Assembly: GCA_919902985.1 (NCBI GenBank) | Contig: CAKKSC010000004.1 | Coordinates: 62,001 to 126,000 of the forward strand | Reading direction: 5' to 3' | DNA from: Desulfuromonadales bacterium | GTDB lineage: Bacteria; Desulfobacterota; JAENJC01 | DNA length: 64,000 nucleotides | Shown: positions 1 through 64,000 of the stretch, piece after piece | Numbering within the stretch: the stretch's first letter is position 1 | How the letters are laid out: every line of letters starts with the position of its first letter | The notes under the pieces: generated by a model | The model's database searches: none | What the model was told of the DNA's origin: nothing | What the model saw: only the letters and a program-made list of their open reading frames with translations | Position numbers and translations under genes: made by a program

Positions 1-1061
1 TCCTCAATGTCGATCATCTCATGGTTGACCGGCCAGGCAATGCCTGTCGGGCTGAAAAGCCCGGTAGAGAACTTGTTCAAGGCAAATACATACTTATTGT
101 CAGGGCTAACACTTATATGCCCGATCCTGTAGTGAACCGGGAACTCGTCAACAACCTCCAGCTTGTCCAGGTCTGTCTTCACGATGCTGTCTGCCACAAA
201 GCAGCTTGTATACGCATACTTGCCGTTTGTGTCAAACACGTTGTGCAACGGACCGGCTCCGGCAGGGATAACCTTCTTGACAGCAAGCTTTTCAACATCT
301 ATGATGCTGAGCGTTGCGGAGAGCTTGTCCGCGACCTGGATATACCTTCCGAGTGGGTCGGCGTCCGTACCGTGCGGGTTCTTACCAACTGGGATCTCCT
401 TTATGAGCTTGAACGGATTCAGCTCGAAGACACCGACTGTTGAGTGGTAGTAGTTGTTGGAGAAAACATACTGCTTCCTGTCTGCCTTACCGGCCTTCTT
501 GTTTATGTCAAGATAGTCCGGGGCGCTTGGCGCAGGACCCCAGTCTATGACCTGGGTCTTGCCGGTTGCTATATCGGTCTTGGCCATCTTTCCTGTGAGC
601 TCGCCTGTTGAATAAAGGGTCTTTCCGTCAGGTCCGAGTGTGATGTGGTGAATGCCGAACGGGAAAGGCAAAGAAATGAGCCTGTCCAGCATACCCATCT
701 GGAGGTTGATTATCCCGATGGTGTTTGCCCCCTTATCGTTCACATAGAGGTATTTGCCATCAGGCCCTTTGCTGTACGGACCATACCAGCTCTTCATACC
801 TTCGTTTGTAGGTGCGCTGAATGTTGGCTCATGCAGGTCAACACCAACAGGTATATGCCTGTATGTCCTCAAGCTTGGCACACCCATCACAGCCACAGCT
901 CCGTCAACCCCACCTGCGTTATACATGATCATAGGGTCCTGAAGCGGGGCGTCATTTGGAGACGATTCCGTCTCGTGCCAGTCCCTCTCACCCGCCACCG
1001 CAGTGCCGCCAACCATAAGCAGCAGTGCAAGCACTATAAATAATGAATTGCGATATCTCAT
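1..1061 (-). CDS. nosZ: Nitrous-oxide reductase NosZ, Sec-type (clade II-like), partial
   Basis: About 353 N-terminal residues are visible and the C-terminus (last CuZ ligand and CuA domain) lies off the window. NosZ reduces N2O to N2 in the periplasm. The start at 1061 follows an AAGGAGGG site. The first 24 residues are a plain Sec signal peptide without a twin-arginine motif, as in clade II enzymes. Family-typical blocks are present: YLYVNDKGANT, NPHG followed by DKLSATLSIIDV, GPLHNVFD, and HYRIGH followed by ALNKFS. One CuZ position is odd. Where the family has an adjacent His-His pair (DxHH), this protein has DLHEP, so the second His is Glu at residue 78. The gene is transcribed away from the two-component system at 1685. 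The identity is firm and the substitution is seen directly; its effect is inference. Confidence 0.88.
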   Translation of the reverse strand, partial: MRYRNSLFIVLALLLMVGGTAVAGERDWHETESSPNDAPLQDPMIMYNAGGVDGAVAVMGVPSLRTYRHIPVGVDLHEPTFSAPTNEGMKSWYGPYSKGPDGKYLYVNDKGANTIGIINLQMGMLDRLISLPFPFGIHHITLGPDGKTLYSTGELTGKMAKTDIATGKTQVIDWGPAPSAPDYLDINKKAGKADRKQYVFSNNYYHSTVGVFELNPFKLIKEIPVGKNPHGTDADPLGRYIQVADKLSATLSIIDVEKLAVKKVIPAGAGPLHNVFDTNGKYAYTSCFVADSIVKTDLDKLEVVDEFPVHYRIGHISVSPDNKYVFALNKFSTGLFSPTGIAWPVNHEMIDIE

Positions 1062-1234
1062 TTTTCCCTCCTTGTCTTGGATTTTGGGTTAATGTTCCAA
1101 AAACTTTAGCCTCTTGCCTGATGCCATAAAAATCTAAAACCATACCTTCAAAATACTAAAATACCACCTCCTCCCTCTTTATCTTTGTTGGAACCGGAAC
1201 TACCTGCTAATAACGCTCAGAACGATTTGAAATA

Positions 1235-1269
1235 GTTGCCAGGCACAAGCTTTTATTGTACCTGACAAC
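1235..1269. repeat. Hairpin-forming inverted repeat in the nosZ/two-component intergenic region
   Basis: Two 14-base arms (1235-1248, GTTGCCAGGCACAA, and 1256-1269) match as inverted complements at 12 of 14 positions around a 7-base loop. No T-run follows on either strand, so a terminator is unlikely. It lies in the divergent region 170-210 bases upstream of nosZ and could be an operator or a structured leader. Confidence 0.6.
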
Positions 1270-1494
1270 GCACCGAAATAAGGTGTTCAACTTTGGTAGT
1301 TGTTATATAGACCAACGCTTTAAAATTGTCAAGATTTTTTTTAACAGTTAAAGTAAGCTTATAACAAAATGGCCACTGGCCACAAATAGAATATTCCTTT
1401 TTTACGATAAGCATTGCATCTTATATATTATTTCTTATATAATAATTCAAATGATGTGTGGACTGCAACTTCTTAAGTAGTTGTCATCCGGAAA

Positions 1495-1549
1495 CCGAAA
1501 ATCCCCCCTCACCCCCCTTTGGAAAAGGGGGACTTAGGGGGAGTTTCGG
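1495..1549. repeat. Interspersed C-rich/G-rich inverted repeat
   Basis: The left arm has two runs of C ending in CCCTTT. The right arm starts AAAGGGGG and ends with GTTTCGGG, pairing with the left arm over roughly 26 bases with a few mismatches. It is not next to a gene end, so it looks like a short interspersed palindrome rather than a terminator. Confidence 0.6.
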
Positions 1550-1684
1550 GTAGAGACTAAGTAACAATATCGTAACATGACATAGATTGCAACCTGGAAA
1601 AATTAACGTGATAAAATTGCCTGATCCACTAAGCACCGAAGGACAAAGTCCCAGCCAGACAACCAAACAGATCATGGAGGGCGA

Positions 1685-3070
1685 GTGATAGACAAACCTA
1701 AAATCCTTATAGTTGATGATGAACCTCTTATGAGGATAGCAATTATTGATGCCCTTCTTGCAGAGGGTTATGATGTAAAAGGAGTGGGGTCGGGTAAAGA
1801 AGGTAAGAATCTGATTCTCGATAATGGCTACGATGTATTAATTACAGACCTCAGACTGCCTGAAATAGACGGCCTTGAGATACTAAAAACCGTCATGGAG
1901 CATTCTCCAAAAACTAAGGTCATTATGATAACAGCTTACGGCTCGGTCAACACTGCGGTTGAGGCTATTAAACAGGGTGCTTACGATTATCTGACCAAAC
2001 CATTTTCCATGGAAGAACTTTTGATTATAGTCAGGCGTTTGCTGGAGTTTAGAGAGCTGGAATTCGAGAACCGGCAACTGAAAGAAAAGATAGATGAATT
2101 GTGTCATTTTGAGGGAATAATCGGAAGCAACAGCAAGATGAGAGATGTCATGGACAAGATAAAGGTGGTGGCAGAAACTGGGGCCACAATCCTGATTTCA
2201 GGTGAAAGCGGAACAGGAAAGGAACTGATCGCCAACGCCATCCACCACAGCAGCAGAAAAGACAGGCCCTTCATCAAGGTAAGCTGTGCCGCCCTGCCGG
2301 AAAGCCTTTTGGAAACCGAACTTTTTGGGCATGAAAAGGGGGCGTTTACCGGGGCGGTCAAACAAAAAAAGGGCAGATTCGAACTGGCCAATGGCGGGAC
2401 ACTGTTCCTTGATGAAATTGGCGAGATCTCACCTACCGTTCAGGTAAAGCTTCTCAGGGTTCTCCAGGAAAGGCAGTTTGAAAGGGTGGGTGGTACAGAG
2501 ACCATAGATATAGATGTAAGGATTATATGCGCAACCAACAAGGATCTGAAAAAAGAGGTACAGAGAAACGCCTTTAGAGAGGACCTTTATTACAGATTAA
2601 ACGTCGTGCATATCCATGTCCCCTCTTTGAGGGAAAGGAAAGAGGATATTATTCTTCTGGCAAACAGTTTTGTAAAGAAATTCGCTTCACAGAACAACAG
2701 AGAGATAGAAGGTATCTCGCCCGAGACCAGGGAGTTATTACTTAACTACCCCTTCCCTGGAAATGTCAGGGAGTTGGCGCACGCCGTCGAAAGGGCTGTG
2801 ATACTTGGGAACACTAAATATATCCAGCCAAAAGACCTGCCTGAAGATCTCCTGACCTATTACAATGATGCTCTTGGAACGTCAGCGAAATCCCGATATT
2901 CAGAACCATTATCAGAGGCAATAGAGCGTTTTGAAAAGGAATATATAATCAAGACCTTAGAGGCAACGGAAGGGAATAAAACCCTCGCTGCTGAAAAACT
3001 TGGTTTATCCAGAAAGACCCTCTGGATGAAATGCAAAAACCATGGGTTGGTCCAGGACACTGTAATATAA
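1685..3070 (+). CDS. Sigma54-dependent response regulator (NtrC family)
   Basis: This 461-residue regulator activates sigma54 promoters on phosphorylation. Domains in order: receiver (residues 6-120, with phospho-acceptor Asp about 55 in ITDLRLP and a KP near 104); AAA+ domain with Walker A GESGTGKE, the sigma54-contacting GAFTGA loop and Walker B LFLDEIGE; and a C-terminal Fis-type helix-turn-helix ([14 protein letters not shown]). The GTG start at 1685 is set by GGAGG at 1676-1680. The kinase gene begins 21 bases downstream, so the two form a cognate pair. The target genes are not shown by the sequence; nosZ, transcribed divergently, is an obvious candidate. Confidence 0.93.
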
Positions 3071-3091
3071 GGATTAAGGTTGAGGTAGATC

Positions 3092-5728
3092 ATGAAAAAT
3101 AAAATGCTAAAGATGGGGATACAGAGAAGGGTTATTACCTCGATCCTTATTGTAAGCATCCTCCCCCTTGTGGCTGGCCTGTATCTTACATATCGGGATG
3201 GGACAACTACTCGCAGGAACTCTATAGGCACGAGTTTCCAGGAGATAGCAAAAGAGACAGCCTACAAGATCGATATGATAATCGAAAAAGAGGTTGACGA
3301 TGTCCAAAGGCTTGCTATTTCGCCTGATGTCAGAGAGGCTGTTTTTCAGACCAGTCAGAATAACGAGGAACTGAATAATTATCTCGGACAGCTCGTTAAT
3401 TATAATGAAAAAGAGATATACAGCCTTACCGTAGTTGATACTGAAGGTAAGTACATAACCGGCGTTGGGACAACAACAAAAAGAAACTACAGTAACGAAA
3501 AATGGTTTATAGAGGCGTTCAATGCCGGCAGGGGGAAGGTGTCTGTTGGTAATTTAGAGTTTAATAAGATATCCGAAGTGTATATTATAAGCATCGCTGC
3601 ACCTGTCATGGATAATTTAAAGGCCATGGGTGTAGTTGTAATAAAATACAATATTGATAATCTCCTTGAAGTCATTACCAACGTGAGGATTGAAAAGACC
3701 GGCCACGCAAACCTTGTAGATTCCTCAGGCACAATAATCATGTGTCCGATCTTCCCCCCACGCAGTCACCAGATAAACCCCGGCCTCCTTAACATAATAA
3801 AAAACACAAAACCAGGATGGGGAACAGCAGAGGATGATGCCCATGGCGGGGAAAACTCAATTATCGGCTTTGCCCCCGTTAACTCTACTTTGGATCCAGA
3901 TAATGGCTGGTTTGATGGACATACATGGCACATCTTCATAAGACAAAACCCTGATGAGACATACGAACCTATTTATTCTCTCGTCATCCAGATATCTATA
4001 TTCGGCTCTGCACTTATAATATTACTGTCTCTCGCTGGAGTATATGCAACCAGGAAAATCGTCAGACCGATTAATCAGCTATATGAGGGAGTGGGGCGTA
4101 TAGGGCAGGGGGACCTTGACTATCGTCTCAACATAAAGACCAATGACGAGATAGAAAAACTGGCGGATGAATTTAATCTCATGGCAGGGAAGCTTCAAGA
4201 GACCTACTCCAAACTCGAAAACAGGACGACGGAACTTGAGACATCGGAAGAAAGATACAAAGACCTTATTGAAAACTCACCCGAGATGATACACTCTGTT
4301 GATTCTAACAGGTTCTTTGTAGGGGTGAATAAAACGGAACTCGATATACTTGGCTATACCCTTGACGAAATGATGCAGATGAGGATAGAGGACATCATGC
4401 CTGAGGAGTTCAAATGCCAGGGCATAAACCACATTGCAACATCAAGAGATAAAGGTGTCAGCACTATAGAGGGACAATTTATTTCAAAGGATAGTAGAAG
4501 AATCGATGTGGAGATTACAGCTACTGCTTGTTACCACCCGCTAACAGGTGAATTTGTCAGAACAAGGGCGTTTGTAAGGGACATTACGGACAGGAAGAAG
4601 CTGGAGATGCAGTTGAAAGAATACTACGAAATCCTGGAGCAGAAGGTGCAGGACAGGACGAGGGAGTTGAAACAGACCAAGGATTATCTTGAAAACCTTC
4701 TTGAAACAGCAAACGATGTTATTTATACGCTAAATCCAGATGGGATAGTTACTTATGTCAACAAAAAGATAGAGGAGTGGGGCTACACTAAAGATGAGCT
4801 GATTGGGAAATCCTTTTTGACCGTCTTTTCAAAGGTACATAAGGGTGAGAGGTTTAAAAAGACAGTACGGGATGGGATAAAACAGACTTACGGAGTAGAG
4901 GTTGTAAGCAAAACAGGTGAGCCGAAATATGCAATATTAAGCATTTCACCTATCAGGGAGAACAACGGAATAATAACAGAGGTATTAGGCATAGCTAAGG
5001 ATATAACAGATCAGAAAATGCTCGAAAAGCAGGTAGCAGATACGGAGAAGATGTCAGCCATCGGACAGCTTGCTGCAGGAGTCGCTCATGAAGTAAATAA
5101 CCCTCTCGGCGGGATATTAAACTGCCTTTATAATCTCAGGAAAAATGAATTCTCGGAGGAAAAGGAGGAAGAGTATTACATGGCCATGGAGGATGGCATC
5201 CACAGGGTCAAGAAGATCGTCAGCCAGTTGCTTGACTTTTCTCAGCAGCATGAACCTGAATTCACTTATGAGGATATAAATACCCTGGTAGAAAATGTCT
5301 TCTTCCTGATGAACTGCACCTTTTCCAAGAACGGGATCACTTTTAAAAAGAAACTCTCCCCACGCCTTCCAAAGCTATTTATAGATAAGCACAAGATATC
5401 ACAGGTATTAACCAATATACTCATAAATGCTGTTCAGGCAACAAAAGAGAAGGGACAGATAACCGTCCGGACAACACATAAGGAAGGCTGGTGCATAATA
5501 GATATTGCTGATTCCGGCCCAGGAATCCCGGAAGATATTTTCCCCAAGATATTCGACCCGTTCTTTACAACAAAAGACGTTGGAGAGGGCACAGGTCTTG
5601 GTCTTTCGGTAAGCAGGGGTATAATAGAGATGCACAACGGGAAGATAGATGTTAAGAGCACGGCTGGCGTCGGCGCTATCTTTACTATTAAACTCCCTAT
5701 TGCCTCACCGCAACATCCGGCAGTTTAA
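3092..5728 (+). CDS. Membrane sensor histidine kinase with Cache, HAMP and two PAS domains
   Basis: This 878-residue kinase is the partner of the upstream NtrC-type regulator. Order: transmembrane helix (about 15-30), periplasmic dCache-like sensor (to about 295), second transmembrane helix (about 300-322), HAMP, two PAS domains (about 390-500 and 535-645), HisKA with the phospho-acceptor in GVAHEVNNP (His about 667), and HATPase with N, G1 (DSGPGIP) and G2 (GEGTGLGLS) boxes. The large periplasmic domain suggests sensing of a small extracytoplasmic ligand. The gene ends 6 bases from the convergent Hsp70-like gene, with no terminator visible in between. Confidence 0.93.
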   Translation: MKNKMLKMGIQRRVITSILIVSILPLVAGLYLTYRDGTTTRRNSIGTSFQEIAKETAYKIDMIIEKEVDDVQRLAISPDVREAVFQTSQNNEELNNYLGQLVNYNEKEIYSLTVVDTEGKYITGVGTTTKRNYSNEKWFIEAFNAGRGKVSVGNLEFNKISEVYIISIAAPVMDNLKAMGVVVIKYNIDNLLEVITNVRIEKTGHANLVDSSGTIIMCPIFPPRSHQINPGLLNIIKNTKPGWGTAEDDAHGGENSIIGFAPVNSTLDPDNGWFDGHTWHIFIRQNPDETYEPIYSLVIQISIFGSALIILLSLAGVYATRKIVRPINQLYEGVGRIGQGDLDYRLNIKTNDEIEKLADEFNLMAGKLQETYSKLENRTTELETSEERYKDLIENSPEMIHSVDSNRFFVGVNKTELDILGYTLDEMMQMRIEDIMPEEFKCQGINHIATSRDKGVSTIEGQFISKDSRRIDVEITATACYHPLTGEFVRTRAFVRDITDRKKLEMQLKEYYEILEQKVQDRTRELKQTKDYLENLLETANDVIYTLNPDGIVTYVNKKIEEWGYTKDELIGKSFLTVFSKVHKGERFKKTVRDGIKQTYGVEVVSKTGEPKYAILSISPIRENNGIITEVLGIAKDITDQKMLEKQVADTEKMSAIGQLAAGVAHEVNNPLGGILNCLYNLRKNEFSEEKEEEYYMAMEDGIHRVKKIVSQLLDFSQQHEPEFTYEDINTLVENVFFLMNCTFSKNGITFKKKLSPRLPKLFIDKHKISQVLTNILINAVQATKEKGQITVRTTHKEGWCIIDIADSGPGIPEDIFPKIFDPFFTTKDVGEGTGLGLSVSRGIIEMHNGKIDVKSTAGVGAIFTIKLPIASPQHPAV

Positions 5729-5734
5729 CCCTAT

Positions 5735-8410
5735 TTACTGGAGCCTTAATCCGGTTTCAATAACCCTGTTTTGGTCCCCATATATCAAAGATAGATGGCC
5801 GGTTTCATTGACATGTATTTGTATGTCAACCTCGCTGTTCACCTTTGCTTCAAACGGCAGAGTTACTGTCTTTAATCCTGTCAATGTAACATCCCTGGTC
5901 TGATTAAGCTCCTGTGTTATGAATTCAATACCGGATTCCGCTACCCACCTCCTGGCTATTATGTTCTCAGGGACCTCGAACAATTCAAGGGACAACTCAT
6001 TCTGAATACCCAGTTTACACGCCGGTCTTATCTTGAAGGTCTTCTTAATGGGGAGAAGCTCCCCTTTCTCAAGGACAATGCTGTATGAATATGGGACATC
6101 CTTATCGTCAGTCACGTAACGAACGGCATAAGCCATACTGAGATGCCTATCGGTGACAGCTTTCGTCCCATAAACGGCAGCCCCAAGGGCTACAGCAGAA
6201 AGGGGGCTGTGATCATAAATAAGATTCTGCCTACTGAGTTTAGGGAATATATATTCTATCTTCTCCCTGAAAGATGGGATCTGGGAGGACCCCCCGGTCA
6301 TAAGAACGCCCTCTATCTTATCTTTTTTTAATCCAACTTTTTCAGCTCTTTTAAGCACATTAGATATATTACGGTCTACGACCTTATAAAAATCATGTTG
6401 TTCGAGAAGCTCTTCCAGTTCCTCGCGAGTTATAGTGCCAATATAACCACCTTCCAATTCAAATGGGACATCCTTCCTTTTGGAAAGATCGATCTTGATC
6501 TCCTCTGCAAGGACCAAAAGCCTGTGTTGGGTCGCATCGGTCAACGGCAGCCCGGCTTTTATTGCCAGATGTTCCCGAAGCCAGTTGTCTATGTCATGAC
6601 CTCCCAGCATCTGGGCCCTGTCCTGCTTGGCGACGACATGGGCCAAGCCGGTATTTACCCTGATTATCATAATGTTCAGGGTACTCCCGCCAAAGTCTAT
6701 AATCATAATTACCTTGTCTCTGTTTTCAACCACCTGATAACCTATTGCCGCCGCAAGTGGTTCTTCTATAAATTCGATATTAACTCCCCGGATAGTCTTC
6801 TCCACTATCTCTCTCATCGCCTTTTTATAATACTGGAACCCCACAGGAACGGTAATATAGATGATGTCCGCCATATTCCTTGAGACTATCGAAAACCACC
6901 CTCCGCTCACAGTCGCTTTTTTCAGGTGTTGGTAAAGGATCCGGAAAAACCTTTCCATATGGACCTTCCCCTTCGGGTTCCCTTCCAGAAGCATCTGTTT
7001 AATGTTTATCAGAGGGTTTTCCTCGATAACTTCGGCGCCTATGCTGTTTGTCTCGGAACTCAGGATTGTAGGTATTACATAAGCCGAATCATATTTTTTG
7101 CATACAGAGGGTAAAACTATAAACTCCGGCTGTTCATCCCCCTTCTTCCTCATGATAACCGTATTTGTGGCGCCTACGTCTATTGATATGAAATTGTTCA
7201 CTACTGGAGCGGCATAGACTTCCTGACTCTGAGAGACAGGCAGAATGCCTGCTCCAACAGGGTGTACCTCCTTTAAGAATACCGGCCTCTCTATCTCTCT
7301 CCCGTGGAAGATCTCCTGCAACGTTTCCAGATGTGCCACTGCCGTTCGAACCGAGTCCCTCAATCTTTTTGGCTGTATCCAGATATGGGTGTATGGCTTC
7401 AGGGCTTCTATAAAGCGGATATCGTTTAATCGCGCCCCGAATTTATCTATCTCGGCAGATAATATATCCGAGTATTTCTCCCTGGAGAACCTTCTCTTTT
7501 TTGACTCCTTGATCCCGGGCTCCTCGGCTGAAAGCATATAATCAACAACATCTACGGCCTCTATATCCTCCATCCACTTTCTGACAGTAAAGAAGTTCAG
7601 GGCCTGCTGAATTGCATCCATAAGGAGTACAGAATATTCCCGCGTCTTCGGAATCTCCACGATGACCTCAATTAATGCATGCTCTCTGGCGAACGGGTCC
7701 TTTATTACTATTGCAGCTTTATACGCATCTGTTAGCGCCCGCCTGTAAATATCCGGGAATTCTCCAGTCTTTCTAAGTTCATTAGCAATAAACAGAAGGA
7801 CATACTTCCTGTAATAAGGCTCTTCAATGAGCGCAGTAGCATCAATAGCAAGCGAGACGGCTTCCAAATATAAATCGAGGAAGACCCCCACTTTCGGAAG
7901 CTCACTGGCGACCCCGAGAAGTGTATATCTTCTGTAAAAAGAATAATCGCAGGTCTTTGGCAACTGCCTGGCTATGAAATCAAGAGATGGTTTTTCATAG
8001 CGGGGTTTATCCGGGAGGTTAAGGGCCAGCCTCCATGCATGGAGGCGGAGATTCGCAAATCCTTCTGTCTTTGGGAGCTCATGGGCAATCCTGACGAGCT
8101 CATTTATCCGATACTGGCCTTCCTTGACGGCATCGGCCGCTACGATCACGGCCTCCATAGCCTTTAAATATAATTGCTCGAAGGGATCAGTCCGGGGGAT
8201 GTCTTTTACGAAATCAAGGAGGGCGCTCCTGTGTGCTGATGGGTCGTCAATCCTGTTTATCAGATCCAGACCCTGCTCAAAGAAATCAATATATTCGGTA
8301 TTCTTAGGGATCTCCCTTAAAATACTAATAAGAGACGATCTGGAGGCTGGCTGGTCTGCTGAATCTCTTATGCCATTAAGGGTCTGCCTTATTCGTTCTA
8401 TATTTATCAT
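5735..8410 (-). CDS. Hsp70/actin-fold ATPase with N-terminal helical repeat array
   Basis: This 891-residue protein is far from ordinary DnaK. Residues about 30-275 are seven degenerate repeats of about 40 residues, each carrying a (L/I)-P-K-T-like turn (near residues 34, 71, 112, 150, 171, 212 and 253) followed by paired helices rich in Leu/Ala/Tyr. After a charged linker, an Hsp70-type nucleotide-binding domain starts with SIDVGATNTV (about 409), followed by IIDFGGSTLNI and GVLMTGGSSQIP as phosphate and adenosine motifs. A beta-rich C-terminal region resembles an Hsp70 substrate-binding domain. There is no signal peptide. It is the last gene of the operon, 7 bases after the radical SAM gene. 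It is probably a specialised chaperone, with an unknown client. Confidence 0.8.
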   Translation of the reverse strand: MINIERIRQTLNGIRDSADQPASRSSLISILREIPKNTEYIDFFEQGLDLINRIDDPSAHRSALLDFVKDIPRTDPFEQLYLKAMEAVIVAADAVKEGQYRINELVRIAHELPKTEGFANLRLHAWRLALNLPDKPRYEKPSLDFIARQLPKTCDYSFYRRYTLLGVASELPKVGVFLDLYLEAVSLAIDATALIEEPYYRKYVLLFIANELRKTGEFPDIYRRALTDAYKAAIVIKDPFAREHALIEVIVEIPKTREYSVLLMDAIQQALNFFTVRKWMEDIEAVDVVDYMLSAEEPGIKESKKRRFSREKYSDILSAEIDKFGARLNDIRFIEALKPYTHIWIQPKRLRDSVRTAVAHLETLQEIFHGREIERPVFLKEVHPVGAGILPVSQSQEVYAAPVVNNFISIDVGATNTVIMRKKGDEQPEFIVLPSVCKKYDSAYVIPTILSSETNSIGAEVIEENPLINIKQMLLEGNPKGKVHMERFFRILYQHLKKATVSGGWFSIVSRNMADIIYITVPVGFQYYKKAMREIVEKTIRGVNIEFIEEPLAAAIGYQVVENRDKVIMIIDFGGSTLNIMIIRVNTGLAHVVAKQDRAQMLGGHDIDNWLREHLAIKAGLPLTDATQHRLLVLAEEIKIDLSKRKDVPFELEGGYIGTITREELEELLEQHDFYKVVDRNISNVLKRAEKVGLKKDKIEGVLMTGGSSQIPSFREKIEYIFPKLSRQNLIYDHSPLSAVALGAAVYGTKAVTDRHLSMAYAVRYVTDDKDVPYSYSIVLEKGELLPIKKTFKIRPACKLGIQNELSLELFEVPENIIARRWVAESGIEFITQELNQTRDVTLTGLKTVTLPFEAKVNSEVDIQIHVNETGHLSLIYGDQNRVIETGLRLQ

Positions 8411-8417
8411 CTTTCAT

Positions 8418-8990
8418 TCAGTGCAAAATATTTATTCTGCTGAAACCTGTCTCCTTTATCATGCCGTCACTCTCAATAATGACCTCAACCTTCCCCTGCA
8501 TGTAGAAGTCAGCAAGTCCATAGCAGTCAGTCAAGAAATGGAACCTCTGGTTCGTTGAGCCCCTTGCCAGGAGGCTCTTCTCTTTTTTTTCGTCTTCATA
8601 AGCTCCGTCTATCAGTACATCAATATATGGCAGGGACAGATATAAAGACGGCATCTTCAATATCTCCTCATATGTGAAACCGGTATATACAACCGTATTA
8701 AGATTATAAACTTCCTTGGCGACCTTAAGCAGGCAGATGAGACCGTCCGGCTGCAGAAACGGCTCTCCTCCGCTCACGGTAATCCCCTCGACTCCAGCAG
8801 AATGGAACCTGCTGAATATCTCTTCAACACTCAATGATTCACGGATTTCTAATGGGTGGGTGTCTGGATTGAAGCAATCGGGGCAACCCCTGGTGCACCC
8901 CTGAAAAAATATGACCATCCTGGAGCCAGGTCCGTTTACCCTGGATGACGGCAGCACGGCATGTACGTTCAAAGATAATTTGCTAATCAC
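8418..8990 (-). CDS. Radical SAM activating enzyme (NrdG/PflA-like)
   Basis: At 190 residues this is a short radical SAM protein of the glycyl-radical/anaerobic ribonucleotide reductase activase type. GPGSR is followed by the 4Fe-4S motif CTRGCPDC (CX3CX2C, about residues 32-39) and the SAM-binding GGEP segment. The GTG start overlaps no neighbour and lies 6 bases after the DUF2997 stop. No glycyl-radical enzyme or NrdD gene is in the window, so its substrate is open; proximity suggests it acts within this operon. NrdG itself is an alternative, but the company of DUF1257/DUF2997 argues for a dedicated role. Confidence 0.8.
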   Translation of the reverse strand: MISKLSLNVHAVLPSSRVNGPGSRMVIFFQGCTRGCPDCFNPDTHPLEIRESLSVEEIFSRFHSAGVEGITVSGGEPFLQPDGLICLLKVAKEVYNLNTVVYTGFTYEEILKMPSLYLSLPYIDVLIDGAYEDEKKEKSLLARGSTNQRFHFLTDCYGLADFYMQGKVEVIIESDGMIKETGFSRINILH

Positions 8991-8996
8991 TGCGGC

Positions 8997-9179
8997 TCAC
9001 CGGTCTGTCTCTATATTTATTCGAGCAGCTGTGTCAAATTCGTCTTTTTCAATAAAACTTTCGACCTTGCCTAACACCTTCGAAAGATGCTGCGCCACTT
9101 CCTTGCAATCAGTGAATACGGTTGAATCTATCTCAACCTTTCCGTCAGGGGTTATCCTTACTCTGATCTCACGATCCAT
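8997..9179 (-). CDS. DUF2997 family small protein
   Basis: This 60-residue protein opens with a beta-hairpin-like stretch (REIRVRITPDGKVEI) and continues with an amphipathic helix around residues 25-45, the typical shape of DUF2997 proteins. It has no cysteine motif except one Cys near residue 25 and no membrane segment. In other genomes DUF2997 genes accompany DUF1257 (Ycf35-like) genes and Ycf46-like AAA ATPases, which is the arrangement here. Its function is unknown. A hairpin lies just upstream (9202-9254). Confidence 0.72.
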   Translation of the reverse strand: MDREIRVRITPDGKVEIDSTVFTDCKEVAQHLSKVLGKVESFIEKDEFDTAARINIETDR

Positions 9180-9201
9180 GAAGCATCTCCTGCGCCTTTT
9201 T

Positions 9202-9254
9202 AGGGGCCGTTACGAAATAACCATTACATTTCCAACCCTTTCGTTACGGCCCCT
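9202..9254 (-). repeat. Long hairpin between the DUF1257 and DUF2997 genes
   Basis: Arms of 16 bases (9202-9217 and 9239-9254) pair at 15 of 16 positions around a 21-base loop. On the transcribed strand the hairpin is followed by A residues, not T, so it is not a standard terminator. It sits 23 bases before the DUF2997 start and could process or stabilise the operon mRNA, or be an interspersed repeat. The 123-base gap holds nothing else. Confidence 0.65.
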
Positions 9255-9302
9255 TATGCCGATCACTGTATTGCGATGTTACAGTTGTTTTTTTACAACG
9301 GC

Positions 9303-9644
9303 TTACCCTTTCAGGACTATCCTGATCTCCCCGGAAGTCTCAGTCTCCTTGGCTATCTCAAAATCCAGGGGAAGATTGTCTTTAATCGACTCGTATGCGT
9401 ACAACTGTTTCAGCCTGTTTGAAAAGCCCTGAACAACACGATTGTCTCCTGCCAATTCGAAACTGTTCCCCGATTTTTCCCTGACAATATTCATTATATC
9501 ACCGCCCCGGTCAATCTCTATTGTCTCCTTCCTTTCATTCACAAGAAAATTTGTGACCTCTCCCCTCTCCTTCAGTTCTTCAAGGGCGCATATGATATAT
9601 TTCTTATTCGACAGTTCGGTCTTTATGACTGTATAAAAAGACAT
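9303..9644 (-). CDS. DUF1257 (Ycf35-like) protein
   Basis: This 113-residue soluble protein has the DUF1257 pattern: an N-terminal SFYTVIKTEL strand, a conserved helix with KKYIICALEEL, and a C-terminal half with QLYAYESIKDNL. Ycf35 of plastids and cyanobacteria belongs to this family, whose function is unknown. Its start is 8 bases upstream-overlap-free from the AAA protease stop and uses a GAGG site. The AAA ATPase (Ycf46-like), DUF1257 and DUF2997 run in that order, a recurring association. Confidence 0.78.
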   Translation of the reverse strand: MSFYTVIKTELSNKKYIICALEELKERGEVTNFLVNERKETIEIDRGGDIMNIVREKSGNSFELAGDNRVVQGFSNRLKQLYAYESIKDNLPLDFEIAKETETSGEIRIVLKG

Positions 9645-9652
9645 ACCATGCC

Positions 9653-11785
9653 TCAGTTTAATGGATTTTGATTGAAAAACACGGCCAGGCTGTCCCCGTT
9701 CATCAATATATCCTTGGTCAGCCTGTCAACCAGGCGCACCAGAACATCCCTGTTTTTCGAGATAGTCGTTGCAGTTGCTTCCTTTGAGTTATCAAGTATC
9801 TTCTGGATATCGTCAAGGATATCGCTTCCAGAGGTAAGGGCATAGTCCTGAAGCACAACCAGGCTCTTGTTCTTCATTATCTCGCCAAACCCATATTCAA
9901 CAACCATCTTTCTCGCTATTACAGTGGCCTGCATAAGGTCCTGGGAGGCGCCCAGCGTCTTGGAGTCACTTCCGTTTAACTCATCCTCTGTTACCATGCC
10001 ACCCAGTATAACGCCTATCTCCTTTTCGAGGTCTGTCTTGGTAAAGGTAGTCCTTATGGTCTCATCGAACGGCACAAAAGAGCTGTAGTTTTTATAGTTG
10101 TCAACGCTGACAAATGTCGGCGTCCTGGCAAAATGGTGCCACATCATGATGGAGTGGCCGGCCTCGTGCAGGGCTATATTCCTCTTTTCAGCATCAGTCA
10201 GCAACTCAGCCCTCTGGACAAACAGCGAGCGGGATGCCGGCCTCGCCCTCTGGTGACTCCATCTCCTAAGCTCCTCTATCTCTTCCTTCTTTAATACAGA
10301 GAGGGGGGTAATGGTCCTTAAGGAGGTCAAGAGGGTCTCCTGAGTCAAGTCCAGGGAGAGGAGGCCGTCTATCATATCCTCAATCTCTTTCGAACTCTGA
10401 CCGCCATGTATCTTATTGAAGGTAGCCACTATGGCATCTTTTACAGCCTGCTCTATCTCCGCTCCGGTAAAACCCTGGCTGTTCTGGGCCAGTTCTCTCA
10501 GGTTCAACCTGTTTATGTTCCCGATTCTCTTTTCAAGGTGGATCCTGAATATCTCCTCTCTTTCCTCGATACTCGGCAGGTCAACAAAGAAGACCTCATC
10601 GTACCTGCCCTTCCTCCACAACTCAGGAGGAAGGTTCTTTGGTTCATTAGCTGTAGAGATGACGAAGACAGGGTCTTCCTTCTCCTGAAGCCAGGTAATA
10701 AATGTCCCGAATACCCTCATCTGGGTCCCGGAATCTCCCTGATAACCACCTATTCCGCCAAAGGCCTTGTCAATCTCATCTATCCAGAGTATGCATGGAC
10801 TCACTGCCTCTGCAAGCTGGATACACCTTCTGATATTCTTTTCCGATTCCCCGACAGTAGACCCAAAGAGCCTTCCCACATCCATCCTCAGAAGTGGAAG
10901 GTTCCATATCCCTGCCAACGCCTTGCAGCAAAGGGATTTACCGGACCCCGGAACGCCGATGAGTAGAAGCCCTTTGGGGATATCCAGCCCGAGGGTCTCA
11001 ACCTTATCCCTGCTCAGACGGAATACGTGCTCCCTCTCCACAAACCACTTCTTTATCTCGGTCAGGCCGCCTATATGTTCAATGGCTTCCTTATGAGGAT
11101 AATAGTCCAGTATCTTCTGTTTTCTGATGATCTGCTGCTTTTCGTCCTGTATGGAGGAGATGCACTCCTCATTAAGTACGCCTTTATTCATGCTTATGGC
11201 CTTCCTCATGACACGCTTTATGTTGTCCATGGAAAGCCCCTGAAGGGACTTGTACAGTATGGACCTTGTGGAGGCATGCCACTTCTCAGGGATCATGTGG
11301 CCGTAAGTATTAGATACCATTTCGGCTATCTCATCATAGTCAGGGAGGGAAAGCTCCAGCACAATTATGTCTTCCTCAAGCTCAGGCGGGATTTCACTTA
11401 GTGTAGGGGAGAGAATGCAGATCGTGTTAACAGTCCTCTGCTCATCAATTATTGCGGGGAGGTCTCTGAATTTCCTCAAAAACTCATGAGAAGTGAAATA
11501 TCCAGCTATGTCTTTGAGCAAAAATATATTGTTGCTGTCGCCTTTTGATATCTTCTCTTCTATGGTGGAAAGTACCTTCTCCCTTCCCAACTGTTCCCTT
11601 TTCTTCTTCTCCCCGCCGTAAAGCCCACGGGATACAGACCAGGACCAGAAGGTGAATCTCATAGACTCAGAGAGGTTCTCAACTATCCTTTCTACCCTTC
11701 GTTCCTCAAAGGACACAAGCCATAAAATAGGGTACTTGGCCTCGACATGTATCTTTATCTCGTTCTCAAAATCTTTAGTTTTCAT
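9653..11785 (-). CDS. Soluble Ycf46-like AAA+ ATPase fused to an FtsH-type (M41) metalloprotease domain
   Basis: The protein is 710 residues long. Residues 1-230 match the N-terminal region of Ycf46-type AAA proteins. The AAA+ module follows, with Walker A GVPGSGKS (277-284), Walker B ILWIDEID (332-339), sensor-1 STAN and an arginine-finger region (WRKGRYDEVFF). Residues about 510-705 resemble peptidase family M41: the zinc motif HEAGH (540-544) and GASQDLMQAT, whose Asp fits the third zinc ligand of FtsH. Unlike FtsH there is no transmembrane helix, so this is a cytoplasmic ATP-dependent protease or a derivative. There is no ribosome binding site; a TATAAT box lies 8 bases upstream of the ATG. 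It heads the DUF1257/DUF2997/radical SAM/Hsp70 genes. Confidence 0.85.
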   Translation of the reverse strand: MKTKDFENEIKIHVEAKYPILWLVSFEERRVERIVENLSESMRFTFWSWSVSRGLYGGEKKKREQLGREKVLSTIEEKISKGDSNNIFLLKDIAGYFTSHEFLRKFRDLPAIIDEQRTVNTICILSPTLSEIPPELEEDIIVLELSLPDYDEIAEMVSNTYGHMIPEKWHASTRSILYKSLQGLSMDNIKRVMRKAISMNKGVLNEECISSIQDEKQQIIRKQKILDYYPHKEAIEHIGGLTEIKKWFVEREHVFRLSRDKVETLGLDIPKGLLLIGVPGSGKSLCCKALAGIWNLPLLRMDVGRLFGSTVGESEKNIRRCIQLAEAVSPCILWIDEIDKAFGGIGGYQGDSGTQMRVFGTFITWLQEKEDPVFVISTANEPKNLPPELWRKGRYDEVFFVDLPSIEEREEIFRIHLEKRIGNINRLNLRELAQNSQGFTGAEIEQAVKDAIVATFNKIHGGQSSKEIEDMIDGLLSLDLTQETLLTSLRTITPLSVLKKEEIEELRRWSHQRARPASRSLFVQRAELLTDAEKRNIALHEAGHSIMMWHHFARTPTFVSVDNYKNYSSFVPFDETIRTTFTKTDLEKEIGVILGGMVTEDELNGSDSKTLGASQDLMQATVIARKMVVEYGFGEIMKNKSLVVLQDYALTSGSDILDDIQKILDNSKEATATTISKNRDVLVRLVDRLTKDILMNGDSLAVFFNQNPLN

Positions 11786-11827
11786 AGTGTTAAATTATAC
11801 CCTGTGGAATGACATCTTAATATCAAA
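11786..11827 (-). promoter_or_regulatory. Possible promoter for a leaderless transcript of the AAA-protease gene
   Basis: On the minus strand a perfect TATAAT (11794-11799) lies 8 bases before the ATG at 11785, and no Shine-Dalgarno sequence is present. A TTGATA upstream is about 21 bases away, longer than the usual 16-18. Transcription would start within 2-3 bases of the ATG. This is inference from sequence only. Confidence 0.4.
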
Positions 11828-11860
11828 GGGAGACCTTCCGGAGGGACTCCCTGAAAGAGA

Positions 11861-12220
11861 CTAAACCGGTATGTTAATGTAGAAAACAAGGAGCCAGATG
11901 GTGATAAGAGTCCCACCCATCCAGCTGACGTATTTCAAAAAACGCTTATGCCTCCTGATTATCCGGAGCTTGACCAGAAAGACCGCCAAACCGGTGAGAG
12001 GCAACAGTAATGCTGCTATATTTATCATACTGCTTGAAATTGCAATAAGGGCTAATACGTTAAAGAGGATTACTGTCAGGTATCCATTTGCTCGATGGAT
12101 CATCCCTTCAATCGATGCTCTCGTAGCCCTGATCAGCTGCAGACCACTGATGAAACTGGTTACAGCCAGGACAATCCCGATACTCGCCAATATTATAGAC
12201 GCACTTGAAAATATAAACAT
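11861..12220 (-). CDS. Small four-helix membrane protein, unknown
   Basis: I do not recognise a family for this 119-residue, very hydrophobic protein. Four probable transmembrane segments are seen at about residues 4-28, 44-62, 63-85 and 97-116, with a basic cytoplasmic loop RIIRRHKRFLK before the last. It begins 2 bases inside the spacing after the NosD-like gene stop (12222), so the two are translationally linked. The AAA-protease gene follows after 75 bases. Confidence 0.65.
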   Translation of the reverse strand: MFIFSSASIILASIGIVLAVTSFISGLQLIRATRASIEGMIHRANGYLTVILFNVLALIAISSSMINIAALLLPLTGLAVFLVKLRIIRRHKRFLKYVSWMGGTLITIWLLVFYINIPV

Positions 12221-12221
12221 T

Positions 12222-13013
12222 TTAAACCCTGTAGATAGTCTTCAATACACGCCTTTGAATAAAATATGAGATGATCCCTATATATGCCAATATCAATGGC
12301 ATTATTATGTAAATATTCGACCATGTCGAGTTGTTGATTAATGTGTTGTTGCCGCCCCCGCTAATAACGATTCCAAACCTGTTCCTCCATGCCCTGTTGT
12401 CCTTCAAGGTATTGTTGCTTGAATCCCAAAGTAGGATCCCGTTCCAGGTGTTATGGTTAACATTATTGTCCGTAAGGTTATTATAGCTGGAGGAGCTCAG
12501 GAATATCCCATTGTCTTTATTTGAACTTGCGCTGTTTTTTTCCAGGCTGTTCCTATTGGATGAATCAAGATATATCCCATAGCTTTCGTTTAAATCGGCT
12601 GAGTTGCCTGCTATCGTATTGTTGCTGGAACCATAGAAAATAATTCCATTACCGTTCTTTACACTCTTGTTATCAGTAATCGTCCCATTATTGGAATTAT
12701 AAAGGTATATGCCGGAAAGAAGAGAACCTGTGGTCGTAAAGCCCGATATCGTTACATTATTAACGTTGCTTATCTTAAACACAGGCTCGCTGGGAACAGC
12801 TGCCAAGATAGTTGTGAAATCCGGGCCTCTGCGCGACCTTATCGAAACCGGCCTCGTGATCGAAACATTTTCTTTATAAATTCCTTCACTCACAATTATA
12901 GTATCTTCCTTGGAGGCGTTAATTACCGCCTCCTGGATAGTCTTATAGTTTTCAGGAACAATGATTGTAGAATAAATAAGTAATAATGCTGTTAATGACA
13001 GCATGTGTCGCAC
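12222..13013 (-). CDS. NosD-like parallel beta-helix surface protein with C-terminal anchor
   Basis: This 263-residue protein starts with a short hydrophobic signal segment (to about residue 17) and continues with a right-handed beta-helix: an initial YKTIQEAV/EGIYKENV unit followed by 22-23 residue turns with NN(T/L)I..N motifs, as in NosD and CASH-domain proteins. Near the end a transmembrane helix (about 236-252) precedes a basic tail, fixing it to the membrane with the helix outside. Family members bind carbohydrate or, for NosD, help copper maturation of NosZ; which applies here is not shown. The gene start overlaps the hemerythrin gene by 22 bases. Confidence 0.72.
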   Translation of the reverse strand: MRHMLSLTALLLIYSTIIVPENYKTIQEAVINASKEDTIIVSEGIYKENVSITRPVSIRSRRGPDFTTILAAVPSEPVFKISNVNNVTISGFTTTGSLLSGIYLYNSNNGTITDNKSVKNGNGIIFYGSSNNTIAGNSADLNESYGIYLDSSNRNSLEKNSASSNKDNGIFLSSSSYNNLTDNNVNHNTWNGILLWDSSNNTLKDNRAWRNRFGIVISGGGNNTLINNSTWSNIYIIMPLILAYIGIISYFIQRRVLKTIYRV

Positions 13014-13813
13014 GCAATCTCTTTTGATTCAACAGCCTTCTGGTGGAATCTCGCCCTTTCAACTGCTTTTTCCTCATCCGGTTTGCGTTCTCCCGGCTCA
13101 ACTGGAATAAATGAATGCTCTGCATGCCTCATCCCTTTCATCAAGGACCCTTTCATATCTTCTGTGATATACTTCCTCACAAATTCAAAAAACTCATTGT
13201 CCTCCTTGCGGACATGGCTTCTGAGAGCAACAAGCGCCGAGCCGATTATCTTATCGTTTATGGTTCCATCCCTGAGGGCCTCGCGGAAAGAGTATATTAG
13301 AGATATAATCTCGCGGTGGTCCTCGTTTATGCAGGCGACAAGACCTTCGCCAAAAGGCACAAGCCCCCTCAAAGCAGGGAACAGAACCTCTTCCTCTTTG
13401 ATGCCGGAATGCAGCTGGAGGAGGTTATCGAGCTCTGCGGTAGAAACCCAGAGTTCATCAATATTCCTCTTGACCAGAATAGCGTCAACTTTGTCAGCCA
13501 TCTCCAGTATCTTTTGATGCTCCGAAATCAGAGCTGCAATTGGGTCCGTCCTCGGGTCGGTTGCTGGAGACAGCTCTTCTCTTCCACCCAGCACATCCTC
13601 ATCCTTAGCTGCTTCAATACTTAATGCCTCAAACTGCTGGGAATAGCCCATACGACATGCATGTCTGGGACTTTTAAAATACCTGGCATCCTCATATGAA
13701 GCCGCCAACCGGGCATATTCAGACTCTGTCAGGAACAATATTCCATTCTTGCAATGAACAACGCAGGATGAATGGTGACATGTATACTTTATTTCTAAAA
13801 CCTTATCCGACAT
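12992..13813 (-). CDS. Hemerythrin-domain protein with Cys/His-rich N-terminus
   Basis: In this 273-residue cytoplasmic protein, residues about 95-220 are a hemerythrin four-helix bundle with the di-iron ligand pattern HQKIL, HSGIKEEEVLF, EDHREI and HVRKEDNEFF. The first 70 residues hold CHHSSC, a further Cys and a HACRMGYS segment, and the C-terminus ends CDTCCH. Both clusters look metal- or redox-active, but I know no family for them. Hemerythrins bind O2 or NO and some repair FeS clusters, which fits a denitrifier. AAGGAG precedes the ATG. Confidence 0.8.
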   Translation of the reverse strand: MSDKVLEIKYTCHHSSCVVHCKNGILFLTESEYARLAASYEDARYFKSPRHACRMGYSQQFEALSIEAAKDEDVLGGREELSPATDPRTDPIAALISEHQKILEMADKVDAILVKRNIDELWVSTAELDNLLQLHSGIKEEEVLFPALRGLVPFGEGLVACINEDHREIISLIYSFREALRDGTINDKIIGSALVALRSHVRKEDNEFFEFVRKYITEDMKGSLMKGMRHAEHSFIPVEPGERKPDEEKAVERARFHQKAVESKEIACDTCCH

Positions 13814-13831
13814 AATTACATACTCCTTATC

Positions 13832-14347
13832 TTAAGCGTGACCTGGAATATCATGCTCGATCGGCGCAGATTGCAGTGTTGGTATTCCAAACCTGTCGTT
13901 AAATGTACTTATTATATATAAAAGTGTCCTGTGGTTTAACAGTAGCCCTTTATATAGATTTGTCTTGGAAAGACCATCAAAGTACAACTCATATGAAAAT
14001 GAAACCTGTTTTACTATACCTTTTTCATCCATGTTTAAATCGTAGCTGTTATCCAAAAACAAGAGGTCTTTTCTAATTGACTCATAAAAGCTGTCTCTCT
14101 CATCCTCCGTAAGCTCAGACAGCTTCCCCATATGTTCAGGTGCCAGAGAGACGCCGTTTAATAAAACAATAAGTCCAGGATACTCCTTTGGCTGTATGAC
14201 CCGCTGTCTTTTCTGTGAAGCAAGCGGATAATCTATCTCAAAATGAAAATTTGCATTCTCGTCTTTTGCATCACTTACCTGATGATGATTCTCAGTAAGC
14301 CATTTCTTAATCCCATCTTTTGCCTGTTCTACAGTCGTAATCTCCAT
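13832..14347 (-). CDS. DUF2299-like protein
   Basis: This 171-residue soluble protein contains an N-terminal helix followed by a mixed alpha/beta fold (NFHFEIDYPL, YPGLIVLLNGVSLAPEHM). The layout resembles DUF2299 proteins and, more loosely, type III-chaperone-like folds; the assignment is tentative. The start has AAAGGAG. The hemerythrin gene follows 18 bases after its stop, making this the first gene of the minus-strand run that ends at 5735. Confidence 0.5.
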   Translation of the reverse strand: MEITTVEQAKDGIKKWLTENHHQVSDAKDENANFHFEIDYPLASQKRQRVIQPKEYPGLIVLLNGVSLAPEHMGKLSELTEDERDSFYESIRKDLLFLDNSYDLNMDEKGIVKQVSFSYELYFDGLSKTNLYKGLLLNHRTLLYIISTFNDRFGIPTLQSAPIEHDIPGHA

Positions 14348-14448
14348 TCAACAACTCTCCTTTTTTAATTATTTACTGGTTATAATTTTACTACACTTGA
14401 TAAAACCTGTCCAGCTTTTTTGGCATAGACCTTTCCATTTTTTCATTT

Positions 14449-14580
14449 GAGGCTTTTGCAAATCTCTAAGAAACGCAGTTTTGTCATTTCGACCAGCGGG
14501 AGAAATCTTTGTTTTTATTACACTGAAAGATTCCTCACTTCGTTCGGAATGACACAAAAGCGGACTTTTGCAAGAGGCTC
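14449..14580. mobile_element. MITE-like inverted-repeat element, copy 1
   Basis: The element is 132 bases long. Its ends (GAGGCTTTTGCAAA and TTTTGCAAGAGGCTC) are terminal inverted repeats, and a perfect ATTT flanks both sides (14445-14448 and 14581-14584), looking like a 4-base target duplication. The interior is a second, imperfect palindrome of the common GTCATTCCGAACGAAG type. There is no transposase inside. The same ends enclose a different interior at 39243-39372. Confidence 0.72.
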
Positions 14581-14674
14581 ATTTGACTATAGTGCAGTCC
14601 GGTATATGTCCAAAAAAGAGAGATTAAACAGGCACGAAGGAGGTCTTCCCTCGTGCCTGGAATGAACTCAACAC

Positions 14675-14986
14675 TTACTCATGGCCTCCACCGACTTCCT
14701 TTTTGAAAGTCTGACAAAGCTGTGAACAGCGTGTGCAATAATAGGTGTGGTCCAGTTCATACTCCTTATAGATCGGACATGTCTCACATAGGCACTCCTT
14801 TTCCCACTGTATCGCCTTGCTGGTACCTACCATAGGGAAGCAATAAGCGCCTTCAGGGTTATCCCCTTTCACAAATGTTGGGCACCCTGTACATTTGCAT
14901 TTACTCAGGACATAATCCTGCCTCTTTGCATATTCCTCCTTGCTCAACCCCTCCTCGCCAAACCTGTCATAATCACTGATCCTCAT
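14675..14986 (-). CDS. DUF2769 cysteine-rich protein
   Basis: The protein is 103 residues with eleven cysteines. CKCTGC followed by a GDNPEGAYCF segment is the DUF2769 signature; CLCETCP and YCTRCSQLC follow. Such spacing suggests binding of zinc or FeS clusters, but the function is unknown. The start has AGGAGGTGATACT upstream. It is monocistronic, between the mobile element and a small membrane protein gene. Confidence 0.75.
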   Translation of the reverse strand: MRISDYDRFGEEGLSKEEYAKRQDYVLSKCKCTGCPTFVKGDNPEGAYCFPMVGTSKAIQWEKECLCETCPIYKEYELDHTYYCTRCSQLCQTFKKEVGGGHE

Positions 14987-15104
14987 AGTATCACCTCCTT
15001 TTAGATTTTTATCTAATTAAAGATTAACACTGATTTTCAGGGTGTCAAGTTCACTCCCCTATCCTCCCCTTTAATAATGGGGATGTCAGGTAGGAGTAGT
15101 ATTC

Positions 15105-15314
15105 TCATCCAGCCATTAATGAATAGATGCTGTACCCAGCAAACAAGAGGCCGACGACCAGATTCAAGGGTCGGGTGTTATCAGTGGGTTGCGGCATCAA
15201 CAGAGCATCTATACGTATTGACTCAGTTACCTTATTTCGAACAAAGGTAGCCAGGATGAGCAAGAGCCCGTAGATTATGCCTATTACAGTAACAATATTA
15301 TCCAAATTATCCAT
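15105..15314 (-). CDS. Small two-helix membrane protein, unknown
   Basis: This 69-residue protein has two predicted transmembrane helices (about 8-25 and 51-66) and a polar loop. I chose the ATG at 15314 because a longer reading to 15386 would run through the terminator at 15322-15350. No Shine-Dalgarno sequence is visible, so it is uncertain whether this is translated. Confidence 0.45.
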   Translation of the reverse strand: MDNLDNIVTVIGIIYGLLLILATFVRNKVTESIRIDALLMPQPTDNTRPLNLVVGLLFAGYSIYSLMAG

Positions 15315-15321
15315 AATTAAG

Positions 15322-15350
15322 AAAAAAGAGGGAAGGCATCGCCCTCCCTC
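15322..15350 (-). terminator. Rho-independent terminator after narK2
   Basis: On the minus strand, GAGGGAGGGC and GCCTTCCCTC pair at 9 of 10 positions around a 3-base loop and are followed by TTTTTT. It lies about 90 bases after the narK2 stop and closes the nitrate operon. Confidence 0.8.
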
Positions 15351-15440
15351 ATGTATATCGCATACTCTAAGGCAACCCATCCCCACCCCGCCCCTTAAAG
15401 GGGAGGGGAGATGTGTCAGACATCAACTGCCTTCCGGTAT

Positions 15441-17081
15441 TTATGGGTTCTGGCTTACGTATCTTTGTCTCTCAGACTCGGTTATCCTGTCCCACCATGT
15501 GTTGCCAACACCCCAGTCACCCCTCTCAGCGCCAGGTTTGGTGTAGAACCACCAGTTAAGCAAACTGCCAATTGCGCAGAATACGATTAACCCCGTAAAG
15601 AACGGTATCGCGGAACCATATTTGCTTATAGAACCTCCGATGAGGGAAGAAAATATGAACGGCCCATAGGCAGCCCATGCTCCTGTCCAGCCCAGTATTT
15701 GAGATCCCAGCCTAGGAGAGTAGGCATAAACAATCGGGTACTGGCGGAAGGTAGCAAAGTTACCGATTCCTGCCGATAAGAATATTCCTAACATAATCCA
15801 GACGAACATCGGGAACTGGTCCAGGGATGTTGGCGTCAGATATCCACCGAATATCAATGCCAGAGACCCTATGATCAGGCCTGCCCCGGAGATTTGCGTA
15901 AATATGCTTCCGCCAAATTTGTCGGCTAAAGGTCCACCGCCGAAGCGGACAACAGAACCTATGAGGGGGCCGAGGTACGCATATTTCAGCGGGTCCGGCG
16001 CCAGGGCGGCATCCATTCCCGGGATGCTTCCATATAAAGTCTTTATCATGAGCGGAAACGCTGCCGCAAAGCCGGCGAAGGAACCGAAGGTCATGATATA
16101 TGTCCAGACCATGAAATACGCATGCTTGTTATTAGTCATGTCACCCACCATCTTGCCGAAGGAGGGCTTTTTCATAGGTATACTTCTAAGTAAAAACCAG
16201 CAGAGGATACCGGCAATAATAAGGTACGGCACATACCAGAAGGCCGCATTCTGCAGCCATATATCCTTCTTGATGATCTTCTTGACCGTTACGTCCGAAA
16301 CCACTCCAGCCTCATTTTTCTTGACCTCGGCCTTCATGCCCTTTGTCGCATCCGTTTCTGTAATGACTATGTCCTTAACTGCTCCTGCTTCATCTTTCAC
16401 AACAGTTATCGCTTTAGCAAGGCCCTCATCTTTAACTACTACGTCCTTGACAACCCCTGCTTCTTTCATAATCTTCACTGCAAAGACCGGGGTTGCCTTT
16501 GTAAAGAGCTGCGGCGCTCCGGCTGCTCCAATTACTGCAAAGCCTATAATCCAGGGGGTTATAAACTGAGTAACACTCACGCCCAGGTTGCCGATTCCAG
16601 CCTGTAGACCCATGGCAGTGCCCTGCAACCTCTTTGGGAAAAAGAGACTGGTTGAAGGCATGAAGGAGGAGAAATCTCCGCCTCCAAAACCGCAGAGGAA
16701 CGATATTATCAGGAAGTGCATGTAAGGAGTTTCGGGGTTCTGAACAGCATATCCGAGCCATATCATCGGAATAAGCTTAATAAAAGTTGCAACCGTAACA
16801 GTGATCCTGGTGCCATATATAGGTATCAGGAATGAGTGTATTGTTCTCATCGCGCCAGCTGCAAGGCCCGGCATCGCGGCAAGCCAGAAGAGCTGCATCG
16901 TATCGAACTTAAACCCTATAGCAGGAAGGCGCACAGCGACAGCGCTCATAACAAACCATGTAGCAAATGATGCAAGAAGGCTGAACGTGGTAACACTAAG
17001 AGTCGTCCAGGCCCGAGCGCTACCTTCCTTAGCCCAGAATTGCAGATCTTCAGGCTCCCATTTTTTTAACCATGATGACAT
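15441..17081 (-). CDS. narK: Nitrate/nitrite MFS transporter with a large central loop insertion
   Basis: This 546-residue protein is of the NarK/NNP family, with 12 transmembrane helices. NNP signatures are seen: GFGGGDFSSFMPSTSLFFP, where the second half normally has a matching nitrate signature, and AGIGNFATFRQYP. It is about 100 residues longer than usual. Residues about 197-274 form a charged insertion made of repeats like KDEAGAVKDIVI and KNEAGVVSDVTV, placed between helices 6 and 7. A terminator lies between it and narI, so it may have its own promoter. It probably imports nitrate or exchanges it for nitrite. Confidence 0.88.
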   Translation of the reverse strand: MSSWLKKWEPEDLQFWAKEGSARAWTTLSVTTFSLLASFATWFVMSAVAVRLPAIGFKFDTMQLFWLAAMPGLAAGAMRTIHSFLIPIYGTRITVTVATFIKLIPMIWLGYAVQNPETPYMHFLIISFLCGFGGGDFSSFMPSTSLFFPKRLQGTAMGLQAGIGNLGVSVTQFITPWIIGFAVIGAAGAPQLFTKATPVFAVKIMKEAGVVKDVVVKDEGLAKAITVVKDEAGAVKDIVITETDATKGMKAEVKKNEAGVVSDVTVKKIIKKDIWLQNAAFWYVPYLIIAGILCWFLLRSIPMKKPSFGKMVGDMTNNKHAYFMVWTYIMTFGSFAGFAAAFPLMIKTLYGSIPGMDAALAPDPLKYAYLGPLIGSVVRFGGGPLADKFGGSIFTQISGAGLIIGSLALIFGGYLTPTSLDQFPMFVWIMLGIFLSAGIGNFATFRQYPIVYAYSPRLGSQILGWTGAWAAYGPFIFSSLIGGSISKYGSAIPFFTGLIVFCAIGSLLNWWFYTKPGAERGDWGVGNTWWDRITESERQRYVSQNP

Positions 17082-17120
17082 ATTAGCTCCTTTGAGAAAA
17101 ATATTTTACTCTCAATATAC

Positions 17121-17151
17121 AAAAAAGGCGGGCGTTGCGCCCGCCTTTTTT
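17121..17151. terminator. Bidirectional Rho-independent terminator between narI and narK2
   Basis: A perfect 8-base-pair stem, GGCGGGCG (17127-17134) with CGCCCGCC (17138-17145), has a 3-base loop and A- and T-runs on the two sides. It sits 18 bases after narI and would stop or reduce readthrough into narK2. Confidence 0.88.
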
Positions 17152-17168
17152 GTTTTGTCTTATTTGTC

Positions 17169-17867
17169 TTACTTGTACTGGACTATGTTTTCAGTCTTTG
17201 GGTTCCTGCCGTACCATCTGACAACCTGATAAGGCCTGACCAGATACTTGTAGATATTAATAGTGAATAGGTGCGCTAACCTCGTAAATGGTATTATGAG
17301 GACAATGAGCATGGCGTTAAAAATATGAACCTTGGTGAAGAGCGGCAAATTAGCCACGTATTCAACCTCAGGGTTAAGTTTGATAACTGACCATATCCAT
17401 GGCACGGCGGTTGCTGCGTACCAATTGGAGCCCCATCTGTAAAGCAATGCGTTAGCCAGTCCGGTCACGACCTGAATCAAAAGAACTATCAGTAAAAATA
17501 CATCCCAACCGGAAGTTACAGCCTTTGCCCTGCTGTTGGTGAGTCTCCTGTAAGTGAGGGCCAATAGTCCAAATAGCGCAAGAAAGCCGAGCGCAAGTCC
17601 TGAAGCCTCAAAGACATAAAGTCTGACAGGGACGCTGTTCCAGGCAAGAATACTGCCTGGAATCAGAAAACCCACAAAATGCGTCAAGAGAATTGTAACT
17701 ATCCCGTAATGCCATGGAAATGACCCAAAAAACAGTGTCCTGTTTTCAAGGAACTGTGAGGATTGGGAAGACCATGTAAATCTGTTTGAATTATACCTGT
17801 AGATCGCCCCTACAATTCCAACCGCAAGAAGCACATACGGCAACGCGCCAAATAACAATCTGTCCAT
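17169..17867 (-). CDS. narI: Respiratory nitrate reductase gamma subunit (diheme cytochrome b)
   Basis: This 232-residue membrane protein has five transmembrane helices. NarI oxidises quinol and passes electrons through two b hemes to NarH. His residues in the expected helices are seen in FPWHYGIVTILLTHF and in the C-terminal KVHIFNAMLIV and RLAHLF helices. The ATG at 17867 overlaps the narJ stop (TGATG-type) and has AAGGAGG 7 bases upstream, so it is preferred over the TTG three bases earlier. Confidence 0.93.
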   Translation of the reverse strand: MDRLLFGALPYVLLAVGIVGAIYRYNSNRFTWSSQSSQFLENRTLFFGSFPWHYGIVTILLTHFVGFLIPGSILAWNSVPVRLYVFEASGLALGFLALFGLLALTYRRLTNSRAKAVTSGWDVFLLIVLLIQVVTGLANALLYRWGSNWYAATAVPWIWSVIKLNPEVEYVANLPLFTKVHIFNAMLIVLIIPFTRLAHLFTINIYKYLVRPYQVVRWYGRNPKTENIVQYK

Positions 17868-18424
17868 CAACTTACCTCCTTAATATCTTTAATGTCATTA
17901 TCTAATACTCTATAAACTGCATTTATAAGATGCTTATAAGCGTTCCTCTTGGTTTGAAAATTTCTATTTAGCTTCTCCATAGACCTGATCACATACGTCT
18001 TTACAAAATCCCTTTTTAGCTCCTCATTCTTTAGATGACCTATAAAAAAGAGTATCACTGCAAGATTATCAGGAAGTTCCCCTTTGGCAACTTCATCAAA
18101 GGGGAACCCCTGATCCTTATACATTGATTTTATGGTAAGCAAGTTTCCTGCTCGCTTAAACCCCTCATAGCTATACCATCCCATATCCAGTGTAGTTTCC
18201 GACGTAAACTCAAAGGTGTAAGAGTATAGCTCTTGAAGTTCTTCGATGGTCAACCTCTCCACGTCTTTCTTAAAAGACCTGAGTTCCTTTAATATTTCCT
18301 CAGGATACTGCCCCTTCTCAAGGATATCAATACACTCGTTTAGTTGAGGCATTATATCATTATGTGGAAATCTCAGGGATTGACCCAGGCACGTGTACAA
18401 GTTATTAACCTCAAGCATAACCAT
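17867..18424 (-). CDS. narJ: Nitrate reductase assembly chaperone
   Basis: This 185-residue, mostly helical protein belongs to the NarJ/TorD chaperone family, which holds apo-NarGH while the molybdenum cofactor is inserted. Its position between narH and narI is diagnostic. The sequence itself is divergent, with the YTFEFTSETTLDMGWYSYEGF region typical of the family. Several starts are possible (TTG 18427, ATG 18424, ATG 18418); a GGGAGG lies a little far upstream. Confidence 0.85.
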   Translation of the reverse strand: MVMLEVNNLYTCLGQSLRFPHNDIMPQLNECIDILEKGQYPEEILKELRSFKKDVERLTIEELQELYSYTFEFTSETTLDMGWYSYEGFKRAGNLLTIKSMYKDQGFPFDEVAKGELPDNLAVILFFIGHLKNEELKRDFVKTYVIRSMEKLNRNFQTKRNAYKHLINAVYRVLDNDIKDIKEVS

Positions 18425-18430
18425 CAATCT

Positions 18431-19948
18431 TTACCACTGCCTCCCGATGACTTCCTGCTTTTTAAATCCAAATCCTATGGTTCCTCTCTTTTCGTACATA
18501 GTCCTTGGATCTATAGTAGTCTTAGTCTCGCGATGAGTCTCAGGAATTACGAATCTCTCCTTAAATGTCGCAAGTGTATTTAGTCTGAGTATGCCTTCAG
18601 CGTCCAGGACAGTTAAACCACATTGAGATAACGCAGTCTTGACCTCACTTTCGCTGATATCGCCAACACGCTTCATACGAGCCCACATCCTGACGGCCAT
18701 CTGCTTCTTCAAGGACTCAACAACCAGGCTCTCGTTACCGGCGGCAAACAGATTTGCCAGATACTTTACCGGGACCCTCATTTTCTCCAACTCATTAAAG
18801 AAGCCATCTGACTCAGGGTCAAATAGTCCGCCTCTGTCGGCCTTCACCTGGTGGAGTATTGGCGATAGTGGTGGTATATAGAAGTTCATTGCAAGCGTCC
18901 TGAATTCAGGATGAGTTGGCAGCGATATTCTCCATCTCTTGAATAAATTGTAAGCCGGAGAATTCTGTGCAGCGGCAATCCAGTTATCCTCGATACCTGC
19001 ATTTCTTGCGGCCTCAATAACCTTCGGATCATAAGGATCCAGAATTATGCTCCTCAACCCTTCAACAATCCTGTCATCGGAAAGCTTGGCTGTCTCCTCA
19101 ATCCTTTCAGCGTCATAAAGCAGTGCGCCAACAGTTCTGATCCTTCCGGTACAGGCATGACCGCATGCGTTAGCCTGACCAGTCTCGGTCCTTGGATAGC
19201 AGAAGATGCACTTTTCAGACTTGCCTGTCGCCCAGTTATAAAAAGGTTTTTTGTACGGGCAGGCACTTATGCAGAACCTCCATGCCCGGCATGTATTCTG
19301 GTCGATAAGGACTATGCCGTCCTCCCCTCTCTTATATATTGCGCCGGACGGACATGCAGCTACGCATGCCGGGTTCAGGCAATGATTGCATATCCTCGGC
19401 ACATAGAAATAGAACAGCTTATGGAACTTGGTAAGACATTCCTTCTGGGAATCTGATAAGTTCTTCAGGTTCGGGTCGTTTGTGGCATAAAGAGGCGAGC
19501 CACCAAAGTCGTCGTCCCAGTTTGGTCCCAAGACAATCTTTTCCATAAATTCACCGGTAATCAGTGACTTTGGACGGGCCGTCGGCTGGTCATCGCCTGC
19601 AGGGGCGTTGAACAGGTTCTGATAATCATACGTAAAGGGCTCGTAGTAATCATCAATTGTCGGCAGATTCGGTTGGAAAAAGATGCTGGCCAGAGTCCTC
19701 AGCTTATTGTCCTTTATAAGCTTCAATCGGAGCGTTCCGCCAACAACCTCCCAGCCGCCCCTGTATCTCTCCTGGTCCTCCCAGGTCAGCGGATATCCAG
19801 CGCCTGGCTTGGTCTCTACGTTGTTCCACCACATATACTCTGCACCCTGACGGCTGGTCCAGACGTTCTTGCAAGAGACACTGCATGTATGACAGCCTAT
19901 GCACTTGTCCAGATTAAAACTCATTGATAGTTGGGCTCTTATATCCAT
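18431..19948 (-). CDS. narH: Respiratory nitrate reductase beta subunit, iron-sulfur
   Basis: This 505-residue electron-transfer subunit carries one 3Fe-4S and three 4Fe-4S clusters. Four cysteine groups are visible: CIGCHTCSVSCKNVW; CNHCLNPACVAACPSGAI; CRAWRFCISACPYKKP, whose Trp in place of a second Cys marks the 3Fe-4S cluster; and CIFCYPR...CGHACTGRIR. The ATG at 19948 overlaps the narG stop and has GGAGGTGG upstream, so it is chosen over the GTG at 19954. It links NarG to NarI on the cytoplasmic side. Confidence 0.95.
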   Translation of the reverse strand: MDIRAQLSMSFNLDKCIGCHTCSVSCKNVWTSRQGAEYMWWNNVETKPGAGYPLTWEDQERYRGGWEVVGGTLRLKLIKDNKLRTLASIFFQPNLPTIDDYYEPFTYDYQNLFNAPAGDDQPTARPKSLITGEFMEKIVLGPNWDDDFGGSPLYATNDPNLKNLSDSQKECLTKFHKLFYFYVPRICNHCLNPACVAACPSGAIYKRGEDGIVLIDQNTCRAWRFCISACPYKKPFYNWATGKSEKCIFCYPRTETGQANACGHACTGRIRTVGALLYDAERIEETAKLSDDRIVEGLRSIILDPYDPKVIEAARNAGIEDNWIAAAQNSPAYNLFKRWRISLPTHPEFRTLAMNFYIPPLSPILHQVKADRGGLFDPESDGFFNELEKMRVPVKYLANLFAAGNESLVVESLKKQMAVRMWARMKRVGDISESEVKTALSQCGLTVLDAEGILRLNTLATFKERFVIPETHRETKTTIDPRTMYEKRGTIGFGFKKQEVIGRQW

Positions 19949-22900
19949 TACCACTCCACCTCCTGATTCTTCATTTTTCTAAGCAAGACAGTCGTGTCCC
20001 TGATAATTGGAATCGGACCCCATGCGTTAAATCCGTAAGAGAACTGTCCATACCCACCAACTGCCAGCGTCGGCATCTTCAGCCTCTGCCTTGGAAGGCT
20101 ATTATGGAACCCTCCTCTGATCTTGTTTCTGGTCTGCGCCTTCGGTACGTTGATCGTCCTCTCTTGAGAGTGATAAGCGAACATAGTGCCACTTGGTATC
20201 CTTGCGCTGACAACGGCACGCGCTACATAAACTCCATTGTCGTTATAGGTCTCTACCCAGTCATTGTCCTTGATCCCGATGCTTGCGGCATCCCTGTCGT
20301 TGACCCATACGGAATTGCCGCCTCTGGAAAGAGTCAACATCCTCAAGTTGTCATAGTGAGTTGAATGGATCGCCCACTTCCCATGAGGAGTTATGTAATT
20401 GAGATGTAACGCTCCAGACCTGTCGCTCCTCTTAAGCTCGTTCATCTTGTTTGGATCCAGCTTGTACTTATGTGTACACAATGCCTCACCAAACTGAAGG
20501 TATGTAGGATGATCGAGATAGAAGTGCTGCCTTCCGGTCAGCGTCCTCCAGGGGAGCCTGAAATCTATCTGGTTTGTGTATGCATTGTACGATCTTCCGT
20601 TCCTTGTATCACCAGTCCACAACGGGCTGTTTAATGCCCTCCTTGGCTGAGCGACAATGTCATCATACGTCAACCGGCAATTTCTATCAGGTCCGGCTAT
20701 TTCATCTGCAAGGCCGTGATATTCAGTCTCCGTCACAGCCTGTGCTTTGGGGAGTAACTCTTTATGTTTCAAAGTCCAGACCCTCGATGGATCATGATCA
20801 AATATCTTTTTGACCGACTCCTTGGCTTCCTTGTAAACCTCACCATGGAGGCCTGTATGATGTTCCTCAATCAACCACTGCTGGTAGTTTGTTTCACCGT
20901 TAGTCACGCCGGAGAAGAAGAAGACCACATTTGCGGCTTCCTTGGCAGTCTGAAGAGAAACATACCTTTCTCCGCCCCATTCTACTTTATCTATGTGCGG
21001 GTCATTGATGTATTCTTCAACAAACGGCTTCCCCTCAAGCATAATGCCATGGAATCCGTATTTGGTCTTCATGAGAGGTCCGAGTGTTATCTGCTTGTTA
21101 TACGTGTTCGGGTAATCTCTTGTCACGACGTTCAGATTCGGCATGGTTACACCGGGAATAGCCTCACATTCTCCCTTCTTCCAATCCTTGACATCTGGTA
21201 TGGCAGGCTGCGCTATCTCGCCAGGTGTATCGTGTGCGAGAGGCGTCATTACGACATCCTTCACAGGATTCGGCAAATGCTTGGCTGCCAGCGCCGAGAA
21301 CTTCTGTCCGATAAACTTGAATGCATCCCAGTCGCTCTTAGCCTCCCAGTTAGGTGGAACGGCAGCTCCCATAGGGTGAATATAGGAATGCAGGTCAGTC
21401 GTATTCATATCTTCCTTCTCGTACCAGTGAGCAGCAGGAAGTACAATATCGCTGTACGTCGGCGTAGTATTCATACGCATGTTCAGGTCGACAACGAGAT
21501 CGAGCTTGCCGAGCGGTGATTCCCTGTACTTCATATCCTTGATATGTGGCTTGGCCACCTCTTCGCAGTCCAGATTATTATGGGTCCCAAGGAGGAACTT
21601 CAGGAAATACTCCTGCCCTCTTGCACTGGAGCCAAGGGCATTCCCACGCCATATCATCCAGACTCTCGGCCAGTTCTCAGGCGCGTCAGGATCCTCAACA
21701 CCAAACTGCAGCGCGCCGCTTTTGAGCTGTTTAACAGTATAATCAACTATTTCAGCGTCCGTCTTTGCTCCTGCCTTCATCGCTTCGGCAGCCACAACAA
21801 GCGAGCTCTTGTTCCACTGACTATACCAGGGAAGCCCACCCAACCTTACTGACCTGACCTGCCAGTCAGCGCAATGCTCGTATGTAACCTGGCTCTTATC
21901 CGGCATTACAGCGTATTCCGTCAGTTTATCATCAAACTTAAACATCTGGGTATGTATGTACCACATGCTCGGTGTATTCTGGAATCTTGCAGGTCTTTGC
22001 CAGTCGAGACTATGAGATATCTGGCCCCAAGAATCAAAGCAGGCAAGTTTTTCCTGCCCGACATAGTGGTTCTGGCCGCCGCCGTTCCTGCCGATGCAAC
22101 CGCAGAGCATCAATGCTCCAATGAATGACCTGTATATAAGGTCAGAGTGATAGTAGTGGTTAGCGCTGGCGCCGCTAAGAACCATTGACCGGCCCTTTGT
22201 AACTTCAGCGTTAGATGCGAACTCCCTGGCTATCTGTATTATCGTTGCCCTGCCGATGCCTGTATATTTCTCCTGCCATGCAGGAGAGAAGGCCTTGTCG
22301 TCGTCATAATTCTTGGCAAAGTCGCCTTTAAGTCCTTGACGCGCGACACCTAAGTGCGACATTTGCATGTCAAATACCGTAGTTACAGGTATTCTGCCTT
22401 CGGTAGCCGTCTCGATGTATTTTATTGGGACCTCTCTCTTATAGATCTCACCGGAGTCAAGCTCGTAGAACACGCACTCCAAGGCTTCGTCCTTGTCGTT
22501 TAAGAATGTAAGTGCGGGGTCTATCGTCTCGCCCGTCTTTCCATCCTTAAGAAGAGTATTCCATTTGCCTTCGCTTTCCTTATTTTTATGCCATCTGTAC
22601 CCTACCCCCCCGTTAACAACTCTTGCCTTCTTGGTCTTGGTATCCCACATCGAATACTTCCACTCAGGGTTGTCTGTATCGGCATACTCCTTAAGGTCCT
22701 TAGCATTCAAAAATCTGCCCATCTCATAACCGTTCTTTGTTTTCCTGAGCTTTATAAGGTGAGGCAGGTCGGTATAGGCCTTTGAATAATCAACAAAATA
22801 CGGAACCTGTCTGTCTACATAGAACTCCTTGAGTATGACATGGTTTATTGCCATCCAGATAGCGCCGTCAGACCCTGGTTTCACTGGCACCCAGAGGTCG

Positions 22901-23727
22901 GCATACTTCGCTGCCTCTGAGTAATCCGGCGTCATAACGACCAGCTTGGCTCCACCATGGCGGAGTTCAGAGATAAAATGACAATCCGGTGTCCTGGTCC
23001 TGTTAGGGGTAGCAGCCACAATAACCACATATCCCGAATGATACCAGTCCGCGCTTTCTGAAACGTCGGTCTGTTCACCCCATATCTGTGGATGGGCATT
23101 CGGAAGGTCTGTATAGTAGTCATAGAAGCTCATGCTCACAGCACCAATCATCTGGTGATAACGTGCGCCTGATGCATAACTTATTTGCGACATAGCCGGG
23201 ATAGGAGAAAAACTGATGTTCCTGTCCGGTCCGTACTTCTTGATAGTATATATCTGAGCAGCTGTTATTATTTCCGCTGCGGTGTCCCAGTCAAATCTGC
23301 GGAATCCGCCTTTTCCTCTGGACCACTTCACCTTCTTGCTTAACTCAGCGTTCTCAACAATGCTTCCCCACGCGTCAACCGGGTCGGTATGCTTTGTTTT
23401 AGCCTCTTTCCATGCATCAATAAGAGTGCCGCGAACATATGGATACTTAATTCTAACAGGGCTATAAACATACCAGGAAGCGGATATACCCCTCTGACAA
23501 CCTCTCGGCTCATAAGGTGGAACACTCGGCTCCAACAATGGATAATCAATAGCCTGCAGTTCCCAGGTGATGATACCGTCCTTTACATACACCATCCAGC
23601 TGCATCCGCCTGTACAGTTATTTCCATGAGTGCTCCGTACAGTCTTGTCATACTGCCAGCGATTCCTATAAAACTCTTCCCAACCTCTCTTACTTGGATT
23701 AACCTCGTCTTGGATCCATGTAGCCAT
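19948..23727 (-). CDS. narG: Respiratory nitrate reductase alpha subunit, molybdopterin
   Basis: This 1259-residue catalytic subunit reduces nitrate to nitrite at a Mo-bisPGD centre. The FS0 cluster ligands follow the His-Cys3 pattern HGNNCTGGC plus CQRG, and the Mo-ligand Asp lies in GEQTDVSESADWY. Close agreement with E. coli NarG runs to the end (GGYGQFSYGFNAWGP, VVRKMKN-like tail). There is no Tat signal, which argues for a cytoplasmic NarG rather than a periplasmic Nxr/NarG. The start is 3 bases after the cytochrome c gene. The narGHJI order and tight coupling indicate one transcript. Confidence 0.96.
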   Translation of the reverse strand: MATWIQDEVNPSKRGWEEFYRNRWQYDKTVRSTHGNNCTGGCSWMVYVKDGIITWELQAIDYPLLEPSVPPYEPRGCQRGISASWYVYSPVRIKYPYVRGTLIDAWKEAKTKHTDPVDAWGSIVENAELSKKVKWSRGKGGFRRFDWDTAAEIITAAQIYTIKKYGPDRNISFSPIPAMSQISYASGARYHQMIGAVSMSFYDYYTDLPNAHPQIWGEQTDVSESADWYHSGYVVIVAATPNRTRTPDCHFISELRHGGAKLVVMTPDYSEAAKYADLWVPVKPGSDGAIWMAINHVILKEFYVDRQVPYFVDYSKAYTDLPHLIKLRKTKNGYEMGRFLNAKDLKEYADTDNPEWKYSMWDTKTKKARVVNGGVGYRWHKNKESEGKWNTLLKDGKTGETIDPALTFLNDKDEALECVFYELDSGEIYKREVPIKYIETATEGRIPVTTVFDMQMSHLGVARQGLKGDFAKNYDDDKAFSPAWQEKYTGIGRATIIQIAREFASNAEVTKGRSMVLSGASANHYYHSDLIYRSFIGALMLCGCIGRNGGGQNHYVGQEKLACFDSWGQISHSLDWQRPARFQNTPSMWYIHTQMFKFDDKLTEYAVMPDKSQVTYEHCADWQVRSVRLGGLPWYSQWNKSSLVVAAEAMKAGAKTDAEIVDYTVKQLKSGALQFGVEDPDAPENWPRVWMIWRGNALGSSARGQEYFLKFLLGTHNNLDCEEVAKPHIKDMKYRESPLGKLDLVVDLNMRMNTTPTYSDIVLPAAHWYEKEDMNTTDLHSYIHPMGAAVPPNWEAKSDWDAFKFIGQKFSALAAKHLPNPVKDVVMTPLAHDTPGEIAQPAIPDVKDWKKGECEAIPGVTMPNLNVVTRDYPNTYNKQITLGPLMKTKYGFHGIMLEGKPFVEEYINDPHIDKVEWGGERYVSLQTAKEAANVVFFFSGVTNGETNYQQWLIEEHHTGLHGEVYKEAKESVKKIFDHDPSRVWTLKHKELLPKAQAVTETEYHGLADEIAGPDRNCRLTYDDIVAQPRRALNSPLWTGDTRNGRSYNAYTNQIDFRLPWRTLTGRQHFYLDHPTYLQFGEALCTHKYKLDPNKMNELKRSDRSGALHLNYITPHGKWAIHSTHYDNLRMLTLSRGGNSVWVNDRDAASIGIKDNDWVETYNDNGVYVARAVVSARIPSGTMFAYHSQERTINVPKAQTRNKIRGGFHNSLPRQRLKMPTLAVGGYGQFSYGFNAWGPIPIIRDTTVLLRKMKNQEVEW

Positions 23728-23730
23728 TAG

Positions 23731-24384
23731 TTATATCCCTCCCTTTCCACCGTAATTTCTCCACAAAGCATCATGGGCAGTATTCCTTGTTCTTTTGCTA
23801 TACCTTCCGCTCCAAATAATGGTGAAGAGGATAAGTATTGCCACAAATCCGATTATTCCGATACCGGCAAAAGTCGCAGACTGCGACGGTGCAACATCAT
23901 TCGCACCCTGAACCTTAAGGAATGCCCTCAAATTCTCCATTTCCGACTCAGTGATATTCTTTGCCGTAAAAATTGGACCCATAGTCGGGCTGCCGCCGCC
24001 GTTAACCCATGCTGTGCTGAGGAGAGGATTCTTGGACTCGTCAACATAAGCCTTCGTGAGGTTTGGACCAAGGGTCCCACCATTCAAAGCTCCAACTCCA
24101 GTACTATGACATGATATACATGGAGGTCCAGCATTTTCAAATCTAATCTCCCCCGTAAACAGCGCTCTGCCGACATTAGCATCGCCGGCTTCTACCGGGG
24201 CCGCCACTGCAGCAGGCTCAGACGCCGCCTGCGTTTCAGCCTGGACTGCCTCAGCCGGCTGTCCAGATTCTGCCTGTTGAGCCCCTACGGCTGCTGGAAG
24301 CATCACCATTCCAGCTACAAGGGGTACTGCCAGTAAAGATTTAAAACCTTTCTTACATAAATCCAGATAACCACTCACCACCAT
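23731..24384 (-). CDS. Membrane-anchored monoheme cytochrome c of the nar operon
   Basis: In this 217-residue protein, a signal peptide (to about residue 35) is followed by an Ala/Glu/Gln-rich spacer, a heme c site CISCH (residues 89-93) with a likely Met ligand in GGGSPTMGPIF, and a C-terminal transmembrane helix (about 170-190) with a basic cytoplasmic tail. A cytochrome c gene directly before narG is also known from Thermus (narC) and others, where it takes part in electron transfer with the complex. Only 3 bases separate it from narG. Confidence 0.88.
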   Translation of the reverse strand: MVVSGYLDLCKKGFKSLLAVPLVAGMVMLPAAVGAQQAESGQPAEAVQAETQAASEPAAVAAPVEAGDANVGRALFTGEIRFENAGPPCISCHSTGVGALNGGTLGPNLTKAYVDESKNPLLSTAWVNGGGSPTMGPIFTAKNITESEMENLRAFLKVQGANDVAPSQSATFAGIGIIGFVAILILFTIIWSGRYSKRTRNTAHDALWRNYGGKGGI

Positions 24385-24499
24385 AACCTTGCACCTCCTT
24401 TGAAAGATTTTTTTGAACCTCGTGTAACCTTTTACAACTCCCTTAGAACGCTTGCAAATAGTTCATTCGGGGCAAAATAAAAAATGTTTATCGTTTGCT

Positions 24500-24937
24500 C
24501 TATTTAAAGACCCATAAAACCGGGCAAGTCGACCTTTTTGTAACTCGGTCTATAACACTTCCATGAAATAGTTTTCCAACTGGAGAATAGCGATGACTTG
24601 CCATAACTATAAGGTCAGCGCCTTTCTCCATGGCCTCCGATATAACCTCGTTTGAAACCTCTCCATCTCTTAAAACCTGATCACAATCCTTGATTCCACT
24701 GGCCTCAACCTTTGCCCTTTCCTTCAGCAAAAGCTCTCTTCCTTCAGCCAGCCATCCCTCGCGAATCGAATCCCATTCATTGGAATCCGACATAAGAACC
24801 GCTTTATAAGCCTTCTCCGATACATATAAAAGTGTAAGTTTAGCGCCTGAAATCTTGCTTAAATAAATAGCCTCATCTAGCGCCCTGTCCCCTAATTCAG
24901 AGCCATCTACCGGGCAAATAATGTTCTTGTAGCTCAT
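24500..24937 (-). CDS. Universal stress protein (UspA)
   Basis: This 145-residue single-domain USP has the typical start YKNIICPVDGSELGDRALDEA, a central GADLIVMASHRYSPVGKLFHGSV with the G-2X-G-9X-G(S) ATP-binding pattern, and a CPVLWV end. Lying between narK1 and the nar cytochrome c, with gaps of 62 and 115 bases, it is probably co-expressed with nitrate respiration. The 115-base gap after it may hold an internal nar promoter. Confidence 0.88.
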   Translation of the reverse strand: MSYKNIICPVDGSELGDRALDEAIYLSKISGAKLTLLYVSEKAYKAVLMSDSNEWDSIREGWLAEGRELLLKERAKVEASGIKDCDQVLRDGEVSNEVISEAMEKGADLIVMASHRYSPVGKLFHGSVIDRVTKRSTCPVLWVFK

Positions 24938-24999
24938 TATGTCTTTCCCCTTTTAAATTGGTTTTTCAATCGTCCGACAAAATACAAGCATGCGCATTT

Positions 25000-26211
25000 T
25001 TATCTATGCACTTTCGCCTTACCACCCTTTTCCATCCACTTCTTTTCCCAAATCTTCTCTTCTCTTTTCATACCGAAAAAGACAAGCGCTGCAAAAATAG
25101 CGAATGCAATAAAACCCAATTGAAAGTGTCCGGTATACTGCTTTGACAATCCCATTGCATTAGGTATAAATCCACCCCCCAGAGCGCCTATCTCGCCTAT
25201 CATGCTTCCTGTAACAGCTGTCGTAGTGGGCCATCTCAACGGGACCAACTGAAATACGGCGCCGTTGCCCATACCAAGTAGGCCAAAGACAACCATAAAC
25301 ATGATAGTGGTAAGGGTAAGTGAGAGCTCAAAGCTAATTCCGACCATTGCAACAATTACCGCAAGATATACAAAAGTAAGGGTATTGAGGCCGCCCCATC
25401 TATCTGAGATATAACCCCCCACAACTCTGACGCCACTGCCCATTATAGTGGCGAGCATGGTTAACTGACCGGCTTGGATCTTAGTCACTCCGAACTGGTC
25501 ATGAAAGAATGTAGGAAGGAAATTTGCAAGACCGATAAACCCTCCGAAGGTAATTATATACATGGAATTAAAAGCCCATCCATCCTTCTCCACCAGACAC
25601 TTTAACAGCTCCTTAAGAGAATGATGCTCTTTATCTGGCGGCTCTTTTGCAAAAACCATCATTACCCCCATTGGCAGCAGCATAGTAAATGCGGCAAGAC
25701 CATATACTGTTGCCCAACCATAGGCCTGTGCTAATGGGGGTGCAAATAAAACCGCAAGGACCGTGCCGCTGTTTCCAGCTCCGGCTATCCCCATTGCCAG
25801 CCCCTTCTTCTCAGGAGGAAACCAGCCGGAACCGAGCGACAACGCAACCCCAAAACTCGCGCCTGCTATGCCCAGAAGAACACCCATGTTCAAGACTTCA
25901 GAGTATGTGTCAACCATGAAATAACCGTACGCAAGTGCAATGGTTATCAAGCCCATTTCCACCAGTGCGGCGTTCTTCCTCCCTATATACTGCGCGATTA
26001 CCCCAAGCGGAAAACGCATTAGAGCGCCGGACATTATCGGCACAGATATCATGAACCCTTTCTGGGCAGGTGTTAAATTAAAAGACTCGCTTATAAAAGG
26101 AGCCATTGCGCCATTCAAGACCCATATTGCGAAACAAAAGTCAAAATACAGAAATGATGCGAAAAGAGTACCTGGATGTCCTGACTTCAGAAAAGCTTTA
26201 AACCCCGCCAC
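25000..26211 (-). CDS. narK: Nitrate/nitrite MFS transporter, NarK1-type
   Basis: This 403-residue, 12-helix MFS protein of the NNP family has a compact form without the loop insertion of the second NarK. Family features are seen: GIAGASFGVALSLGSGWFPPEKKGLAMGIAGAGNSGT (the nitrate signature region) and FGLLGMGNGAVFQLVPLRWP (the second one). NarK1-type carriers import nitrate with protons. The GTG start is set by AAGGAGG. It opens the operon continuing with usp, cytochrome c and narGHJI. Confidence 0.9.
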   Translation of the reverse strand: MAGFKAFLKSGHPGTLFASFLYFDFCFAIWVLNGAMAPFISESFNLTPAQKGFMISVPIMSGALMRFPLGVIAQYIGRKNAALVEMGLITIALAYGYFMVDTYSEVLNMGVLLGIAGASFGVALSLGSGWFPPEKKGLAMGIAGAGNSGTVLAVLFAPPLAQAYGWATVYGLAAFTMLLPMGVMMVFAKEPPDKEHHSLKELLKCLVEKDGWAFNSMYIITFGGFIGLANFLPTFFHDQFGVTKIQAGQLTMLATIMGSGVRVVGGYISDRWGGLNTLTFVYLAVIVAMVGISFELSLTLTTIMFMVVFGLLGMGNGAVFQLVPLRWPTTTAVTGSMIGEIGALGGGFIPNAMGLSKQYTGHFQLGFIAFAIFAALVFFGMKREEKIWEKKWMEKGGKAKVHR

Positions 26212-26774
26212 AATCGCCTCCTTATTATATATTTTTTGAATATCTTGAAATTTACCGATATAAGTCGTGGATAATAAGCAAACGGTATGCCAACAGTTTA
26301 TTTGAAAGCTGCTTTCTCGCCAGAACCTGTTGAATTACTTGACTATATTACTTATTTTTCTGTGGTCAGACAACCATTGGTTGGTGATCGCTACATGTAT
26401 GCATCGTGTTACCTTTCAGTAACGACTATTTAAGCTTTTGAGGATTTATCCAATGAAATCAGTAAGTAACATGCGCTACCTTTTGGTAACAGATTGATTA
26501 TTAGGTAATCAGTAAGCCTTTTACGAAAAACTTTCAGCCCCTCAAAAAAAGACTTGACAGTTAAAATATAAATTGATATTTATCGTTGCCATTGAAGAAA
26601 TCAACGGGTGAAATAATAAATCAGTAAAGTTACTATCACCAGAATGTTAACAGCAAGACCAATAAAAATTACTATTCCAGATATGTCTTCTTTTTTAAAC
26701 ATGTTGAAGAAGATAGCAGAAAATTAAATGGTGTCAAGTAGGTTGTTGATTAATTTAATATAAAGAGGTGATAT
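26212..26774. promoter_or_regulatory. Divergent control region between narK1 and the bd-like oxidase cluster
   Basis: This 560-base AT-rich region serves two respiratory operons. It contains two similar palindromes, GTTACCTTTCAGTAAC (26408-26423) and GCTACCTTTTGGTAAC (26475-26490), whose starts are 67 bases apart, and a CAACCATTGGTTG palindrome near 26369. They are candidate operators for a shared regulator. No clear FNR/NNR box was found. A possible 33-codon reading frame lies on the minus strand at 26601-26702. Confidence 0.5.
26601..26702 (-). CDS. Possible single-helix membrane peptide
   Basis: A 33-codon frame starts MFKKEDISGI, runs into one transmembrane helix (about residues 8-28) and ends YYFTR. 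The charge layout fits a small respiratory subunit, but there is no Shine-Dalgarno sequence, so translation is uncertain. Confidence 0.3.
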   Translation of the reverse strand: MFKKEDISGIVIFIGLAVNILVIVTLLIYYFTR

Positions 26775-26873
26775 ATGCATGGAACGACAGAATCAAATGC
26801 GGGATGGGCAGGGCCGATATTATTTATTTCGGTAGCAGTAGCAATGCTGGCTTTTTTAATTTGGTTTCTATGA
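26775..26873 (+). CDS. Single-helix membrane peptide of the oxidase cluster
   Basis: This 32-residue frame has a good AAAGAGGTG site 4-5 bases upstream. Residues 12-32 form one transmembrane helix preceded by a short polar segment (MHGTTESNAGW). It is the first gene of the plus-strand oxidase operon. By analogy with CydX, CcoQ or CbaD it is probably a small structural subunit; no family was recognised. Confidence 0.6.
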   Translation: MHGTTESNAGWAGPILFISVAVAMLAFLIWFL

Positions 26874-26895
26874 TTACATTATCAAGGAGGATATG

Positions 26896-27012
26896 ATGAA
26901 ATCGTTTTATGGTACGTTTGCGGTAGCTCTTGTGGTCAGTGTTGTTTTCTTTATCTTGTTCGACGCGGGGCTGATGAAGCTCCAGGGACTATCACTGATT
27001 TTTCACAAGTAG
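26896..27012 (+). CDS. Second single-helix membrane peptide of the oxidase cluster
   Basis: This 38-residue frame starts at 26896 rather than 26893 because AAGGAGG (26884-26890) then has a 5-base spacing. A transmembrane helix covers residues 7-24 and a short amphipathic tail ends LIFHK. It lies 29 bases before the bd-like oxidase gene and is probably an accessory subunit of that enzyme. Confidence 0.6.
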   Translation: MKSFYGTFAVALVVSVVFFILFDAGLMKLQGLSLIFHK

Positions 27013-27041
27013 AAACAAAATTCTATTCAAGAGGTGTGTGT

Positions 27042-28883
27042 ATGAGTTTTTTTTCTGGATTTAAGAGATTAACTTGCCTTACTCTGCTATTAACTGTTTT
27101 ATTTGCGGGTGGTTTCACCTTCACCTCCTTACCTGTTTTTGCCAATACCGCCAATCCTGAAGAGGCGGTAAAGTCAGAGGGCACGACTACTGAGGCAGTT
27201 AAAGAGGGGGAAAAGAAAGTAGAATATCCTCCTGCGCCAAAATTAACTGTTGCCGATTATCCTCAGATTGGAAGCTTTAACCCAAGGATTCTGGTTTGGA
27301 TAGTTGCCCAGCTACATCTCTGGTTTGCAGCATTCGTCCTTGCAGTACCTATCTTTGTCCTTATAATAGAGGCCCTTGGCATGGCTACCAAGGACCAACG
27401 ATACGACAATATGGCGTATGAGTTCATTAAGGTCAGCATGGCTGCATACTCTATTACTGCCATTATAGGCGGACTACTGACATTTTCACTCCTCGTATTT
27501 TATCCCGATCTGTTCAAATATATGGCAAGCCTCTTCAGCAGGTCAATGCTGGCTTACGCCTTCCTGTTCTTTGCAGAAAGCGCTTCCTTATATATATATT
27601 ATTATGGATGGCACTGGCTTGAGGGTGGATTCAAGAAGTGGGTACATCTCACAATAGGATTGGTCCTTAATTTTGTCGGCACAGTCCTGATGCTGCTTGC
27701 AAATGCGTGGGTCTCATTTTCAATGAGTCCAAACGGGGTTGACCCTGCAACAGGCGCCTTTTTAGGCAGTGAGTGGAATGTAATCCATAACTTCCTCTGG
27801 AATCCATTGAACCTTCACAGGGTTATAGCGAACATAGCGTATGGCGGATCTATCATCGGCGCCTATGCAGCTTATAAGTTCCTTGGCAGCAGTTCAAAAG
27901 AAGACAAGGCTCATTATGACTGGATGGGTTATACAGCAAATGTTATTGCAGTTGGCGGGCTCCTGCCTCTTCCTTTCGCTGGTTACTGGCTGACAAAGGA
28001 GATTTATGCCTACAGTCAGCAGATGGGGATAACCCTGATGGGTGGCGTCTTCGCCTGGCTGTTTATCATGCAGGCAGTTCTTATTGGCGCCCTTTTCCTT
28101 TCCGTAAACTACTACCTCTGGTGCGGAATGGAGAGAAGCGAAGGTTCCGTCAGGTATACGAAGAATATCAAGTGGATAGCGGCAGCGGTAGTTGCATGCT
28201 TCCTCGTCTGGTTCACTCCTCATACGCTGGTTCTAACTAACCAGGAGTTAAAGGCATTAGGCGGTCCTTACCATAAGTACCTCGGACCTCTTGGGATCAT
28301 GCCCGCTAAGAATACTGCCGTCAACATCATGATCATACTTACATTCCTGAGCTTTACGCTATACAGAAGGGCCAATAAGATTGCAACTGTCTCTTGGGCT
28401 GCTGCCGGAAGTGCAGTTCAGGCAGCTATATTTGCCGGCGCCATTGCAAATATTATCTTCCTCGGAGTGTTCTATGGATATTTCACAAATACGGCTTATA
28501 AGGTAGCTGCATCAATCCCACAGGTCTCGACTACAGCGGTAGTTATTATATTCACATTGATCATAGATTCAATGATGTTTAAGGGCGCTAAAGATGTGGC
28601 GCCTTTAAAGTGGGGAAATGTTCCAGGCCGATCTCAATATGCGCTTTTTACATTGGCCGTTTCATTTACGTGGCTTATGGGTCTGATGGGTTACATCCGG
28701 TCTGGAATAAGACAGCACTGGCATGTAAATTCGATAATGAGGGATAATTCTATAAACGCGTTCACTCCAACGATTGGTTATGCCGCACAGGTAGTCACTT
28801 TGGCGGCAGTGATATTTATGGCTATAGTTATATTCATCTTCTGGCTCAGCAATATCAGTGCGAAGAAATCTGCGGCTCATTGA
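27042..28883 (+). CDS. Cytochrome bd-like oxidase subunit I (Nitrospira-type)
   Basis: In this 613-residue protein, an N-terminal signal peptide and a Pro/Glu-rich periplasmic stretch (to about residue 70) precede 13-14 transmembrane helices. The first half matches CydA: a His in QLHLWFAAFVL, the acidic FFAES motif, YYYGW, and a His in NPLNLHRVIANIAYG correspond to heme-ligand regions. The quinol-binding Q-loop of CydA is missing, and the second half has extra helices. No CydB gene follows; cytochromes c do. Such proteins in Nitrospira were proposed to be cytochrome c-linked oxidases. O2 reduction is therefore likely but unproven. The ATG at 27042 fits GAGGTG better than the upstream GTG. Confidence 0.8.
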   Translation: MSFFSGFKRLTCLTLLLTVLFAGGFTFTSLPVFANTANPEEAVKSEGTTTEAVKEGEKKVEYPPAPKLTVADYPQIGSFNPRILVWIVAQLHLWFAAFVLAVPIFVLIIEALGMATKDQRYDNMAYEFIKVSMAAYSITAIIGGLLTFSLLVFYPDLFKYMASLFSRSMLAYAFLFFAESASLYIYYYGWHWLEGGFKKWVHLTIGLVLNFVGTVLMLLANAWVSFSMSPNGVDPATGAFLGSEWNVIHNFLWNPLNLHRVIANIAYGGSIIGAYAAYKFLGSSSKEDKAHYDWMGYTANVIAVGGLLPLPFAGYWLTKEIYAYSQQMGITLMGGVFAWLFIMQAVLIGALFLSVNYYLWCGMERSEGSVRYTKNIKWIAAAVVACFLVWFTPHTLVLTNQELKALGGPYHKYLGPLGIMPAKNTAVNIMIILTFLSFTLYRRANKIATVSWAAAGSAVQAAIFAGAIANIIFLGVFYGYFTNTAYKVAASIPQVSTTAVVIIFTLIIDSMMFKGAKDVAPLKWGNVPGRSQYALFTLAVSFTWLMGLMGYIRSGIRQHWHVNSIMRDNSINAFTPTIGYAAQVVTLAAVIFMAIVIFIFWLSNISAKKSAAH

Positions 28884-28932
28884 TTTACATATAGCAATTA
28901 GGTAGAAATAAATATTTTAAGGAGCAGCCAAG

Positions 28933-29769
28933 ATGAAAATTTTTTTGAAGATTGTATTTTTTTGTATTCTTGCTTTTTCTGGCTTTGTAGGATTTGCAAA
29001 TTTTGGAATACCCCAGGTCAAACCGGCTCCGCCTCCAACAGAGGAGAAGCTTGACCTCGGGAACATGACAATGGACCAGTTTATCGCCCTCGGAGACAAG
29101 ATATTCAATGGGAAAGGTACCTGTACCCTTTGCCACAACAATGTTGGTAAGAGGGCGCCAATGCTTGACGGTGCGGGTGAGGAAGCGGTTGCCAACAACG
29201 CCCTGCTCAGGCTTAAGGATCCGAGGTATAAGGGTAAGGCTACAACGCCTGAAGAGTATATCAGAGAATCAATGAAGACACCTTCCGCCTTTGTAGTTGC
29301 TGGATTTGGTTCAGACAATGACACAAAGAGCCCAATGCCGGTGATAACGCAGGGCTCTATAGGGCTGTCCGACGCTGAGGTTGATGCTGTCATCGCCTTC
29401 TTGCTGAACAAGGCAGGAGTTGAAGTGACAGTAAAGATACCGGTAGGAGCACCCCCGTCTGAAAAGGCAGAGGAAGCAAAGCCGGCTGAACCCGCTAAGA
29501 CACCTGAGGAAGTGATCGCAAAATTCGGCTGTGGAGCATGTCACAAGATAGGTAAGGAAGAAGGAGCTCTTGGTCCAGATCTGACTCGTGTTGGTAAATC
29601 AAAAAATGAACCTTATCTGAGAAGGGCTATACTTGACCCTAATGCCGATATTGCAAAGAACTGTCCTGGTGGACCTTGTGCTCCAGGCATGATGCCGCCT
29701 GATTTCGGCGCAAAGATGACAGGCTCTGAGTTTGAAATGCTGGTACAATATTTAGTTAAATCTAAATAA
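28933..29769 (+). CDS. Membrane-anchored diheme cytochrome c
   Basis: This 278-residue protein has one N-terminal helix (about 5-22) as an uncleaved anchor or signal, then two class-I-like cytochrome c domains with CTLCH (about 64) and CGACH (about 200), joined by a Pro/Ala/Glu linker. Met ligands are likely in KSPMPV and PGMMPPDF. An AAGGAG precedes the ATG. It is the first cytochrome after the bd-like oxidase and may feed it with electrons. Confidence 0.85.
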   Translation: MKIFLKIVFFCILAFSGFVGFANFGIPQVKPAPPPTEEKLDLGNMTMDQFIALGDKIFNGKGTCTLCHNNVGKRAPMLDGAGEEAVANNALLRLKDPRYKGKATTPEEYIRESMKTPSAFVVAGFGSDNDTKSPMPVITQGSIGLSDAEVDAVIAFLLNKAGVEVTVKIPVGAPPSEKAEEAKPAEPAKTPEEVIAKFGCGACHKIGKEEGALGPDLTRVGKSKNEPYLRRAILDPNADIAKNCPGGPCAPGMMPPDFGAKMTGSEFEMLVQYLVKSK

Positions 29770-29796
29770 TAAATAAACCTAAAAAGAGGTAAAGAG

Positions 29797-30564
29797 ATGA
29801 AGTTACCTAAGTTGTTACAGGCGGTTTTAGTAGTAGTTGCGGTTTATATTGCGTTTAAGCTGGTATTCAGCGTTGGACTCCAGCAGCCAATACCATCCAG
29901 CCTTCTGACCATGTATATGTTCTTTGTCGTGGTGGCTACGTTGCTTGTCACAACTGCAACAGAGGAGAGTGCCAAGGAAATGTCAGGCCCTATCAAGGCG
30001 CTGGTGGAAGACCCGAGCAAGAAGACAATCAGGAATATAGTATTTGTCCTTGTCCCTCTTCTTGCAGGCTGGATGACATACAGCAATTTGCGGCCAAGCT
30101 TCGAGGCACCGGTTGAACTAAGAACCATTCACCCTGCACCCCCGGGAAGCATGAAGGCTTTTGGCAAGTCTTACGACCTCGCAAAGCTTGAGAACCCTTT
30201 CAGGAAATATCAGAAGGAAGATCCTGAAAAATTCAAGGCTCTTGTGAAAGAGGGTGGAGCGGTATATTACAAGAACTGTCATTACTGTCACGGCGATAAG
30301 CTGGATGGACAGGGACAATATGCCCAGGGATTCAATCCTCTGCCTCTGAATTTTCAGGATATTGGAACAATAGCTCAGTTGCAGGAGTCGTTCCTTTTCT
30401 GGAGGATTGCGACTGGTGGGCCGGGGCTTCCTAAAGAGGCTACACCGTGGCTATCAGCCATGCCGGTCTGGAAGGACTTCCTGACTGAGGATGAGATATG
30501 GAAGGTGATTCTATTCCTCTATGATTATACAGGACAGGCTCCAAGATCATGGGCTGCGCATTAG
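29797..30564 (+). CDS. Membrane cytochrome c with three N-terminal helices
   Basis: In this 255-residue protein, hydrophobic segments at about 7-28, 32-50 and 85-101 are followed by a periplasmic domain with one heme site CHYCHGDK (about 160) and a Met candidate in WLSAMPVW. It is separated from the previous gene by 27 bases and belongs to the same operon. It is probably the membrane partner linking the soluble domains to the bd-like oxidase. Confidence 0.8.
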   Translation: MKLPKLLQAVLVVVAVYIAFKLVFSVGLQQPIPSSLLTMYMFFVVVATLLVTTATEESAKEMSGPIKALVEDPSKKTIRNIVFVLVPLLAGWMTYSNLRPSFEAPVELRTIHPAPPGSMKAFGKSYDLAKLENPFRKYQKEDPEKFKALVKEGGAVYYKNCHYCHGDKLDGQGQYAQGFNPLPLNFQDIGTIAQLQESFLFWRIATGGPGLPKEATPWLSAMPVWKDFLTEDEIWKVILFLYDYTGQAPRSWAAH

Positions 30565-30670
30565 ATTATTGAGTAGTTAGCTTTCAGATGTGTTACTAAA
30601 GGGATTCTTGCATCTTTAACCCTCTTGGGACTCAAATACCAGAGGATAAAAAACGATCAGGACGGTCAAA

Positions 30671-32191
30671 ATGAAAATGAGAACAAAGTTAGTATCAATG
30701 CTGTCAATTGCTGTCTTCGCAGCGCCCTTAACCAGCTATTCGGCCCAGGGGAACGCGGAAAACGGAAAAAAGATTTATGACAAGAGGTGCGTCTGGTGTC
30801 ATGGTGAAGAGGGAGCGGGTGACGGTCCGGCTGCTGAGCGAGTAAACCCTGCGCCAAGGGATTTTACCTCAGGGATGTACAAAATTAAGACTACTCCATT
30901 CGATGAGGTAAGTCCAAAGGATGAGGATATCTTCAGGATGATCAGTGACGGTATGCCGGATTCTTCAATGCCGCCGTGGAAAGATATGCTTTCTGAACAG
31001 GAGAGATGGGACCTCGTAGCTTATTTGAAGAAATTTGCAGGCCTTGAAAATCCCAAGAAGGAGTTGGACTTCAGCAAGCAGGTGAAGACCTCTGCTGAGA
31101 GTATTGAACGGGGCAAGAAGCTGTTCCTGGATCGTTGCGCCGAGTGTCATGGAGAGACAGGCAAAGGAGTTTCCATAAAAAAGCTTAAGGATGACCTCGG
31201 ATTCAGGACATGGCCAAGGAACTTTACTAAACCATGGACATTCAGAGCAAGTAACGATCCAAAAGATATATTTGCTCGTATGTCGGTAGGTATTCCTGGG
31301 ACACAGATGCCGTCTTTCGCCGACCCCTCAAGTAAAAAGAAACTTTCTGATGAAGAAAGATGGGATGTCGCAAATTATGTTGTGTCATTGGCAGACAGCA
31401 CAAAGGAAGTCAGGGCAGAGAACACTGTTGTGAAGGCTTCCAGGATTGAGGGGGAACTCCCGTCTGAGCCGGGTGACCCCAAGTGGATGGAAGCAGAACC
31501 CTCTACCTTCCTTCTGGTCCCTCAGATAATCGGACAGGAAAGGTTCTTTACTCCCTCTAATAACAGCATCACGTCCAGGGCATATTATAATGATAAGGAT
31601 ATCTCAATATTAATCGAATGGGATGACAGGACAGCAAGCGCTCCCGGTGATCCAAAAGCTGCCGAGATTGCTGAAGGAGAAGTTTCAGCTGATGCGGTTG
31701 CAGTTCAATTCCCTGTTACAATTCCTCTGGAAATGGAAAAACCCTACTTTGGTCATGGCGATGCGGCGTGGCCTATTAATATCTGGTACTGGAACACCGG
31801 GGAAGCTGGGGCTTCGCAGGTGACCAAGCTTCTGAATGCCACCGGATTTGCAAAGAAGGATGAAAGGGATGCTGCCAAGGCCGGGTTGGTAACTAAAGGA
31901 GTTTATGATAAAGGTACCTGGCGTGTTGTTATGAAGAGGCCACTTGTAACAGGTGAGAAAGATAAGGATATACAGTTTGTCGAAGGAAGGTTTACTCCGA
32001 TCGCTTTTGCAGCATGGGATGGCACCAATGGCGAGAAGGGGTCAAAGCATACAATGACAACCTGGTACTGGATCCTCCTTAAACCGAAGGTGGGAATGAG
32101 TGTTTATTTTATTCCCCTCATTGTGGCCGGTTTAGTGGTGGGAGCTGAGTTGCTCTGGCTTGCCAGCGCACGTAAGAAGAAAAGTTCTTGA
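30671..32191 (+). CDS. Diheme cytochrome c with NxrC/ethylbenzene-dehydrogenase-gamma-like heme-binding domain
   Basis: The protein is 506 residues. A signal peptide (to about 25) is followed by two cytochrome c domains (CVWCH about 40, CAECH about 156), then a beta-sandwich region (about 255-465) resembling the b-heme gamma subunit of type II DMSO reductase family enzymes (NxrC, EbdC), and a C-terminal transmembrane helix (about 478-498). In Nitrospira such NxrC-like proteins go with nitrite oxidoreductase, but no NxrAB is in this window. Here it seems to serve the oxidase or cytochrome chain. The 106-base gap upstream holds no gene. Confidence 0.78.
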   Translation: MKMRTKLVSMLSIAVFAAPLTSYSAQGNAENGKKIYDKRCVWCHGEEGAGDGPAAERVNPAPRDFTSGMYKIKTTPFDEVSPKDEDIFRMISDGMPDSSMPPWKDMLSEQERWDLVAYLKKFAGLENPKKELDFSKQVKTSAESIERGKKLFLDRCAECHGETGKGVSIKKLKDDLGFRTWPRNFTKPWTFRASNDPKDIFARMSVGIPGTQMPSFADPSSKKKLSDEERWDVANYVVSLADSTKEVRAENTVVKASRIEGELPSEPGDPKWMEAEPSTFLLVPQIIGQERFFTPSNNSITSRAYYNDKDISILIEWDDRTASAPGDPKAAEIAEGEVSADAVAVQFPVTIPLEMEKPYFGHGDAAWPINIWYWNTGEAGASQVTKLLNATGFAKKDERDAAKAGLVTKGVYDKGTWRVVMKRPLVTGEKDKDIQFVEGRFTPIAFAAWDGTNGEKGSKHTMTTWYWILLKPKVGMSVYFIPLIVAGLVVGAELLWLASARKKKSS

Positions 32192-32237
32192 TAAGCTATC
32201 AGTCTCCTGATATATTAATTAATAAAGGAGGTGTTTA

Positions 32238-32720
32238 ATGAAGGTATCAGTTGGTGTTGTTGTGTCGTTAAGCTCGCTGTTATTATTTGGAGGTGTTGCT
32301 TCATCCTCCATAGCAGAAGGGAAAACAAGCCTCTCTATGCAGGCTAAGGAAAAGGCTATAGCGCATCAAGAAAAAGGTTCCACGTTTGATGATGAAGGTA
32401 ATTTTGCAGCAGCTATAGAGGAGTTTAAGAAGTCACTTGAATATGACTCTGAAGAACCTAATACGCTCTTTAATCTCGGGGTTGTCTATCTTAAGACAAA
32501 TAAGCCCTCTGAAGCAGAAAAGATCTTTGAAAAACTCAGCAAGATTTTACCTAACGACAGCGAAGTGTTCAATTTACTCGGCATAGCTCGCAGCGGAGCG
32601 GAGAAGAAGCAAGAAGCGATTGAGGCATGGGAAAGGTCCCTTGCTTTACAGCCCGACCAGCAGAAGGTAAAAGATATGATCACGGAGATTAAGACTGTTG
32701 CTTCAAACAGTGCCAAATAG
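32238..32720 (+). CDS. Exported TPR-repeat protein
   Basis: This 160-residue protein has a signal peptide (to about 25-28) followed by about three tetratricopeptide repeats (AIEEFKKSLEYDSEEPNTLFNLGVVY, then two more). A scaffold role in assembly of the cytochromes is plausible since it is the last gene before the terminator at 32769, but nothing in the sequence shows the partner. AAAGGAGGTG lies upstream of the start. Confidence 0.8.
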   Translation: MKVSVGVVVSLSSLLLFGGVASSSIAEGKTSLSMQAKEKAIAHQEKGSTFDDEGNFAAAIEEFKKSLEYDSEEPNTLFNLGVVYLKTNKPSEAEKIFEKLSKILPNDSEVFNLLGIARSGAEKKQEAIEAWERSLALQPDQQKVKDMITEIKTVASNSAK

Positions 32721-32768
32721 GAGTTTATTCGTGACTGTGGTCTGTTAGCTTCTGGAGTATAGGTATTA

Positions 32769-32806
32769 GCCCTCACTTTATTTTGATAAGTGAGGGCTTT
32801 TATTTT
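32769..32806 (+). terminator. Rho-independent terminator of the oxidase operon
   Basis: GCCCTCACTT (32769-32778) and AAGTGAGGGC (32788-32797) form a perfect 10-base-pair stem with a 9-base loop, followed by TTTTATTTT. It ends the transcript that starts near 26775. Confidence 0.9.
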
Positions 32807-32924
32807 AGATATAGCCTCTTGTGTAAATCATAATTTTCTGTATGCATTCTGCAACCTGTTTCCTTCTGTTCTCTAATTGTTTTCTATTTATTTTGCTTAT
32901 TCTTTATTGTAAGGAGTAAATCTA

Positions 32925-34061
32925 ATGTCTGATCTGTTAAAGCTGGAAAAAATCCACTGGAAACACTATTTCGCTGGTTTTGGTTTCATTACTATAATCC
33001 TTCAGCTAATAACAGGCCTGTATTTGATGTTCTTTTTCGACCCTACCCTGGAGGGCGCTTATAAAAGCATTCAATATATCTCCAATCAGCTCTTCATGGG
33101 AAGCCTGAGCAGGAACCTTCACCGTTGGATACCAGCCCTTTTGTTTGTGGCAGTCTTTGTTCATACCGTTAGATGTTTCCTCAGATGGGACTTCGAGAAC
33201 AGGAATAAAAGGGTATTATGGTTAACCGGTGTACTGCTTCTTCTTCCAATATTTCTGTTTATAGTGACGGGTCTTATAGTGCCATGGGAATGGAAGGGTT
33301 ACTTCTTCATGGAAATGATCCCCAATTATTTCGAGCCCATCCCTTACATAGGGCAGGCGCTGAAAGACTTTTTCCTTGTTTCATTTACAATCCCAAGATA
33401 CTACGTCTTTCATGTAGTGCTTCTTCCGCTTATATCTATCGTCCTGATAGACTATCACATACTTGCAAAGCTCAGGAAAAGAGGGATATTTCGTTATCTG
33501 CTGAAGCATTCCATTATCTCTCTGCCTTTTATAATACTACTCTTTGTCCTTGCCTGGAAGATAATTATTCCTTCCAATGACCCTGTTGATGTTCCTATGC
33601 CTTTAGAGGGCGAGTGGGTCCCTGCGCCAGAATGGTACTTCCTTACGGTTTTGCTGCCTTACATGTATATAAGGAGCGGTATCTGGATACCAGTTCTTTC
33701 CTTTTTCTTACCTTTGGCACTATTTTTTGGTGTGGCATTTATGCCTTATTATCTCAGAAACATAACTATTGCCGAGGAAGATGACGACGCGCCAACTCCG
33801 CAGGCGAATGTGAAGAGGACTGCATCAAAAAAGATCATTAACGGGATTATCGTTACAATTATCACCTTTGTCTTTATAGGGCTAATTACCTGGGGTAATT
33901 ACAACTCTCCGACCTTGGGCTGTAACTCTTGTCATCATTTAGCAAACGGCGCAAGGATGGGTGTCCCGCCGCCCTCATTCAGAGACAAGACAAGTCTCCC
34001 TCACCTTAGCGAAAATGACTGGATGATGAAGCACTGGTATTATCCGACTCAAGTGTGGTAG
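32925..34061 (+). CDS. Cytochrome b with C-terminal heme c domain (bc-type quinol oxidoreductase)
   Basis: In this 378-residue protein, eight or so helices carry b-heme His residues in SRNLHRWIPALLFVAVFVHTVRCFLR and in the later YVFHVVLLP and LIDYHILAK helices. The quinol-site motif PEWY follows in the subunit-IV-like half. After the last helix a short periplasmic tail binds one heme c (CNSCH, about 333). N-terminal and C-terminal halves of cytochrome b are thus joined and fused to a cytochrome c. No Rieske protein gene is in the window. AAGGAG lies before the ATG; it has its own unit after the terminator. Confidence 0.85.
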   Translation: MSDLLKLEKIHWKHYFAGFGFITIILQLITGLYLMFFFDPTLEGAYKSIQYISNQLFMGSLSRNLHRWIPALLFVAVFVHTVRCFLRWDFENRNKRVLWLTGVLLLLPIFLFIVTGLIVPWEWKGYFFMEMIPNYFEPIPYIGQALKDFFLVSFTIPRYYVFHVVLLPLISIVLIDYHILAKLRKRGIFRYLLKHSIISLPFIILLFVLAWKIIIPSNDPVDVPMPLEGEWVPAPEWYFLTVLLPYMYIRSGIWIPVLSFFLPLALFFGVAFMPYYLRNITIAEEDDDAPTPQANVKRTASKKIINGIIVTIITFVFIGLITWGNYNSPTLGCNSCHHLANGARMGVPPPSFRDKTSLPHLSENDWMMKHWYYPTQVW

Positions 34062-34141
34062 AAAAAGGAAATAGGCTATGATAAAGCTGGGAAAGACTTA
34101 TTAATAAAGTTTTTGCATGTATTGCAGAGGAGGCTTTGAAA

Positions 34142-34744
34142 ATGAAACGATTTATGTTTTTTTTGGTAACGGCGACCCTATGCATTTCTTTCGTGGCATG
34201 TGCCAGCGGGACATCCAAGGCCAGGCAGGCGCTTGAACAGTATATAGAAGCCCTGAAAAAGAGTGACTTCCAGACTCTTTATGAACTGAACTCGGTTACA
34301 CAGAGAAAGGTTGCACTTATATATAGAGGGGCAGAGGCTGACAGAGAGAACAATCTTAAAAACAATTTTGAGGAATACAAAACCTTGTTTAATTCCATTC
34401 AGGGGAACGAGGTTAGCCATGCAGTATGGGCGGAAAAGTTTCTCTTCCCAAGTGATTCAAGCTATTCGATTATCAGCATAAGCGTTGAAAAAGATACTGA
34501 GAGCAAGACAGCGACATTTAGAAAGAGGATGATCGCAAGGGCGGAGGTGAAGGTCAGTTATCCGAACAGGGACACTGCCCCGACATATGGAGAGAAGCAA
34601 ATCAAAGAGGCCACCTATGTGGGTATCCTGATAAGCGGAGAGGACGTAGTTCGAGGAATTCAGAGTAAAAACATAGTAAGCGACTGGCTGTTCAAGAACA
34701 TAAACATAAAAGAGGATGGGATAACGTATTGGCCGGCCTCTTAA
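34142..34744 (+). CDS. Lipoprotein, unknown
   Basis: This 200-residue protein has a lipobox (FVAC, about residue 20) after a hydrophobic signal and a NTF2-like layout: AREALEQYIEALKKSDF-type first helix, then a curved beta-sheet region. No specific family was recognised. I prefer the ATG at 34142 over the TTG at 34136 because GAGGAGG is then spaced 9 bases. It lies 80 bases after the cytochrome b gene and is probably co-transcribed. Confidence 0.65.
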   Translation: MKRFMFFLVTATLCISFVACASGTSKARQALEQYIEALKKSDFQTLYELNSVTQRKVALIYRGAEADRENNLKNNFEEYKTLFNSIQGNEVSHAVWAEKFLFPSDSSYSIISISVEKDTESKTATFRKRMIARAEVKVSYPNRDTAPTYGEKQIKEATYVGILISGEDVVRGIQSKNIVSDWLFKNINIKEDGITYWPAS

Positions 34745-34747
34745 GCC

Positions 34748-34939
34748 TTATTTACCCTTTAAGGTCCCGACGACAAACAGTGCTATCCCAACCACCAAAA
34801 TCGTTGGATAGAATAAATCTATAGGGAATCCTCCCCTCCAGCTTAACATCAGGTTCAGGCTGGAAAGAAGAATCAGCGACATACCGAAGGCCTTAAGGCC
34901 GACACCCTTTTTTTCCTTGATTTCTTCTTCCATAAACAA
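34748..34939 (-). CDS. Small two-helix membrane protein, unknown
   Basis: This 63-residue protein has a charged N-terminus (MEEEIKEKKG) followed by helices at about 14-32 and 42-58. It converges with the lipoprotein gene at 3 bases. The Ahb genes upstream are separated from it by the repeat at 34969-35080. No family was recognised; coding status is moderately supported by composition. Confidence 0.5.
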   Translation of the reverse strand: MFMEEEIKEKKGVGLKAFGMSLILLSSLNLMLSWRGGFPIDLFYPTILVVGIALFVVGTLKGK

Positions 34940-34968
34940 AAACCTTTTGTGTTGAAAATAGCTTGTTT

Positions 34969-35080
34969 AACCCATCCTCACCCTGACCCTCTCCTTGAAG
35001 GAGATGGGACAAAAAGGTGTCTCCTCTCCCTCGGGGTTATGCCCCGTGGGTAGAGGATTAAGGTGAGGGTGGGGTTAATT
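34969..35080. repeat. Large interspersed inverted repeat
   Basis: The outer arms (CCCATCCTCACCCT near 34971 and AGGGTGGGG near 35067) and inner segments (TCTCC/GGAGA, CCTCGGGG/CCCCGTGG) are inverted over about 110 bases. It follows the AhbD-like gene and could also help termination, but there is no clear T-run. It is related in style to the repeats near 15373 and 1495. Confidence 0.55.
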
Positions 35081-36262
35081 ATGTTTCTTAGCAGCCGCCT
35101 TGGGCTGATACATGCAATACGGTTCCTCTGCCAGATAACTTCCCCTGTCGTAAAAGGCCCTGGCCCTGCACCCCAGGCAGACCTTCTTATACTCGCATAT
35201 TCCGCATTTACCTTCCAGATTTTCAGGGTCACGGAGTTTCTTGAATACCTCTGCGTTCTCCCAGACATCCTTGAACCTCTGCTTCCTTATATTCCCTGCC
35301 TCGACAGGGAGATACCCGCATGGGAATACCTCTCCCTTGTGGGACACAAAGCAGACAGCGGAGCCTGCCAGGCACCCCTTTGTCATTGCGGCCATTCCGT
35401 GTGTCTGTGGCGTAATTTGTATCCCCTCTTCCTTTGCCCTCTGGCGCATGATGCGGAAATAATGCGGGGCACAGGTGGCCTTGGTCTGTATCCTCTTCTC
35501 CTTCGATATGTCGTAGAACCAGTTGAGTATCTCCTCGTACTTCTCAGGCTCAAGCATCTGGTCTTCCGCTATCTGCACGCCACAACCCACGGGGACCAGC
35601 ATAAAGATGTGAAGGGCTATGGCATCCAGATCCTGAGCCATTTTATAAAGCCCCTTGACCTGGTGGACGTTGTGTTTTGCAATGGTCGAGTTTATCTGCA
35701 CCTCCATCCCTATGGAGCGAAGGTTCCTGATCCCACGAACGGCCGCATCAAAGGAACCGGGGAGCTTCCTGAAATTGTCGTGCGTATTGGCATCCGCCCC
35801 GTCGAGGGAGATGGATACGCGTTCGATACCTGCATCAACTATCCTTCTGGCCATTGCCTCGTCTACAAGAGTTCCATTGGTGGCCAATGCCAGGGTAAGT
35901 CCCTGCTTCTTTGCATGTTTTGCTATCTCAAATATATCAGGCCTGAACAGAGGCTCCCCGCCTGAAAGAACAAGGATAGTCCCGTCTCCTATCTCTGCGA
36001 TCTGCTCTACAAGCTTGAATGACTCCTCAGTCGTCAGGTCGTCCTTCATCAGCTCCTGGCTTACATCAAGTCTGCGACAGTGCACGCATTCAAGGTTGCA
36101 CCCTCCTGTCGTCTCCCAGAACACAAGGCGGAGCTGGTTCCCCTTGTTCTGCATGAATTGATGAGCGTGCTGACGCCCTTCCCCGCTGTCCTTGATCTTA
36201 TGATAGACATCTTTTATGGTTCCACCCGGATGACCACCCTGTGCATGTGGATGTTTGGTCAT
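35075..36262 (-). CDS. ahbD: Radical SAM heme b synthase, AhbD-like
   Basis: This 395-residue protein resembles AhbD, which converts iron-coproporphyrin III to heme b in the siroheme-dependent pathway. LVFWETTGGCNLECVHCRR carries the CX3CX2C cluster motif, GGEPLFRPD the SAM region, and the C-terminus has a SPASM-type auxiliary cluster set (CAPHYFR, CLAG, CGYLPVEAGN, CGICEYKKVCLGCRAR). The ATG at 36262 has GAGAGG upstream; the longer frame would begin inside the repeat at 36282. Paired with an AhbC-like gene, it indicates heme synthesis without the classical late enzymes. Confidence 0.8.
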   Translation of the reverse strand: MTKHPHAQGGHPGGTIKDVYHKIKDSGEGRQHAHQFMQNKGNQLRLVFWETTGGCNLECVHCRRLDVSQELMKDDLTTEESFKLVEQIAEIGDGTILVLSGGEPLFRPDIFEIAKHAKKQGLTLALATNGTLVDEAMARRIVDAGIERVSISLDGADANTHDNFRKLPGSFDAAVRGIRNLRSIGMEVQINSTIAKHNVHQVKGLYKMAQDLDAIALHIFMLVPVGCGVQIAEDQMLEPEKYEEILNWFYDISKEKRIQTKATCAPHYFRIMRQRAKEEGIQITPQTHGMAAMTKGCLAGSAVCFVSHKGEVFPCGYLPVEAGNIRKQRFKDVWENAEVFKKLRDPENLEGKCGICEYKKVCLGCRARAFYDRGSYLAEEPYCMYQPKAAAKKHN

Positions 36263-36281
36263 ATTTAAACCTCTCTTTTTT

Positions 36282-36352
36282 ACCACAGAGGCACAGAGGG
36301 CACGGAGAAAAATAGTTTTATGTCTTCTCTGTGTCTCCGTGTCTCAGTGGTA
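36282..36352. repeat. Interspersed inverted repeat between ahbC and ahbD
   Basis: ACCACAGAGGCACAGAGG at the left and the inverted TCCGTGTCTCAGTGGT at the right form an imperfect hairpin. The same family recurs at 49283-49351. It separates two otherwise coupled heme genes. Confidence 0.7.
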
Positions 36353-36356
36353 GATT

Positions 36357-37622
36357 TTATAAAGTTCTTTTTCCCGAAGTTACTCGTTTCCTCATCTCTT
36401 CCATCATCTCCGGGGTTATACTCGACAATCCCTTTGTCCTCGCATACTGCTCGATCCCTTTTTTTACCATACTGCGCAGGAAGACCGGAACATTTTTAAG
36501 CCTTTCCGATGCCTCTTCTTCCCATATTATCTCTGTTTTTTTATTCCTGACCCCTGACCCCTGACCCCTGTCTGTATCGGGCTTATGCTCGCACCAAGGG
36601 TCTTCCCCCATCAGGTCTCCGCTTGCTGCAAGCGCCCTTGCCCTGCACCCTCCACATACGTCGCTGAACTCACAGTCAGCGCACCTCCCGACATAAGAGG
36701 GGTTTCTGAGCATATGGAATACGCCGGAGTTCTGCCATATCTCGCTTAAACTCTTCTCTTTTACATTACCTGCAACTGTAGGCATATATGGGCATGGCGT
36801 CACATCTCCTTGCGGGGTAATCCTGAAGTAGTAAGTCCCGGCGATGCAACCGCTTGTGGCGCCTTTCATGACCGGAGATTCCGGGTCCCTCTGCTTGACG
36901 ACCCGCAGGAAATGCGGCGCACATCTCCCCCTCACCATCATCTTCCCGGCATATTTTTTATCCAGGTCTGAGAGCTGTATCAGCACCTTTTCGTACTGCT
37001 GCGGTGTAATATCGGTCATATCCTGCCCCCGGCCCGTGCACACAAGGAAGAATACATTCATCGCCCTTGCCCCTTTTTCATATGCAAATTCAACAATGGA
37101 TTCAACTTCATCGCAGTTGTCCTTTGTAACAGAGAGCTGGAACTGGAACTCAATGCTGTGTTTATTAAGGAGTTCGGCCCCTTTTACCGTCCTCTCCCAT
37201 GCACCGTCAAGGCCCCTGAACTTGTCGTGAGAAGAAGGGCTTAAGGAATCAATGCTTAACCCAACACCTTTTACACCGCTATCTTTCAATCTTAATATTA
37301 TCTCTTCAGTAAGGAGGGTCCCATTTGTACCGAGGACGATTGATAATCCCTTTTCTGTGGCATGACCCGCAAGGTCGAATAGGTCCCCTCTGCTAAGAGG
37401 TTCACCCCCTGTAAGTATAAGCATGGCGCCTGGGGCAAGGAGCGCTATATCATCAATTAATTTCAACCCCTCCGCTGTAGAAAGCTCCCCCTTGTCGCTC
37501 TCAAGCTCTGAGGCATCAAGGTAACAGTGCCCGCACCGCAGATTGCAGCGCTTTGTTATGTTCCAGGAAATTAAAAATGGAACAAAATCAGACACCTGAG
37601 CACTGACCTCTGACTTCTGCAT
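36357..37622 (-). CDS. ahbC: Radical SAM AhbC/NirJ-like protein with C-terminal PCP_red domain
   Basis: The protein is 421 residues. WNITKRCNLRCGHCYLD holds the CX3CX2C motif, GGEPLSRGD follows, and a SPASM-like region (CAPHFLR, CIAGTYYFR, CPYMPTVAGN, CADCEFSDVCGGCRAR) binds further clusters. AhbC decarboxylates/deacetylates 12,18-didecarboxysiroheme; NirJ acts in heme d1 synthesis and is an alternative. After about residue 360 an extra PCP_red-type segment follows (WEEEASERLKNVPVFLRSMV...). The linker before it and the first 12 residues are encoded by GGGTCA-type DNA repeats. The start overlaps the upstream stop (TAATG). Confidence 0.78.
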   Translation of the reverse strand: MQKSEVSAQVSDFVPFLISWNITKRCNLRCGHCYLDASELESDKGELSTAEGLKLIDDIALLAPGAMLILTGGEPLSRGDLFDLAGHATEKGLSIVLGTNGTLLTEEIILRLKDSGVKGVGLSIDSLSPSSHDKFRGLDGAWERTVKGAELLNKHSIEFQFQLSVTKDNCDEVESIVEFAYEKGARAMNVFFLVCTGRGQDMTDITPQQYEKVLIQLSDLDKKYAGKMMVRGRCAPHFLRVVKQRDPESPVMKGATSGCIAGTYYFRITPQGDVTPCPYMPTVAGNVKEKSLSEIWQNSGVFHMLRNPSYVGRCADCEFSDVCGGCRARALAASGDLMGEDPWCEHKPDTDRGQGSGVRNKKTEIIWEEEASERLKNVPVFLRSMVKKGIEQYARTKGLSSITPEMMEEMRKRVTSGKRTL

Positions 37623-38794
37623 TAGTGCATCATCTCCCGGGCCTTTAACATGACCTCAGTAGTGATCTTGGAATAACCGTTCTTTGCAGCGAACTCTTCC
37701 ACCATCCTCCTGACCATCCCTCTCGCCATCTGAGGGATCTTACCGATAAGCTGCTCTGCCTCATCACTCCAGGGGATATCGCCCTTCTTCTGTTCTGCGA
37801 CCGGTGGGTGGGCCTCCCTGCCTGCTATCAGGATATTACATGCCGCAGACCTGGCGCAGCTCTCGGTGTTGCTGCCTATATCAAGGCCAGGAGCGGCATG
37901 CACCCCTACCCTTCCCATCACTAATAATGAAGGTTTGGTTTTCTCAACATACTTTATTATCTGGTCGTAAGGTTTGCCTGACAGCAGGGTGGTCTTAATC
38001 GTGACCCCCTCTTTTTTTGCAAGGACAGCCGCCCGTTCCAGGTGGTCCTGATAAATCTTTGCAAGGCCCTTGTCAATTATCTCCTCGTGGAGCTTTTCCT
38101 GTTCCTTGAATTTGAATATCTTTCCGGCCTCTTCAGAAAGGACCCCGGCAATGCTCTTAAACGCTGTATAGTGGAAGTCAGGGTCAAAGGCTGCGACCGC
38201 CTCTACCTCCCCTCCTGTAAACCTCGAAATTGCAATGGCAGACATCAGTCCTCCAAAGGAGTTCGGGCTTCCGTCAATCCCCACAATGTAGCGCCCTTCT
38301 ATGCGGCTGTCTTTTGCAATCAAGAGGTCTGTGTTTATCCTCCTCATGACCCTCTCACAGACGCTCCCTATTGTGCTCGTATCAACTACCCCAAGCCCCA
38401 GGGCGCCCATTACAACAAGGTCGTAACCATTCCCCTTCACATCCTTGACGATCTCCAGATAGTTCTTCCCCTCCAGCATCTTTCTGTTATAGCTGATTCC
38501 TGCCCTGGAGCACCTCTTTTCAAATACATCGAGATAGGAGTCGGATATGATCTGAAGCCCCTTTGTTATCAGGCTGTCATGTACCTCCCTCTGCCTTTGC
38601 ATCTCCTTCTCTTCCTGATATTTGGGCGGAAGGCCGCTCTCCATCTGCCTGAACCTGTCATCATGCAGCCTTGCTGCATATACATGGGAAAAGGTAAGGG
38701 TTGAACCAAAATCTTTGGCAATCCTTAGCCCCAAGTCTGCTGCTGAATTTGAATAATCCGAATTATCCAACGGGATTAGAATGTTCTTGTACAT
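37622..38794 (-). CDS. Tandem universal stress protein with C-terminal PCP_red domain
   Basis: In this 390-residue protein, two USP domains (about 1-145 and 160-320) with VMGALGLG and VMGRVGVH ATP-loop motifs are followed by the same PCP_red-type segment as in AhbC (WSDEAEQLIGKIPQMARGMV..., about 342-388). PCP_red is otherwise known at the end of the protochlorophyllide reductase ChlB subunit. It is coupled to ahbC by overlapping stop and start codons and so is likely tied to tetrapyrrole metabolism. The function of the fusion is unknown. Confidence 0.8.
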   Translation of the reverse strand: MYKNILIPLDNSDYSNSAADLGLRIAKDFGSTLTFSHVYAARLHDDRFRQMESGLPPKYQEEKEMQRQREVHDSLITKGLQIISDSYLDVFEKRCSRAGISYNRKMLEGKNYLEIVKDVKGNGYDLVVMGALGLGVVDTSTIGSVCERVMRRINTDLLIAKDSRIEGRYIVGIDGSPNSFGGLMSAIAISRFTGGEVEAVAAFDPDFHYTAFKSIAGVLSEEAGKIFKFKEQEKLHEEIIDKGLAKIYQDHLERAAVLAKKEGVTIKTTLLSGKPYDQIIKYVEKTKPSLLVMGRVGVHAAPGLDIGSNTESCARSAACNILIAGREAHPPVAEQKKGDIPWSDEAEQLIGKIPQMARGMVRRMVEEFAAKNGYSKITTEVMLKAREMMH

Positions 38795-38803
38795 TTGCTC
38801 TCC

Positions 38804-39211
38804 TTAGCCCTCCTTTTCTATCTCTGTCGCCGTCCATATTCCGTCCGGCTTTACAAGCCGCTTCAGCTTGACCTTAAAGTTACCGTCCTTTGTATTTACA
38901 AATACTATGGCATTGGCGCCGTCATCCGATAGCACCTTGCACTCTCCCTTCCTTGCCCCTGCGCCTGTGTTTATGAGACACTCCTCGGCAACATCCATTG
39001 CATTCCTCTTCCAGGGTTGATATCCCTTGTCGGCGGCATCCTGATATCTTTTCTCCGTGTCCATATCAACATTGAGCTTCTGTACTTTTTTTGAGGACTG
39101 GCCGGCCTGTCCATTATTCCCTTCTTCCTTGGACTTCGTCACGCAGGCAGAAAAAAGAAATAAGATGGATGCAAAAACAATCAACGTTCCGATTTTTAGC
39201 AGACTTTTCAA
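38804..39211 (-). CDS. Small lipoprotein, unknown
   Basis: In this 135-residue protein a signal with lipobox LFSAC (Cys about 22) is followed by a Gln/Ser/Asn-rich linker and a small domain with two cysteines (EECLINTG...GECKV), possibly a disulfide. It lies 9 bases before the USP-PCP_red gene, first of the ahb unit. No family was recognised. Confidence 0.65.
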   Translation of the reverse strand: MKSLLKIGTLIVFASILFLFSACVTKSKEEGNNGQAGQSSKKVQKLNVDMDTEKRYQDAADKGYQPWKRNAMDVAEECLINTGAGARKGECKVLSDDGANAIVFVNTKDGNFKVKLKRLVKPDGIWTATEIEKEG

Positions 39212-39242
39212 GGCCTCTCCGCAAAAAAACAGGTTATAGATA

Positions 39243-39372
39243 AGCCTCTTGCAAAACTATCTTTTGTGGTTCGACAGGCTCACAACGAACGAATAAAGTT
39301 CAATAATTTCAACCCAACCCCGTTCACCCTGAGCTTGTCGAAGGGTATTTTGGGGACTTTTGCAAGAGGCTC
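39243..39372. mobile_element. MITE-like inverted-repeat element, copy 2
   Basis: The element is 130 bases long, with terminal inverted repeats AGCCTCTTGCAAAA and TTTTGCAAGAGGCTC. A perfect GATA lies on both sides (39239-39242 and 39373-39376). The interior is a palindrome of the widespread TTCGACAGGCTCA / TGAGCTTGTCGAA type and differs from that of copy 1 at 14449. No transposase is encoded. Confidence 0.72.
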
Positions 39373-39458
39373 GATAATACACCAATAAGAGCTTTGAGTA
39401 AAGAGTTTTATCTGTTCCGGAGTCATATATAGGGAAGTAAGGGGAGATTGCGGGCTTA

Positions 39459-40532
39459 TCAATCCTGATGTGCCTTAAATATCTCATTCATCATCGGGGC
39501 TGCATATATAAATACCTCCATGAGCCTTGGATCAAAGTGTTCGGGCTTCGTCCTTCCGTCTCCCTCGGTAATTATCTTGCAGGCCTTTTCATGATCAAAC
39601 GGCGGTTTATACGGCCTCTTGCTGCGGAGCGCATCGTATTGGTCAACGAGCATGACTATCCTCCCCTCAATGGGGACATCTTCTCCCTTTAGACCATTAG
39701 GATAACCTGTTCCGTCCCATCTCTCGTGGTGAGATAGGGCAATGGCGCCCGCCATCTGCAATGCCTTTTGCGAGGAACCCATAAGCATCTTCTCCCCGAT
39801 GGATGTGTGGGTCTTCATGACCGCCCATTCCTCAGGAGTGAGGGGGCCGGGCTTGAGGAGTACATTGTCAGGGATCCCCACCTTCCCTATATCATGCATC
39901 GTGCTTGCAAGTGTGATGGTCTCAACGAAATCCTTGGACATGCCCAGTTCCTCTGCGATCTTCCCTGAATAAAGCCCGATCCTCTTTATGTGCACGCCAG
40001 TGTCTTCATCCCTGAACTCGGCGACAACCGTCAGGCGCTGCACAATCTCCACATTCAGGTTTCTGACAACACTGAAGGCATCGGCAAGCTCCTGAGTCCT
40101 ATTTCTTACATCCTCTTCAAGCTGTATTTTGTAATTCTTCTCCATCTGGATGAGCCTGGAATGATTGACCGCTTTTTTTACGGTATGGACAAGATACTCC
40201 GGATCGAAGGGCTTTATGATGAAGTCGAAGGCCCCCTTTTTTATGGCGTCAACCGCAACTCCGAGCTCAGGGTATGCAGTCATGAGAAGGATAGGGACCT
40301 CGCTGTTTAGGCCGTGGAGGGTTTCGAGGAGAGCTATCCCTGTGATCTTCGGCATCTTGATATCTGTAAGGACAATATCAAACCTCTTTTCCTTGAATTC
40401 ACGGACCGCCTCCTCTGGATCTGAACAGGCAACGACATTATACTCCTCGCCTTCAAGTATAAACCTGACAGTATCGAGGACAAAGGTGTTATCATCTACA
40501 GCAAGTATTGAGGCCTTATTTTCACTGCTCAT
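39459..40532 (-). CDS. Response regulator with HD-GYP domain (c-di-GMP phosphodiesterase)
   Basis: In this 357-residue protein a receiver domain (Asp in IVLTDIKMP, about 56) is followed by a coiled-coil linker and a full HD-GYP domain: [38 protein letters not shown]. All metal and catalytic residues appear to be intact, so hydrolysis of cyclic di-GMP is expected. It overlaps the hybrid kinase stop by 4 bases and is very probably regulated by it. Confidence 0.92.
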
Positions 40533-43500
40533 CTGTCCAGCACCTCCCTTACCTTTCTCAGGAAATCAGTTGGGGAGACCGGCTTAGATACAAAATCCAG
40601 CCCCTCGTCAATAATCCCCTTTGCCCTATCCGGAGCATACCCGCTCATAAAGATGACCCTCAGGTCAGGCCTTATCTTCCTCATCTCCTCAAAGGCCTCC
40701 CTGCCGCCCATTTTGGGCATCACCATGTCCGTGATGCAGAGCTGTATCCTGTCCTTGTTCTCCTTGAATTTGCTTATCGCATCCTCTCCATTAACAGCGA
40801 CTATAACATGATACCCGAGGTCCTCAAGTGCGCTTAATGTGATCTTTCTCACCCTCTCATCATCCTCTGCCAGCAGCACCGTCTCGCTGCCCCGCGGCAT
40901 GATGAAGCCTTCCTCAGTCTCTTTACCCCCTGCCGCTGGGCCTGCTAACGGCAGATATATCTTAAAATTTGTACCTCTTCCGGGCTCGCTGTAGACATTT
41001 ATAAATCCTTCGTGCTGCTTGATTATTCCATACACCATGAACAGGCCAAGTCCTGTACCCTTCCCGACCTCTTTGGTCGTGAAGAACGGCTCAAATATCC
41101 TCTTTTGTGTTTCCTCATCAATCCCCATCCCTGTGTCAGCGAAGGAAATCATGGCATAAGGGCCTGGCTTGCCATAACCATGGGCCCTTACAAATTCATC
41201 GTCCAGTTTCACAGGTTCAATACTAATAGTTATGGTACCTCCATCCGGCATGGCATCCCTCGCATTTGTAGCAAGGTTCATTAAAATTTGTTCTATCTGG
41301 GTCGGGTCCGCCTTCACAACGATGGAGGCATCAGGAAAAACCGTCTTGAGTTCAATGTCCTCGCCAATCAGCCTCAAAAGGATCTTTTCAACATTCCTTG
41401 CAAGCTCGTTGATATCTATCGGCTGGGGGACTATCGTCTGCTTCCTGCTGTACGCAAGGATCCCCTGTACAAGGCTGGCTGCGCTTTCACCGGCACCTAT
41501 TATATGCTGCGCATAGTTTTTTGTAAGCTCATCTTCGCTGCGTTTCAGAAGAAGGAGCTTCCCGAAGCCGAGGATTGCCGTCAGCGCGTTGTTAAAATCA
41601 TGGGCAATACCGCCTGCGAGCTGCCCTACAGCCTCCATCTTCTGGGAATGGAGAAGCTGGGCCTCAAGATTTTTATGCTCCGTGATGTCCTGTGCAACAC
41701 AGTCTAAATAGATATTCCCTTCGTTGTCCTTTTTCAGTACTGTCGAAATGGACATCCTTCTCCTGTTCCCTTTTAAGGTAACAATATCAACCTCTTCATT
41801 TTCAATAAAACCGTTCTTCTGTATCTTGTCAATTATCTCCTTGCTCTTATTCTTGTCCCCATAGCAATCCGATACGTCGTGGCTGAAAAGTTCCTCCTTA
41901 GAGGCGGCCTCAAGCATGGTTATGAAGGCCGGATTCGCCTCAACAAAATGCCCTTTATCGCCTGGAATATACCTGACAATCCCGACAGGAAGGTTATTAA
42001 CAAGCCCCTCGAACCTCTGCTGCACGCTGAGCCTTTCTTCCTCTGCCAGCTTTGCCTGTCTTTCCACTTCCATGACCTCTATGGCAAAAGAGATATCAGC
42101 GGTCAGAGTATCAAGCAGCTCTACCTCCTCATTATTAAAGAAATGCGGGGCACCCGAATACATCATAATGGCGCCTGCGACATCAGTTCCGAGGCGGAGC
42201 GGGAAGGCCGCAGAAGAGCGGTATCCATATCTTATCGCCCTGTCACGCCATAGCGCCATTAAAGGGTCATTCTCGATGTCATTACATATTACATGTCTCC
42301 GCTCACGAATGCTGGTGCCTGTTGGTCCCAGTCCCTCATGGACAGCACTGTCAGCAGAAACAACAATACCGTCTACATACGACCCCTCATAATCTCCGCA
42401 GCAAAAAGCAACCGGCTTTACAAGGAGGGTGGACGTATCAACGATGCCTATCCAGGCCAGCTTGAAGTGGCCGTCTTCAACAATTATGCGACATGCCTCC
42501 TTAAACAACTTGTCCCTGTCATGGATACGGACAATGGCCTCGTTGATCCTGCTTAATATTAAATAAAGATGGTTACGGGTGGCCAGCCTCTTCTGGCCTT
42601 CTAATATTATCTCGGAGCGTTTTTTTACCTCTCCAGCCATTATATTAAAAGATTCAGTAAGTTCTCCAATTTCATCATGCGATCCAACAGGCAGGGAAAG
42701 ATTGTAGTCGCCTTGTGCAAGGGAATCGACGGCATTTGCGAGCAGACGGAGCGGCATCACCACCTTCCTGATGAATAAAAACCCCAATAGCAGGATAAGC
42801 CCGGCTATAATGACGCCCAGGGATAATGCATTACTTAACATCTCATTAACTTGCTTTAAGGCTTTTTCTTCGTCAGCTTCTACAAGAAGCGTCCACCCCA
42901 TTTCAGGCATACACATAGAGGCCCCGACAACCTCAACTCCCTGATGATTGCGCCAAAACCCGGCCTTCTCCCTATTTGAGTCTCTGCACTCTATAACAGG
43001 GAGTGTATCTATCTTCTGCCCTGACATTCCATCTGCATAGTGACCTGAAGTAATAAACCCTTCTCTATTAACGATGTAGACCTTCAGGGTCTCGTCCTTA
43101 GACATATCAGAGGAGAGCGCACCAGCCTCCTTACTATATTCTCCCACGAGTATGCGATTAAGTTCCGAGAGGTAGAGGAAGTTTGCAATAATGCCAATCG
43201 GCATTCCGGTTGTCTTGCTGATGATGGGAACTGAAATAACAATTGAAGGCGTCTCCGACCCCCCTGCTCGAAATTCGGAAACAGAAGCGCCGTCTTCACC
43301 TTTTTGAACAGAGGGACCCAAACTCTTTCCTGTTTCAGAACCTTCTGTAGACGCAAGGACCCTGCCGTCAAGTGAGGCAACGTCAATCCTGTAGATGGTC
43401 TTGTCCAGCGGCATTTTATGGGCGGAGAGATATTTACCGAGTTGTTTGTCGAAATCTCTCTTCCCATCCAGTATGCCTTGAAGAGAACTCCTTATCTCTC

Positions 43501-43723
43501 CGTCGCTTGAAAAGTCTTGTGCCCGGCGCTTAGACATCTCAAGGAACGCGTAGACCATCCCCTCGTATCCCTCTGCCAGGGCCCTGTTTTGTTTTATTTC
43601 ATTTACTCTCAGTTTTTCCTTGACACCGAGATAGTCGTGGATAAAAAGGATGGAGATGGGTAGCAGGATCAGTAAGATGGCAAGCAGGGCCTTCTTTAAG
43701 AGTGAGGGGGAGCCTTTTTCCAT
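40529..43723 (-). CDS. Hybrid sensor kinase: Cache-HAMP-GAF-PAS-HisKA-HATPase-REC
   Basis: The protein is 1064 residues. One N-terminal helix, a periplasmic Cache-type sensor (about 40-285) and a second helix (about 305-325) precede HAMP, a GAF domain (about 400-545), PAS (about 570-690), HisKA with [15 protein letters not shown], HATPase with DTGMGID and GKGTGLGLF, and a C-terminal receiver ([12 protein letters not shown]). The ATG at 43723 has AAAGGG 6 bases upstream. It probably phosphorylates the downstream HD-GYP regulator. Confidence 0.92.
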
Positions 43724-43778
43724 TGACAACCCTTTAGAGGAAAAGGCAGGCTTTATGGATATTTTTTAAATATCGGGA

Positions 43779-44480
43779 TTAAACCACTGCCTTCTGATGA
43801 TGCTGCTTTACATACGCCTCGATAGCCTGTCTGTCCTCTTCCTTGATGTCTATGAGGTTTATGCCGTAATAATTCATCTTTGGCTGAGCGACGTCGGTCT
43901 TTCTAACCACCTCGCCCTTAGCGTAAATCTGGGCAGCACTGTCCGGGATGACTAATGAAAGGGATACAGTATCACCGAGAGTGAAGATGTGGCCCGTTTC
44001 TATCAGAAAGCCGCTGGAGCTGATGTTAAGGGTGGTCCCTATAAACAAGTCCGAACTGTCCCCTGCAGTTCCTTCTACCCTTAATCTCACAAAGACGCGA
44101 ACGTTGGCCCTCATTGCCACACTGATATAGGTATTGAGCTTATTCAAAAGCTCAGTGGGGTTTACAGGTTTCGCTATATAATCGTTTGCGCCAGCCTTCA
44201 CGCATCTCTCAATATCCTCTTCCGAGGCGCTGGTTGTGACCATCACTATGGAAACGTTCTTAAGGGCGCCATCGCTTCTTATAATCCTGCACAGCTCATC
44301 GCCATCCATCCCGGGCATATACAGGTCACAGAGGATAAGGTTGACCCTTTCCCTTTTGTGTATATCTATCGCCTCATGACCGGACGAGGCAGTAAATATC
44401 TGGAGACCCCTTTTGCTGAGTATGGCCTTTTCCATTTCAAGGAAGAGTTTGAGATCGTCAACTAAGAGTACCTTTTTCAT
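43779..44480 (-). CDS. Response regulator with PilZ domain
   Basis: The 233-residue form starts at MKKVLLVDD; the frame is open further upstream, but those residues do not resemble a domain. A receiver (LILCDLYMPGMDG, Asp about 52) is joined to a PilZ-type domain (RVFVRLRVEGTAGDSSDLFIGTTLNISSSG). The usual RxxxR / D/NxSxxG c-di-GMP motif is recognisable as VRLRV and NISSSG. No Shine-Dalgarno sequence is evident. It probably reads c-di-GMP in motility or surface control. Confidence 0.83.
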   Translation of the reverse strand: MKKVLLVDDLKLFLEMEKAILSKRGLQIFTASSGHEAIDIHKRERVNLILCDLYMPGMDGDELCRIIRSDGALKNVSIVMVTTSASEEDIERCVKAGANDYIAKPVNPTELLNKLNTYISVAMRANVRVFVRLRVEGTAGDSSDLFIGTTLNISSSGFLIETGHIFTLGDTVSLSLVIPDSAAQIYAKGEVVRKTDVAQPKMNYYGINLIDIKEEDRQAIEAYVKQHHQKAVV

Positions 44481-44616
44481 TGGGAGAAAATACCATAGCC
44501 TTTCTAAAAGGTCAAATAGTATTATATTGGCATCTTTAAGACATATTGAAAGTGACGGTTCCCTGGCTGAGCTTGCGTTGCAGCCGCAGAATGGCAACTC
44601 TTTTCATAAGGGTGCA

Positions 44617-45639
44617 TCACTGTTTTCCTTGTCCTGCGGCCCTCCTGAGCCTGTCCGCTATGCCAAGCTTCAGACCCTCTCCGTCATATGGTTCGGATAT
44701 AATAAGGTCAACTCCGTCCTTGTCAAACGCCCTGAGGATATCAAACAGCCTTCCGGCAACAGTTTCACACCTCGAACCTGCATATTTTGTTATACAGCCT
44801 TCAACCCGGAACTCTTTGTGAAACGCAAGGATGCCGACCTTTTGCCCATCTTTTAAGCCCTTTTCCGCAAGTTTTATGATATCAGACTGAACCGCATCAC
44901 TGTCACCTTCAACGATGACCATCCTTGCCTTTGGCGCATAGTGCCTGTACTTCATACCAGGAGACCTGGCAGGCATATTTTCATGCGACGTTGATAGTCT
45001 CTGAACGTGCCCAACCACCTTCTCAATATCTTCCACAGACAAGCCTCCAGGCCGCAATAATGTCGGCGGCGAAGTGGTCATATCTATAACTGTGGACTCA
45101 ATACCGATCCTTGTCTTACCGCCATCAATGATCACATCTATTTTCCCGGACAGATCGGCAATCACGTCCCTGCCCCTTGTAGGTGAAGGCCTCCCTGAAA
45201 GGTTGGCAGACGGGGCAACAAGAGGGACCCCAGCCTTTTTTATCAGAGAAAGCGCTATTTTGTTGTCCGGCATCCTTAAAGCAACGGTATCCAGGCCACT
45301 CGTTACGATATCAGGAACTACCTTCTTTTTCTTTACGATAATAGTGAGAGGTCCTGGCCAGAACCTGTTAATAAGGTCTATAACTGCCTTTGCAGGCCTT
45401 CTGGCAACCAGTTGAAATGTATCCATGTCGAAGATGTGGACTATAAGGGGATTGTCAGAAGGACGCCCCTTTGCCTTGAACACCTTTCGTATCGCTTCGG
45501 GATTCAGGGCGTCAGCGCCGAGTCCGTAAACGGTTTCGGTTGGAAATGCAACTGTGCCGCCTCTCTTTATTACGTCAGCGGCCTCTTTTATCTTGGATGG
45601 TTCAGGGGAAATGGAGTTGATCTTGAGGATTTTTGTCAT
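44617..45639 (-). CDS. tsaC: L-threonylcarbamoyladenylate synthase (Sua5-type)
   Basis: This 340-residue enzyme makes threonylcarbamoyl-AMP for the t6A37 tRNA modification. The YrdC domain (about 15-210) has FKAKGRPSDNPL and SANLSGRPSPT motifs. A C-terminal Sua5 domain (about 220-335) makes it the long bacterial/archaeal form. A perfect 28-base palindrome ends 8 bases before the ATG, leaving no room for a Shine-Dalgarno site. Confidence 0.93.
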   Translation of the reverse strand: MTKILKINSISPEPSKIKEAADVIKRGGTVAFPTETVYGLGADALNPEAIRKVFKAKGRPSDNPLIVHIFDMDTFQLVARRPAKAVIDLINRFWPGPLTIIVKKKKVVPDIVTSGLDTVALRMPDNKIALSLIKKAGVPLVAPSANLSGRPSPTRGRDVIADLSGKIDVIIDGGKTRIGIESTVIDMTTSPPTLLRPGGLSVEDIEKVVGHVQRLSTSHENMPARSPGMKYRHYAPKARMVIVEGDSDAVQSDIIKLAEKGLKDGQKVGILAFHKEFRVEGCITKYAGSRCETVAGRLFDILRAFDKDGVDLIISEPYDGEGLKLGIADRLRRAAGQGKQ

Positions 45640-45647
45640 GGGTTAAT

Positions 45648-45675
45648 GTAGGGGCGAACGGCCGTTCGCCCCTAC
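45648..45675. repeat. Perfect 28-base palindrome between htpX and tsaC
   Basis: Both halves read GTAGGGGCGAACGG on the two strands. It sits between the htpX stop (45684) and the tsaC start (45639). It could fold in RNA, but there is no T-run. It is a common type of small interspersed palindrome. Confidence 0.85.
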
Positions 45676-45683
45676 CTCAAACA

Positions 45684-46535
45684 TTAAAAGATCTGTTTTG
45701 AAAGTTCTTCCAGCCTTGCAACCCTCTCTCCCATCGGAGGATGGGTGCTGAACAAGGTCATTAAGCCGCCTCCGGTAAGAGGGCTTACTATAAACATGTG
45801 GGCTGTTGCTGAATTTGCATGCATAGGTATAGCTGCAACACCCATATGGAGCTTCTTCAGGGCACTGGCCAGGGCCAGAGGTTTTCTGCAAATCCTTGCG
45901 CCATATGCATCTGCCTGATATTCCCTTGAGCGGGAAATGGCCATCTGGATCAGCATGGCTGCTATCGGAGCTACTATGGCCATGGCAATCATGACAAACG
46001 GGCTTCCGCCCTCTTCGTCCCTGTCCCTCCCTCCGCCAAAAATGGCCGCCCACTGCGCCATATGCGCAAGATAGCTTATGGCGCCGGCAATTGTGGCTAC
46101 TATTGAAGAGATGAGTATGTCCCTGTTCCCGACATGGGCCAGTTCATGGGCCATTACACCTTCCAACTCCTCGTCATTTAATATATTTAGAATCCCTTCA
46201 GTTGCCGCTACTGCCGCATGCTGCGGGTTCCTGCCGGTTGCGAAGGCATTAGGACTCATACCAGGAATGATATAGACCTTGGGCATAGGAAGCATGGCCT
46301 TCATTGCCAGCTGGTTTGTTATCCTGTAAAGCCTTGGCGCCTCTGCCTCCGTTACCTCTCTTGCGCCATACATGGCAAGGACTATCTTGTCCGAGAACCA
46401 GTAGCTGACAAGATTCATAACCCCTGCCATGATAAGGGCCATCATCATCCCGCCGTTCCCGCCGATTGCCTTCCCAACAAATAGCAGAAGGAGTGTAAGG
46501 GCGGTCAGTAGAAAAGTTGTTTTTAGTACATTCAT
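45684..46535 (-). CDS. htpX: Membrane zinc metalloprotease HtpX (M48)
   Basis: The protein is 283 residues. Transmembrane helices near the N-terminus (about 5-25, 30-50) and around 150-195 frame a cytoplasmic catalytic domain with the zinc motif [10 protein letters not shown] and the third ligand in [10 protein letters not shown]. HtpX degrades misfolded membrane proteins. It lies after the ccm genes. A GGAGG-like sequence stands before the ATG. Confidence 0.94.
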
Positions 46536-46619
46536 TGAAGCGTCCTCCTTTAAAATCAGTCCTTTAATTCTCCCATCCCCCTCTTTTAGGTTAATAGGGG
46601 GAGCGAGGAGGCGTTAGAA

Positions 46620-46763
46620 TTATTTTCCGCTTACTATCTTTTCCAGGTGTTCAAGTTCCCTCTGGACATCTTTGTACCTCTTACCCAGAAAGAAAATATA
46701 CCCGAAGTTTATCACCCATAGAATCGTGTAAGCAAGAAACAGATAATACAGTCCGCTTTCCAT
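46620..46763 (-). CDS. ccmD: CcmD-like small membrane protein
   Basis: The frame of 47 residues is MESGLYYLFLAYTILWVINF..., one transmembrane helix (about 6-26), then a basic segment and amphipathic helix (KRYKDVQRELEHLEKI). This is the size and layout of CcmD, which stabilises the CcmC-CcmE complex. It starts 16 bases after ccmC with AGGAGG upstream, in the expected position. The sequence is poorly conserved in this family, so the call rests on context. Confidence 0.75.
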   Translation of the reverse strand: MESGLYYLFLAYTILWVINFGYIFFLGKRYKDVQRELEHLEKIVSGK

Positions 46764-46779
46764 TGTAACCTCCTTAAAA

Positions 46780-47460
46780 TCAAGCCTCTTCCATTATTTT
46801 TTTCTTCAGTTCCGCTACCCTGTCCCTCATACCTTCCAGGTCCATCCTCCACAGGAGAAGTATGACATACAGAAGTGTTATGGCCGACATTGACATGAAC
46901 AGCGCATGTATCATTCTGGGGTCCAGGTCAACCTTGTCCGGCCTTATCACGTCAGGATGGATGGTCCTCCACATAACATTGGCCACGTATGTCAAAGGAA
47001 CATTGAGGAAGGCAATAATTCCTATGACGGCTGAAAACCTTCCCCTCTTTGTTTCCTCTTCGATGGCTCCACGGACGATCATGTAGGCAACAAACATAAA
47101 TGTCAGGATGAGGAAAGTAACAAGCCGCGGGTCCCAAGTCCACCAAGCGCCCCAGACAGGCCTGGCCCAGATGGGGCCTGTTGTCAGGACAACGAGACAG
47201 AAGGCTATCCCTATTTCAGCAGATGAAACTGCCAATATATCCCAGCACCTCTTTTTTCTGATCAGGTACATGATGCTTCCTGCAAATGTCCCAAAGAAGG
47301 CAACAAAGCCTGTCCATGCAAAAGATACATGAAAATAGAATATCCTCTGGATATTGCCCATGTTTGCCTCGGTCGGGGCATAGATAAACACCATATAAAG
47401 AGCTGATACAACAAGGACAGCTGTTGCCAACGCAAGTGCATCTTTCAGTTTTTCCTTCAT
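46780..47460 (-). CDS. ccmC: Heme exporter/handling protein CcmC
   Basis: This 226-residue membrane protein has six helices. The tryptophan-rich periplasmic motif WGAWWTWDPRL and the flanking His residues (FYFHVSFAW and WRTIHP) are the heme-holding site of CcmC, which presents heme to CcmE. It is followed by ccmD and preceded by ccmB after an 80-base gap that contains a short inverted repeat. Confidence 0.93.
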   Translation of the reverse strand: MKEKLKDALALATAVLVVSALYMVFIYAPTEANMGNIQRIFYFHVSFAWTGFVAFFGTFAGSIMYLIRKKRCWDILAVSSAEIGIAFCLVVLTTGPIWARPVWGAWWTWDPRLVTFLILTFMFVAYMIVRGAIEEETKRGRFSAVIGIIAFLNVPLTYVANVMWRTIHPDVIRPDKVDLDPRMIHALFMSMSAITLLYVILLLWRMDLEGMRDRVAELKKKIMEEA

Positions 47461-47540
47461 TTCACTTCTCCTTATATAAGGTTAAAGGTAGAAGGCTAAA
47501 GGTCAAACCTTTCACCCTTTACCTTTCGCCTATTACCTAT

Positions 47541-48221
47541 TTACTCTTCTATAAGATACTCAAATATCACAAAAGATGCCATAAAAAATATTATATCGAA
47601 TGCAATGAGTAGTTTCAACCACTGGCTGTACGTTTCAATCCCGCTCCCTGCCATTATCATCCCTGTAGACTTGACAGCCGAGATTATCACGGGAACCTGC
47701 ATGGGAAACAAGAGGAGCGGAAGTATCATGTCCCCTCCCCTGATACCAACCGACAGGGCGGAAAAAAGGGTCCCCACTGCAATGAACCCGAACGTGGCAA
47801 GCACTATAACAATCATAAGTGGAGGAAGGGCTGCGGTCAGAGAAAGGTTAAAGAATATGGCAAAGAAGGGGAGTGAGACCAGCTCTATCATCATGGTAAA
47901 TATGAAATTACCGATCACCTTCCCCAGATATATCCCGCTCCTGTCAAGTGGGGAAAGCATAAGTCCCTGCATGCAATCCTCTTCCTTTTCAAGGACAAAG
48001 GAGCGTGAAAGACCAAGGGAAGCGGCAAATATAAAGGCAACCCACAGGATACCGGGGGCCACATCTTTTATATATTCTGCCCCTGGCTCAAATGCGAAGT
48101 TGAATATAACCATGACCAGAAGGGAAAAGAGCATCATAGAGTATATCTTTTCCTTTGACCGGAACTCGATCCTTAAATCCTTGGCAGCTATCAGAAAAAC
48201 CTTTTTTAAATAATGTCCCAC
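47541..48221 (-). CDS. ccmB: Heme exporter membrane subunit CcmB
   Basis: This 226-residue protein has six transmembrane helices and the CcmB pattern (KDLRIEFRSKEKIYSMMLFSLL, then SFVLEKEEDCMQGLMLSP). With CcmA it forms the ABC module that releases heme-loaded CcmE. The start overlaps the ccmA stop by one base. Confidence 0.93.
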   Translation of the reverse strand: MGHYLKKVFLIAAKDLRIEFRSKEKIYSMMLFSLLVMVIFNFAFEPGAEYIKDVAPGILWVAFIFAASLGLSRSFVLEKEEDCMQGLMLSPLDRSGIYLGKVIGNFIFTMMIELVSLPFFAIFFNLSLTAALPPLMIVIVLATFGFIAVGTLFSALSVGIRGGDMILPLLLFPMQVPVIISAVKSTGMIMAGSGIETYSQWLKLLIAFDIIFFMASFVIFEYLIEE

Positions 48222-48925
48222 TACTTCCCTTCTCCGACCTTTTCAAAATAGACCCTCTCAAACGACTCAACAGTCTGATTTGCGCTTCTATCCTCAAATA
48301 CAATCTTACCAAGAATCTGTATTACTATCCTGTCACTTATCTCAAGGCCGTTGGTGATATCGTGAGTTGTCATAACTATAGTCTTGTCTTCTGTATGGAG
48401 TTTTTTCAGGAGATTAGTGAGCATCCTGGCCGCGTGCTGGTCTAATCCGGTGTAAGGCTCGTCGAGCAGGATAATGGCTGGATTATGTATTATGGCCCTT
48501 GCTATGGTCAGGCGCTGGAGCATCCCTCTTGAAAAGGTGCGCACCATGTCGTTCGCCCTGTGGGCCAGCCCTACTTCAGCAAGAAGCTCTTCTATCCTTT
48601 TTTCCAGATCAGGCACATCATAGAGCCTGCCGAAAAACAGAAGGTTCTCTTTTGCAGACAGGTTTCCGTAAAGAAACGCCTTATGGGAGATTACGCCTAT
48701 CCTCCTTCTTGCATCCTCATTGGCGGAGGATATGTCTATGCCGTCTGTGATTACCTTGCCGGATGTAGGTCTGATTATGGTTGAAAGGATTTTTAGAAGC
48801 GTGCTCTTGCCTGCGCCGTTGGGGCCAAATACTGTGAGGAACTCCCCTTTTTCTATCTTCAGGTCAATCCCCCTCAAGGCGTCAACAGGGCCGTAGCTCT
48901 TCCAGAGCCTTGATACCTCGATCAT
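48221..48925 (-). CDS. ccmA: ABC transporter ATPase CcmA
   Basis: This 234-residue protein has Walker A GPNGAGKST, signature TFSRGMLQRL, Walker B IILLDEPYTGLD and the H-loop TTHD. It works with CcmB in the c-type cytochrome system. It overlaps the upstream CcmI-like gene by 4 bases (ATGA). Confidence 0.95.
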   Translation of the reverse strand: MIEVSRLWKSYGPVDALRGIDLKIEKGEFLTVFGPNGAGKSTLLKILSTIIRPTSGKVITDGIDISSANEDARRRIGVISHKAFLYGNLSAKENLLFFGRLYDVPDLEKRIEELLAEVGLAHRANDMVRTFSRGMLQRLTIARAIIHNPAIILLDEPYTGLDQHAARMLTNLLKKLHTEDKTIVMTTHDITNGLEISDRIVIQILGKIVFEDRSANQTVESFERVYFEKVGEGK

Positions 48926-49257
48926 CTATTACCTTTCGTGTGGGCTTTTTCTTTATCTATGCCCTTGGGGTGGGGAGCTGCGGCCTTAATTTTCTCCATT
49001 TCCTTGATAGTCATGATCGCCTTTTCCTTATAATAATCCCTTAGTTCAATATAGTCCTTTTCGCTGAGCTTCCCTTCGGCATTCTCGAAATCCACATCCT
49101 TCATAGCAGTATAATACGAATCCTTTGTTGACTTTAAACGGTTGAGCCTGGAATCAGTGACCGTTGACTCCCATACCTCGGTTGTTCCCCTGAAGAATGA
49201 AGATCCAATTAGGGCGATGACTCCTGCAAATATTAAAAGTATCAAAAATGCTTCCAT
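48922..49257 (-). CDS. CcmI-like short membrane protein
   Basis: In this 111-residue protein an N-terminal helix (about 4-22) is followed by a coiled-coil domain (LNRLKSTKDSYYTAMKDVDFENAEGKLSEKDYIELRDYYKEKA). That resembles the N-terminal module of CcmI, which handles apocytochromes, without the TPR part. The start is taken at the ATG 49257, GGAG being 5 bases upstream; the GTG at 49263 is possible. Confidence 0.72.
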   Translation of the reverse strand: MEAFLILLIFAGVIALIGSSFFRGTTEVWESTVTDSRLNRLKSTKDSYYTAMKDVDFENAEGKLSEKDYIELRDYYKEKAIMTIKEMEKIKAAAPHPKGIDKEKAHTKGNR

Positions 49258-49282
49258 GCTCACTCCAGTCCAAAGACATTTT

Positions 49283-49351
49283 CACCGCAGAGGCACAGAG
49301 GACACCAAAAAGACCTTCTGCTTTCTCTGCGTCTCCGCGTCTCTGCGGTAA
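49283..49351. repeat. Interspersed inverted repeat between ccmH and the CcmI-like gene
   Basis: ACCGCAGAGGCACAGAGG on the left and the inverted TCCGCGTCTCTGCGGT on the right form a hairpin over about 69 bases. It is the same family as 36282-36352 and fills almost all of the gap between the two ccm genes. Confidence 0.7.
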
Positions 49352-49363
49352 ATTTATTCTTTA

Positions 49364-49951
49364 TCAATCCAGCTTTTTCAGCTCTTCCTCAATCTTCTTA
49401 TCCAGCTCCGACCCTTTATCCTCCGGCAGATGCTCAAGCACCTTTTCTTCTTCCCTCATACCTCTGGATGTCCAGCTCTTTATCACCCTCGAAACAAAGA
49501 ACGCAGCGCCTAACAATGCTATAAACGGAAGGATATAACCGAGTAAGTTAAAGCCCTCCTTTTTCGGGGCTGCCAACACCTTCTGGCCGTCTCTCTTCAC
49601 AAAGATAGCAATTATCTCTTCCTTTCCCTTGCCATTCTTTACCAGATCTGCAATATACCGCCTTGCAGGTATGGCATAACCGCAGTTCTGATGAGGACAG
49701 TGTTTTAAGACTATACCGCAACCGCACTGGCACATAATGGCCTCTTCCACCTCACCCTGGACATCCGCATATGCCAGATTGGGAATAGGTGGAAGGCCTG
49801 AATCTATGCCACAGAAGACAGTAGAGCATTTATCTCCTTTGCTGAATAAAGACAGCCCAACCTTTTGGGAAAGATCTAAATAGCCGTGAACTCCGGCTAT
49901 AAGAGAGAGGGATACTAAACTGAAGACTATCTTGTGTAACCGTTTCTTCAT
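49364..49951 (-). CDS. ccmH: Cytochrome c maturation protein CcmH-like, cysteine-rich variant
   Basis: In this 195-residue protein a signal/anchor helix (about 7-24) precedes a periplasmic domain with MCQCGCGIVLKHCPHQNCGYA, five cysteines in place of the usual single LRCxxC motif, then IADLVKNGKGKEEIIAIFV as in CcmH. A further helix (about 140-158) and an acidic tail follow. CcmH reduces apocytochrome heme-binding cysteines. The start overlaps the ccmF stop. Confidence 0.82.
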   Translation of the reverse strand: MKKRLHKIVFSLVSLSLIAGVHGYLDLSQKVGLSLFSKGDKCSTVFCGIDSGLPPIPNLAYADVQGEVEEAIMCQCGCGIVLKHCPHQNCGYAIPARRYIADLVKNGKGKEEIIAIFVKRDGQKVLAAPKKEGFNLLGYILPFIALLGAAFFVSRVIKSWTSRGMREEEKVLEHLPEDKGSELDKKIEEELKKLD

Positions 49952-51918
49952 AATGCCCCTGCCTCTTCCTTCCTCTTATACTCAGGCAGAAGGACATATA
50001 ATCCGCCAAAGAAAGCAACGATTCCGCCTATCCAGTACCAGTTGATAAGAGGGTTTATTATAGCCCTTATAGTGACCCTGTCGCCTTCATGGATGGATGC
50101 AAGTATTACAAATAAATCCTCTTTAAGGCTGCGGTCGAGGGCCACCTCGCTGGTTGGCTCCTCTGCATATTTATCATATCTCCTCTTTTCAGGCTCAATT
50201 GTCCCCTGCTCCTTTCCGTCCTTTAATACCGTAAGCACCGCTGTGGCTGCATCATAGTTGGACTCCCTGTGGAAGTAAATCTTTTCATACCTTAAAGTAT
50301 AGTCCCTTATCTTCATCCCCTCGCCCGCACCAAGTGTCTGCGTCTCCTCCACATTAAAAGCAGATGAGCCGGTTATTCCCACAAATACCATGACAATACC
50401 TGCATGGATGAGGTATCCTCCGTATCTCCTCTTGTTCTTCCAGAGGAGAGAACCCAGGGCATTTAAGACCCCTTCTCCGGCCAGCTTCTTTCTGGCCCTG
50501 ACTCCCCTGTGAAACTCCATATAGATTGTCACAGTAACAAATACCGAGAAGACAAAGAAGAGGATTGCATATACATGGCTCATGCCAAAGGCAATCAGGG
50601 CTACAGCAGCAGCTATTGTTAATACTCCGGGAAGGATGAAGTTCTTTCTTAGATTCTCTGCCGTTGCCTTCCTCCAGCCAATAAGAGGGCATATCCCAAG
50701 TATGATCAGAAGCACAAGAAAGAGAGGCGTATTGACCTGGTTGAAGAACGGAGGGCCTACGGTTATCTTTTCACCTGTGACCATCTCCGATATCAATGGG
50801 AACATTGTTCCCCAAAGGGTCGCAAAGGCAAGGGCCAGGAGAATCACGTTATTCAAAAGGAACGTGCTTTCTCTCGACAGGAATGATTCGAGCTGGTTGT
50901 CGCTCTTCAGGTCGTTCCAGCGGTAGTATATCAGATAAAATGCGGCTGCAAGGGTGACAAACATGAAGGTCAGAAAATACGGCCCCATCTCAGATACGCC
51001 GAAGTCATGGACGGACTGGAGTACGCCGCTTCTTACCAAAAACGTCCCGAATATGGTCAGGGCAAAGGTGGCAACTATCAGGAACATGTTCCAGACCTTG
51101 AGCATCCCTCTCCTTTCCTGGATCATCACAGAATGCAGATATGCCGAGGCGGTAAGCCAGGGGATGAATGAGGCGTTCTCCACCGGGTCCCATGCCCAGT
51201 ATCCACCCCAGCCGAGCTCAGCATAAGCCCATTCGGAACCAAGAACGTTTCCCAGGCCGAGGAGTGTCCATGAAAATATCGTCCACCTCCTGGTCTTCTT
51301 TATCCATAACGGATCAAGCTCCTTTGTGATAAGGGCGGCCATGGCAAAGGCAAACGGGATAGAGAAGCCAACGTATCCCCAAAGAAGCGCCGGAGGATGG
51401 AATATCATACCATAAGTTTGAAGCATAGGGTTCAGGCCGTTTCCGTCTGGCGGTATCTGATTTGCAGGGAAGAGGTCAAAGGGGTTTGTTACAAAACTTG
51501 CCAGGATGGCAAAGAAGGCATATATGACCATCAGGATTGCATAGGCATAGGGGAGGAAACGATGGTCTCTCTCTTTCCTGTTCTGGAAAGCCACCATTGC
51601 CATCGCAATTGCAAGCCCCCATATCCAGAACAGAAGAGATCCTTCCTGTCCTGCCCATAAACCTGTAATCTTGTAATAGGTCGGTAGTGATATCTCGGAA
51701 TAATGGGAAACATATCTTACATGGAAGTTATCTGTAAGAAAGGAATTCAGCAGAACCGCTACAGATATGGAACTGAGAAAGAATACCGCATATATCCCTC
51801 TTCTGGCGCTGGTCACAAACCGGAGGTCGCTCTTAAGGACACCGACGAGAGATGCAAAAACCACATAAAGGGAAACTAAAAATGAGAATGCCAGGGAAAA
51901 GCGTCCTAAGTCTATCAT
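49948..51918 (-). CDS. ccmF: Cytochrome c heme lyase CcmF
   Basis: This 656-residue membrane protein has about 14 helices. The WWD-type motif is YWAWDPVENASFIPWL, with conserved His residues on flanking periplasmic loops. A periplasmic domain near residues 480-610 and a final helix close the protein. CcmF joins heme to apocytochrome with CcmH. It overlaps both ccmE and ccmH by 1-4 bases. Confidence 0.94.
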   Translation of the reverse strand: MIDLGRFSLAFSFLVSLYVVFASLVGVLKSDLRFVTSARRGIYAVFFLSSISVAVLLNSFLTDNFHVRYVSHYSEISLPTYYKITGLWAGQEGSLLFWIWGLAIAMAMVAFQNRKERDHRFLPYAYAILMVIYAFFAILASFVTNPFDLFPANQIPPDGNGLNPMLQTYGMIFHPPALLWGYVGFSIPFAFAMAALITKELDPLWIKKTRRWTIFSWTLLGLGNVLGSEWAYAELGWGGYWAWDPVENASFIPWLTASAYLHSVMIQERRGMLKVWNMFLIVATFALTIFGTFLVRSGVLQSVHDFGVSEMGPYFLTFMFVTLAAAFYLIYYRWNDLKSDNQLESFLSRESTFLLNNVILLALAFATLWGTMFPLISEMVTGEKITVGPPFFNQVNTPLFLVLLIILGICPLIGWRKATAENLRKNFILPGVLTIAAAVALIAFGMSHVYAILFFVFSVFVTVTIYMEFHRGVRARKKLAGEGVLNALGSLLWKNKRRYGGYLIHAGIVMVFVGITGSSAFNVEETQTLGAGEGMKIRDYTLRYEKIYFHRESNYDAATAVLTVLKDGKEQGTIEPEKRRYDKYAEEPTSEVALDRSLKEDLFVILASIHEGDRVTIRAIINPLINWYWIGGIVAFFGGLYVLLPEYKRKEEAGAL

Positions 51919-52367
51919 TACACCTTGCCTCCCTCGGTCGGTTTTCCGTATTTATACCCCGGCGGGGGTGTCTGCCCTTCATATCTCGATGGACATTTCA
52001 CAAGGAGGATTGTGGCCTTAAACAGACTTTCCTGAGGGCTGTACTTCCCTTCAAGTATAACCTGTACATCGGCCTTGAAGGAATCAGGTTTGATCCCTTT
52101 ATAAATCACGTGTATCGCCTCAGTCGGGGTTCCGGTTTCAAAGATATCAAAGTTTAGTATCAGCTTTTCGCTGTCATAACTTATGGTACCTTCCTTAACC
52201 TGTCCGCTGGCCCTGAGCCCTTGACCTATAACACTTTCTCCTTTCCCTTTCAGTTCCGGAACAGTCATATAGTAAACGCTCGACTGTTTAAATGCAGTAT
52301 AGATGAGAGCGACGATCGTCAGAAAGATAACCGCCCCTGCAATAGCAAATTTATGGCTCTTCTTCAT
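51918..52367 (-). CDS. ccmE: Heme chaperone CcmE, CXXXY type
   Basis: This 149-residue protein has one N-terminal helix (about 7-25) and a periplasmic OB-fold. The heme-binding site that is HxxxY in most bacteria reads KCPSRYEG here, so Cys replaces His. The CXXXY form is known from archaea and Desulfovibrio. The start at 52367 has GAGGT upstream; the frame is open further but the extra residues look non-coding. It is the first gene of the ccm operon. Confidence 0.9.
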   Translation of the reverse strand: MKKSHKFAIAGAVIFLTIVALIYTAFKQSSVYYMTVPELKGKGESVIGQGLRASGQVKEGTISYDSEKLILNFDIFETGTPTEAIHVIYKGIKPDSFKADVQVILEGKYSPQESLFKATILLVKCPSRYEGQTPPPGYKYGKPTEGGKV

Positions 52368-52476
52368 AAGTACCTCATATAGGCAATAGGACTTAAAATA
52401 CAAAAGATATGTTGAAGACTATATCACTTAATAACAATCTCTTTCAAGAGTTTTCTAATTTATTAAAAAGTTGACC

Positions 52477-53313
52477 TTACTTCACCTGGATGAACGGCAT
52501 GGCCCCGCCAGTTACGCTCGGAAGCTTACCGTCCCATTTTTCTATCGCCTTCCGCTGGTTCTCAATCTCTCTCAGTTTCAGGAGGGATTCCGTTATCTCC
52601 TGCCTCTGGATCTTTAACCCTTCGGCCTCAGCCTTTGCCTGGCTGATCTTCTGTTCGTTTTCAACCTTTATCCTTTCCAGTTCGTTCTTGGACTTGGCAA
52701 CCTGTTGTTCCGCCACCTGTTTTGCCTCAATGGCGTCATTGAAGGTCCTGGAGAAGTTGAAATCCGCAACAGACACCTCGATAACCTTGATATTGAAGAT
52801 AGCAAGCCTATCTGCCAGTTCCGTCCTTATGGCGGACTTGACCTCCCCTCTCTTGGCTATAAGTTCTTCCGCCGTGTATTTGGCGGTAACGGCCTTTATA
52901 ACCTCCTGCACCGCGGGCTGGATAAGCTTGTCTTCAAAGGCCATCCCTATCTTCTGATACACCTCATCCACTGTTTCAGACATAAGGTGATAGTTTGTGG
53001 CAATGACTGTAGATATGATCTGAAGGTCCTTCGAAGCAGCGTCAGCCTTTGCCTCGTTTTTCTGCACCTGGACGTTTATTTTCACGACATTGTCAACAAA
53101 AGGAATCTTGAAATGAAGCCCTTCTGAAAGTACCCCTTTCTGTACCGCGCCCAGTCGCATAAGGACACCCCTCTGGCCCGGCCCGACTATGACCCACGGT
53201 TGAAAGACGAGAAGGATCAGCACAGCAACTATTGGTATAACCAGCTTGCCCAACCCTTTGACCTTTTCTATAATCATTTCTGCCTCATTTTTTGGATATT
53301 GGGCCTGGTTCAT
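52477..53313 (-). CDS. Prohibitin/SPFH-domain membrane protein
   Basis: In this 278-residue protein an N-terminal helix (about 24-45) is followed by an SPFH domain (GPGQRGVLMRLGAVQKGVLSEGLHFKIPFVDNV) and a long coiled coil (about 195-255) rich in Lys/Glu/Gln. Prohibitin-like scaffolds form membrane rings and often modulate FtsH-type proteases. It lies 15 bases after the small membrane protein gene, downstream of the cation ATPase. Confidence 0.85.
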   Translation of the reverse strand: MNQAQYPKNEAEMIIEKVKGLGKLVIPIVAVLILLVFQPWVIVGPGQRGVLMRLGAVQKGVLSEGLHFKIPFVDNVVKINVQVQKNEAKADAASKDLQIISTVIATNYHLMSETVDEVYQKIGMAFEDKLIQPAVQEVIKAVTAKYTAEELIAKRGEVKSAIRTELADRLAIFNIKVIEVSVADFNFSRTFNDAIEAKQVAEQQVAKSKNELERIKVENEQKISQAKAEAEGLKIQRQEITESLLKLREIENQRKAIEKWDGKLPSVTGGAMPFIQVK

Positions 53314-53327
53314 CTGTTCCCCCGATT

Positions 53328-53573
53328 TTATTTTTTGTACACAGAATCCTTTGCACTCTTAACGCCTGACTTAACTTTTTTCAAAAGCCTTTCTGCCCAC
53401 ACGAACTCACCGGCAAGGATGGCAAGCCCTAAAGGTATCACAACAAATGCAGGGCCGGGCAGGATAATCATGGCTATGCCGATAAACAGCACCGTAAAAC
53501 CCACCACACTGATTATAACCCGCTTTGTGTGCCTAAGTGCCCCATTAACGGTATTATTGATAAACCTTCTCAT
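53328..53573 (-). CDS. PGPGW-family small membrane protein
   Basis: This 81-residue protein has two helices (about 18-36 and 40-58) around the conserved ILPGPAFVVIPLGLAIL stretch. It is related to putative PGPGW transmembrane proteins of unknown function. Its start overlaps the end of the P-type ATPase gene by 20 bases, indicating coupled translation. Confidence 0.78.
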   Translation of the reverse strand: MRRFINNTVNGALRHTKRVIISVVGFTVLFIGIAMIILPGPAFVVIPLGLAILAGEFVWAERLLKKVKSGVKSAKDSVYKK

Positions 53574-56214
53574 CCCCCCTCCGTTTAAAGTATTTCTCCA
53601 CCTCTACTACACAGAATACCACAGATGACAGGGCAAGGGAAAGCATCAGTTCACTCAGGGCCAGGGGCTCAGTCTTGAATATAGGGTTTAAAAACGGGAC
53701 GTATATGGTCGCCATTTGCAATATAAATGCCGCAAGAACTGCGCCAAGTAAAGGCTTGTTTGAAAATATCCCCTGGCTGAACAGCGACTGTTTTTCTGAG
53801 CGAATCGCAAGGACATGGCCAAATTGCGAAAGGCAGAGGACTGTAAATACCATTGTCTGCCAGTGAGCATGGTCGGTTTTTATTGCCCATGCCTGAACAA
53901 AAAGTGTAACTCCTGCCATGAGAAGGCCGACCCAGAGGATATGCTGCCACATCCCTCCTGCAAACAGGCCTTCTTCCGGGGGCCTCGGTTTCCTCTTCAT
54001 CACGTCCCCTTCAGCAGGCTCAACAGTCAGGGCAAGGGCAGGCGCACCGTCCGTAACCAGATTTATCCATAATATGTGAATAGGCAGAAGAGGGATGGGC
54101 AGGCCAAGAAAAGGAGCAAGAAACAATGTCCACACCTCTCCCGAATTACTGGTAAGCATGTATTTAAAGAACTTTCTTATGTTGTCGTATATCCTTCTCC
54201 CCTCCCTGACGGCCCCGACAATGGTGGCAAAGTTGTCGTTCAAGAGGATCATGTGGGCAGCCTCTTTTGAGACATCCGTCCCGGTTATCCCCATTGCAAT
54301 CCCTATATCCGCCCTTTTCAGAGCAGGAGCATCGTTGACCCCGTCACCTGTCATGGCGACATACTGGCCTTTGTCCTGTAGGGCCTTTACGATCTTCAGC
54401 TTCTGCTCAGGCGCTACCCTGGCGTAGACTCTTATATCCTCAACCTTCTTTTCAAACTCCTCCATAGAAAGCCGTTCAAGATGTGTCCCCGTTATTACCT
54501 CCCCTCCGTCATCTATTATCCCAAGCCTTCTCGCTATGGCCCTTGCAGTAATAGGGTGATCTCCTGTTATCATAACAGGTTTTATCCCGGCAGACTTGCA
54601 AAGAGCTACGGCCTCTTTTGCCTCCTCCCTCGGAGGGTCCATGATCCCTACAAGTCCCAGGAAGGTAAGACCACTCTCTACCTCTTCAGTCGCCATCTTT
54701 ACCGGGATTGCGTCCCACTTCCTTGTCCCTACGGCAAGGACTCTCAGGCCGTCGGCAGCCATCCTTTCGCTTGTCCTTATTATCTCGTCCCTGTCTATCT
54801 CCTCGACGCCATCCGACATCAGGATATTTATAGATCTGTCCAGGATGATCTCCACGCCCCCTTTTGTAAAGGAGCGATACCCGCCTTTCCGATACGTGTG
54901 CAAGGTAGTCATGCACTTCCTGTCCGAGTCAAAAGGTATCTCATAGACCCTTTCATTCTCATTTTCCAATACCATCTTTTTAAAACCGGCCTTCTCGGCT
55001 GCCATATAAAGGGCTACCTCTGTGGGATCTCCAAGGATATTGCCGCCGGCATCAGTGGCAGCATCGTTGCTGAGTGCCATGGCCTTGAGCAAGGCGTTAG
55101 GTTGAGAGCTTGAGGGGTTGAGAAGTTGAGAAATCCTATCTTCTGACCCTCTTATCTTCTCATCTTCTGGTTTATGTAATTTCCCGTCAACATATATCTC
55201 CTCTACTGTCATCTTATTAAGGGTCAGGGTTCCCGTCTTGTCCGTACATATGTATGTTACTGAACCTAATGTCTCGACAGCCGGGAGCTTCCGTATAAGG
55301 GCGTTCTGCTTTACCATCTTTCTCGCGCCCAGTGCAAGGGATATGGTGACAACGGCGGGAAGGGCCTCAGGTATGGCTGCAACAGCGAGACTGACTGCTG
55401 TTAAGAACATGAGAACAGGAGACTCGCCCCTCATTATCCCCACTGTAAAGACTATGGCGCATATGGCGAGGGCCGCGAGTGCAAGGCGTTTCCCCACTAT
55501 TGCAAGGCGCTTCTGGAGTGGGGTCTTTACCTCCTCCTCGGTCTGGAGCATTGTGGCAATCCTGCCCAGTTCCGTATCCATCCCTGTTCCCACCACAACG
55601 CCTTTCCCCCTGCCGTAGCTCACCACCGTCCCCTTGTAGGCCATGTTTTTCCTGTCCCCAAGAGGTATCATCTCGTCATGAAGCTGGGGCGTCTGCTTTT
55701 CTACAGGGACAGATTCCCCCGTAAGGGCCGCCTCCTCAACCTTAAGCTGGGCCGACTCAATGAGCCTCAAGTCTGCCGGGATGATCCTCCCTGCTTCTAA
55801 AAGAACCACATCGCCGGGGACTACATCGGAAGAAGGGATGTTTGAGGTATGACCATCCCTCAGTGCGGTGGCCGTTGGCGCCGCCATCATCTTCAGCGCC
55901 TCCATCGCCTTTTCAGCCCTGTACTCCTGAACAAATCCTATAACGGCATTTATGACAACTACCACAATTATGGCAATGGTGTCGGCCACCTCTCCCATTG
56001 CTCCTGCTATGGCGGCAGCAGCAATAAGGACAAGGATCATAAAGTCCTTGAACTGGTCAAGGAACATCCCCAGAGAGGTCTTCTTCTCCCCCTCCTTCAG
56101 TTCATTGGGCCCGTATTCTTCAAGGCGTTTCTTTGCCTCTTCTGACGAGAGTCCCTGAATGGATGTTCCCAAATCTTCAACAGCTTCCTTTAATCCTTTT
56201 TGATGCCAGCGCAC
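53554..56214 (-). CDS. P-type cation ATPase, type IIA-like (Ca2+/Mn2+)
   Basis: This 886-residue protein has ten transmembrane helices. Actuator TGES (ALTGESVPV), phosphorylation site DKTGTLTLNK (about 327), VMITGDHP, TGDGVNDAPALKRADIG and the TM4 motif IPEALPAV mark a type IIA pump. A Mn2+ riboswitch in the leader suggests that Mn2+ is exported, though Ca2+ is possible. Residues KPEDEKIRGSEDRISQLLNPSSSQPN (in pieces) are an unusual loop encoded by GAGAAGTTGA-type repeats. The GTG start follows AGGAGG. Confidence 0.9.
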   Translation of the reverse strand: MRWHQKGLKEAVEDLGTSIQGLSSEEAKKRLEEYGPNELKEGEKKTSLGMFLDQFKDFMILVLIAAAAIAGAMGEVADTIAIIVVVVINAVIGFVQEYRAEKAMEALKMMAAPTATALRDGHTSNIPSSDVVPGDVVLLEAGRIIPADLRLIESAQLKVEEAALTGESVPVEKQTPQLHDEMIPLGDRKNMAYKGTVVSYGRGKGVVVGTGMDTELGRIATMLQTEEEVKTPLQKRLAIVGKRLALAALAICAIVFTVGIMRGESPVLMFLTAVSLAVAAIPEALPAVVTISLALGARKMVKQNALIRKLPAVETLGSVTYICTDKTGTLTLNKMTVEEIYVDGKLHKPEDEKIRGSEDRISQLLNPSSSQPNALLKAMALSNDAATDAGGNILGDPTEVALYMAAEKAGFKKMVLENENERVYEIPFDSDRKCMTTLHTYRKGGYRSFTKGGVEIILDRSINILMSDGVEEIDRDEIIRTSERMAADGLRVLAVGTRKWDAIPVKMATEEVESGLTFLGLVGIMDPPREEAKEAVALCKSAGIKPVMITGDHPITARAIARRLGIIDDGGEVITGTHLERLSMEEFEKKVEDIRVYARVAPEQKLKIVKALQDKGQYVAMTGDGVNDAPALKRADIGIAMGITGTDVSKEAAHMILLNDNFATIVGAVREGRRIYDNIRKFFKYMLTSNSGEVWTLFLAPFLGLPIPLLPIHILWINLVTDGAPALALTVEPAEGDVMKRKPRPPEEGLFAGGMWQHILWVGLLMAGVTLFVQAWAIKTDHAHWQTMVFTVLCLSQFGHVLAIRSEKQSLFSQGIFSNKPLLGAVLAAFILQMATIYVPFLNPIFKTEPLALSELMLSLALSSVVFCVVEVEKYFKRRGDEKVYQ

Positions 56215-56240
56215 GAGTCCTCCTAAATTAGGTTGTTTGC

Positions 56241-56400
56241 AAAAAAAAAGACCTTTACCCGGATATTTCCAGATAAAGGTCTCGTATGTTCATTAAGGAA
56301 CCAGAGGAACCGGGCCGTATTACCGACCGTATTGACGACTCCTCACACCCGCCGGAGCGGGTTACTACTCCCCTTTACTCAATGAGTAAGGTTAAATTGT
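56241..56400 (-). promoter_or_regulatory. yybP-ykoY (Mn2+) riboswitch upstream of the P-type ATPase
   Basis: Read on the minus strand, the leader has the conserved AAAGGGGAGTAG block (around 56366-56378), a GC-rich hairpin CCCGC...GCGGG, and later ACGAGACCTTT (56271-56285). These are hallmark segments of the yybP-ykoY family, which binds Mn2+. The 3' part forms a terminator stem (56249-56282) followed by a run of Ts, the expected expression platform. The ATPase starts 27 bases on. The location matches its known use upstream of Mn2+/Ca2+ efflux pumps. Confidence 0.87.
56249..56282 (-). terminator. Riboswitch-controlled terminator
   Basis: AGACCTTTA and the inverted TAAAGGTCT bracket an inner CCGG-type segment; nine Ts follow on the minus strand (56241-56249). 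The 5' arm is shared with the riboswitch core, so ligand binding and termination should be exclusive. Confidence 0.83.
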
Positions 56401-56690
56401 AGGTAACAGTCTACAGTGTTTCTTTATGAAGTCAAGGATTTTTTAGCAAATGTATTTTATCCCGATAATCCTATTTCACAATGAGGGTATCGTATCTACC
56501 GCCCCCTTTCATTCCGATTTCATCGTTTTTTTGTCTGTTCAGCAGGGGTCAGAAATACGATTCCGGTAGATTTCTGGACATTGTTATGTACGAGGCGCCT
56601 AAGTGATTGAGGAAGCGCACATCGGATAGCCTCTTGCAATAAATGGGTATATATACTAATATCGCTACAGATTCCGAGGAAGGTGACGAT

Positions 56691-58262
56691 ATGAAGGAAG
56701 ACAGCGCTCAGAGCCAATTCACTGTCCTTGCTGTAGATGATCAGGAGCTTAATCTGGCCATACTTGAGGATTATCTTGTGCCCCTGGGTTACAGGGTCAT
56801 AAAGGCCAGAAACGGCAGGGAGGCGCTGGCACAGATAGAGTCTGCAAGACCTGACCTTGTGCTTCTCGACATCATGATGCCGGAGATTGATGGTTACGAG
56901 GTTTGCAGGAGAGTAAAGGAAAACCCGGAAAGCAGGGATATTCCTGTTGTCATGGTCACATCCCTTGAAGGGACCGAGGAGATGGTAAAGGCCCTTGAAT
57001 TTGGGGCAGATGAATTCCTGACAAAACCTGTAAACGATATAGAGATACAGGCCAGGGTAAAATCCCTCCTTAAGAAAAAGACCTTGAATGATCAACTCAA
57101 GTCCGCATATACGCATATCAATAACCTCACCCTGTTCGCTGAAAATAAGCTGGCAGAGTTGAAATTAGAGGCATTTAGTGGAGGGGAAGCCCACAAACAC
57201 CTTATAGAGCGGCTATTAAGAATCAACGAAGATGACACAACCAGCCCTACTCATATCCTTCTTGGCAAAGGAGCTGGGAAGCCGCTGGTAAACGGAGTTT
57301 TATACTACTATCAGGATGGCAGGGTCGAGACGCGTGAGGTTTCTGGCAGGCTCGAAGGAAGTTTGGGGTATACCGATAAATACTCTGATATAGAGAAGGA
57401 GTTGACTGAGTGCAGCAGTCGTATTTACAAAGGAGATGAGTGCAATACTTATCTTTGTGCAGAGATAAAAAAACAGCTGGGGGTTATAAATAACTTTATA
57501 ATATGCGATTCTAAAAAGGCAGACAGTCTGGTGGTTGCCTTTAACTACGGGAAAGAGGTCACATCACATGATGCAGATATCCTGAGGAGCTTTCTCCTCT
57601 TCTACAATGTTTTTACCACTATTTTCAGTAATATGGATGAGATTGACAGGGCCTTCAAATATCTTGTTACTGCCCTCGCCAGGGCTGCGGAGGCCAACGA
57701 CGAAGAGACAGGGAACCATATTGTCAGGGTAAACGAATACGCAAGGGTTTTGTCCGAGGAAATGAAGATGTCCACGGACTTTACCCGCGACATAGGTTTT
57801 TTTGCCCAGATGCATGATGTAGGGAAGATCCATATCCACTTCAGCCTCCTGAGGAAGCCGGGCAGTCTCACGGTTGAAGAGACGGCAATGGTGAGAGACC
57901 ACACTGTGTATGGCTCCATGATCCTTGGCGACGAGCCGAGGTTAAAGATGGCCAGGGATATCGCCCTGTGTCACCACGAACATTATGATGGAAGCGGATA
58001 TTCAAGGGGGTTGAAGGGGGAAGAGATTCCTGTCTCCGGCAGAATAGTGGCACTGGCAGATGTATATGACGCCCTGAGGTCAAAAAGGTCGTACAAACCT
58101 GCTTTTTCCCATCAAAGGACAGTTGAGATCATAACCAAAGGGGACGACAGGACGACGCCGGAACATTTTGACCCAAGAGTCCTTGAGGCGTTCATCAAAA
58201 AGGAGAAGGAGTTCGAGAGCGTTTACCATACCTTGGCAGATGATAATGACTGCCCTTCTTAG
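56691..58262 (+). CDS. Response regulator with HD-GYP domain
   Basis: The protein is 523 residues from the ATG at 56691, which has GAGGAAGGTG upstream; an ATG at 56643 lacks a site. A receiver (LVLLDIMMPEIDG) is followed by a central region of about 170 residues without a recognised domain and an HD-GYP domain (MHDVGKIHIHFSLL, HTVYGSMIL, CHHEHYDGSGYSRGLKGE). All catalytic residues seem to be present. The upstream 290 bases hold a truncated copy of the mobile-element end (GCCTCTTGCAA at 56631) and probably the promoter. Confidence 0.88.
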   Translation: MKEDSAQSQFTVLAVDDQELNLAILEDYLVPLGYRVIKARNGREALAQIESARPDLVLLDIMMPEIDGYEVCRRVKENPESRDIPVVMVTSLEGTEEMVKALEFGADEFLTKPVNDIEIQARVKSLLKKKTLNDQLKSAYTHINNLTLFAENKLAELKLEAFSGGEAHKHLIERLLRINEDDTTSPTHILLGKGAGKPLVNGVLYYYQDGRVETREVSGRLEGSLGYTDKYSDIEKELTECSSRIYKGDECNTYLCAEIKKQLGVINNFIICDSKKADSLVVAFNYGKEVTSHDADILRSFLLFYNVFTTIFSNMDEIDRAFKYLVTALARAAEANDEETGNHIVRVNEYARVLSEEMKMSTDFTRDIGFFAQMHDVGKIHIHFSLLRKPGSLTVEETAMVRDHTVYGSMILGDEPRLKMARDIALCHHEHYDGSGYSRGLKGEEIPVSGRIVALADVYDALRSKRSYKPAFSHQRTVEIITKGDDRTTPEHFDPRVLEAFIKKEKEFESVYHTLADDNDCPS

Positions 58263-58319
58263 CAATCTCCTTGTTGTCGCCTCATTTGTCGGGCACTATA
58301 CTGCATTCGGGGGAACTCA

Positions 58320-59507
58320 GTGAAACTCAATTTAGAAAGGTTAAGCTCCGTCCCTGTCCATATCCAGCAGGTTGAGATCGTGGAGAGGAAGGGGAAGGGG
58401 CACCCCGACACCATCTGCGACATGGCTGCAGAGGAGCTTTCTATAAATCTTTCCAGATACTACCTTGAAAAATTCGGGAGGGTCCTTCACCATAACGTTG
58501 ATAAATGTATCCTGGCAGGAGGGAGCAGTGACGTCACCTTTGGCGGCGGGAAGGTAACAAAACCGATATACCTACTCCTTGTTGGAAGGGCAACCTCCGA
58601 AGTGGGTGGAACTCCTGTCCCTGTGGCTGAAATGGTTGTTGAGGGTACGAGAAAATGGCTAAAAGAAACGTTCCGCTTCCTGGATGTAAATAAAAATATA
58701 GAGATAGACCACAGGATAAGGCCTGGGAGCATAGACCTTGTTGCAGCCTTTGATAAAGGGGTTGACGTGCCGCTGGCCAATGATACATCTATAGGGGTCT
58801 CCTTTTATCCGCTCTCAGAGACCGAGAGACTGGTCAGAGAAGTTGAGCTTTATCTGAACTCCAAAGAGATCAAAGAGGCCCATGCGTATATTGGCGAGGA
58901 CATAAAGGTGATGGGGGTAAGGATCAGGGATGAAATAACCCTTACTGTGGCTGTGGCGTTTATCTCCAGTCTGATCCAGTCCCTGAATGATTATATGGAG
59001 ATCAAGAGACGTGTTTCATCTCTCGTAACATCTTTTTGCAGCAGTATTACGGCCAGGAAGGTGGTGGTGGCAGTCAATACCGCTGATGTCCTGGAAAGAG
59101 AGGCAGTCTACATCACTGTCACTGGCACAAGCGCCGAGAGCGGAGACGACGGTCAGGTAGGTAGGGGAAACAGGGTAGGTGGGCTGATTACGCCTTACAG
59201 ACCCATGACACTTGAGGCCACGGCGGGGAAGAACGCCATAAGTCATGTGGGAAAGCTCTACAATATCGCAGCCCGCAATATCGCAGAGAGGGTGGCGTCG
59301 GCAGATGGAGTGGAAGAAGTATACTGCTATCTCGTAAGCCGGATAGGAAGACCTATAACCGAGCCCCAGGCAGTCGATCTGAAGGTCAGGTCAAAGCTTG
59401 ATGACAGCGATGTTAAGCAGATTATGGAAGAGGCGGTTGAGATTGAATTGAAAGGGTTGCCTTTTCTCTGGAAAAAGGTTATAAACAGGGAGTTTGAATT
59501 ATTTTAA
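58320..59507 (+). CDS. mat: S-adenosylmethionine synthetase, archaeal type
   Basis: This 395-residue enzyme makes SAM from methionine and ATP. It belongs to the archaeal-type MAT family, not to the bacterial MetK: ERKGKGHPDTICD, HHNVDKCILAGGSSDVTFGGGK, GTSAESGDDGQVGRGNRVGGLI and PYRPMTLEATAGKNAISHVGKLYN are characteristic. The GTG start follows GGGGGAAC. It is probably important for the radical SAM and methyltransferase enzymes of this organism. The zinc-ribbon gene follows after 16 bases. Confidence 0.93.
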   Translation: MKLNLERLSSVPVHIQQVEIVERKGKGHPDTICDMAAEELSINLSRYYLEKFGRVLHHNVDKCILAGGSSDVTFGGGKVTKPIYLLLVGRATSEVGGTPVPVAEMVVEGTRKWLKETFRFLDVNKNIEIDHRIRPGSIDLVAAFDKGVDVPLANDTSIGVSFYPLSETERLVREVELYLNSKEIKEAHAYIGEDIKVMGVRIRDEITLTVAVAFISSLIQSLNDYMEIKRRVSSLVTSFCSSITARKVVVAVNTADVLEREAVYITVTGTSAESGDDGQVGRGNRVGGLITPYRPMTLEATAGKNAISHVGKLYNIAARNIAERVASADGVEEVYCYLVSRIGRPITEPQAVDLKVRSKLDDSDVKQIMEEAVEIELKGLPFLWKKVINREFELF

Positions 59508-59523
59508 ATGACGGAGGTAGAGA

Positions 59524-60078
59524 ATGAAGGTATGTAAGGTTTGTCATGCTGTATGTCCTGAAAAGCACTGGCACTATGACGAGAAGCTCTATGAGGCGTA
59601 TCACGATGCGAAAGGGGTGGAAAACGTCCTGTGCGAGGGATGCCACAGGATAAAGGTGAAGGATTACAGCGGGACAGTGTACATCGAAGGCGATGTCCTT
59701 AACAAAAAGAAGGATGAACTCCTCAGGGTCATAAAGAACGAGGAGAAGATAGATTTCAGGACCCATTATCTTTCGAGGATATTCGATATAATTGATGAGA
59801 AAGACAGGCTGGTTGTCCATACCCTGAACCAGCGCCTTGCCCTGAACATCGGGATGCAGCTCAAGAAGACATATAAGGGGAAGCTGCATATACTTAAAGA
59901 GGGCGAACCCAAGTTAGGGGTGGTACGCCACGACAGCCACAAGGACGAAGTAGTTGTAACGTTTATCCAGACAGAAGAGAAGGTGAAAAAGGCGCCAGGC
60001 GGAAAGACAGCGACCAAGAAGGCCGCTGCAAAGAAGGCAACTGTAATGGGTAAAAAGGTTTCAGTAAAAAAGAAGTAA
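59524..60078 (+). CDS. Zinc-ribbon protein with Lys/Ala-rich tail (BCAM0308-like)
   Basis: In this 184-residue protein two Cys pairs (CKVCHAVC near residue 4 and CEGCHR near 38) form a likely zinc site, followed by an alpha/beta region (about 60-145) and a histone H1-like tail of Lys/Ala repeats (about 155-184). It resembles the BCAM0308 family of unknown function; a nucleic acid-binding role is suggested by the tail only. GGAGG precedes the start. Confidence 0.65.
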   Translation: MKVCKVCHAVCPEKHWHYDEKLYEAYHDAKGVENVLCEGCHRIKVKDYSGTVYIEGDVLNKKKDELLRVIKNEEKIDFRTHYLSRIFDIIDEKDRLVVHTLNQRLALNIGMQLKKTYKGKLHILKEGEPKLGVVRHDSHKDEVVVTFIQTEEKVKKAPGGKTATKKAAAKKATVMGKKVSVKKK

Positions 60079-60089
60079 GGGGAACATAG

Positions 60090-61004
60090 TTGATACTTAT
60101 ATCCCTCATAGCCCTGGGGCTTCTCTTTTTAATTCCGGGAGAGGCCCTGGCCTGGGGGCCTGCCACACATATCCATCTTGGGTCAGAGGTGCTAAGGAAT
60201 ATCACATTATTGGCCCCCTCCCTTCAGAGGCTCCTGTCCGCTTACCCCTCTGACTATCTTTACGGATGCATAGGAGCGGACATCATCTTCGGGAAGAAGT
60301 TTACTCCGTACTCCAGCCACTGCCATAACTGGAAGGTCGGAATGAAGGTACTGTCTGAAGCGGAAAGCGATTCTCAGGAGGCCTTTGCCTATGGCTACCT
60401 CAGCCATCTTGCCCAGGATATCGTGGCCCATAACTACTATATCCCAACCCAACTGGTGGCATCCTTCCAGACCAGGACACTCAGGCACACCTACTGGGAG
60501 ACCAGGTTTGACACCCATGCCGGAAGTGAAGTATGGGATATATTGAAGGACCTTGCCAAGGGGGAACATAAACGGAATGATGACCTGCTGGAAAAGGTTT
60601 TAGAGGACAACATCCTGCCGTTCAATGTTAACAGGCAGATATTTGCCAGTTGGATGATCCTCAACAGGGTGGAGCACTTGAAGAGGGTGGTCAGGGTGAT
60701 ATCCTCCATGTCCAGGTGGCCCTTGAGCATGGAGGATGTGGAAGAGTGCCGCACCCTCTCTCTTGATGCTACCATTGAGCTTCTTACGAGAAAGGACGAG
60801 GCCCAGTGTCTTAAGGTGGACCCTACCGGCAGAAAGAACCTGAATATGGCCAAGGAGATAAGGAAGAGGCTTAAAGGCCTTGAAAAAGGCCGTTCAGTGG
60901 ACAGCAGGACAAAGCATGAGATAATGGGCATCATCCAGCCGAAATTCAGGGAAGGGATATTTTCTGCTGAGGATGGTTTAGATGTTATAAGATTTCCGCA
61001 ATAA
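60090..61004 (+). CDS. Zinc-dependent phospholipase C-like protein
   Basis: In this 304-residue protein, after a signal segment (to about residue 20), AWGPATHIHLGSEVL begins the zn_dep_PLPC domain, and His/Asp residues in HCHNWKVG, YGYLSHLAQDIVAHNYY and FDTHAG fit the three-zinc site. The TTG start at 60090 has AGGGGA upstream. The 3' end overlaps the convergent GGDEF gene by 20 bases. The substrate is unknown. Confidence 0.82.
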   Translation: MILISLIALGLLFLIPGEALAWGPATHIHLGSEVLRNITLLAPSLQRLLSAYPSDYLYGCIGADIIFGKKFTPYSSHCHNWKVGMKVLSEAESDSQEAFAYGYLSHLAQDIVAHNYYIPTQLVASFQTRTLRHTYWETRFDTHAGSEVWDILKDLAKGEHKRNDDLLEKVLEDNILPFNVNRQIFASWMILNRVEHLKRVVRVISSMSRWPLSMEDVEECRTLSLDATIELLTRKDEAQCLKVDPTGRKNLNMAKEIRKRLKGLEKGRSVDSRTKHEIMGIIQPKFREGIFSAEDGLDVIRFPQ

Positions 61005-62031
61005 CGTAGCGGTTGCGCCCATGTTCCTTAGCTTTATAAAGGGCCTCATCGGCTTTAGCAACCAGCGCTTCAGGGGAGGAGGAATTGTCCGGTTTCATTG
61101 CTGCAACCCCCAGACTGATGGAAACGTGATCAGCTACAGACGAAAAAGCGTGTGTAATGTTTCTCGCCTCAACATTTGCCCTCATCTGTTCAGCAATTAC
61201 AGCTGCCCCTTTACAATCTGTGTTCGGCAGAATAACTACAAATTCTTCGCCTCCGTACCGGGCGATGAAGTCACCAGGTCTGTGCAAAGTATCGCTCAGG
61301 GTTTTAGCAACCTCCTTCAGGCAATCATCCCCCCCCTGATGGCCATAGCCGTCGTTGAACTTCTTGAAGAAGTCTATATCCAGCAGGAGCACCGAGAGCA
61401 TAGTATTTTCCCGCAACCCGATTTTCCATTCATGCTGAAGAACTTCATCAAAATGACGCCGGTTGGCAATCCCTGTTAGTCCATCCATGGTAGATAGCCT
61501 CTGTAGAATTGCATTGCTTTCCGCCAGCTTGGCGTTGCTTTCCTTAAGCTGCTCCTGAAGGATCTTCATTTCCAGATAGGCCTCATCACGCTGCAATTGG
61601 AGCAGGTAAGTCTTCGAGTGAGCGCGGATACGAGCAATAAGCTCTATCTTGTCCGGCAGTTTTACCAGATAATCGCTGGCGCCGCTTTCAAAAGCGTGAC
61701 TTTTATCCTTGGGTTCTTCCCTGGAAGAGAGGACTATTACCGGCGTTACCGATGTTGCCGGGTTGCTCCTGTAAAATCTAAGAAGGGTATATCCGTCCAC
61801 CTGCGGCATAACCAGGTCCTGGAGTATAATTGTTGGTCTGATTTCATTCGCCTTATCTATTGCTCTGGAAGGCTCCTGACAGTAGTGAAACTCTATATCT
61901 TTATCATCGGCAAGCATTCTACGTATCGCTTCTGCCACTATTGCCTGATCATCCACGAGCAGTACTACCGGATGTGATAAATTTTGGCCAACCGCAGACT
62001 CAGTTCCCTCTGACCGAACATCATTGCTCAT
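60985..62031 (-). CDS. wspR: Response regulator diguanylate cyclase (WspR-like)
   Basis: In this 348-residue protein a receiver (IILQDLVMPQVDG) is joined by a coiled coil (about 150-180) to an active GGDEF domain (RYGGEEF). The next genes on this strand upstream are cheB and a CheA-REC hybrid, the arrangement of Wsp chemosensory systems in which WspR makes cyclic di-GMP in response to surface contact. Confidence 0.88.
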   Translation of the reverse strand: MSNDVRSEGTESAVGQNLSHPVVLLVDDQAIVAEAIRRMLADDKDIEFHYCQEPSRAIDKANEIRPTIILQDLVMPQVDGYTLLRFYRSNPATSVTPVIVLSSREEPKDKSHAFESGASDYLVKLPDKIELIARIRAHSKTYLLQLQRDEAYLEMKILQEQLKESNAKLAESNAILQRLSTMDGLTGIANRRHFDEVLQHEWKIGLRENTMLSVLLLDIDFFKKFNDGYGHQGGDDCLKEVAKTLSDTLHRPGDFIARYGGEEFVVILPNTDCKGAAVIAEQMRANVEARNITHAFSSVADHVSISLGVAAMKPDNSSSPEALVAKADEALYKAKEHGRNRYVIAEIL

Positions 62032-62064
62032 ATCGATCTGGCTCCTCTCAGTTTCTGCCTATAC

Positions 62065-63075
62065 CTAACGAATGTTACTTATCATTGTTTCTGCAATTCT
62101 GTCAACCGGTAGTATCTTTACGGCAGCTTTCAGCTCAGCTGCCGCCTTTGGCATACCATATACAGCGCAAGTCTCAGCGCTCTGGGCTATGGTGAATACA
62201 CCACTGTCTTTCAACCTGAGCAATCCCTCTGCTCCGTCTCTTCCCATGCCGGTAAGAAGGGCAGCGATAGAGCGTCCAGACCAGTTGTTCAGCATACTTT
62301 CAAAAAATACATCAACAGACGGGCGATACGGTATGCCGGCAGGCTCTCGTTTATAACCCAGGGTCCCGTCTTCTTTGATAATTAAGTGATTATTTGTGCC
62401 GGCAACAAGGACCCTTCCATTGACGATGCTGTCTCCCTCCCTGGCCAGTTGTACCGGCAAGGGCGATTGCCGGTTCAGCCATTCGGCAAAGCCCGGACTA
62501 AATTGTTGATCAACGTGCTGGATAACAACAAGAGATGCCTGAAGATCTGCCGGCAATTTGGAAAGTATTTTGACAAGGGCGGCAGGACCTCCGGTAGAGG
62601 CCCCGATAGCAATCAGCCACTTGTCCGATGTCCCTGCATTTTTTGATTCCTTGAACTTAAGTGCAGGATTGCGGCGATTAGCGTCAAGCAACCTGCCTAT
62701 TGTCCGCACTTTTTTCAGAAGCTCCTCTCTCCCCTTTCCCTTTTCATCAATCCCCAGCGTAGGCGTACTCACAGCGTCAAGGGCGCCTTCTCCCATTGCC
62801 TGAAAAACAAGGGAAGCATTCTGTGTTACTGAGGCTGTGACTACCAGTATTGCGCATGGAGTTGTTGCCATGATCAGACGGGTAGCCTCCACACCGTTCA
62901 TTCCCGGCATAATGAGGTCCATAAGGATCAAATCCGGCACATCTTCAGCACAACACTTAACAGCCTCTGACCCGTTTTCTGCAATCCACGCTACTTCATA
63001 ACCCGGGAATGATACTATTATCCGTCTTAAGGCCTCTACGGCCATTTTCATATCATTAACTATAGCTATCCTCAT
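62065..63075 (-). CDS. cheB: Chemotaxis-type protein-glutamate methylesterase (CheB/WspF)
   Basis: In this 336-residue protein a receiver (LILMDLIMPGMNG, Asp about 55) is followed by a linker and the CheB methylesterase domain with the catalytic triad pieces GASTGGP (Ser), VIQHVDQQFSPGF (His) and LLTGMGRDGAEGL (Asp). It demethylates or deamidates chemoreceptors. It overlaps the CheA-like gene by 4 bases. Confidence 0.93.
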   Translation of the reverse strand: MRIAIVNDMKMAVEALRRIIVSFPGYEVAWIAENGSEAVKCCAEDVPDLILMDLIMPGMNGVEATRLIMATTPCAILVVTASVTQNASLVFQAMGEGALDAVSTPTLGIDEKGKGREELLKKVRTIGRLLDANRRNPALKFKESKNAGTSDKWLIAIGASTGGPAALVKILSKLPADLQASLVVIQHVDQQFSPGFAEWLNRQSPLPVQLAREGDSIVNGRVLVAGTNNHLIIKEDGTLGYKREPAGIPYRPSVDVFFESMLNNWSGRSIAALLTGMGRDGAEGLLRLKDSGVFTIAQSAETCAVYGMPKAAAELKAAVKILPVDRIAETMISNIR

Positions 63076-64000
63076 GCCTCAACCTCTCCTATCAGATCTG
63101 TAACAGCTTCCAACAGTGTATTATCATGAAAACTGCCTTTTGTCAGGTAATAATCTGCCCCGGCATCCAGACCGCGTTTACGGTCTTCTGCCCTTTCCTT
63201 GTAAGATACAATCACTACCGGCAGAGAACTGAAGTTTCGGTCGCTTTTTATCAGGCGTACCAGTTCAATGCCGTCCAGGCGAGGCATGTCTACATCTGTG
63301 ATTATCAGGTCATATTTCTGGAATGCCCTTATGGCATTCCAACCGTCAATTCCATCAACGGCCACATCTACATGATAACCTGCTTTTTCCAGAAGGTTTC
63401 GTTCAACTTCACGAACAGTAAGTGAATCATCGACAACAAGGATGTTCTTGAGCACCTTCTCTGCATCGTCTCCTGAGGTTCGTTTCACCTTTTCTATTCT
63501 CCTGCCCTTTACAAGAGTATCGACGGACAATACAAGGTCATCAACATCAATAATCAACACCGGTGAGCCGTCTTCGAGTACTGCTGCTGAGCTGACATCC
63601 TGTACCTTTCCGAGACGTGGGTCCAGAGGTTGAATGGCAAGCTCCTTCTGTCCGATAAACCTGTCTACAACCACGCCATATCTGTTATGGCGATCTCCGA
63701 TTATGATTATCGGCATCTCCTCGCTACTTACAAGCTGTGGACCAAGGCCCAGTACCTGTGATGCCCCTACCAGGCCTATGTTTTCACCGTCTATTTCCGC
63801 GAACTGATGGTTTTCAAGTACATCAATATCGAGGCAGGACAGCTTGACGGCGCGCAAGATTCGTGTAAGCGGGAACGCATAAGGTTCCCCTGAAATTTCA
63901 GTAATCAACGAAGACATAACCGACATTGTCAAAGGTAACCGCATGTGAAAGCGCGTTCCTTTGCCGAGCGTGGTCTTCGTTTCAACTGATCCCCGCATTT
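63072..64000 (-). CDS. CheA/WspE-type hybrid kinase, partial (N-terminus off window)
   Basis: About 309 C-terminal residues are visible. The end of the HATPase domain (TTLGKGTRFHMRLPLTMSV) is followed by a CheW-like P5 domain (LITEISGEPYAFPL...) and a C-terminal receiver (LIITDVDMPRLDG). A CheA with a fused receiver next to CheB and a WspR-like cyclase fits WspE. The N-terminal HPt domain lies beyond the window. Confidence 0.88.
   Translation of the reverse strand, partial: MRGSVETKTTLGKGTRFHMRLPLTMSVMSSLITEISGEPYAFPLTRILRAVKLSCLDIDVLENHQFAEIDGENIGLVGASQVLGLGPQLVSSEEMPIIIIGDRHNRYGVVVDRFIGQKELAIQPLDPRLGKVQDVSSAAVLEDGSPVLIIDVDDLVLSVDTLVKGRRIEKVKRTSGDDAEKVLKNILVVDDSLTVREVERNLLEKAGYHVDVAVDGIDGWNAIRAFQKYDLIITDVDMPRLDGIELVRLIKSDRNFSSLPVVIVSYKERAEDRKRGLDAGADYYLTKGSFHDNTLLEAVTDLIGEVEA

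Follow-up and report, generated by a model that had tools for sequence, protein, structure and literature searches.

Ycf46, Ycf35 (DUF1257) and DUF2997 are retained in cyanobacteria, and the first two also in many plastids; Ycf46 is said, going by the title of a 2015 report by Jiang and colleagues that is cited in PMC7283877, to be involved in CO2 utilisation in Synechocystis. Both ycf35 and ycf46 are counted among plastid genes (PMC5940233). In cyanobacterial cluster g the gene order is DUF2997, ycf35/DUF1257 and fed7, with ycf46 located elsewhere in the genome; the ferredoxin Fed7 interacts with a DnaJ protein in two-hybrid tests, and the phenotypes associated with it are general stress phenotypes (PMC4284462). 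Among 5.39 million papers of the open literature, DUF1257 or DUF2997 is named in only three.

Here we analysed a 64,000-nucleotide stretch from a Desulfuromonadales bacterium (the window), in which five genes on the minus strand occupy the whole of positions 5735–11785. All five open reading frames were confirmed at the positions given in a preliminary description of this DNA:

9653–11785, minus strand: AAA-M41 fusion protein, 710 aa (Pfam AAA and Peptidase_M41)
9303–9644, minus strand: DUF1257 (Ycf35-like) protein, 113 aa (sub-threshold Pfam match, iterated profiles, position)
8997–9179, minus strand: DUF2997 protein, 60 aa (sub-threshold Pfam match, iterated profiles, position)
8418–8990, minus strand: radical SAM protein, 190 aa (Pfam Fer4_12/Radical_SAM)
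5735–8410, minus strand: Hsp70-like protein, 891 aa (Pfam HSP70)

Reading from the AAA-M41 gene to the Hsp70-like gene, the intergenic gaps are 8, 123, 6 and 7 nt, the 123-nt gap lying between the DUF1257 and DUF2997 genes, and a promoter scan gave no excess over shuffled sequences. The unit and cyanobacterial cluster g have members of the DUF1257 and DUF2997 families in common, each with a partner Fe-S protein and, at the level of the genome, a Ycf46-type AAA protein. It differs in that Fed7 is a ferredoxin and not a radical SAM enzyme, and in that the cyanobacterial cluster has neither an M41 domain nor an Hsp70 gene. The five-gene combination was not found described in the open literature, and to that extent the unit can be called undescribed, as had been claimed.

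Conservation of the five-gene unit

With an alignment of the AAA-M41 protein as query, 84,980 species genomes were scanned. The scan returned 26 loci (L058–L083) at 71–97% identity; in most the match spans all 710 aa, and in a few a contig end cuts it short. Below these loci identity fell sharply to 41% or less, and the matches ended near residue 520, corresponding to Ycf46-type AAA proteins that do not carry an M41 domain. Once duplicates had been removed and contigs that were too short left out, every one of the 24 remaining loci, the window included, was found to carry all five genes in identical order and strand. The lack of conserved co-occurrence that the preliminary description had named as grounds for rejecting the unit was thus not what the informative loci revealed. 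In a few of the 24 the Hsp70-like gene is divided over two open reading frames, and one (L062) carries a 2.6-kb insertion ahead of the radical SAM gene. In three further loci the contig ends within the Hsp70-like gene, and in one genome (G056) the AAA, DUF1257 and DUF2997 genes lie at one contig end while the radical SAM and Hsp70-like genes lie at the end of another, which is consistent with a contig break.

The genes flanking the unit vary between loci and are not conserved across the set, and no sixth conserved gene was found beside it across the unit loci. That order and strand were kept in all 24 loci while the flanks varied shows that the adjacency is not due to chance. Some neighbouring genes are common to loci within a single order, as neutral synteny would predict; however, only the five genes persist as the flanks change, and their order is held across approximately 42–60% Hsp70 identity and several families. 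An explanation by chance or neutral synteny is contradicted already by the present data, and we assign it a near-negligible probability.

At higher coordinates, positions 11861–24384 of the window hold a nar/nxr-like molybdoenzyme cluster, genes for a DUF2299 protein, a hemerythrin and a NosD-like protein, and, directly upstream of the unit, a small membrane open reading frame. The order of this region is common to the window and two other loci (L074 and L082) and is not found at the other unit loci. The preliminary description had suggested a dedicated machine and a look for deletion phenotypes under nitrosative or oxidative stress. A dedicated and conserved unit of AAA protease, Hsp70 and radical SAM genes is supported; a role in nitrosative stress is unsupported, the nar-like cluster nearby being shared with only two other unit loci.

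The repeat-containing Hsp70 was detected in 40 of the 48 genomes of one order (that of the closed genome G213), or 29 of 33 when only good-quality genomes were counted, which points to vertical inheritance. An even sample across the phylum yielded it in 17 of 395 genomes, two of the 17 being weak matches to another type of Hsp70, and a search among relatives placed it in the same four genomes as the M41-fused AAA protein. Within one group, therefore, the unit is of long standing and has been passed on vertically, and it is there neither an accident nor a mobile cassette. Kept in one order in many uncultured bacteria, the five genes very probably form one protein-handling machine.

Domain architecture of the proteins

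The AAA-M41 protein consists of a Ycf46-type N-domain and AAA module followed by an M41 zinc protease domain (residues 529–692). Its catalytic motifs are all intact: Walker A (277–284), Walker B (333–340), an arginine-finger motif (RKGR, from 391) and a zinc site formed by HEAGH (540–544) with Asp616 as third ligand. HExxH is present in every copy of the M41 domain that could be read that far (HEIGH and HEAAH variants included), and those copies that were aligned also show the third-ligand Asp. Over the full length of N-domain and AAA module, residues ~6–520 are 35–43% identical to Ycf46-type proteins from cyanobacteria and other organisms. The protein shares with FtsH the AAA module, the arginine-finger motif, HEAGH and the third-ligand Asp. 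In contrast to FtsH, it has a Ycf46 N-domain and no FtsH-type membrane segment (peak 19-residue hydropathy 1.27, compared with 2.48 for an FtsH control), and its score against the FtsH model TIGR01241 (173.3 bits) falls far below the curated cut-off of 600. The protein is of the Ycf46 AAA type and bears an added FtsH-type M41 domain. Canonical FtsH itself was not found in the window genome (G000, a 95%-complete assembly), likely because of an assembly gap, since relatives in the same genus and phylum have it.

The pore loop of the AAA-M41 protein reads T-V-G where FtsH has F-V-G, so that the aromatic residue is replaced, and other Ycf46-type proteins likewise lack it. This replacement makes processive unfolding by the AAA-M41 protein doubtful. 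The ring may instead rely on clients that have already been loosened, which would agree with an Hsp70 partner.

The Hsp70-like protein begins with an alpha-solenoid of 41-aa repeats (about residues 1–370), followed by a nucleotide-binding domain (about 405–750) and an SBD-beta-like domain (about 755–891). The 41-residue periodicity of residues 1–300 exceeded that of all 500 shuffles, and each of the 18 homologues likewise has 41 as its best period. An AlphaFold model (pLDDT 74.8, pTM 0.44) placed paired helices, an actin-like domain and a beta domain in that order and ended after the beta strands, with no C-terminal alpha-helical lid. When the model was searched with Foldseek, the best match was DnaK (E 3e-20, 539 columns), and BiP and Hsc70, lid-truncated forms included, also matched over more than 530 columns. 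Against PF00012 the protein scored 96.1 bits, and against the DnaK model TIGR02350 84.9 bits, under the cut-off of 822.55. It has nucleotide-binding and SBD-beta-like domains in common with Hsp70s of the DnaK/BiP type but differs from them in lacking the alpha lid and in carrying an N-terminal alpha-solenoid of ~370 aa.

In relatives of the same phylum, a separate HEAT-repeat gene lies beside a gene for a shorter Hsp70 in the AAA cluster. The Hsp70 domains of the window and of these sister systems are related (99% hhalign probability). Homology between the solenoid arm of the window protein and the sister HEAT protein was considered and found undetectable (hhalign probability 0.5%), and the two are treated as analogous. 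A solenoid joined with Hsp70 therefore recurs with Ycf46-type AAA proteins in two apparently unrelated ways.

The two small proteins of the window score below their families' thresholds: DUF1257 (PF06868) reached 15.6 bits against a gathering score of 22.2, and DUF2997 (PF11211) 23.4 bits, narrowly under 24.1. Their assignments hold because iterated profiles join them to bona fide family members, because of their position, and because relatives in the same phylum score higher (83.3 bits for DUF1257 in L032, 60.5 bits for DUF2997 in L033). Four residues of DUF2997 (Ile9, Gly13, Cys25 and Gly37) are invariant in 24 aligned homologues, and its single Cys is kept in every aligned copy, those on plasmids included. 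DUF1257 was predicted to adopt a compact alpha/beta fold (pLDDT 86.8); a fold search against the PDB gave no match at E ≤ 0.001, and a sequence search gave only matches that look like chance. The search of DUF2997 against the PDB gave no match. A possible glycyl-radical motif in the window copy of DUF1257 (NRVVQGF) was rejected, as relatives do not keep it.

The radical SAM gene and the older quartet

Both superfamily motifs are present in the radical SAM protein (CX3CX2C at 32–39 and GGEP at 74). With the glycyl-radical activases NrdG and PflA it shares these motifs and a short radical SAM core; it differs in having an extra C-terminal region, which its AAA-linked relatives also have and NrdG does not, in having no known glycyl-radical partner, and in its position among AAA-linked proteins in a tree. 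The best NCBIfam match was to NrdG (TIGR02491), and the window genus does carry an NRDD gene, as would be expected if the gene encoded an NrdG that serves class III ribonucleotide reductase and stood in the operon by accident. However, the match (119.7 bits) is under the cut-off of 126.1, and NRDD was absent from all 12 unit-bearing genomes of 98–100% completeness (closed G213 included), two of which have a Gly_radical domain and ten of which do not. A first set, overlapping these 12, comprised 19 genomes from genera other than that of the window; none gave NRDD and three gave Gly_radical. Among the genomes examined, those bearing NRDD belong to the window genus only. The C-terminus of NrdD normally carries the radical glycine in the motif RVxGY. 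In the window genus, the class III ribonucleotide reductase-like gene ends in RITNY in all three genomes (L147 in G002, L148 in G001 and L149 in G000), with Asn replacing Gly at what we take to be the usual position of the radical glycine.

Similarity points the same way. The window protein is 44% identical over 183 aa, C-terminal region included, to the AAA-linked radical SAM protein of Paenibacillus polymyxa plasmid pPPM1a, whereas an NrdG encoded on a different P. polymyxa plasmid is 37% identical to it over 146 aa. On the absence of an NrdD partner, the sub-cut-off score and this similarity we rejected an identity as NrdG, which we regard as very unlikely. The label of activase marks a family resemblance only, since there is no NrdD, and in most cases not even a glycyl-radical domain, for the protein to act upon.

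The best full-length plasmid relatives are separated from a Ycf46-type AAA gene by a few genes at most, on plasmids of Paenibacillus, Treponema, Rhodococcus, Paenarthrobacter and Arthrobacter. A tree set the AAA-linked radical SAM proteins apart from NrdG with moderate support (97/77, one long-branch Bacillus row included), a placement that we read as support and not as proof. On pPPM1a (L186) the four genes run AAA, DUF1257, DUF2997, radical SAM, just as in the window, the last being listed as a 4Fe-4S single-cluster gene. In contrast to the window, the AAA protein there lacks M41 (no HExxH), no Hsp70 gene adjoins and the set is plasmid-borne. Such quartets occur on plasmids of Bacillota and Actinomycetota. 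Judged by the plasmid neighbourhoods, the 44% identity and the tree, the radical SAM gene is part of this older, widely distributed module of AAA, DUF1257, DUF2997 and radical SAM genes, which appears re-assorted elsewhere: within the same phylum as a HEAT-repeat gene with Hsp70-like, AAA, DUF1257 and DUF2997 genes, and in L181 (G224, 231–6853) as radical SAM, FGE-sulfatase (SUMF1-like), DUF1257, AAA, DUF2997 and Hsp70 genes. Of the parts thought to have been added to a known association, the M41 domain and the repeat-Hsp70 kept that status, and the radical SAM gene belongs to the older quartet. The M41 domain and the solenoid-Hsp70 fusion alone are particular to this group, and the unit would be an elaboration of the Ycf46/DUF1257/DUF2997 module with these two as its new parts.

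The plasmid quartets, together with Ycf46-like AAA genes in phages and a separate plasmid set of PIN, AAA and radical SAM genes, fit a different origin, in which the quartet served plasmids and phages for defence or counter-defence and then became fixed and elaborated in this lineage. PADLOC models for IetA also match the AAA domain; however, these matches cover AAA domains common to many families, and the IteA score of 103.8 is far below the NCBIfam cut-off of 510. A Pfam scan of the unit genes and upstream neighbours found no IetS subtilisin-like protease. Described NTP-dependent conflict systems (MoxR-vWA, GTPase-HSP70; PMC7159879) resemble the unit in having AAA or Hsp70 parts in operons and differ in that the unit has no MoxR, vWA, TRAFAC GTPase or tubulin; the text of that paper makes no mention of Ycf46 or DUF1257. 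Occurrence with the same architecture in 40 of the 48 genomes of one order is, moreover, unlike the patchy distribution of a defence locus, and we consider this origin unlikely.

Several mobile elements carry related genes. The plasmid set just mentioned, found in L189 (Polaromonas), L193 (Moellerella), L197 (Leisingera) and L198 (Acinetobacter), comprises genes for a PIN-domain protein, a hypothetical protein, an AAA ATPase, which in L189 is of AAA_2 type, and a relative of the window's radical SAM protein. In L198 the stretch read showed no PIN gene. On Treponema succinifaciens plasmid pTRESU01 (L182), genes for a Ycf46-like AAA protein and a radical SAM protein adjoin one for phage baseplate assembly protein V, which suggests a contractile injection or phage-like locus. 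Ycf46-like AAA ATPases are also encoded by mycobacteriophages of the Corndogvirus group (Mycobacterium phage Firecracker, L184) and by some Pseudomonas and Rhizobium phages.

A proposed protein-handling machine

We propose that the unit encodes one soluble, ATP-driven machine for protein quality control or maturation, built on the older quartet, a reading to which we give about an even chance. Gene content, order and conservation, the intact catalytic motifs and the domain architecture are observed; the steps of complex formation, substrate flow, radical chemistry and client we infer. According to the model, the Hsp70-like protein would use its solenoid arm and lidless substrate domain to capture a client, which it would then deliver to AAA-M41 subunits arranged as a ring. 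The pore of this ring, in which the usual gripping aromatic is replaced, might depend on clients loosened beforehand. The M41 domain would then cleave the client, and DUF1257 and DUF2997 would act as adaptor subunits of the AAA ring. The radical SAM enzyme would modify either a subunit or a metalloprotein client, as a step of maturation or licensing, the best candidate subunit being DUF2997 with its single invariant Cys. A more specific version has the enzyme act on DUF2997 (invariant Cys, two Gly), such that a radical or a radical-made modification activates or targets the AAA-M41/Hsp70 machine; this we hold to be a long shot, and we know of no AAA protease in which control of this kind occurs. 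Because cyanobacteria have Fed7 beside DUF2997 and Ycf35, the radical SAM step would not be universal.

The quartet occurs elsewhere with neither protease nor Hsp70, so degradation was probably not its ancestral task. The existence of the quartet free of any protease also suits a scheme of assembly and not destruction, in which the unit matures one metalloenzyme: the radical SAM protein and DUF2997 would install a cofactor-like modification, Hsp70 and the AAA protein would remodel the apo-protein, and M41 would make a single processing cut. These families recurrently have an Fe-S protein as partner, Fed7 in cyanobacteria (PMC4284462) and radical SAM elsewhere, and Fed7 binds a DnaJ protein. 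However, no candidate metalloenzyme is conserved beside the unit, and the general nature of the Fed7 stress phenotypes speaks against so specific a role. Maturation of a single metalloenzyme is, in our estimate, somewhat improbable, and we retain the soluble quality-control or maturation machine as the working model.

The unit shows which companions Ycf46, Ycf35 and DUF2997 have beyond photosynthetic organisms, namely a radical SAM enzyme as a member of the module and, in the present group, a fused protease and a solenoid-Hsp70. It offers a testable frame for an old orphan family, whose members may be adaptors of an AAA ring that cooperates with a chaperone, and it presents an instance in which a radical SAM enzyme is joined with an AAA motor.
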